Positions 1 to 24,033 of a stretch of 24,033 nucleotides of DNA are shown piece after piece. How positions within the stretch are numbered: the first letter of the stretch is position 1; each line of letters begins with the position of its first letter. This DNA is from a bacterium (GTDB lineage: Bacteria > Thermosulfidibacterota > Thermosulfidibacteria > Thermosulfidibacterales > Thermosulfidibacteraceae). Location: positions 1 through 24,033 of the forward strand of contig JALVZS010000151.1 of NCBI GenBank assembly GCA_027022065.1, written 5' to 3'. The translations under genes were made by a program, and so were the position numbers. The notes below the pieces were generated by a model. It did not search any database and was not told the origin of the DNA. It saw only the letters and a program-made list of their open reading frames with translations.

Positions 1-699
1 GTGGTAAGCGAGATACCGGGAACTACCAAAGACGCAGTGGACATAAAGCTTGAGACCCCCGACGGAACGGTGGTCCTCATTGACACGGCGGGATTGAGGA
101 GAAAAAACAGGGTAAGCTCAAAGCTTGAGGCCTACAGCATAACGAGAACCGTGGAAAGCATCAGAAGGTGTGATGTTGCCGTGCTTGTGGTGGATGCAAC
201 AGAAGGCGTAACGGATCAGGACAAGAAGATAGCGGGCCTGATAATGAAGGAAAAGAAAGGCATAATTGTAGCGCTGAATAAGATAGACCTCGTTAAAGAA
301 GGGGTGGGAAGGCTTGTAAGAGAGTCAAAAGATGAACTCTACTTTCTTCCCAACTGCCCATTTATCCCCACATCCGCAGTAACCGGAAGGGGACTGCCCC
401 AGATAATCAGGGAAGCCTTGGACATAGACAGAGTAATGAGGATAAGGGTGCAGACATCAAGGGTTAACAAGGCCATAGAGAGTATAGTCGCTCACCATAA
501 TCCCCCTGCCTACAAGGGAAGATACATCAAGATATACTACGGCACCCAGGTTGAGGTTAAGCCGCCCACATTTGTGGTATTTTCAAATTACCCTGAGGAA
601 ATTCCAGAACACTATAAGCGCTACTTTGAAAAGTCTTTAAGGGAACACCTAGGGTTTGAAAAGGTGCCCATAGATGTTATTTGGAGAAAGAGAACTTAA
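1..699 (+). CDS. der: Ribosome biogenesis GTPase Der (EngA), 3' part only
   Basis: This is the C-terminal part of Der, a double-GTPase that binds the 50S subunit during ribosome assembly. The window cuts off the first G domain and the start of the second. Visible residues hold the G2 GTT motif (about 8-9), the G3 DTAG (28-31), the G4 NKID (93-96) and the G5 SAVTG (125-129). A KH-like domain follows from about 145 to the end, with the typical PPTFVVFSNYPEEIPEHYKRY-type ending. The GTG at base 1 is an internal Val codon just before the EIPGTT motif, not a start. The 3' end overlaps mltG by 26 nt, which suggests translational coupling. The second G domain and KH domain look complete and undamaged. 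Confidence 0.95.
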   Translation: MVSEIPGTTKDAVDIKLETPDGTVVLIDTAGLRRKNRVSSKLEAYSITRTVESIRRCDVAVLVVDATEGVTDQDKKIAGLIMKEKKGIIVALNKIDLVKEGVGRLVRESKDELYFLPNCPFIPTSAVTGRGLPQIIREALDIDRVMRIRVQTSRVNKAIESIVAHHNPPAYKGRYIKIYYGTQVEVKPPTFVVFSNYPEEIPEHYKRYFEKSLREHLGFEKVPIDVIWRKRT

Positions 700-1678
700 G
701 GTTGTTCAAGCTCTCCTTTTCTTTCTATTTCTAGTCCTTACCATCGTTTTAGTGCACATAACATCCAGCCTATACAGGCCCACAGGGGTATCAGCGGAAA
801 TCGTTGTTGAAAAGGGAGAAACTGCGAGGCAGCTCGTTAGAGAGCTTGTGAAAAAGGGAATAACCAAACATCCAAGGCTCGTGCTCCTCTACATGAAGCT
901 CGCAGGCTGGGACAAGAGGTTAAGGCCCGCGCGCATAGTTACCAAAGAAACAGAAAGCGTGGCGGACATTATTGAGAGGCTGGTCAAATACGTACCTTTA
1001 GTAAAGGTGGTCGTTTACGAAGGAATGGATTCCTATGAAATAGCCCACAGACTGCAATCCTTAAATGTAACAAGCGAAAAAAACTTTCTGGATGCCCTTA
1101 AGGCCTTAAGCCCTAAGGACTTTGGGCTCTTTGGCTCAAGCATGGAGGGGTATCTCTTCCCAGACACATATTTTTTCTCAAAGGGAACAAGGCCAGAAGT
1201 TGTAGTTAAAGCCATGGTGGAAAACTTTAAGAGAAAGGCAGTGCCACTTCTTCTTAAAAGCCACATCCTTCCACCTTACAAAACCCTCATAGTGGCCTCC
1301 ATGGTGCAAAAAGAAACTTATGTACCTGAGGAAATGCCCCTCGTTGCAAGCGTGATATACAACAGGCTAAAAAGGGGAATGCCTCTGCAGATAGATCCAA
1401 CGGTTATATACGCAGAGAGAAAGAAGCTTAATCGCCTAACGGACCCTCTGATAAACCACAGGGACTTAAAGATAGACTCCCCTTACAACACATACCTAAG
1501 AACAGGACTTCCCCCAACCCCTATCTGCAATCCAGGACTTGACGCCATAAGGGCAGCGGTATTTCCGGCAAAAACAGGATATCTTTACTTTGTATCAGAA
1601 GGAAACGGCAGACACTACTTTTCAAAGAACTTAAAAGAACACCTAAAGGCTGTTAGGCGCTTTTTAAAGGCCAAGTAG
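674..1678 (+). CDS. mltG: Endolytic murein transglycosylase MltG (YceG-like)
   Basis: MltG is an inner-membrane lytic transglycosylase that cuts nascent peptidoglycan and is thought to terminate glycan strand growth. The 334-residue protein has one N-terminal membrane anchor (about 12-30). An extracytoplasmic LysM-like region (about 40-110) follows, then the catalytic YceG domain. The catalytic Glu is E214 in the block VASMVQKETY. The conserved EGYLFPDTY (158-166), YNRLKRGMPLQIDPTV (229-244) and NTYxxxGLPPTPICNPG (272-288) blocks are all present. The ATG start lies inside the end of der, in another frame, giving a 26-nt overlap. The stop codon lies inside the 3' end of the convergent minus-strand gene, with a 15-nt tail-to-tail overlap and no clear terminator between them. 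Confidence 0.95.
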   Translation: MLFGERELKVVQALLFFLFLVLTIVLVHITSSLYRPTGVSAEIVVEKGETARQLVRELVKKGITKHPRLVLLYMKLAGWDKRLRPARIVTKETESVADIIERLVKYVPLVKVVVYEGMDSYEIAHRLQSLNVTSEKNFLDALKALSPKDFGLFGSSMEGYLFPDTYFFSKGTRPEVVVKAMVENFKRKAVPLLLKSHILPPYKTLIVASMVQKETYVPEEMPLVASVIYNRLKRGMPLQIDPTVIYAERKKLNRLTDPLINHRDLKIDSPYNTYLRTGLPPTPICNPGLDAIRAAVFPAKTGYLYFVSEGNGRHYFSKNLKEHLKAVRRFLKAK

Positions 1679-2419
1679 CAAGTTGTAGCTTTCCAGGGCT
1701 CCCTTTTCGTCGTGCACCTCAAGGGTAAAGATAATATCCCTTTCCTTTGCCCAATTTATAACAGAAAGAATGGGAGCGGAACCAGAAAGTATCTTCCAGT
1801 GCCTGTCCTCCCTAGCGTCGTTGTCGTGTATGTGAAGCTCCTTAATTCTGTCCCCTATCCTCAAAAGCCACTCCTCAAGAGATACCCTGGAGAACAGGTG
1901 AAAGTGCCCCACATCAAAACACACTCCCACCCTTTCGCTTGTCTCTTCAAGCAGCTCACACAAAACAGCAGGATCCTCATCAAACACATTCTCCACGCAT
2001 ATTTTCACATGGCTTGGTATGTTTTCATCAATCCAGGCAAGGGTCTGCTTCGCCACTTTCATCCATACATCCACATTCCCGTTATACCTCCAGCGGTCGT
2101 ATCCCGTGTGTATTACAACAGCTACGGGTGATAGGAGCTCCACAAAGGGGAAGAAGCTCTCGTACCTCTTTTTAACTGCGTCAAGCACAAGGGGATCCAC
2201 AGCCCCAAGGTTCATCTCATAAAAGGGAGCATGTATGGTGCAGGAAAGCCCTGCATCTTCAAGGGCTTCTTTAACACTTCTCAGCTTATCAAAGGGAGCG
2301 CTGTCCACCACATCAGCAGGTATGTAGAACTCCGGCTGTATCTTCTTCTCAAGCATTATTGGGAACTTTTCATCAAGCATCTTGAAAGGGAGATGGACAA
2401 ATATCCTTTCTCTTTTCAC
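1664..2419 (-). CDS. Sugar-phosphate isomerase/epimerase-like TIM-barrel protein
   Basis: The 251-residue protein belongs to the xylose-isomerase-like (AP endonuclease 2) TIM-barrel superfamily, whose members are metal-dependent isomerases, epimerases or endonucleases. Candidate metal or substrate ligands at strand ends are H63 (HAPF), H104 (HTGY), E143 (CVENVF), D169 and H172 (FDVGHFH), H196/H198/D199 (LHIHDND), H207 (EDRHW) and E234 (LEVH). This is the usual metal-site pattern, so the fold and likely metal use are well supported. The substrate is not known. The start is a GTG that forms a GTGA overlap with the stop of the upstream PAS sensor gene. A GAGGAGG sits about 10 nt before it. The overlap implies coupled translation with the sensor. 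Confidence 0.8.
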   Translation of the reverse strand: MKRERIFVHLPFKMLDEKFPIMLEKKIQPEFYIPADVVDSAPFDKLRSVKEALEDAGLSCTIHAPFYEMNLGAVDPLVLDAVKKRYESFFPFVELLSPVAVVIHTGYDRWRYNGNVDVWMKVAKQTLAWIDENIPSHVKICVENVFDEDPAVLCELLEETSERVGVCFDVGHFHLFSRVSLEEWLLRIGDRIKELHIHDNDAREDRHWKILSGSAPILSVINWAKERDIIFTLEVHDEKGALESYNLLLGL

Positions 2420-4062
2420 GATTCCAGAACCTCCTCTAGTTCCTCCAGTCTAAAAGGCTTCTTCAAAACCGCATCTGCAAAGGAAAAGGCCTGTATGTTA
2501 ACCCCCTTGGTGGTTCCCTTTGCCAGCACCACAAACCTTTCCGCAAGCTCCTTTAGGTTTTTAAGTAATTCCTCATCCGCATCTTCAAGCAGTTCCATTT
2601 CAACTATCAAACAATCAAAACGCTCCGGGGGTATATTTCCCAAACTCTCACATGTAATAACCTCACACTCTCCCATCTCCAAGATAACCCTCATTATACT
2701 TAAAAGCGTTGGACTTTTGCTTACAACGAGCATCCTCTTGCCCTTCCAGCCGGCAAAGGCTGGAATTTCAATAACTACTCTATCCTCCAATACCTTCGCC
2801 CTAACAACGCCTTTACTGGAAATAGATAGCTCTTGAAGCAAGAGAGGTTTTGACCTCAGTTCTATCCTGATATATTTTCTACCACCTTCATCCACACTAT
2901 TGTAAATCCTTACTCCCAGAGAAGATCCAGATGCGGCAAGCACTCGAGCCAAGGACCTCTCAAAGACCTCCCTTATATCCTCAACATCCGCCAGGGCTGT
3001 CCAAAGATCATCTTGAACTTCACACTCTATTCCCTCAGCCCTTTTCTCAAACCTGCTGATTATGGAAAAGACAAGATCCTTAAGCTCAACGGGCCTCGTC
3101 TGGTTCCAGAAGGCCGATGAAAGATAGAGCATCTGGTGGGTCAGCTCTCTTGCCTCAAGGCATATCTTTTCCATAGCCTCGGCATTCTCTTTAAGTGGAC
3201 CCTTAAGATATATCTTAACGAGCGATAGGTGCCCCATGAGAACCGCCAGAAGATTATTGAAGTCGTGGGCAAAGCTTCCGGCTATATCTATTAGGGTTCT
3301 TACGCTCTCCTCTCTCAGCCTCTCCCTCTGTCTTGCCACCTCCTTGGTTATATCCTCCATGTACTTTACCGCTCCCATCACATAGCCGAAGTCGTCCTTT
3401 ATGGGAATGGCTCCCTCTCTATAGTACTTTACCCTTTTTCTTCCCACATATACCCTTTCAACCTGGGCAATGGGCTTGGATTTATCTATAGCCTCTTTAA
3501 CCACGCAGCCTGCACAGGGAACATCTGAGTTGTGAAATACCTTGTGGCAGGGCACACCCAGCACTTCCTCAGGAGATTTTCCACCCCATCTGGCCATGGT
3601 GCTGTTTATCATCCTGACCCTCATATCCCTGTCCATAACCCCTATACCGTAGGGAACCACATCAATTATGGCCTCAAGTAGCTTCTCCCTGGCCACACTA
3701 TCGGTAATGTCCAGGCCTATCCCACATATAGCATTCTTTCCCTGCCACCTTATAAGGGAAAATGTGATATTAAGCCATCTTATACGCCCGTCCCTGGTAA
3801 CTACTCTGAAAGGATAGGTTTCTGTAGGCTCCTCCCCTCTGATCCTCATTTTGAAGCGGGAAAGCACCATCTCTCTGTCGCTTTGAAAAACCAAAGAGTA
3901 AGTAACAATCTTATTAGTAAGCTCCTCTCTCGTGTATCCCAAACACTTCTCGCATCCTGGATTTGCATAAAGAAGCGGCTTAAAAAGATCATTCACTACA
4001 AAGCAGATGAGCCTGTCTGAGGTATCAATAAACCTATAGAGATGCTCGGTAAACTCCCTCAT
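2416..4062 (-). CDS. PAS-PAS hybrid histidine-kinase-like sensor with degenerate ATPase and receiver domains
   Basis: Numbering here counts from an upstream TTG at 4098; subtract 12 for the chosen ATG at 4062. Two PAS domains lie at about 20-135 and 140-255. The second carries a Cys cluster (C184, C195, C198). A linker leads to a DHp-like helix with an intact H-box, SFAHDFNNLL (H278). The following segment (about 337-449) looks like a shortened ATPase domain. It lacks recognisable N, G1 (DxGxG), F and G2 (GxGLGL) boxes. The C-terminal receiver-like domain (about 455-558) has VVSKSP where VVDDxP is usual and Glu (E500) where the phosphorylated Asp should be, while the KKPF lysine remains. It is therefore probably a sensor or scaffold without kinase activity. 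ATG 4062 was chosen because TTG 4098 lies inside the terminator hairpin of the preceding operon. No strong ribosome site is seen at either. Confidence 0.8.
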   Translation of the reverse strand: MREFTEHLYRFIDTSDRLICFVVNDLFKPLLYANPGCEKCLGYTREELTNKIVTYSLVFQSDREMVLSRFKMRIRGEEPTETYPFRVVTRDGRIRWLNITFSLIRWQGKNAICGIGLDITDSVAREKLLEAIIDVVPYGIGVMDRDMRVRMINSTMARWGGKSPEEVLGVPCHKVFHNSDVPCAGCVVKEAIDKSKPIAQVERVYVGRKRVKYYREGAIPIKDDFGYVMGAVKYMEDITKEVARQRERLREESVRTLIDIAGSFAHDFNNLLAVLMGHLSLVKIYLKGPLKENAEAMEKICLEARELTHQMLYLSSAFWNQTRPVELKDLVFSIISRFEKRAEGIECEVQDDLWTALADVEDIREVFERSLARVLAASGSSLGVRIYNSVDEGGRKYIRIELRSKPLLLQELSISSKGVVRAKVLEDRVVIEIPAFAGWKGKRMLVVSKSPTLLSIMRVILEMGECEVITCESLGNIPPERFDCLIVEMELLEDADEELLKNLKELAERFVVLAKGTTKGVNIQAFSFADAVLKKPFRLEELEEVLES

Positions 4063-4073
4063 AGAGTTGAGAA

Positions 4074-4107
4074 TATCAAATAATAGGTGGGGGACCAAGC
4101 CCCCACC
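4074..4107 (-). terminator. Intrinsic terminator after the ETF oxidoreductase gene
   Basis: On the minus strand a perfect 8-bp stem, GGTGGGGG/CCCCCACC, closes a 6-nt loop (4094-4099) and is followed by a T-rich run (TATTATTTGAT). It begins 16 nt beyond the stop at 4124, so it probably ends the beta-oxidation/ETF transcript. The T tract is interrupted, so termination may be partial and could let some transcript through into the PAS sensor gene, for which I see no convincing promoter. Confidence 0.65.
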
Positions 4108-4123
4108 CAGTTTTTCAAAAATA

Positions 4124-6130
4124 CTACTCCATGGCTTCCCTTACAATCTCAGCGATGTCCTTGAGCTGGATCTCCTCTTCCTTGCCCTTGTTCTTGAGTC
4201 CATCGTCAAACATGGTGAGGCAGAAGGGGCATGCGGTAACTATAAGCTCCGCACCTGTGTTTATGGCTTCTTCTGTCCTTTCAACATTTATGCGCTTTCC
4301 AATAGTCTCCTCAAGCCACATCCTACCGCCACCTGCACCACAGCAGAAAGAAATCTCCCTGTTCCTTGGCATCTCCAAGAGTTTTTCAGCAGGCACCACA
4401 TTGGCAAGAACCTTTCTGGGCTCATCAAATATGCCGTTGTGCCTGCCAAGGTAACAGCTATCGTGGTAAACCGTTTTAAGGGCTAGGCCCTTCTTGAGCT
4501 TTATCCTGCCCTCGTTTATGAGCCTCAGGATAAACTCGGTGTGGTGCCATACCTCGCCTTCCCAGCCGTACTGAGGATACTCGTGCTTAAGAACATGGTA
4601 TCCGTGGGGACAGGCAACGATAACCTTCTTCACATTGTAGGACTTAAGAAGCTCCACATTCTCCATCGCCAGCATCTCAAACAGGTACTCATTCCCTAAC
4701 CTTCTTGCAGAATCACCGCAGCATTTCTCTTCGGTTCCCAGTATGGCGAAGTCAACACCGGCAGCCTTTAGGATCTCCACCAGGGCCTTCATGACCTTCT
4801 TGTAGCGATCATCATAAGCTCCAGCACATCCAACCCAGAGCAGATATTCAGCCTCACCCTTTTCTGACATAAGTGGAATATCCAATCCTTCTGCCCAATC
4901 AGCCCTTGCAGCAAATCCAACGCCCCAGGGGTTGAAGTTGTTCTCCATGTTCCTGAAGGCAAGCCCCATCTCCTCGGGGATATCTCCCTCCATAAGGGCA
5001 AGGTAACGCCTGAGCTGTATAATCTTCTGAGGATGCTCATTCCTCGTGGGGCATATATGCAGACAGGCTCCACAGGTAGTGCATGCCCATATGGCATCCT
5101 TGTCCAAAAGCCTACCAACAAGAGGCTCAACCCCCTCTATCTCCTCTTCTGGTGAGGGCTTCTGCCCATCCTTCATAGCGGCCATGATTTTAGGAGCATC
5201 CTCAAGTAGAATTTCCCTCAGGTCCTGTATCATCTTTCCAGGCTTGAGAGGTTTTCCTGTTTTGTTTGCAGGACACAGATCCGTGCACCTGTTGCAGTAT
5301 GTACAGGCATAGGTATCAAGCAGATCCTTCCAGGAAAACTGATCTACCCTATTTACACCAAAGAACTCCGTATTCTCAAAGTCCATCCTGAACTGCTTAA
5401 ATCCCTCAAGGTTCTGTAGATAAATGTTGGGCCAGCTCGCTATGATGTGCAGGTGCTTTGAGTAAAGAAGAAGGGGCAAGAATACCAAAAGTATGGCGGT
5501 GTGGAGGAACCAGCATGTTGCGTAAAGCGCGTGAGCCCCTGTCTCGGTTGACGGGCCAAAGATTCCGAGAAGCAAGCTTGATATGGGCCTTAAAGCCTCG
5601 TGTCCAAGTCTAAGCTCTCCCATGTTCATACCGAAGAAGGTTATCACAACGCCCATTATAAGTCCCAGTATAACAGGGGCATCCCAGTGGTTTTCTACCC
5701 TCTCCGGCTTAACCACATAGCGCCTTATGAGAGCCGCTATAATGGCAATAAAAACGCCTGCTGCAAAGAAGTCCTGTAGAAGGGTCAAAAGACCATAAAG
5801 GAAGCTTCCTAAAAAGGCAAAGGAAAAGTGGGGAAATATTATCCTCAAAACCGCCTCAACCGCAGTGGGGAACAGAAGCATAAAGCCCCAAAAGATAACC
5901 GTGTGCATTATACCCACAGCGGTATAGGGACGCTTTCTGCTACATATCTGGGCGAAGATGTACTTTAAGGTCTCCTTTATCCTGAAATCCCTATTGGAGG
6001 TCCTGTCCATAGGATCCTTTTCACAGATTTGAAGATAAGAGATGAGCTCCTTCGCCCTTCTCACAAACACATAAGCGGAGCCAACCGCCAGTATCGCCAG
6101 GATCACCCTAAGTATCACAAGGCTCTCCAT
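4124..6130 (-). CDS. Membrane ETF:(mena)quinone oxidoreductase, NarI-like plus HdrD-like Fe-S domains (EMO type)
   Basis: The 668-residue protein fuses a cytochrome-b/NarI-like membrane domain to an HdrD/GlpC-like Fe-S domain. Members beside etfBA in fatty-acid-oxidising anaerobes pass electrons from reduced ETF to menaquinone. About five membrane segments lie between residues 2 and 235. Histidines that could bind heme include those in MHTVIF, the ATCWFLHT stretch and KHLH. Two 4Fe-4S motifs follow: C276/C279/C282/C286 and C350/C353/C356/C360. Two CCG domains come next, with C435, C470/C471 and C507, then C559, C596/C597, C634 and C637. The start is set by a GGGAGGTG site 5 nt before ATG 6130; a longer reading to 6166 would run into the terminator stem upstream. 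Gene order after etfA supports the role. The quinone type is inferred. Confidence 0.88.
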
Positions 6131-6135
6131 CACAC

Positions 6136-6143
6136 CACCTCCC
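6136..6143 (-). promoter_or_regulatory. Strong ribosome binding site that fixes the oxidoreductase start
   Basis: On the minus strand GGGAGGTG lies 5 nt before the ATG at 6130. It sits just past the T tract of the etfA terminator. It therefore favours the 668-residue product over the longer in-frame reading, whose extra codons would come from the terminator hairpin. Confidence 0.75.
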
Positions 6144-6144
6144 G

Positions 6145-6178
6145 TGTAAAATAAAACCGGGGTCAAAAGACCCCGGTT
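6145..6178 (-). terminator. Perfect intrinsic terminator between etfA and the ETF oxidoreductase gene
   Basis: On the minus strand the arms AACCGGGGTC and GACCCCGGTT (6169-6178 and 6155-6164) form a perfect 10-bp stem with a TTTT loop. TTATTTTA follows directly. It starts 29 nt after the etfA stop. Only 14 nt separate the T tract from the next start codon, so there is little room for a new promoter. The downstream gene must then depend on read-through or on a promoter inside etfA. Confidence 0.85.
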
Positions 6179-6207
6179 GTTGTAATTTTTATCATGAGCA
6201 TTTACCT

Positions 6208-7188
6208 TTAGGCCTGTCCTTTCTCCTTCTTTATCCTCTCAATAAGAACAGGCACCACCTTGAACAGATCCCCAACAATACCAAAGTCGGCCACATTGAA
6301 TATGGGAGCATCGGGATCCTTGTTAATGGCAACGATGTACTTGGAGGAGGACATCCCAGCAAGGTGCTGGATAGCACCAGATATACCCACAGCGATGTAG
6401 AGCTTGGGTGAAACAGTTTTACCAGTCTGCCCAACCTGATCGGACTGGGGCCTCCAACCAGCATCAACGGCAGCACGAGAAGCACCCACAGCGGCACCAA
6501 GGAGATCCGCAAGCTCCTCAAGCATGGCAAAGTTCTCAGGCCCTTTCATTCCACGACCACCAGAAACGATGATCTCCGCCTCGGTAAGCTCAGGCCTGCC
6601 AGTGGACTTTATGTTAAACTCCTTCATAACCATCTTCTTCTCGGCATCTGTAGGCTCAAAAGGTATGTTCTCCACCTCCGCCTTTTTGCTGGTATCGGGC
6701 TCTGCAATGGGGAAGGCATTGGGCCTTATGGAGATCATCTTAATAGGAGACTTGAAGCCTATTTCAACTATGACCTTACCAGAGATGGCAGGCCTTATGG
6801 CAACAATGTTGTCTCCATCAATCCTGTAACCTGTGCAGTCAGGGGCTATTCCTGCACCCACCCTTGCAGCAACCCTGGGAAGAAGGTCTCTTCCCGTCTG
6901 GGTTCCTCCCATGAGCACCACCTTGGGCTGTTTCTCCTTAACGAGATCTCCAATCACTCTGGCATAGGCCATGGGGTGGTAGTACTTGAGGAAAGGATTG
7001 TCCACCACATAGACCTTGTCCGCACCATAAGAGGCTATCTCATCGGCAAGGGAACCAATCCCCTCACCTATTATTACGGCCTCCATGGAGCATCCAAGCT
7101 CATCGGCCATCTTCCTTCCAAGGCTCAGGGCCTCTTTTGCAGGCTTTCTAAGCTCTCTGTCTCTCTGCTCTGCTATGACAAATACCAT
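6208..7188 (-). CDS. etfA: Electron transfer flavoprotein alpha subunit
   Basis: EtfA binds the electron-carrying FAD of the soluble ETF heterodimer, which takes electrons from acyl-CoA dehydrogenase. The 326-residue length is normal. The N-terminal ETF domain covers about 1-190. The C-terminal FAD-binding domain covers about 200-320, with [12 protein letters not shown] (209-220), [11 protein letters not shown] (235-245), [20 protein letters not shown] (251-270) and the signature around [18 protein letters not shown] (274-291). The ATG has an AAGGAGGTG site and lies 12 nt after the etfB stop, so the two subunits are co-translated. A strong terminator follows the gene. I could not decide from sequence whether this ETF is bifurcating. 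The neighbouring quinone oxidoreductase argues for a simple electron-delivery role. Confidence 0.97.
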
Positions 7189-7200
7189 GGCTTCACCTCC

Positions 7201-7995
7201 TTAAAGCACCTTGGCTTCTTCTTTGAGGAACTTGATGAGCTCCTCCACCACCTCTTCAGGCTCACCCTCAACCTTTCTTCCCGCCTGCCTTGCAGGAGGC
7301 AGCTCGTACTTGAGAACCTCTGTGAAGGAGCCTGCCTTGCCTACGGTGCCGGCATCAATACCGAGATCGGCAAGGGTGTACTTGTTTATGGGTTTCCTCT
7401 TAGCCTTCATGATGTTAGGAAGTGAGGGGTATCTGGGTTCGTTGAGACCCTTTCTTCCCGCAAAAACAGCAGGAAGCTCTACTTCAAACACCTCCTCACC
7501 GCCTTCAACCATTCTGACGGCAACCGCCTTATTACCATCAATGTCAAGCTTCACTATGTTGCACACAGATGGAATCCCCAACATTTCCGCAACCATGCTG
7601 GGAACGGTCCAGGTATCACCGTCAATGGCCCTCTGCCCGAACATCAAAAGCTGGAAGGTATCTAGTCCCCCCTCTTTCTTAAGAGCCTCTACCAAAACCT
7701 TGGCAGTGGCATAGGCATCCGAACCATCCAAGGAATCATCCTCAATGTGAACGCCTCTGTCGGCTCCCATGGCCAGAGCAGACCTTATGGCTTCTTGTGC
7801 CCTTGCAGGCCCCATGCTTACAACCACTATCTCATCAACTATCCCTGCCTCTTTTTTCCTTACTGCCTCCTCAACCGCAAACTCATCATAGGGGTTGAGG
7901 ATGTACTTTATCTCGCTTTTGTCCAGCCTATCACCCGCAAGCTTCACACGGGTCTCGGTGTCAGGAACACTCTTCACGAAGCATATCGCCTTCAT
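7201..7995 (-). CDS. etfB: Electron transfer flavoprotein beta subunit
   Basis: EtfB is the partner of EtfA in the ETF dimer and usually carries a second nucleotide or flavin. The 264-residue protein shows the family blocks GPARAQEAIRSALAMGADR (62-80), GQRAIDGDT (120-128) and NEPRYPSLPNIMKA (185-198). The ATG has an AAGGAGGTGAGG site. A sigma-70 promoter lies 47-75 nt upstream. A FadR-like operator sits between that promoter and the ribosome site, so etfBA can be switched apart from the genes before it. The acyl-CoA dehydrogenase gene ends 82 nt upstream, the longest gap inside the cluster. Confidence 0.97.
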   Translation of the reverse strand: MKAICFVKSVPDTETRVKLAGDRLDKSEIKYILNPYDEFAVEEAVRKKEAGIVDEIVVVSMGPARAQEAIRSALAMGADRGVHIEDDSLDGSDAYATAKVLVEALKKEGGLDTFQLLMFGQRAIDGDTWTVPSMVAEMLGIPSVCNIVKLDIDGNKAVAVRMVEGGEEVFEVELPAVFAGRKGLNEPRYPSLPNIMKAKRKPINKYTLADLGIDAGTVGKAGSFTEVLKYELPPARQAGRKVEGEPEEVVEELIKFLKEEAKVL

Positions 7996-8011
7996 AACCT
8001 CACCTCCTTAG

Positions 8012-8029
8012 TGAATGAGTATTCATTCA
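8012..8029. promoter_or_regulatory. FadR-type (TetR family) operator palindrome upstream of etfB
   Basis: The minus strand reads TGAATGAATACTCATTCA, a perfect inverted repeat with 7-bp arms around a 4-bp spacer. As I recall it, the Bacillus FadR operator consensus is TGAATGAMTANTCATTCA, and every position fits. FadR is a TetR-family repressor of fatty-acid oxidation genes that is released by long-chain acyl-CoA. The site lies just downstream of the predicted transcript start and upstream of the etfB ribosome site, a position suited to repression. No TetR-family gene lies in this window, so the regulator would be encoded elsewhere. Confidence 0.75.
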
Positions 8030-8030
8030 T

Positions 8031-8045
8031 TAACCCTAAGGGTTA
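8031..8045. promoter_or_regulatory. Second palindrome overlapping the etfB -10 element
   Basis: The minus strand reads TAACCCTTAGGGTTA, a perfect palindrome around one central base. It overlaps the -10 box (8042-8047) and the expected transcript start, and it adjoins the FadR-like box with one base between them. It has no T tract of terminator type. A related CCCTTTAGGG occurs before the XRE-cupin regulator gene, so it may be an operator for that protein. That link is inference. Confidence 0.45.
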
Positions 8046-8070
8046 TACATACACCAAAAGCCGTTGTCAA
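8042..8070 (-). promoter_or_regulatory. Sigma-70-type promoter for etfBA
   Basis: On the minus strand TTGACA (8065-8070) is a perfect -35 box. It is separated by exactly 17 nt from TATAAC (8042-8047), which matches the -10 consensus at five of six bases. The predicted transcript start is near 8035, giving a leader of about 40 nt that holds the FadR-like box and the ribosome site. This is the best promoter in the window. Confidence 0.8.
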
Positions 8071-8077
8071 CCTAAAA

Positions 8078-9226
8078 TCACATCTCCTTAAGCAACGCCC
8101 TCGCTATAGTAAGGCGCTGGGCCTCTGCAGTTCCCTCGTATATCTCTGTAATCTTGGCATCTCTGTAGTGGCGCTCCACATCGTAATCCGTGGTGTATCC
8201 GTATCCACCGTGCACCTGTATCGCTTCCCTTGTGACTTTCATGGCCACATCTGAAGCGAAAAGCTTGGCCATGGCAGAAAGTTTGTAGAAACTGGGAATA
8301 CCCTGATCTTTTAACCATGCCGCCTTTAGGTAGAGCAGCCTTGCGGCCTCAATAAGTGTGGCCATATCTGCCAGTTTGAACTGTATGGCCTGGAAGTTGG
8401 CTATGGGCTGTCCAAACTGGACCCTTGTCTTTGCAAACTCCACGGCCTCCTCAAAGGCAGCCTGCGCAATGCCCACAGCCTGCGCAGCAATACCTATTCT
8501 TCCGCCATCGTAGCAGTACATAGCAATGTAGAAGCCCTGACCCTCTTCACCCAGGCGATTTTCAGCAGGGATCTTGCAGTCCTCAAACACAAGCTCTCCT
8601 GTGGATGAGCCCCTTATACCCAGCTTGTGCTCATATTTGGTTATCTCAAAGCCAGGGATGCCCTTCTCCACGATGAATGCGCTCATACCCTTGTGCTTCT
8701 TCTCCTTATCGGTCATGGCAAACACGAGGAATATGTCAGCCTCCCTGGCATTGGTGATAAAGTGCTTTGTGCCGTTGAGGATGTAGTAATCACCATCCCT
8801 TTTCGCCGTGGTGGATATGCTGGTAACATCCGTCCCAGCCCCCGGCTCTGTCATGGCATGGGCACCTATCTTTTCCCCCTTGGCCAGGGGAACCAGGAAT
8901 TTCTTTTTCTGCTCCTCGGTCCCGTACTTCAGTATGGGATCAACAACAAGGGATGTATGTGCGGAAACAAGCACCCCCGTTGAGGCACAGGCACGAGAAA
9001 GCTCCTCCACAACCATGGAATAGGCCACATAGTTCAAACCAGAGCCACCGTATTCCTCAGGCACATGAATGCCCATAAGACCAAGTTCTGCAAGCTGCTT
9101 GATGATCTCCTGGGGAATCTCACACTTCTCATCTATCTCCTTGGCCCTGGGCTTTACCTGCTCCTCTGAAAACCTTCTAACCATATCCCTCAACATTTTT
9201 TGCTCTTCAGTAAGCTCAAAGTTCAT
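8078..9226 (-). CDS. Acyl-CoA dehydrogenase (probably short-chain/butyryl-CoA type)
   Basis: This FAD enzyme oxidises acyl-CoA to trans-2-enoyl-CoA and passes electrons to ETF. The 382-residue length is typical of the short- and medium-chain group. Seen are YGGSGL (59-64), signature 1 [14 protein letters not shown] (121-134) and the C-terminal signature around [20 protein letters not shown]. The catalytic base is E364 in [13 protein letters not shown], the position used by butyryl-CoA dehydrogenases. An AAGGAGGG site precedes the ATG. The start overlaps the 3' end of the crotonase gene by 11 nt. etfBA lies directly downstream, as expected for its electron acceptor. Chain length preference is inferred from similarity and context only. 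Confidence 0.93.
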
Positions 9227-9959
9227 GGCACTCCCTCCTTAAAAATTTTGGTTCCCTCTTTTCAAAAAAGGCTCTTATGCCTTCTCTTTTGTCCTCTGTA
9301 CCAAAGGCAAAGCTAAACATCTCCCTTTCCAAGGATAGACCGGCCTCCAAAGAGAGATCCACAGATGCGTTTATTATCCTCTTCGTCATCACCTGCGCAG
9401 TCTGGGAAAGCTTTAATACCTTAGGAAGAACCTCTCCACTAACAAACTTCTCCATTTCTTCTCTGTCTTCAAATATACGGGCTATAAATCCCTGTAGCTC
9501 CTCTGCTCCAACATCTCCCATAAAAAACAGCTTTTTTGCCCTAGACAGCCCCAAGTCCCTAACAGCCCTTTGAATACCGCCAAATAGAGGAATGAATTTT
9601 TCATCAACACCAAAAACGGATGATTTCGTGGCGTAAACCAAATCACAGAGAAAGAGAAACTCAAGACAGCTGTTCAGACAAATTCCATCAACCTGTGCCA
9701 CAGTTATAAATGGAATATCTTCAAACTCACAGGCGTATTTATGAGCCTTTTTAAGCAGGGCCATATCGGGATGCTGCAAATACCAGCTATTATTACCAAA
9801 TAGCCTAAAGATTAAAACCTTTTGGCTACAAGAAAGCTCATCAAACAAAAAAGGAAACAGCTCATCCAACACCCAGGAAATATCCTTTTGATAAAGGGGG
9901 AAGACTATAAAGCCTTCCCCCTCTGTGTACTCCAACTCACTTCTTCTCCGTGTAGTCAT
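9216..9959 (-). CDS. Divergent crotonase (enoyl-CoA hydratase/isomerase superfamily)
   Basis: The 247-residue protein has a recognisable crotonase core and sits in the operon slot of enoyl-CoA hydratase. Numbered from ATG 9959, E100 and E120 lie exactly 20 residues apart and match the two catalytic glutamates of classic hydratases. The C-terminal pattern [17 protein letters not shown] is also normal. However, the usual LGGGCE oxyanion-hole segment reads LNSCLE, and the AGADL-type segment reads LQHPDM. Its function is therefore uncertain: an altered hydratase, another crotonase reaction, or a non-catalytic partner. The start is unclear. ATG 9959 overlaps hbd by 23 nt. TTG 9935 just after the hbd stop has a GGAG about 10 nt upstream. 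A further ATG at 9998 is less likely. Confidence 0.78.
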
Positions 9960-10806
9960 AGAAGCCCCTGCCCGTCTTCCTTCCAAGGTAGCCAGCATCC
10001 ACCATCTTCACAAGCAACGGACAAGGTCTGTATTTGGGATCACCAAAAGCCTCGTACATGACATTGAGGATATACAGGCAGGTGTCCAGCCCAATGAGAT
10101 CCGCCAGGGCTAAAGGCCCCATGGGGTGGTTCATCCCGAGTTTCATAATAGTATCAATGTCCTCAGGTGAACCTACTCCCTCATAGAGGGCAAATATGGC
10201 CTCATTTATCATGGGCATAAGGACTCTATTGGACACAAAACCCGGGGAGTCATTGATAACCACAGGAACTTTGCCCAGCTTCTCGGAAAGCTTAACCACG
10301 AGATCTGCCGTTTCATCCGTGGTCTGAAGGCCCTTTATGACCTCTATGAGCTTCATAACGGGAACAGGATTCATAAAGTGCATGCCAATCACCTTCTCCG
10401 GCCTGCTGGTCCAGGAGGCTATCTTGGTTATGGATATGGATGATGTGTTGGTGGCCAGGATCACCTCTGGCCTCACTATCTTGTCAACCGCCTCAAACAC
10501 CTCCTTCTTAACATCCTCAAGTTCCACCACTGCCTCAATGAAGAAGTCCACATCGGCAAAGTCTTCAAGGTTTGTGGTTCCCTTGATACGGCCCATTATT
10601 GCCTTTTTGTCATCCTCGGTAATCTTTCCTTTAGAAACGGCCCTGTTCAGGTTCTTCTCTATCATGGATATACCACGATTGAGGGCCTCCTCATTAATCT
10701 CCCTCACTATAACCTCATATCCCGCCTGGGCACAGACCTGGGCAATCCCATGGCCCATGGTACCTGCGCCGCAAACGCCTATCTTTTTGATGTCCTCTAG
10801 CTTCAT
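9937..10806 (-). CDS. hbd: 3-hydroxybutyryl-CoA (3-hydroxyacyl-CoA) dehydrogenase
   Basis: The enzyme interconverts 3-hydroxyacyl-CoA and 3-oxoacyl-CoA with NAD(P). The 289-residue single-function form is typical of butyrate-type pathways. The Rossmann motif GVCGAGTMGHGIA lies at 10-22. Catalytic residues aligned on the family are S122, H143 (GMHFMNP), E155 and N193 (GFVSNR). The C-terminal domain contains NHPMGPLALADLIGLDT (226-242). The ATG at 10806 is chosen because AAGGGAGGG lies just before it and the Rossmann fold begins right after it. A longer in-frame reading to 10833 would overlap the thiolase gene. The thiolase stop is 13 nt upstream. Confidence 0.95.
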   Translation of the reverse strand: MKLEDIKKIGVCGAGTMGHGIAQVCAQAGYEVIVREINEEALNRGISMIEKNLNRAVSKGKITEDDKKAIMGRIKGTTNLEDFADVDFFIEAVVELEDVKKEVFEAVDKIVRPEVILATNTSSISITKIASWTSRPEKVIGMHFMNPVPVMKLIEVIKGLQTTDETADLVVKLSEKLGKVPVVINDSPGFVSNRVLMPMINEAIFALYEGVGSPEDIDTIMKLGMNHPMGPLALADLIGLDTCLYILNVMYEAFGDPKYRPCPLLVKMVDAGYLGRKTGRGFYDYTEKK

Positions 10807-10819
10807 GGCTACCCTCCCT

Positions 10820-11998
10820 TTAAACAAGTTCAACTATCATTGCCACCGCACCGCCTCCGCCAAGGCAGAGGGTGCAAAGTCCCCTCTTAAGCCCTCTCTG
10901 CTTGAGGGCGTAGATCAAAGTTGTGAGTACCCTTGCTCCACTTGCACCAATGGGATGACCCAGTGCAACCGCTCCTCCGTGCACATTGAACTTCTCATGG
11001 GGTATGTTGAGTGCCCTCATCACCGCCACAGAAGCGGCGGCAAAGGCCTCGTTGTGCTCAAACAGGTCTATATCATCAACGGTGAAGCCCGTCATATCAA
11101 GAAGCTTTTTAACACAAGGAATAGGCGCCTCCATCACCCACTCAGGAGCAACATGTGCAGAGGTGTAAGCTATTATCTTTGCTATAGGTTTGAGTCCCGC
11201 TGCCTCCACCTTTTCCTTTGACGCTATAACCACAGCAGCAGCTCCATCGCTTATCTTGGAAGCGTTTCCTGCTGTGACCTTACCGTCCTTTTTGAAAACA
11301 GGGGGAAGCTTGGCGAGCTTCTCAAGGGTGGTCTCCCTTGGACCCTCGTCGGTGTCAAATATTATAGGATCTCCCTTCTTCTGAGGAATTTCAACAGGAA
11401 CGATCTCCTCCTTGAACCAACCGTTCTTTATAGCTGTAAGGGCCCTGTTATTGGATTCAAGGGCAAACTTGTCCATGTCCTCACGGGACACATTGTACTT
11501 TTCAGCTATGAGCTCTCCCGTCATTCCCATGTGGAAGTTGTGGTAGGGATCCCAGAGACCGTCATGAACCATGAGATCCACAAGCTCTCCGTTGAACAGC
11601 CTGTAACCTGTTCTTGCCTTGAAAAGGGCATAAGGACACAGGCTCATGTTCTCCATTCCACCTGCCACTATAACATCGGCCTCGTTGGCCTTGATGGCTG
11701 TGGCACCCAGCATAACCGCCTTTAAACCTGAGCCGCACACCTTGTTGACAGTGAACGCATTCACATTGTCGGGCAGTCCAGCATACCTCATGGCCTGCCT
11801 TGCAGGAGCCTGACCCACACCAGCCTGAACCACCTGGCCCATTATAACCTCATCCACATCCTCGGGCTTAATGCCAGCACGCTTAACAGCCTCCTTTATG
11901 ACTACGGCGCCGAGTTTGGGAGCAGGGATGGTGCTCAAACCTCCTAAGAAATTACCAATGGCGGTTCTAACCGCCGAAAGGATGTAAACCTCTCTCAT
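10820..11998 (-). CDS. thlA: Acetyl-CoA C-acetyltransferase (thiolase II)
   Basis: This thiolase condenses or cleaves acetoacetyl-CoA and acetyl-CoA at the end of the four-carbon pathway. The 392-residue protein carries the nucleophile C88 (NKVCGSG), H348 (VALGHPIGASG) and C378 (CLGGGG), at spacing that fits the biosynthetic thiolase family. The NEAFAAASVAV block is also present. The ATG has a GGAGGTGAGG site, and the 16 nt up to the start are identical to those of etfB. It is the first enzyme gene after the regulator, 21 nt downstream, so the regulator and the pathway probably share one transcript. The symbol reflects role rather than proven orthology. Confidence 0.95.
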   Translation of the reverse strand: MREVYILSAVRTAIGNFLGGLSTIPAPKLGAVVIKEAVKRAGIKPEDVDEVIMGQVVQAGVGQAPARQAMRYAGLPDNVNAFTVNKVCGSGLKAVMLGATAIKANEADVIVAGGMENMSLCPYALFKARTGYRLFNGELVDLMVHDGLWDPYHNFHMGMTGELIAEKYNVSREDMDKFALESNNRALTAIKNGWFKEEIVPVEIPQKKGDPIIFDTDEGPRETTLEKLAKLPPVFKKDGKVTAGNASKISDGAAAVVIASKEKVEAAGLKPIAKIIAYTSAHVAPEWVMEAPIPCVKKLLDMTGFTVDDIDLFEHNEAFAAASVAVMRALNIPHEKFNVHGGAVALGHPIGASGARVLTTLIYALKQRGLKRGLCTLCLGGGGAVAMIVELV

Positions 11999-12019
11999 AA
12001 CCTCACCTCCAGTTTTTAA

Positions 12020-12604
12020 TTACTCAACCTTCAAAACAACTGCCAAAAACTTGGTGCCCCTTTTGCCCTCAATATAATGGGGCACCCTGGAATCGTAATA
12101 GACAGAATCTCCAGACTCCAGCTCAAGCTCCGTATTGCCCAGAACCAGTTTGAGATTACCTTCCAGTATGTAAAGAAACTCCTCCCCCTCATGGGAAATG
12201 GGAACCATTCCCTTCTCATCCTTATCAAGCACCACCAAAAAGGGATCCATCTTCCTGTTGAACTTTCCAAAGGCCAGTGAGTAAAAGGTAACATTGGGAT
12301 ATGTTTCCCTTCTGGACACGGGTTTTCCCTGCCCTTTTCTAACAAGGGTATAGTCCACCCCCTCCTCAGGCGTCTCTTGAAAAAAGTAGCCTATCTTTAC
12401 CTCCAAAGCCTCTGCAATCTTCCAAAGGGTTGATATGGGAGGGGAAACCACGTTGTTCTCAATCTGAGAAAGAAGAGCGGTGGAAAACCCCGTTATCTTT
12501 GATAGATCCTTTAGGGTATAACCCTTCTTAAGTCTCAGCTCCCTGATCTTGCCCCCTATATTCAGTTCTTTAAGTACTTCAGACGCTTCCCTTTTTCTCC
12601 TCAC
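12020..12604 (-). CDS. XRE-family transcriptional regulator with C-terminal cupin domain
   Basis: The 194-residue protein has an HTH_3 domain (about 17-71: KIRELRLKKGYTLKDLSKIT with FSTALLSQIENN) and a cupin_2 sensor domain (about 122-193). Cupin residues H138, E142, G149, P175 and H176 are present, but the second His of the first motif is Gly, so metal binding is doubtful. Proteins of this layout regulate neighbouring metabolic genes in response to small ligands. Placement as first gene of the beta-oxidation cluster, 21 nt before the thiolase gene, suggests it controls that operon. The start is GTG with a GGGGAG site about 4 nt upstream. The ligand is unknown. Confidence 0.88.
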   Translation of the reverse strand: MRRKREASEVLKELNIGGKIRELRLKKGYTLKDLSKITGFSTALLSQIENNVVSPPISTLWKIAEALEVKIGYFFQETPEEGVDYTLVRKGQGKPVSRRETYPNVTFYSLAFGKFNRKMDPFLVVLDKDEKGMVPISHEGEEFLYILEGNLKLVLGNTELELESGDSVYYDSRVPHYIEGKRGTKFLAVVLKVE

Positions 12605-12610
12605 ACCTCT

Positions 12611-12644
12611 CCCCTAAAGGGTTTTGATTTTACTAAACCCCTAG
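12611..12644 (-). promoter_or_regulatory. Possible promoter/operator of the regulator-thiolase operon
   Basis: The 87-bp gap between the fliY stop and the regulator start holds this symmetric region. On the minus strand GGGTTT and AAACCC flank a TAAAAT box (12627-12632) that could be a -10 element. CCCTTTAGGG (12612-12621) follows close to the start codon. CCCCTA occurs twice on the plus strand (12611-12616 and 12638-12643). No good -35 box is seen, so the promoter may be activator-dependent or wrongly assigned. No terminator for the flagellar operon is seen in the gap. Confidence 0.35.
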
Positions 12645-12691
12645 CACATGGGAGTAAAAACTTCAAGGAGGAAAGCAAAAAGGAGGGAAAA

Positions 12692-13534
12692 TTACCTGCT
12701 TAGTCCCTTTAATCTTTCCGCCTTGCTGACTATCTCCCTTATGCGGAAGGCAAAGTTTGACTCAACCACAACAACCTCGCCTCTGGCTATCACCTTGCCA
12801 TTAACCACAAGATCCACATAGTCATCTGCGGATCTGTCCAGCTCTATGAGAGAACCCGGCCCCAGCTTAAGCACATCCTTAATCTTCATTCTGGCCTTCC
12901 CCAAACTTACAGCAACGGGAAGCTCTATGTCCAATATGAGATCCAACTTTTCAGAGCTGATCTTAACCATATCCTTTTGGGGTTGAGCTTCAGGCTGGGG
13001 AATAACCTCCGCCTTTTCCTCTTTGACCTCGGTAGTATCCATCTCGTTAAAGACGGCCTCCAGTGCATCATCCAGCAGGAAGTAGGCAGTCACTTCAGAA
13101 TCTTCAACCTTTATCTTAACGGGGAAGAATTTAGAATACCCCTTGAGTAGTAGATCTTCTCTGGAACACTCTGAGGACTCAGGCTGGGTGAAGTTAAAGT
13201 CTTCCTGATACTGGGTAAACTCCATTCTCAAGCGGCCCCAAAACTGGTTCATAAACTCTGAAAATGCATCTTTCAGCTCATCTGTGAGCTCCTCAGATTC
13301 CATTCCCAGTATCTTCCCAGCAAGGGCCGCCACATCTTTCTTATCAAAGAAGAGGGCCCCCTTGCCTTCCTTCCCCTCAACACTCACCTCAACGAGAAAT
13401 CCCTCTTCAATGGGAACGTCCACAATGTCTTTAAGCTCGTCCCCTTCCGCCTGCACCTCTCCCTTAACCATCATCAAGCCCGTTATAACCTCTTCCAGTG
13501 CAGGAAGGGCCTCTTTAAGCACTTTGGGTATCAT
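12692..13534 (-). CDS. fliY: Flagellar motor switch protein FliY (CheC-like plus FliN-like domains)
   Basis: The 280-residue protein joins an N-terminal CheC/CheX-like domain to a C-terminal SpoA (FliN) domain (about 196-270: ISSEKLDLILDIELPVAVSL and PGSLIELDRSADDYVDLVVN). In the first domain D89, E93 and N96, with P118, fit the DxxxExxN...P motif of CheY-P phosphatases. I see only one such site. Between the domains is a charged, Pro/Gln-rich linker (about 168-190). It would sit in the C ring and may also dephosphorylate CheY-P. It follows fliM by 4 nt and is the last flagellar gene. A separate FliN is encoded at the operon head. Confidence 0.85.
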   Translation of the reverse strand: MIPKVLKEALPALEEVITGLMMVKGEVQAEGDELKDIVDVPIEEGFLVEVSVEGKEGKGALFFDKKDVAALAGKILGMESEELTDELKDAFSEFMNQFWGRLRMEFTQYQEDFNFTQPESSECSREDLLLKGYSKFFPVKIKVEDSEVTAYFLLDDALEAVFNEMDTTEVKEEKAEVIPQPEAQPQKDMVKISSEKLDLILDIELPVAVSLGKARMKIKDVLKLGPGSLIELDRSADDYVDLVVNGKVIARGEVVVVESNFAFRIREIVSKAERLKGLSR

Positions 13535-13538
13535 GGCT

Positions 13539-14516
13539 TTACTCTCTAAGTTTTTCTATTTTTACGGCTTTCCTGCCCCTCTTTGCCCCCACCCTTGCCA
13601 GAAACTTGGGAACACCACCCACAAGAACGGGAAGAAGACTGTCAACAAAGGTATCAAGCCTTATAACATCCCCCTCCTCCAGCTCCAGTATATCTCCCAC
13701 AGTGAGCACCACAGTGCCCAAAATCCCCTCAACCTCTACAACAGTTTCCTCCACATGCTCTCTAACCCTGCGCCTGTCCTCCTCGGACACCTCTCTGGTG
13801 CCCGTGAACATTTCAATACCCAAATTGGAGCTTATGGGCTCAAGGGCTATGGCGGGGATGCAGAGGTTCATCATACCCTTAACTTCGCCGATTCTTATCT
13901 CAAAGGTTATAAGAACCACCACTTCGTTGGGGGCAACTATCTGGATAAGGTGGGGGCTTGACTCCTTCACCTCAACCACAAACTCCACATCCTCTATAAC
14001 ATCCTCCCACACCTTCTCCAGCTCATCTAAAGCTCTGTTGACCACACCATCCATGAGGTCCATCTCAAGATCCGTTAGGGGCCTTACCTCCTCCACAGGT
14101 TCCCCTGGACCACCCAGAAGCCTATCTATGATGGGGAACACAAGGGCGGGATTAATCTCCAGGGCAAATTTAGCCTCAAGCGGATAAACCCCCAAAACAC
14201 AAAAGAAGGTGGGATCAGGAAGCGCCATGAGGAACTCTGAATAGGTTATCTGCTCAATGGAGGTAAGCTCCACCTCAACTATGCTTCTAAGGTAAGTGGA
14301 AAGAACAGATGAGAAGTTCCTCGCAAATCTATCGTGCAGAAACTGTAGAAACCTAATCTGATCCTTGGATATCCTATCGGGCCTTTTGAAGTTGTAGGGA
14401 ACTGCAGTCTTCTGCGGCGTAAATTTTTCAGGAAGCGTATCAAAGTCCAGCTCCTCACCCTGCTGAAGGGCTGCAAGAAGTGCGTCAACCTCTTCCTGGG
14501 TGAGTATTTCCGCCAT
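13539..14516 (-). CDS. fliM: Flagellar motor switch protein FliM
   Basis: FliM is the middle part of the C-ring rotor that binds CheY-P and reverses rotation. The 325-residue length is normal. The N-terminal CheY-P-binding helix ILTQEEVDALLAAL (4-17) is present. The CheC-like middle domain spans about 45-235 with LLGGPGEP (133-140). The C-terminal SpoA domain spans about 255-322. The ATG lies 3 nt after the cheB stop, and fliY starts 4 nt after the fliM stop. No damage is seen. Confidence 0.96.
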   Translation of the reverse strand: MAEILTQEEVDALLAALQQGEELDFDTLPEKFTPQKTAVPYNFKRPDRISKDQIRFLQFLHDRFARNFSSVLSTYLRSIVEVELTSIEQITYSEFLMALPDPTFFCVLGVYPLEAKFALEINPALVFPIIDRLLGGPGEPVEEVRPLTDLEMDLMDGVVNRALDELEKVWEDVIEDVEFVVEVKESSPHLIQIVAPNEVVVLITFEIRIGEVKGMMNLCIPAIALEPISSNLGIEMFTGTREVSEEDRRRVREHVEETVVEVEGILGTVVLTVGDILELEEGDVIRLDTFVDSLLPVLVGGVPKFLARVGAKRGRKAVKIEKLRE

Positions 14517-14519
14517 GGC

Positions 14520-15596
14520 TTACCCCAAAACCAGCTTTGACACTATTACAGGTATATTATCTATTGAAGCTACATAGTCTGCAAGCCCCTTCTCAACAAC
14601 ACATCTAGGCATGCCGTACACTACACAGGACTGTTCATCCTCGGCAACCATAACCCCGCCTGCTCCTTTTATCTTTTTCGCCCCCTTACAGCCATCGGAA
14701 CCCATACCTGTAAGTATTACTCCCACCGTTGCACCACCACAGCAGGCTGCCACAGACTCGTAAAGTATATCTACGCTAGGCTTGTAGATAATCTTAGGCG
14801 GGGAATCCACAACCTTTATAACCCTCCTACCCCCTTCCCTTACCACCATCATCTGCTTGCCGCCTGGTGCTATATAGGCATACCCGTCCCTGACAGGCTC
14901 TCCGTTTTCCGCTTCCTTCACTGTGAGATGGCTCATGGAGTTAAGCCTCTCCGCCAGAAGCCCTGTAAACAAAGGTGGCATGTGTTGAGCCACCACCACA
15001 GGAAGGTTGAACCGCTTATCTAAAGAAGAAAAGAGCTTCTGAAGGGCAGGAGGACCACCTGTGGAAGAGCCCACAGCCACGATTTCAGCGTGAACCCTCT
15101 TTATCTCCTTATGCTCCCTCAAAGCAGGCCTTGATGTGACAGAAGGAGTGGGCTTCCTCCAGAACTCCATCGCCCTTTTTACAGAGCCCACTTTTCCCTT
15201 GGCGTTTTTCACCTTGCTTATAAGCTCTTCCTCCAGGTTGTAGAAGTGAAGAAGCCCCTTCTCCACACCCTTGGGAATAAAGTCTATGGCACCAAGCTCC
15301 AAAGCCTTTAAAGTAACCTCTGCCCCGTCCTTCGTAAGGGCACTTACCATAATAACAGGCGTGGGCTTTTTCTCCATAATCTCCTTAAGGGCTTCAAGTC
15401 CATCCTTTCTTGGCATCTCCACATCAAGGGTCACCACATCGGGAGAAAGCTCCAAAACCTTCTCAACCGCCTCCTCCCCGTCTTTGGCGAAGCCCACAAC
15501 CTCAATCTCTGGATCCTTCTGGAGAATGCGGGCAATAGCCCTTCTAAAAAACGGCGAATCATCAACCACTAACACCCTAATTTTGCCCAACCTCAT
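14520..15596 (-). CDS. cheB: Chemotaxis response regulator protein-glutamate methylesterase CheB
   Basis: CheB removes methyl groups from, and deamidates, chemoreceptors once phosphorylated by CheA. The 358-residue protein has a receiver domain (about 5-125) with D12/D13, phospho-acceptor D58 (VTLDVEMPRKDG) and K109. After a linker comes the methylesterase domain (about 168-356) with the Ser-His-Asp triad S178 (GSSTGG), H205 (AQHMP) and D301 (GMGSDG). It overlaps the end of fliA by 20 nt and precedes fliM by 3 nt. It is the only adaptation gene here; cheR, cheA, cheW and receptors are not in the window. Confidence 0.96.
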   Translation of the reverse strand: MRLGKIRVLVVDDSPFFRRAIARILQKDPEIEVVGFAKDGEEAVEKVLELSPDVVTLDVEMPRKDGLEALKEIMEKKPTPVIMVSALTKDGAEVTLKALELGAIDFIPKGVEKGLLHFYNLEEELISKVKNAKGKVGSVKRAMEFWRKPTPSVTSRPALREHKEIKRVHAEIVAVGSSTGGPPALQKLFSSLDKRFNLPVVVAQHMPPLFTGLLAERLNSMSHLTVKEAENGEPVRDGYAYIAPGGKQMMVVREGGRRVIKVVDSPPKIIYKPSVDILYESVAACCGGATVGVILTGMGSDGCKGAKKIKGAGGVMVAEDEQSCVVYGMPRCVVEKGLADYVASIDNIPVIVSKLVLG

Positions 15597-16302
15597 ATCC
15601 CCTCTCTCTCAAAATTTTTCTTATTCTCCTTATGGCCCGCCAGTGTATCTGGCAAACCCTGGCTTCGCTTATGTTCAGTATACTACCTATCTCCTTAAAT
15701 GTAAAACCCTCGGTGTAATATAGAGAAAGCACCAACTTTTCTCTTTCCGGAAGCATTTCTATGGCCCTAACCAGCTCTTGAAAAAATTCGTTCTGCTCAA
15801 GAAAGTAGGGAGGATCCCTGTCGTCTTCAAGCACAGAAAGCAAGGTATACTCGTCAACCCCTTCTATAACAGGATCCGATAGGCTCTTAACAGTGGAGTT
15901 TATAGAGTGCATCATCACATCCATTATCTCGCTTTCGTCCTTAACATCCATCTTCTCCATTAGCTCTTCCAGACTGGGTTCCCTTCCAAGCTCAAGGGCA
16001 AGCTCGTTCCATGCACTCTCAAGCTCCTTCACCTTTTTTCTTTTGTTTCTGGGGAGAAGATCCAGAGAGCGAAGATAATCCAATATAGCTCCCCTTATCT
16101 TTATCTCGGCAAACTTTGAGAAGCTCTCCTTTTTAGCAGGATCATATTTATTTACAGCATCCACAAGCCCTAAGTAGCCGTAACCCATGAGGTCTTCCAA
16201 CTCAACACTAGCTGGAAGCCTCTGCTTTATCCTCATGGCCACCTTCGCCACCAGCGGCATCATCTCCTCTATGAGCCTCTCCCTCTCCTTCTCCTGAACC
16301 AT
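15577..16302 (-). CDS. fliA: Flagellar sigma factor FliA (sigma-28)
   Basis: FliA directs RNA polymerase to late flagellar and chemotaxis genes. The 241-residue form has region 2 (about 17-83, with ELEDLMGYGYLGLVDAV and FAEIKIRGAILDYLRSLD), region 3 (about 88-160) and region 4 (about 180-232, with FTFKEIGSILNISEARVCQI as the HTH). ATG 16302 is chosen because GGGAG lies about 7 nt before it and the conserved part begins soon after. The open frame runs further upstream without family similarity. Even so, its first 95 nt overlap the small membrane-protein gene in another frame. No FlgM anti-sigma gene is nearby. Confidence 0.95.
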   Translation of the reverse strand: MVQEKERERLIEEMMPLVAKVAMRIKQRLPASVELEDLMGYGYLGLVDAVNKYDPAKKESFSKFAEIKIRGAILDYLRSLDLLPRNKRKKVKELESAWNELALELGREPSLEELMEKMDVKDESEIMDVMMHSINSTVKSLSDPVIEGVDEYTLLSVLEDDRDPPYFLEQNEFFQELVRAIEMLPEREKLVLSLYYTEGFTFKEIGSILNISEARVCQIHWRAIRRIRKILRERGYEVGQN

Positions 16303-16549
16303 TGCCCGTCTCCCAGGGCTTAGTAATAGCAAACAGCATACCAAAAAAGCCCACGAAGAAGCCAAAAAGAGCGGTCAGCACAACCTTTCCCATAACTACC
16401 CATGGATCGCTCTCCGTGTAGTAAAACACCACAAAAGAGATGCAAAAGGCCAAGATTCCGGAAATAACGCCTATCTTTAATGAGCTATTTCTGGTATCTG
16501 GATCTTTGAGGATCTCTTCAGCAACCCTATCCAGATCCAGCTGTTGCAC
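16208..16549 (-). CDS. Small two-helix membrane protein between flhG and fliA
   Basis: The 113-residue protein is not a family I can name. It has a charged N-terminus and two membrane segments (about 27-45 and 51-75), the second rich in Gly and Phe. The tail (about 80-113) is rich in Gly, Glu and Asp. The tail is encoded within the 95-nt overlap with fliA, so its composition may be dictated by the fliA frame. The GTG start has an AGAGGT site and overlaps the flhG 3' end by 23 nt. The position between flhG and fliA suggests a role in flagellar placement or assembly, but this is only guilt by association. Confidence 0.65.
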
Positions 16550-17381
16550 CTCTAAACCTCAGAAATCCCATGACGAGACGGGAAAGCCCCATGCTACCTC
16601 TAGTAAATATATTCCCGTCAGCTATCCTGTCTATCAAAGGGGAAAATACACCTTTCAGCTTATCCACCCCCTCAACACTCTGCTCCCTTATAAGGGATGT
16701 AACCGCTGAACTTCTCTTTATGGAACCCAGGTTTTTTATCTTAACCTCTGGGATGAATCTGCCCACAACAGCTTCAAGATATCTGAAAACAGAGGTGCCC
16801 TCCTCACCCTCAACCATATTTGCCACCACAAAGAACTCCTTGAGGGCATACTCCTTGTAAAGGCTCTTTATAAGAGCATAAGCATCCGTTAAAGATGTGG
16901 GTTCAGGAGTTACCACGACCAAAACATCCTGGCAGGAAACGCAGAACATAAGCACCTCATCCGATATACCTGCTGCTGTATCTGCAACAACGTAGTCCAC
17001 CATGCCGTCAAGCTTCAAAAGCTCAAGGGCAATCCTTTTTCTCATTTCATGATCCATAGATAAAAGCTCCCTTATGCCAGATCCTCCGGGAAGCACCCAG
17101 AAACCTTCCTTTACCTTCACCAAAACATCCTCAAGAGGAGCCTCTCCCTTGGCTATGTGATACAGGTTCTTATCGGCAGAAAGCCCTAACATAATATCCA
17201 CATTGGCAAGCCCCAGATCCCCATCTATAAGGCAAACCTTAAAGCCCCTATCCGACAGGAACTTGGATATAGCTATTGCTATGGTGGTTTTTCCCACACC
17301 GCCCTTACCGCTGGTTACAGCCACTGTGGCAACGGGATGCTTTACTTGAGCTATCCTCTTAAGAAGAGCCGCCTGCGTCAC
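16527..17381 (-). CDS. flhG: Flagellar number regulator FlhG (MinD/ParA-type ATPase)
   Basis: FlhG limits flagellar number and stimulates the FlhF GTPase. The 284-residue protein has a deviant Walker [10 protein letters not shown] (25-33), a Walker A' region [16 protein letters not shown] (51-66) and the switch D134 (VVADTAAG). The N-terminal [10 protein letters not shown] resembles the DQAxxLR motif that activates FlhF. A C-terminal amphipathic segment (about 264-278, [12 protein letters not shown]) resembles the MinD-type membrane-targeting helix. The GTG start forms a GTGA overlap with the flhF stop and has a GGAGGAG site. The 3' end overlaps the small membrane-protein gene by 23 nt. Confidence 0.95.
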
Positions 17382-18505
17382 TGAGACTCCTCCAGGATGT
17401 AAGATGCCATGCGCCTGGCATCTGCTTCCTCTATATCCTCAGGAACCCTCTGGCCCGTGGTTACAAAAAGTATTGGCACATCCATATACCATGAAAGATT
17501 TACGGGAAGCCCATAAACCTCTGCCTCATCCAGCTTTGTCAGGATAAATCCATCAGGCTTTTTTGTTGAGAAACCCTCAACAACCTTCACAGCCTCTTTA
17601 AACCTCAAATTATAGGGCAGCAGTATCAGAAGCACATAGTCTTCAACCCTCCCCACAAAGGCCATCATCTCCTCAAGCCTTACCGTATCCTTGTGGGACC
17701 TCCCCGCGGTATCAACCAGAATAATATTGTCCTTCAGCACCTCCACCACCTTCTCAAACTCCTCCGGCGTGTCCGCCGTGTAGAAGTCCAGTCCCAGTAT
17801 ATCCGCGTATGTTTTAAGCTGATCCACCGCCCCTATCCTGTAGGTGTCTATACTCACAACGCTTACCCTCTTGCCCTCAAAGAGCTTTAAGATAGACGCC
17901 AGCTTTGCCAAAGTTGTGGTTTTCCCCACCCCAGGTGGACCAGAAAAGATAACGGGAACCCCCTCCTTAGGAGCGAAAGATGCTGTCTTTATGATCTTTG
18001 AAAGGACCTCCTCGCAAACAGCTCTAGGAGGAAGAAGCTCCTCCTCAGCAACTTTACTCATAACAAATCCTATGACTTTGTCATCAAGCTCCATCTCCTT
18101 AAGGCGATTGTAAACAGGAAGAAGCTCCTCATCCAAGCCTGCAAAGGGGATAGAAACCCCCTGAATAAGGCTCTTAACCGCCGCTATCTCCTTCTTAAGC
18201 TCATCAAGCTCCTTTTGCCTTTCAACCTGCCTGTAGATGATCTTTTTAAGCTCCTCTATCTCAACAAGAAGCCTGTCTATCTGCCCCTTTTCTTCCTCGG
18301 GTTCAGGTGGAGCCTCCTTAACGGCTTCAATGAGATCTATCTTCTTCCTAGGCTCCTCATCTATTGATATATCTGTTGCAGCAAGCACCTCCACTCCGCT
18401 GTCAAGCCTCTTGGTGGAAAGTATTATTGCATCCTCCCCCAAAGTCTCCTTTATCTTCAGCATGACCTCCCTTATGCTGTTTCCCTTAAACTTCCTTATC
18501 TTCAC
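17378..18505 (-). CDS. flhF: Flagellar placement SRP-type GTPase FlhF
   Basis: FlhF sets the site of flagellum assembly, usually a cell pole. The 375-residue protein has a basic/charged N-terminal B region with a helix rich in Glu and Lys (about 70-115). The N domain and the G domain follow. GTPase motifs are GPPGVGKT (189-196), DTYR (220-223), DTAG (265-268) and TKLD (323-326), the usual SRP-GTPase set. The GTG start forms a GTGA overlap with the flhA stop. Together with flhG directly downstream it suggests polar flagella. Confidence 0.96.
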
Positions 18506-20553
18506 TTAATCACCCCAACCACCTTCACCTTTACATCGGGAGGTATCTCAAGATTTGAAAGAACAGGGATTCTGGGAAGGACCCTCTCTATGAACTTCCT
18601 AAAAGCAGGTCTCAGCTCGTAGGATGTTACTATTACGGGCTGTATCCCCTCTTTAAGAGGGGCATCCAAAGCGGCACTGATCTTTCCCGCAAGCTCCTGG
18701 ATCTTATCCTGAGGAAGCACGAGGAAAGAGCCCTTATCTGTCCTTCTCACGTTCTCTATAAGCTCCTTCTCAAGGGCAGGGTCTATGGTAACAACAGGAA
18801 GAACCTCTGCTCCCGCGAGAAACTGATTCACTATTTGCCTGCCAAGGGCTTGCCTAACATACTCGGTAATGAGCTCGGCATCTTCTATCTTTCCAGCGTA
18901 TTCTGCAACGGTCTCAAGTATCTTCTTTAGGTTCCTTATGGATACACCCTCTTTAAGCAGATTCTGCAGCACTTTCTGAAGCAGGGCAGGAGAAACCACA
19001 TCGGGAACGAGATCCTCCACAAGCTTGGGATAGCTTTTTGAAAGGGCATCCAGAAGATCATTTAGCTCGTCCCTTCCCAGAAGCTCATGGGCATGCCTCT
19101 TTATAACCTCAGAAAGATGCGTAATGATAACGGTTGCGGCATCAACAACGGTATGCCCTTCCACAACCGCCTTCTCCTTATTCTCCTCGTTCACCCAAAC
19201 GGCAGGAATCCCAAAGGCAGGCTCCGTGGTCTTTATACCCTCAACCTTAGGCTCCTCAGGACCAGAGGGGATCACGAGATACATATCCACATAAACCTCT
19301 CCCTCCGCCACCTCCATCCCGTAGATGAGTATCTTGTATTTATTAGGCTCAAGGGCCAGATTATCCCTCACCCTAACAGGTGGCACAATAAATCCCATCT
19401 CCTGAGCGATCTGCCTCCTCATGGAGCGTATCCTGTTTATCAGGTCCCCCTTCTCCACAAGGGGTATGAGGTTGTATCCCAGCTCCAGCTCTATGGGATC
19501 TATCTGCAGAGAGGTCTTTATCCTCTCTATGTCTGCTTCAGGCGTTTCTTCAGCCTCCTCTTCCTTCTCCTCTTTTACAATCTCGCGTCTGCTTCCCATG
19601 TAGCCCAGTGTTGCCAAAACTGCGGCAAGCGCCACAAAGGGGATGAAGGGAAAGCCTGGAACCAAGCCGGCAAAAAAGAGGATGCCAGATGCGAAAAACA
19701 ACGCCCTAGGATAGGAGGTGAGCTGCTTCAGTATGTCCATACCTAAGTGGGACTCAGAGGCAGCCCTTGAAACCAGAATACCCGCAGCGGTGGAGATGAT
19801 GAGAGCCGGAATCTGGCTCACCAGACCATCTCCTATGGTCAGTATGGTGTAGGTCTTTGCAGCCTGTGACACGGGCATACCGTGCTGAACCACACCTATT
19901 ATGAGACCGCCAACGATGTTTATGAAAGTTATTATAAGGCCCGCCACCGCATCGCCTCTGACAAACTTAGACGCTCCGTCCATGGCGCCGTAAAAGTCCG
20001 CCTCCCTCTGGATCTCCTCCCTGCGCCTTCTCGCCTCCGCTTCGTCAATGAGCCCTGCGTTTAGGTCGGCATCTATGGCCATCTGCTTTCCAGGCATGGC
20101 GTCCAAGGTAAAGCGGGCCGCAACCTCTGCAATCCTCTGGGAACCCTTGGTTATAACCACAAAGTTTATAACCACCAGAATGAGAAATATCACAAAACCA
20201 ACCACATAGTTTCCGCCAACCACAAACTGGCCAAAGGCCTCTATGATGTGTCCTGCCGCCGCCGTTCCCTTGTTTCCGAAAAGCAGTATCCTCCTTGTGC
20301 TGGCCACATTAAGGGAAAGACGGAACAGGGTAAGCACAAGAAGCAGTGAGGGAAAGGATGAGAACTCAAGGGGCCTCTTCATGTAAACCGTGGAGAGCAG
20401 AACCAGAACGGACATGCTTATGTTCGTCGCTATGAGCACATCCATGAGCCAGGCGGGTATAGGAAGCACCATAACGGTGAGGATGAGGATTACGCCAAAA
20501 GCAACACCAAATTCACTTATGAGATCCCTTCTATTTAGGGCTATCTCCCTCAT
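18502..20553 (-). CDS. flhA: Flagellar export gate protein FlhA
   Basis: FlhA is the large membrane subunit of the flagellar type III export gate and docks substrate-chaperone complexes. The 683-residue length is normal. The N-terminal half (about 15-320) holds about eight membrane segments. A cytoplasmic loop contains the FHIPEP signature region (about 147-170: [20 protein letters not shown]) and D201 in [10 protein letters not shown] charged, Glu-rich linker (about 322-345) leads to the C-terminal cytoplasmic domain. The ATG overlaps the flhB stop as ATGA. Confidence 0.97.
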
Positions 20554-21599
20554 CAGGCAGCCTTACCCTTTTGCCTGTAAACGTAGGCTAAAACCTCTGC
20601 AACCGCTTTATAAAGGGCCTCCGGTATCTCCTCCCCCACCTCCACCATCTTGTAAAGCATACGGGCAAGCGCCCTGTTCTCAACTATTGGAACCCCGTGC
20701 TTTTTGGCAATCTCCCTTATCCTTTTAGCAAGCTCACCTGCCCCCTTTGCCACCACTATGGGGGCATCCATCCTTTCTGCATCATACTTTAAGGCAACCG
20801 CAATCTCAACAGGATTGGTGATCACCACATCCGCCTTGGGCACCTCCTGCATCATCCTCCTTCTGGCAAGCTCCCTCTGGATGCGCCTTATCCTTGCCTT
20901 GACCTGGGGATCTCCCTCCTGCTGCTTAAGCTCCTCCTTAACCTCCTCCTTGGTCATTTTCAGACTCTGCTCGTACTCCCACTTCTGAAACCCGTAATCC
21001 AAGATAGAAAGAAATAGAAAGAGCATCCCCACCTTAAAAACTAAAACGGCAGCAGTCTTAAATATATGAGCAAAAAAGGGCCCTGGCTCGTATGAAAAGA
21101 GCTGAGGAGCAATAAGGATTTCCTTCTTTATAATAGGATAAACCACGGCAAACACAAAGACAAATTTAACAGCCGCCTTGGCAAGCTCTACAAAGGCCTT
21201 TTTTGAGAAAAGGTTTTTTAGGCCATTTATAGGGTTTAAGAAGTCAAACTTGGGAGTAAAGACCTCCGTTGTGAATAGAAAGCCGAACTGTATCACATAG
21301 CTGAAGATGGAAACCGCAACAAGCAAAATGAACAGCGGCAAAAGTAGTTTAGCAAGGACATAAAGCACAACCATTAGGGTCTGCTGGCGTACCTCTGAAG
21401 AGTATGCATTACCTAGGAAGTAAACAAAGAGATCTCCGAAGGTTCTGTATACACTGCGGTAGGTAAAGTAAAAAAACAGAAGGGAAAATAAAAGCAGCAA
21501 AGTTGAGGAAAGCTCTCTGGTCTTTGCAACCTCCCCCCTTCTTCTCGCCTCTTCCCTTCGCCGTGGCGTTGGCTCTTCAGTTCTATCTTCTGCACCCAT
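20553..21599 (-). CDS. flhB: Flagellar export switch protein FlhB, with NPVE at the cleavage site
   Basis: FlhB is the export-gate protein that switches substrate class from rod/hook to filament after self-cleavage. The 348-residue protein starts with the typical [17 protein letters not shown] segment and has four membrane segments (about 33-205). The cytoplasmic domain contains [17 protein letters not shown]. The self-cleavage motif, normally NPTH, here reads N262-P263-V264-E265. Asn and Pro at the cut are kept, while Thr and His are replaced. The rest of the domain ([20 protein letters not shown], and [16 protein letters not shown] at the end) is normal. It lies 3 nt after fliR. Confidence 0.95.
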
Positions 21600-21602
21600 G
21601 CC

Positions 21603-22370
21603 TTAACCACCCATCAGCTTTATAACCTCATAAAGATTCCTCTTCATAAACAAAAACTCTCGCCCGAATAAAAAGGTCATGCCCTTGAGGGAAAACATAA
21701 GCAGTATCAGTCCTATGAAGATCTGTATGGGAAATCCTACCATAAAGATGTTCATCTGAGGAATGACCCTTGCTACAATGGCCATGGCTATCTGGATGAG
21801 GAAAAGAACCGCAAAAATGGGAGCATTCACCTTTATGGCAATAACGAAAATTGTTTTTAAAAGTCTAACCACAAAAACGCTCCACTTGACACCAAGAGAA
21901 AGCACCCCCAATGGAAAGACCTTTAAGGAATCAAAGTATGCAGACATGAACCACAGGTGCCCCCTTATGGCTAGAAAGACCAAGACAGCAACTATGTTCT
22001 CAAAATACGATATAAGAGGAACAGCGGTCTCCTCCTGAGGATTCATTATATTCACCACAGCCATACCCATCATGTAGCCTATGTACTGCCCCCCCAGTTG
22101 TATCCCGTCAAAGACAAATCTAGCAGTCATACCTACTACCACCCCAAAGAGAAGCTCTCTTAGAACAACAAGCACAAGTTCTGTGGGTCCTTTGGGAAAG
22201 GCTACACTAACAGGATAGGACATACCCATATAGGCCAGAAAAAGGGCCAGTCCCGCCTTCGCCATGGCAGGAACATTTCTGCTTCCGATAACGGGAACAA
22301 AAAAGACCAGAAAAGAAGCCCTCAAAAACAACAGCAGAAACTTGTAAAAAATGGCAAGGTCAACCGTCAT
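21603..22370 (-). CDS. fliR: Flagellar export gate protein FliR
   Basis: FliR is a membrane subunit of the export-gate channel formed with FliP and FliQ. The 255-residue protein consists mostly of hydrophobic segments. It has the family-like pattern [20 protein letters not shown] near the middle and [20 protein letters not shown] towards the end. The ATG overlaps the fliQ stop as ATGA, which fits the usual fliP-fliQ-fliR-flhB order. Confidence 0.95.
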
Positions 22371-22636
22371 CGGATAAAGCTGGGTATGTTACCGTAAAGC
22401 TGCAGGGTGAAGTTCACCAGCATCCTAATCATCCACGGACCGAGAACCACAAGGACAATTGCAGCCACTATCATCTTGGGAACAAATGTAATGGTCATCT
22501 CCTGTATCTGGGTTGCAGCCTGCAGTATGCTTATAAGCACACCCACAACCATGGTGGCTATAAGGACTGGAGCAGCCAGCATAAGAGCCACCTTCATGGC
22601 AGCAATGGATATCTCAATAACCGTTGCTTGGCTCAT
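22367..22636 (-). CDS. fliQ: Flagellar export gate protein FliQ
   Basis: FliQ is a small gate subunit with two membrane helices. The 89-residue length is exactly in the normal range. Conserved blocks are [25 protein letters not shown] (about 22-46, first helix and turn) and [19 protein letters not shown] (about 51-69). Its ATG overlaps the fliP stop as ATGA, and its stop overlaps the fliR start the same way. Confidence 0.96.
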
Positions 22637-23388
22637 ATCCTAAAGCTCCTCACCAATGATGCTATCACAAGGTCCCAGCCATCCACAAGCACAAAGAGAA
22701 TGAGCTTAAAGGGAAGAGATATCATAACGGGGGGTAGCATGATCATACCCATGGCAAGTAGAATACTTGAAACCACCATATCAATAATCAAAAAGGGGAT
22801 GAATATCATAAAGCCTATCTCAAAGGCCGTTTGAAGCTCACTGGTAATAAATGCAGGAATAAGCACATGCGTTGGCACATCGGCCCTGTTTCTCGGCCTT
22901 ATCTTTGCAAGATTGCAGAACAAAGCCAAGTTCCTTTCCCTCACCTGGTTGAACATAAAGTCTCTCACAGGCTTTAGGGCTCTATCGTAGGCTTCTTTGA
23001 AGGTTATTTTACCTTCAAGGTAGGGAGAAACGGCATTGTAGTAAACCTTATTCCATGTAGGGCTCATAACAAATACCGTTAAAAACAGAGCAAGTCCTAT
23101 AAGCACTTGGTTTGGGGGCATCTGCTGGGTTCCAAGGGCAGAACGCAAAAGGGATAAAACCACAATTATCCGAGTGAAGGAGGTAACCATCACCAAGATG
23201 GACGGGGCAAGGGAAATAATGGTTATCAGAAGTATAATCTCCAGAGTAACAGCAACGTCCCTAGGAGACTTGGACGCACCAACTCCTATAGTTAGCTTGG
23301 GAATGGGAACCTCAGCGGCCCAAAGGGGAAGCTCTATAAGAATAAAAACCGCTATGAAGCTACATATTCTCCTCAAGAACCTTGGCAA
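22633..23388 (-). CDS. fliP: Flagellar export gate protein FliP
   Basis: FliP forms the core of the export-gate pore. With the chosen start it has 251 residues: an N-terminal signal peptide ([14 protein letters not shown] then ELPLWA-A), a periplasmic stretch and four membrane segments. The family signatures [20 protein letters not shown] and [20 protein letters not shown] are intact. The start is uncertain. The frame stays open to a GTG at 23439, deep inside fliO. TTG 23388 has AGGAG just before it and gives a good signal peptide. TTG 23376 is another option. The chosen start overlaps fliO by 29 nt. Confidence 0.9.
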
Positions 23389-23746
23389 AGCTCTCCTCTT
23401 CAAGGTCTTTTGGATCAAGCTCGGATATAAGCTGAACACTTCCCTCCGTTATCCCAACAAGAAACAAGCGCCTTCCCGCTTTGATTATGGCAAATCCCCA
23501 CTTACCCATAACCGTGGCAAACTCCACCACCTCTATGTGCTTTTTCCTCACAAAGGGAACGCTTCCCATCCGTATCTTTCTGAACACATAGGCAAAGATA
23601 AAGATTATTAAAAGGACAACCGCAAGGGCAAGGACAACCTTTATGGAGTAAGCCCAAAGGGACGGCACTTCCACCCTCGGCACCGCCCTTCCCTTCGCCT
23701 GGGCAAGTAGCTTGATGAACCAGAACTCACTCCTTAACGGGAACAA
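23360..23746 (-). CDS. fliO: Flagellar biosynthetic protein FliO
   Basis: FliO is a small membrane protein that helps assemble FliP in the export gate. The 128-residue protein has one membrane segment (about 34-55). A basic cytoplasmic region follows with a FliO-like beta-rich domain ([20 protein letters not shown] and [17 protein letters not shown]). The start is a TTG overlapping the fliN stop by 20 nt. A good ribosome site is not evident, so the exact N-terminus is doubtful. Its position between fliN and fliP is the classic one. Confidence 0.85.
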
Positions 23747-24033
23747 TCTCGGTTATCCTCACCCCAAACTTTTCGTCCATAACAAGAACTTCGCATCGGG
23801 CAAATTTCTTACCGTTCATGTAAAGATCAAGGGCCTCTCCCGTGGATCTGTCAAGCTCAATAATAGCACCTGGAGAGAGACTCAAAAGCTCCCTCACCGT
23901 GCACTTGGACCTTCCCAATATAACCTCAAACTCCAGCTCCACATCCCCAAGATATTCAATGGAAAGCTCAAAATCAGAGGTCTTACCTTCAGTATCCTCT
24001 ATTTTTTCGTATTCCCACTGCGTTTGCTTGTCC
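23727..24033 (-). CDS. fliN: Flagellar motor switch protein FliN, 5' end outside the window
   Basis: The frame is open to the window edge, so the N-terminus is missing. The visible part has a charged stretch, then a SpoA domain ([40 protein letters not shown] and [14 protein letters not shown]), which is typical of FliN. FliN forms the lower part of the C ring and binds the export ATPase complex. It is the first visible gene of the flagellar operon and overlaps fliO by 20 nt. It is a second FliN-type protein in addition to FliY at the operon end. The GTG at 23942 is internal. Confidence 0.9.

Follow-up and report, generated by a model that had tools for sequence, protein, structure and literature searches.

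A PAS-bearing hybrid histidine kinase of the Thermosulfidibacterota with degenerate ATPase and receiver domains, a candidate histidine pseudokinase

Known histidine pseudokinases and pseudo-receivers

Histidine pseudokinases have been studied in few bacteria only. Proteins that keep the dimerization hairpin (DHp) of a histidine kinase next to a degenerate ATPase domain act in three modes: inhibition or dephosphorylation of a partner, phosphate relay, and formation of mixed dimers (PMC5992135, PMC3433190, PMC5898713, PMC12148439, PMC9491836). RetS of Pseudomonas aeruginosa has a degenerate HATPase domain without G boxes, does not autophosphorylate and inhibits GacS in three ways (PMC5992135); the two proteins form a mixed dimer through the DHp (PMC12148439), as do ChrS and HrrS (PMC9491836). 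Phosphate is passed on by ChpT (PMC3433190) and by PhyT (PMC5898713). DivL of Caulobacter is a pseudokinase devoid of kinase and phosphatase activity which regulates CckA (PMC4211667). In a survey of 42417 HisKA proteins, the HATPase domain went undetected in 1556 (about 3.7%), 711 of them with a phosphatase motif (PMC3591291). Pseudo-receivers (PsRs), defined as receiver domains in which one or more of the five conserved residues are missing, represent several percent of receivers, and Asp-to-Glu and Thr-to-Ala are among their frequent changes (PMC12632262).

Here we describe a protein in which sensors and phospho-accepting His are kept and both catalytic ends are gone, and of which a species of the same family retains an intact version. 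It offers a simple test case of what stays useful once a hybrid kinase loses catalysis. Such pseudokinases are already known, and this one is a clean example of a principle established before; each of its losses is ordinary, and their pairing within a single protein with PAS domains is probably less common. The window analysed (24,033 nucleotides) is one entire contig, JALVZS010000151.1, of a draft genome (GCA_027022065.1; 1.57 Mb, 251 contigs, completeness about 88%) from a small and little-studied phylum, sampled by nine species genomes. An original prediction, made from the window alone, had described a hybrid kinase that appeared dead in both its ATPase and its receiver domains. The observation as a whole was borne out, and the positions given for H278 and E500 were exact (Table 1).

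Locus, domain order and sensor region

Table 1. Coordinates of the pseudokinase gene, its neighbours and its protein features in the window
Feature	Position	Strand	Remark
Xylose-isomerase-like TIM barrel gene	1664..2419	minus	downstream neighbour
Pseudokinase gene	2416..4098	minus	560 codons, TTG start as listed
[4Fe-4S]/cysteine-rich oxidoreductase gene	4124..6166	minus	upstream neighbour; terminal gene of acyl-CoA dehydrogenase-EtfB-EtfA operon
PAS domain 1, about residues 17-135	3694..4050	minus	Pfam PAS_9 32-133
PAS domain 2, about residues 138-255	3334..3687	minus	Pfam PAS_4 146-254
DHp (HisKA) helical hairpin, residues 257-330	3109..3330	minus	homologue profile 43.6 bits, 0/500 shuffles; two long model helices
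H278, phospho-accepting His of H-box AHDFNNLL	3265..3267	minus	alignments
D279-F-N-N282, D-x-x-N of HisKA phosphatase motif HE/DxxN/T	3253..3264	minus	motif per PMC3591291
Degenerate ATPase (CA) domain, residues 331-447	2758..3108	minus	initial ~45-49 residues still recognisable; N, G1, F and G2 boxes missing beyond them
Former N box	2944..2958	minus	R381 and R385 at positions of homologues' two near-invariant Asn
Pseudo-receiver domain, residues 454-560	2419..2739	minus	18.1 bits, 0/500 shuffles; receiver fold in model
S460-K461, replacing acidic pair DD	2716..2721	minus	alignment
E500, replacing phospho-accepting Asp	2599..2601	minus	alignment
A526, replacing conserved Thr/Ser	2521..2523	minus	alignment
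K547, sole retained active-site residue of receiver	2458..2460	minus	alignment

The protein has the order PAS-PAS-DHp-degenerate ATPase-pseudo-receiver. A Pfam scan returned the two PAS domains, sub-threshold HisKA (15.8 bits) and Response_reg (13.6 bits) matches, and no HATPase_c match. A profile built from 37 intact homologous kinases, eight from this and other genomes and 29 from viral contigs, gave 55 bits over residues 267-379, which span the DHp and the beginning of the ATPase domain, and 14 bits over the receiver at residues 453-559. The viral contigs, which hold 39 loci with AHDFNN-type kinases, served as alignment material only. When segment scores were compared with those of 500 shuffles, the DHp, residues 331-379 and the receiver each outscored all 500, which shows these segments, as judged by profile score, to be true homologues. 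Compared with solved structures, the family profile was closest to CckA (5idj). No membrane span was found in the protein, the highest 19-residue hydropathy being 1.35. The second PAS domain carries a motif C184...P-C195-x-x-C198 (3505-3549, minus strand), common in the alignment to three homologues (L008, L011 and L016), which is possibly a metal or redox site.

An alternative ATG start is possible at codon 13 of the gene. The oxidoreductase gene lies 25 bp upstream, and the stop codon overlaps the start of the TIM-barrel gene by 4 bp, which suggests that the reading frame is translated and coupled to it. The upstream operon (4124-11998, minus strand) encodes a thiolase, a 3-hydroxyacyl-CoA dehydrogenase, a crotonase, an acyl-CoA dehydrogenase, EtfB, EtfA and the FeS oxidoreductase, the last of which is present in eight of the nine genomes of the phylum. 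Conserved synteny was considered and rejected on both sides: the phylum shares the Etf/FeS operon, but the pseudokinase gene does not adjoin it where the flanks are readable (G002, G006 and G008), and in the other genomes the TIM-barrel gene has a different location, often ahead of ileS. In a genome of another genus of the phylum (G007, L100:698-1312), the end of a histidine kinase/receiver gene adjoins and faces the TIM-barrel orthologue, probably by coincidence. Further along the window there is a flagellar cluster (12692-23439, minus strand) with fliY, fliM, cheB, fliA, a minD-like gene, flhF, flhA, flhB, fliR and fliP. A serine-rich antisense reading frame of 201 codons (2231-2836, plus strand) covers part of the diverged region of the pseudokinase and looks like a by-product of minus-strand coding.

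Loss of the ATP-binding boxes and of the receiver active site

The H-box is intact, as predicted: AHDFNN is letter-perfect and places the phospho-accepting H278 inside the DHp, which is the hallmark of HisKA proteins. The motif of bifunctional HisKA phosphatases is also present, as H278-D279-x-x-N282. It is not specific, because intact kinases carry it too; HDFNN is normal in the intact relatives, so its presence does not prove use in phosphatase action or relay. A perfect H-box ahead of an unrecognisable domain fits selection on the DHp.

The ATPase domain is truncated and diverged. In the profile alignment, positions 130-260 (131 positions) are skipped and 73 residues of the pseudokinase stand in their place. 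Alignment with the eight genome kinases and the 29 viral-contig kinases shows that the stretch with G1, F box, lid and G2 is missing. The domain is full-length in all 37 homologues, including the reciprocal-best kinase of a genome of the same family, and G2 was matched in nearly all viral-contig kinases, the misses of the regular expression being variants of G2. From the His to the C-terminus there are 283 residues, versus 336-370 in the eight genome-derived kinases. Thus the predicted disappearance of the N, G1, F and G2 boxes is supported by both the profile gap and the alignments, and the HATPase_c domain with these boxes that characterizes an active HisKA kinase is absent from the protein; a genome-wide HATPase_c search found ten places, none within this gene. 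From established kinase biochemistry, an ATPase remnant that lacks the N, G1, F and G2 boxes should not bind ATP. RetS, which has undergone the same loss, cannot autophosphorylate (PMC5992135).

Residues 380-452 are beyond recognition with the homologue profile, 41 of 500 shuffles scoring equally high. The region had been said to join the receiver cleanly through its terminal beta-strand; strands for it do appear in the alignment-based model and there only, and a clean join is beyond proof from sequence because the residues are no longer recognisable. The model of residues 257-560 comprises the DHp hairpin (pLDDT about 80-90), a mixed helix-strand remnant and the receiver, with a mean pLDDT of 79 and very low values at residues 427-449. 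Its best Foldseek match was ShkA (6qrj). The remnant (model residues 73-173) overlays RetS (6dk8_C) over 98 residues at 1.6 A with Z 13.2, in a model that depends on its alignment, and this overlay ties with receiver matches to the other half of the model. The input was an alignment of true kinases, misplaced past the N box, on which the model leans, so the likeness to RetS is a lead only. Folded alone, the remnant reached a pLDDT of 61 with no clear structural match.

The fragmentation of the draft genome into 251 contigs might suggest that a frameshift or an assembly error conceals a normal ATPase domain. However, the ATPase profile found nothing significant in the six frames of the locus, and codon usage supports the annotated frame in each stretch of 40 codons, more weakly at codons 381-420 and 461-500; together these results argue against a frameshift, which the original prediction had also considered unlikely. 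Moreover, the N-box change, the missing lid and the substitutions in the receiver arose separately, and one sequencing error is insufficient to explain them all. The artefact is extremely improbable and, as far as sequence allows, refuted.

In the receiver, four of the five residues of the quintet required for phosphorylation (DD, D, T/S and K; PF00072) are lost, which supports the dead receiver that had been read from VVSKSP and from the Glu at the phospho-acceptor site. A genome-wide receiver search still detects the domain at 17.6 bits. With receiver homology and four missing residues it falls within the definition of PsRs, and its Asp-to-Glu and Thr-to-Ala changes are both of the frequent kinds (PMC12632262). 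The proposal that E500 might be a built-in phospho-mimic is weakly supported, because Asp-to-Glu is common in pseudo-receivers generally and the receiver has no output domain.

The nearest kinase found belongs to the same family and another genus (G002): it has 608 residues, the order PAS-PAS-HisKA-HATPase-REC and all boxes complete. The two proteins are reciprocal best matches between their genomes. A recent local deletion from a normal orthologue had been a concern; this kinase is intact, yet shares only 32% identity with the pseudokinase, which indicates that the loss is not recent. No other member of the phylum (nine species genomes) yielded the gene, and the search proposed with the original prediction, for orthologues with the same losses, gave none among the nine phylum genomes, 386 relatives and one scan of genome contigs, which returned only a distant Nitrospira kinase. 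On sequence grounds, the best explanation would be derivation from a CckA-like hybrid kinase: the AHDFNN-bearing kinases of this type would be the ancestral family, and the intact G002 kinase has the same domain order, whereas the pseudokinase lacks the N and G boxes and the receiver active site.

The loss of both catalytic domains and the single genome known to carry the gene could also mean decay on the way to complete loss. This is clearly unlikely, given 560 open codons, codon usage that stays in frame through the diverged region, a perfect H-box and the overlap with the next gene; the divergence also seems greater than a recent loss would leave, with 13-21% identity to the G002 kinase in the ATPase and receiver regions. 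The pseudokinase is real and probably functional.

Candidate modes of action and partners

Since the parts that use ATP and receive phosphate are gone, the protein probably acts on other signalling proteins. We favour, as fairly probable, a functional histidine pseudokinase under PAS control, whose DHp would act in trans without ATP. Presumably incapable of autophosphorylation, it would have the conformation of its DHp bundle set by the PAS pair and would work on a partner within its own cell, with the pseudo-receiver as a conformational or docking module rather than a phosphate acceptor. The likeliest single activity would be to dampen a hybrid kinase or a response regulator that serves as partner, as in RetS or PhyT, either through a phosphatase activity that uses the HDxxN motif or by a mixed DHp dimer; phosphate relay through H278, of the ChpT/Spo0B type, would be nearly as likely and only slightly behind. 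The original prediction had offered signalling without phosphorylation or a His-phosphotransfer role. Both match known pseudokinases (RetS and DivL for the first; ChpT, Spo0B and PhyT for the second), and sequence cannot separate them. With the intact H-D-x-x-N motif, which the prediction did not mention, an ATP-independent phosphatase becomes a third possibility. The alternatives below overlap in part with the favoured reading.

RetS resembles the pseudokinase in its HisKA domain, its HATPase domain without G boxes and its C-terminal receiver part. Its sensor is membrane-bound and periplasmic. Of the RetS-family features, the HATPase domain without G boxes was found here, and the membrane-bound sensor and the two receivers were not; the second receiver of RetS takes phosphate (PMC5992135), whereas in the pseudokinase both PAS domains are soluble and the single receiver is dead. 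ShkA also has a pseudo-receiver after its DHp-CA core, which in that protein controls the kinase core, but the core is active and followed by an additional true receiver.

In the genome (about 88% complete), eight HisKA proteins other than the pseudokinase exceed the Pfam cut-off, each at a place where HATPase_c is found too. No second clear HisKA-type protein was found to lack it. Two of the hybrid kinases (on contigs C190 and C222) are of the AHDFNN type and have normal receivers. Only one Hpt domain was found. It sits at the start of a reading frame that is located after a cheY-like gene and cut off by the contig end, and is most likely that of CheA. A relay role would be compatible with this.

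A dedicated phosphotransferase, in which H278 would accept phosphate from a hybrid-kinase receiver (that of C190 or C222, for example) and pass it to a terminal regulator, is possible, if on balance unlikely. ChpT and PhyT likewise combine a kept H-box with a lost ATPase domain; the DHp with His and degenerate CA domain of ChpT and Spo0B, which like PhyT are phosphotransferases descended from histidine kinases, is present here in sequence, and the genome offers hybrid kinases with normal receivers and, as found, only an Hpt resembling that of CheA. ChpT, however, consists of a DHp hairpin and a C-terminal atypical Bergerat domain, with neither a PAS pair ahead nor a pseudo-receiver behind; the genome is about 88% complete, and a missing Hpt needs no substitute.

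Rather unlikely is a pure allosteric scaffold, which would convey the PAS state to its partner kinase through protein contact while H278 stays unphosphorylated. DivL sets the precedent, regulating CckA without kinase or phosphatase activity (PMC4211667) in a pathway of CckA-type hybrid kinases, the family to which the pseudokinase is related; but DivL carries a Tyr where the His would be, whereas the pseudokinase keeps H278 and the whole H-box and has lost the ATP-binding boxes.

Very unlikely is one half of a mixed dimer, with H278 phosphorylated in trans by an intact paralogous kinase. The RetS-GacS DHp dimer and ChrS-HrrS are precedents, and C190 and C222 belong to the AHDFNN DHp family, but the DHp identity to these paralogues is low (30-33%), no higher than that to other species' members of the family.

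It is quite doubtful that the doubly dead kinase would be, as a PAS-gated, ATP-free regulator, either the replacement of the missing Hpt or the controller of the genome's other hybrid kinases, with the Glu-bearing pseudo-receiver fixing the DHp state.

A second non-canonical receiver of the genome lies in the C26 paralogue (L006 / L118, 12624-14012), a 625-residue hybrid kinase with an intact ATPase domain and a pseudo-receiver with VISSEP at the acidic pair. Descent of the pseudo-receiver from this paralogue was considered and rejected, their similarity being no higher than to other receivers. Of the four hybrid-type proteins observed in the genome, two thus have non-canonical receivers.

Follow-up and report, generated by a model that had tools for sequence, protein, structure and literature searches.

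In the 24,033-nt stretch of DNA analysed here (the window), the genes for electron transfer flavoprotein (ETF) follow closely on a run of thiolase, hbd, crotonase-like and acyl-CoA dehydrogenase genes, and a perfect palindrome lies in the short gap between them. The question raised by this locus is whether the palindrome is an operator and, if so, which regulator recognizes it and whether it gives the ETF genes a control of their own.

The etfB upstream region and its conservation

The gene downstream of the palindrome is etfB, encoding the ETF beta subunit (7201..7995, on the minus strand, as are the other genes, the promoter elements and the candidate operator described in this section; PF01012, 1.4e-41). 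It is followed by etfA, encoding the alpha subunit (6208..7188; PF01012 and PF00766), and by a gene for an HdrD-like membrane FeS oxidoreductase with CCG domains (4124..6166; PF02754, 1.8e-36, and 4Fe-4S domains), which is presumed to be an ETF:quinone oxidoreductase and, given the conserved gene order, is probably in one operon with etfB-etfA. On the other side lies an acyl-CoA dehydrogenase gene (8078..9226; PF00441, PF02771 and PF02770), the final gene of the upstream run and one without the operator directly ahead of it; its stop codon precedes the -35 element of the predicted etfB promoter by 7 nt and the etfB start by 82 nt.

Read on the minus strand, this gap contains TTGACA (-35, 8065..8070), a 17-nt spacer, TATAAC (-10, 8042..8047; predicted start at about 8035), a further 12 nt, the 18-bp candidate FadR operator TGAATGAATACTCATTCA (8012..8029), which is a perfect 7-4-7 palindrome, and finally 16 nt with a strong Shine-Dalgarno region (AAGGAGGTGA, 8001..8010) before the ATG at 7995. 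The promoter and palindrome of the initial annotation were confirmed in sequence and coordinates, and its 12-nt distance from TATAAC to the palindrome is exact. The predicted promoter matches 11 of the 12 bases of the sigma-70 consensus; it went unlisted in the promoter scan because the scan demands the final T of the -10 element, which TATAAC lacks. TGAATGAATACTCATTCA agrees without mismatch with the pattern TGAATGANTANTCATTCA, of the form TGAATGA-N4-TCATTCA, and is the sole match in the window at up to three mismatches, 0.15 being expected from shuffles. The same window scan found no FadR-type site for the thiolase-hbd-crotonase-dehydrogenase run, so ETF could be raised separately from that run. 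A second palindrome, AACCCTAAGGGTT (8032-8044), overlaps the -10 element and was rejected as another operator, being unique in the genome and unconserved in sister loci.

Our sample of the phylum comprised nine genomes, all from one order, eight of which have an orthologous etfB. All eight carry the site 16-23 nt ahead of the ATG, with 0 to 3 mismatches, and none was found ahead of any paralogous etfB locus of these genomes. When the upstream DNA of the orthologs was aligned, the main invariant blocks were the operator half-sites and the Shine-Dalgarno sequence. The order acyl-CoA dehydrogenase-site-etfB-etfA-FeS oxidoreductase is kept in the seven genomes whose contigs are long enough to show it, and in most of them thiolase and hbd lie upstream. 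A site held before etfB in 8/8 genomes, and between the dehydrogenase gene and etfB-etfA-FeS oxidoreductase in these seven, supports the earlier proposal that etfBA is controlled separately from the upstream genes.

The arrangement could also be read differently: the promoter-like sequence at 8042-8070 would be weak or unused, and FadR would act mainly as a roadblock to transcripts arriving from the thiolase-hbd-crotonase-dehydrogenase genes. The narrow gap, in which no terminator is listed, would suit such a role, as would the poor conservation of the -10 element, which is weaker in the sister genomes and non-canonical in most. However, the -35 element is TTGACA in seven of the eight genomes (TTTACA in the other) and, despite its non-coding position, mostly stays at one fixed distance to the operator, and the site on contig C17 described below shows, by eye, an equal promoter-operator spacing; we consider it unlikely that the roadblock is the main function. 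With simple repression of the etfB promoter as the preferred reading, bound FadR may in addition hinder read-through, because the dehydrogenase gene ends so near etfB with no terminator listed between them.

Further sites and a FadR-like regulator

The genome is a 1.57-Mb draft, 88% complete, in which the motif was counted genome-wide beside a reversed control pattern. At up to one mismatch there are three sites, versus none for the control, and all three sit at fatty-acid genes or fadR. Besides the etfB site (minus strand), they comprise C17:4696-4713, located 11 nt before an acyl-CoA dehydrogenase gene, and C34:4019-4036, just before a FadR-like TetR gene. By eye, a promoter-like TTTACA-17-TTTAAT precedes the C17 site and stops 12 nt short of it, which reproduces the etfB geometry. 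Matches with three mismatches on C36, C118 and C155 were put down to chance, because the reversed control pattern itself gives two at that level. The initial annotation had suggested looking for other copies of the motif near fatty-acid genes, and the C17 and C34 sites are such copies; the TetR-family regulator that it had placed elsewhere in the genome likewise has a counterpart, a FadR homolog encoded on C34.

This C34 protein has a YsiA-like C-terminal ligand domain (PF08359, 6.5e-28, 98 bits versus a cut-off of 21), a domain that among 14 control genomes occurred only in B. subtilis, together with an N-terminal PF00440 domain (9.4e-10 in the gapped copy). Its best solved relatives are Bacillus FadRs (4e-31 to 2e-29), the next TetR protein scoring 5e-6, and its best family is the NCBIfam FadR equivalog NF053878, with 147.7 bits for the 156-residue fragment and 188.2 for an intact sister protein against a cut-off of 200. 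The copy is fragmentary owing to a 10-N assembly gap in the DNA-binding domain (L003:1582-1591; C34, about 4100-4109), after which the frame is open; because of this gap the recognition helix of the organism's own FadR can be read only in part. The gene heads a same-strand run of fadR, fadN, fadA, fadE, a DUF1571-like gene, fadD and fadL, the products after FadR being a FadN-type fusion of 3-hydroxyacyl-CoA dehydrogenase and enoyl-CoA hydratase, a thiolase, a 590-residue acyl-CoA dehydrogenase, a secreted DUF1571-like protein, an acyl-CoA synthetase and FadL.

Within the order, a site lies ahead of fadR in every genome that shows the gene (this one and 6/6 sisters), and in several of them the operator, judged by eye, borders on the -10 region or extends into it. 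The sister genomes have additional sites ahead of fadE in four cases and ahead of the DUF1571-like gene in four, and across the order the site has four types of target. The FadR gene was not found in the G003 and G008 drafts, although their etfB site is present. G003 has a FadR-type site at an extreme contig end (L173:5-22, G003:C96), as if its fadR gene had fallen into the assembly break there. One match in G007 (C155:5128), close to an acyl-CoA synthetase-like gene, may be due to chance and was excluded.

The motif and FadR beyond the phylum

We collected 80 FadR loci from public genomes, picked by FadR similarity rather than by motif and drawn from Bacillota, Acidobacteriota, Myxococcota, Deltaproteobacteria, KSB1 and others. 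At up to two mismatches the motif numbered 75 in these loci, versus 0.4 when the half-sites of the palindrome were shuffled, and it lay within 400 nt upstream of fadR in 63 of the 80. The Bacillus FadR consensus given in the initial annotation was checked by way of the motif at the Bacillota loci of this set. In a separate sample of 60 genomes, a FadR relative (E-value of about 1e-20 or better) was present in 9/11 motif-positive genomes versus 9/49 others (Fisher P of about 1e-4). Bacillus-type FadR and its operator have thus been retained together in Bacillota, Acidobacteriota, Myxococcota, Deltaproteobacteria, KSB1 and the present lineage.

This pairing bears on whether the palindrome might belong to some other TetR regulator with a different ligand, perhaps an acyl-CoA that is short or branched. 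Examples would be the TetR encoded on C15 or one missing from the draft because of assembly gaps. The draft is incomplete and does contain one further strong TetR, that of C15, and acyl-CoA metabolism is known to have related TetR regulators (PMC5343134, PMC6449355). Against this, a site stands directly before the FadR-like gene here and in all six sisters showing it, and the motif accompanies FadR in several phyla. The C15 protein was rejected as the cognate regulator, as it is not FadR-like, being no nearer FadR than many TetRs are, and its contig holds none of the listed sites; we regard a different TetR as quite improbable. A chance inverted repeat without regulatory role has a negligible likelihood, for although 13 of 100 window shuffles gave at least one match when three mismatches were allowed, this palindrome has none, is conserved in 8/8 genomes and belongs to a set of three genome sites that all lie at fatty-acid genes or fadR.

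Taken together, the site, how many copies there are and which genes they adjoin, the conservation, and a FadR homolog preceded by a site of its own argue for a FadR regulon that includes ETF. The element at 8012..8029 is very probably an operator of the organism's own TetR repressor of the Bacillus FadR/YsiA type, one that would be released by acyl-CoA. A broader reading takes FadR to be an old repressor, shared by many phyla, with an operator that has hardly changed between Bacillota and deep-branching Gram-negatives. On this reading the strictly conserved internal operator of this small phylum would detach ETF and its quinone oxidoreductase from the short-chain module upstream, leaving the ETF level to be set by long-chain fatty acid; we offer this tentatively, leaning slightly towards doubt.

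The predicted regulon and known systems

We infer repression by FadR at these sites and its release by long-chain acyl-CoA from homology to Bacillus; operator binding, the start point and the extent of the operon are likewise predictions. When long-chain acyl-CoA is lacking, a FadR dimer would occupy the palindrome, which spans about +7 to +24 relative to the predicted etfB start, and by simple repression would keep etfB-etfA and the FeS oxidoreductase gene from being transcribed. FadR would also repress its own fadR-fadN-fadA-fadE-DUF1571-like-fadD-fadL run and the second acyl-CoA dehydrogenase gene. Imported fatty acid would be converted by FadD to long-chain acyl-CoA, which would bind FadR and free the operators, and beta-oxidation would then be induced together with its electron outlet, from ETF to quinone. 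Since the 88%-complete draft has one etfB (E < 1e-30) and at least three acyl-CoA dehydrogenases, it is likely that several of these dehydrogenases share one ETF.

Five fad operons of Bacillus, lcfA-fadR-fadB-etfB-etfA among them, are under repression by FadR, which long-chain acyl-CoA (C14-C20) inhibits (PMC4525379). The present system resembles that regulon in its orthologous-looking TetR, in having the same palindromic operator, in apparent autoregulation (here a site before fadR) and in its targets, which include fadN-fadA-fadE-type genes, an acyl-CoA synthetase, acyl-CoA dehydrogenases and etfB-etfA. It differs in that the fadR run includes the outer-membrane protein FadL, that etfBA lies apart from fadR under its own operator and together with the FeS oxidoreductase gene, that the centre of the operator is less constrained, and that a DUF1571-like secreted protein belongs to the regulon. 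A FadR2/etfA5B5/fadF locus of Desulfococcus multivorans, proposed to govern myristate-specific proteins, likewise combines a TetR-type FadR, ETF and a membrane FeS oxidoreductase; however, FadR2 adjoins the ETF genes, whereas here the regulator is on another contig, and the part of that report describing the locus names no operator (PMC5109826). TetR-family control of fatty-acid degradation is also exerted by PsrA and FadP (proteobacterial) and by the Thermus and Sulfolobus FadRs, and it responds to acyl-CoA in the cases studied (PMC5343134, PMC6449355). These are nevertheless regulator lineages separate from Bacillus-type FadR. The sister FadR matches the PDB TetR repressor 3ang, which we take to be the Thermus FadR, at 9e-8 versus 1e-38 for Bacillus FadRs.

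While the FadR-type regulon is known from Bacillus, what appears new is its occurrence in the present lineage, of which we found no description, physiological or otherwise, in the literature. The result is a well-supported predicted fatty-acid degradation regulon for an uncultured phylum, in which ETF supply stands out as a separate point of control and to which an uncharacterised secreted protein is added; and because FadR and its operator are kept as a pair across phyla, the motif can aid in predicting from genome sequence which organisms use fatty acids.

The secreted DUF1571-like protein of the fadR run (L011:10048-10692, C34) has counterparts at L165:1852-2544, L167:1743-2474, L170:1838-2536 and L174:1774-2487, of about 215-240 residues. 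Its Pfam matches are weak and under the cut-off (1.7e-5 to 6e-4), and no PDB relatives of it were found. As its gene has its own FadR-type site in the four sister genomes noted above, it is an uncharacterised core member of the predicted regulon, and perhaps acts in fatty-acid uptake.

Several features of the window upstream of the ETF genes, all on the minus strand, deserve a brief description. The crotonase-like gene of the upstream run (9216-9998) is poorly conserved, its G003 counterpart being 39% identical, and in G002 only about 30 nt, without a crotonase gene, separate hbd from the dehydrogenase gene. Upstream of thiolase, also in G002, is a gene for an XRE-cupin regulator (12020-12604), a candidate for governing the short-chain run, which lacks a FadR site. 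Farther upstream (13539-23746) we recognized, by eye, a long flagellar and chemotaxis run with FliM/FliN-like, CheB-like, FliA, FlhF/FlhG, FlhA/FlhB and FliR/Q/P products, which suggests a motile organism.
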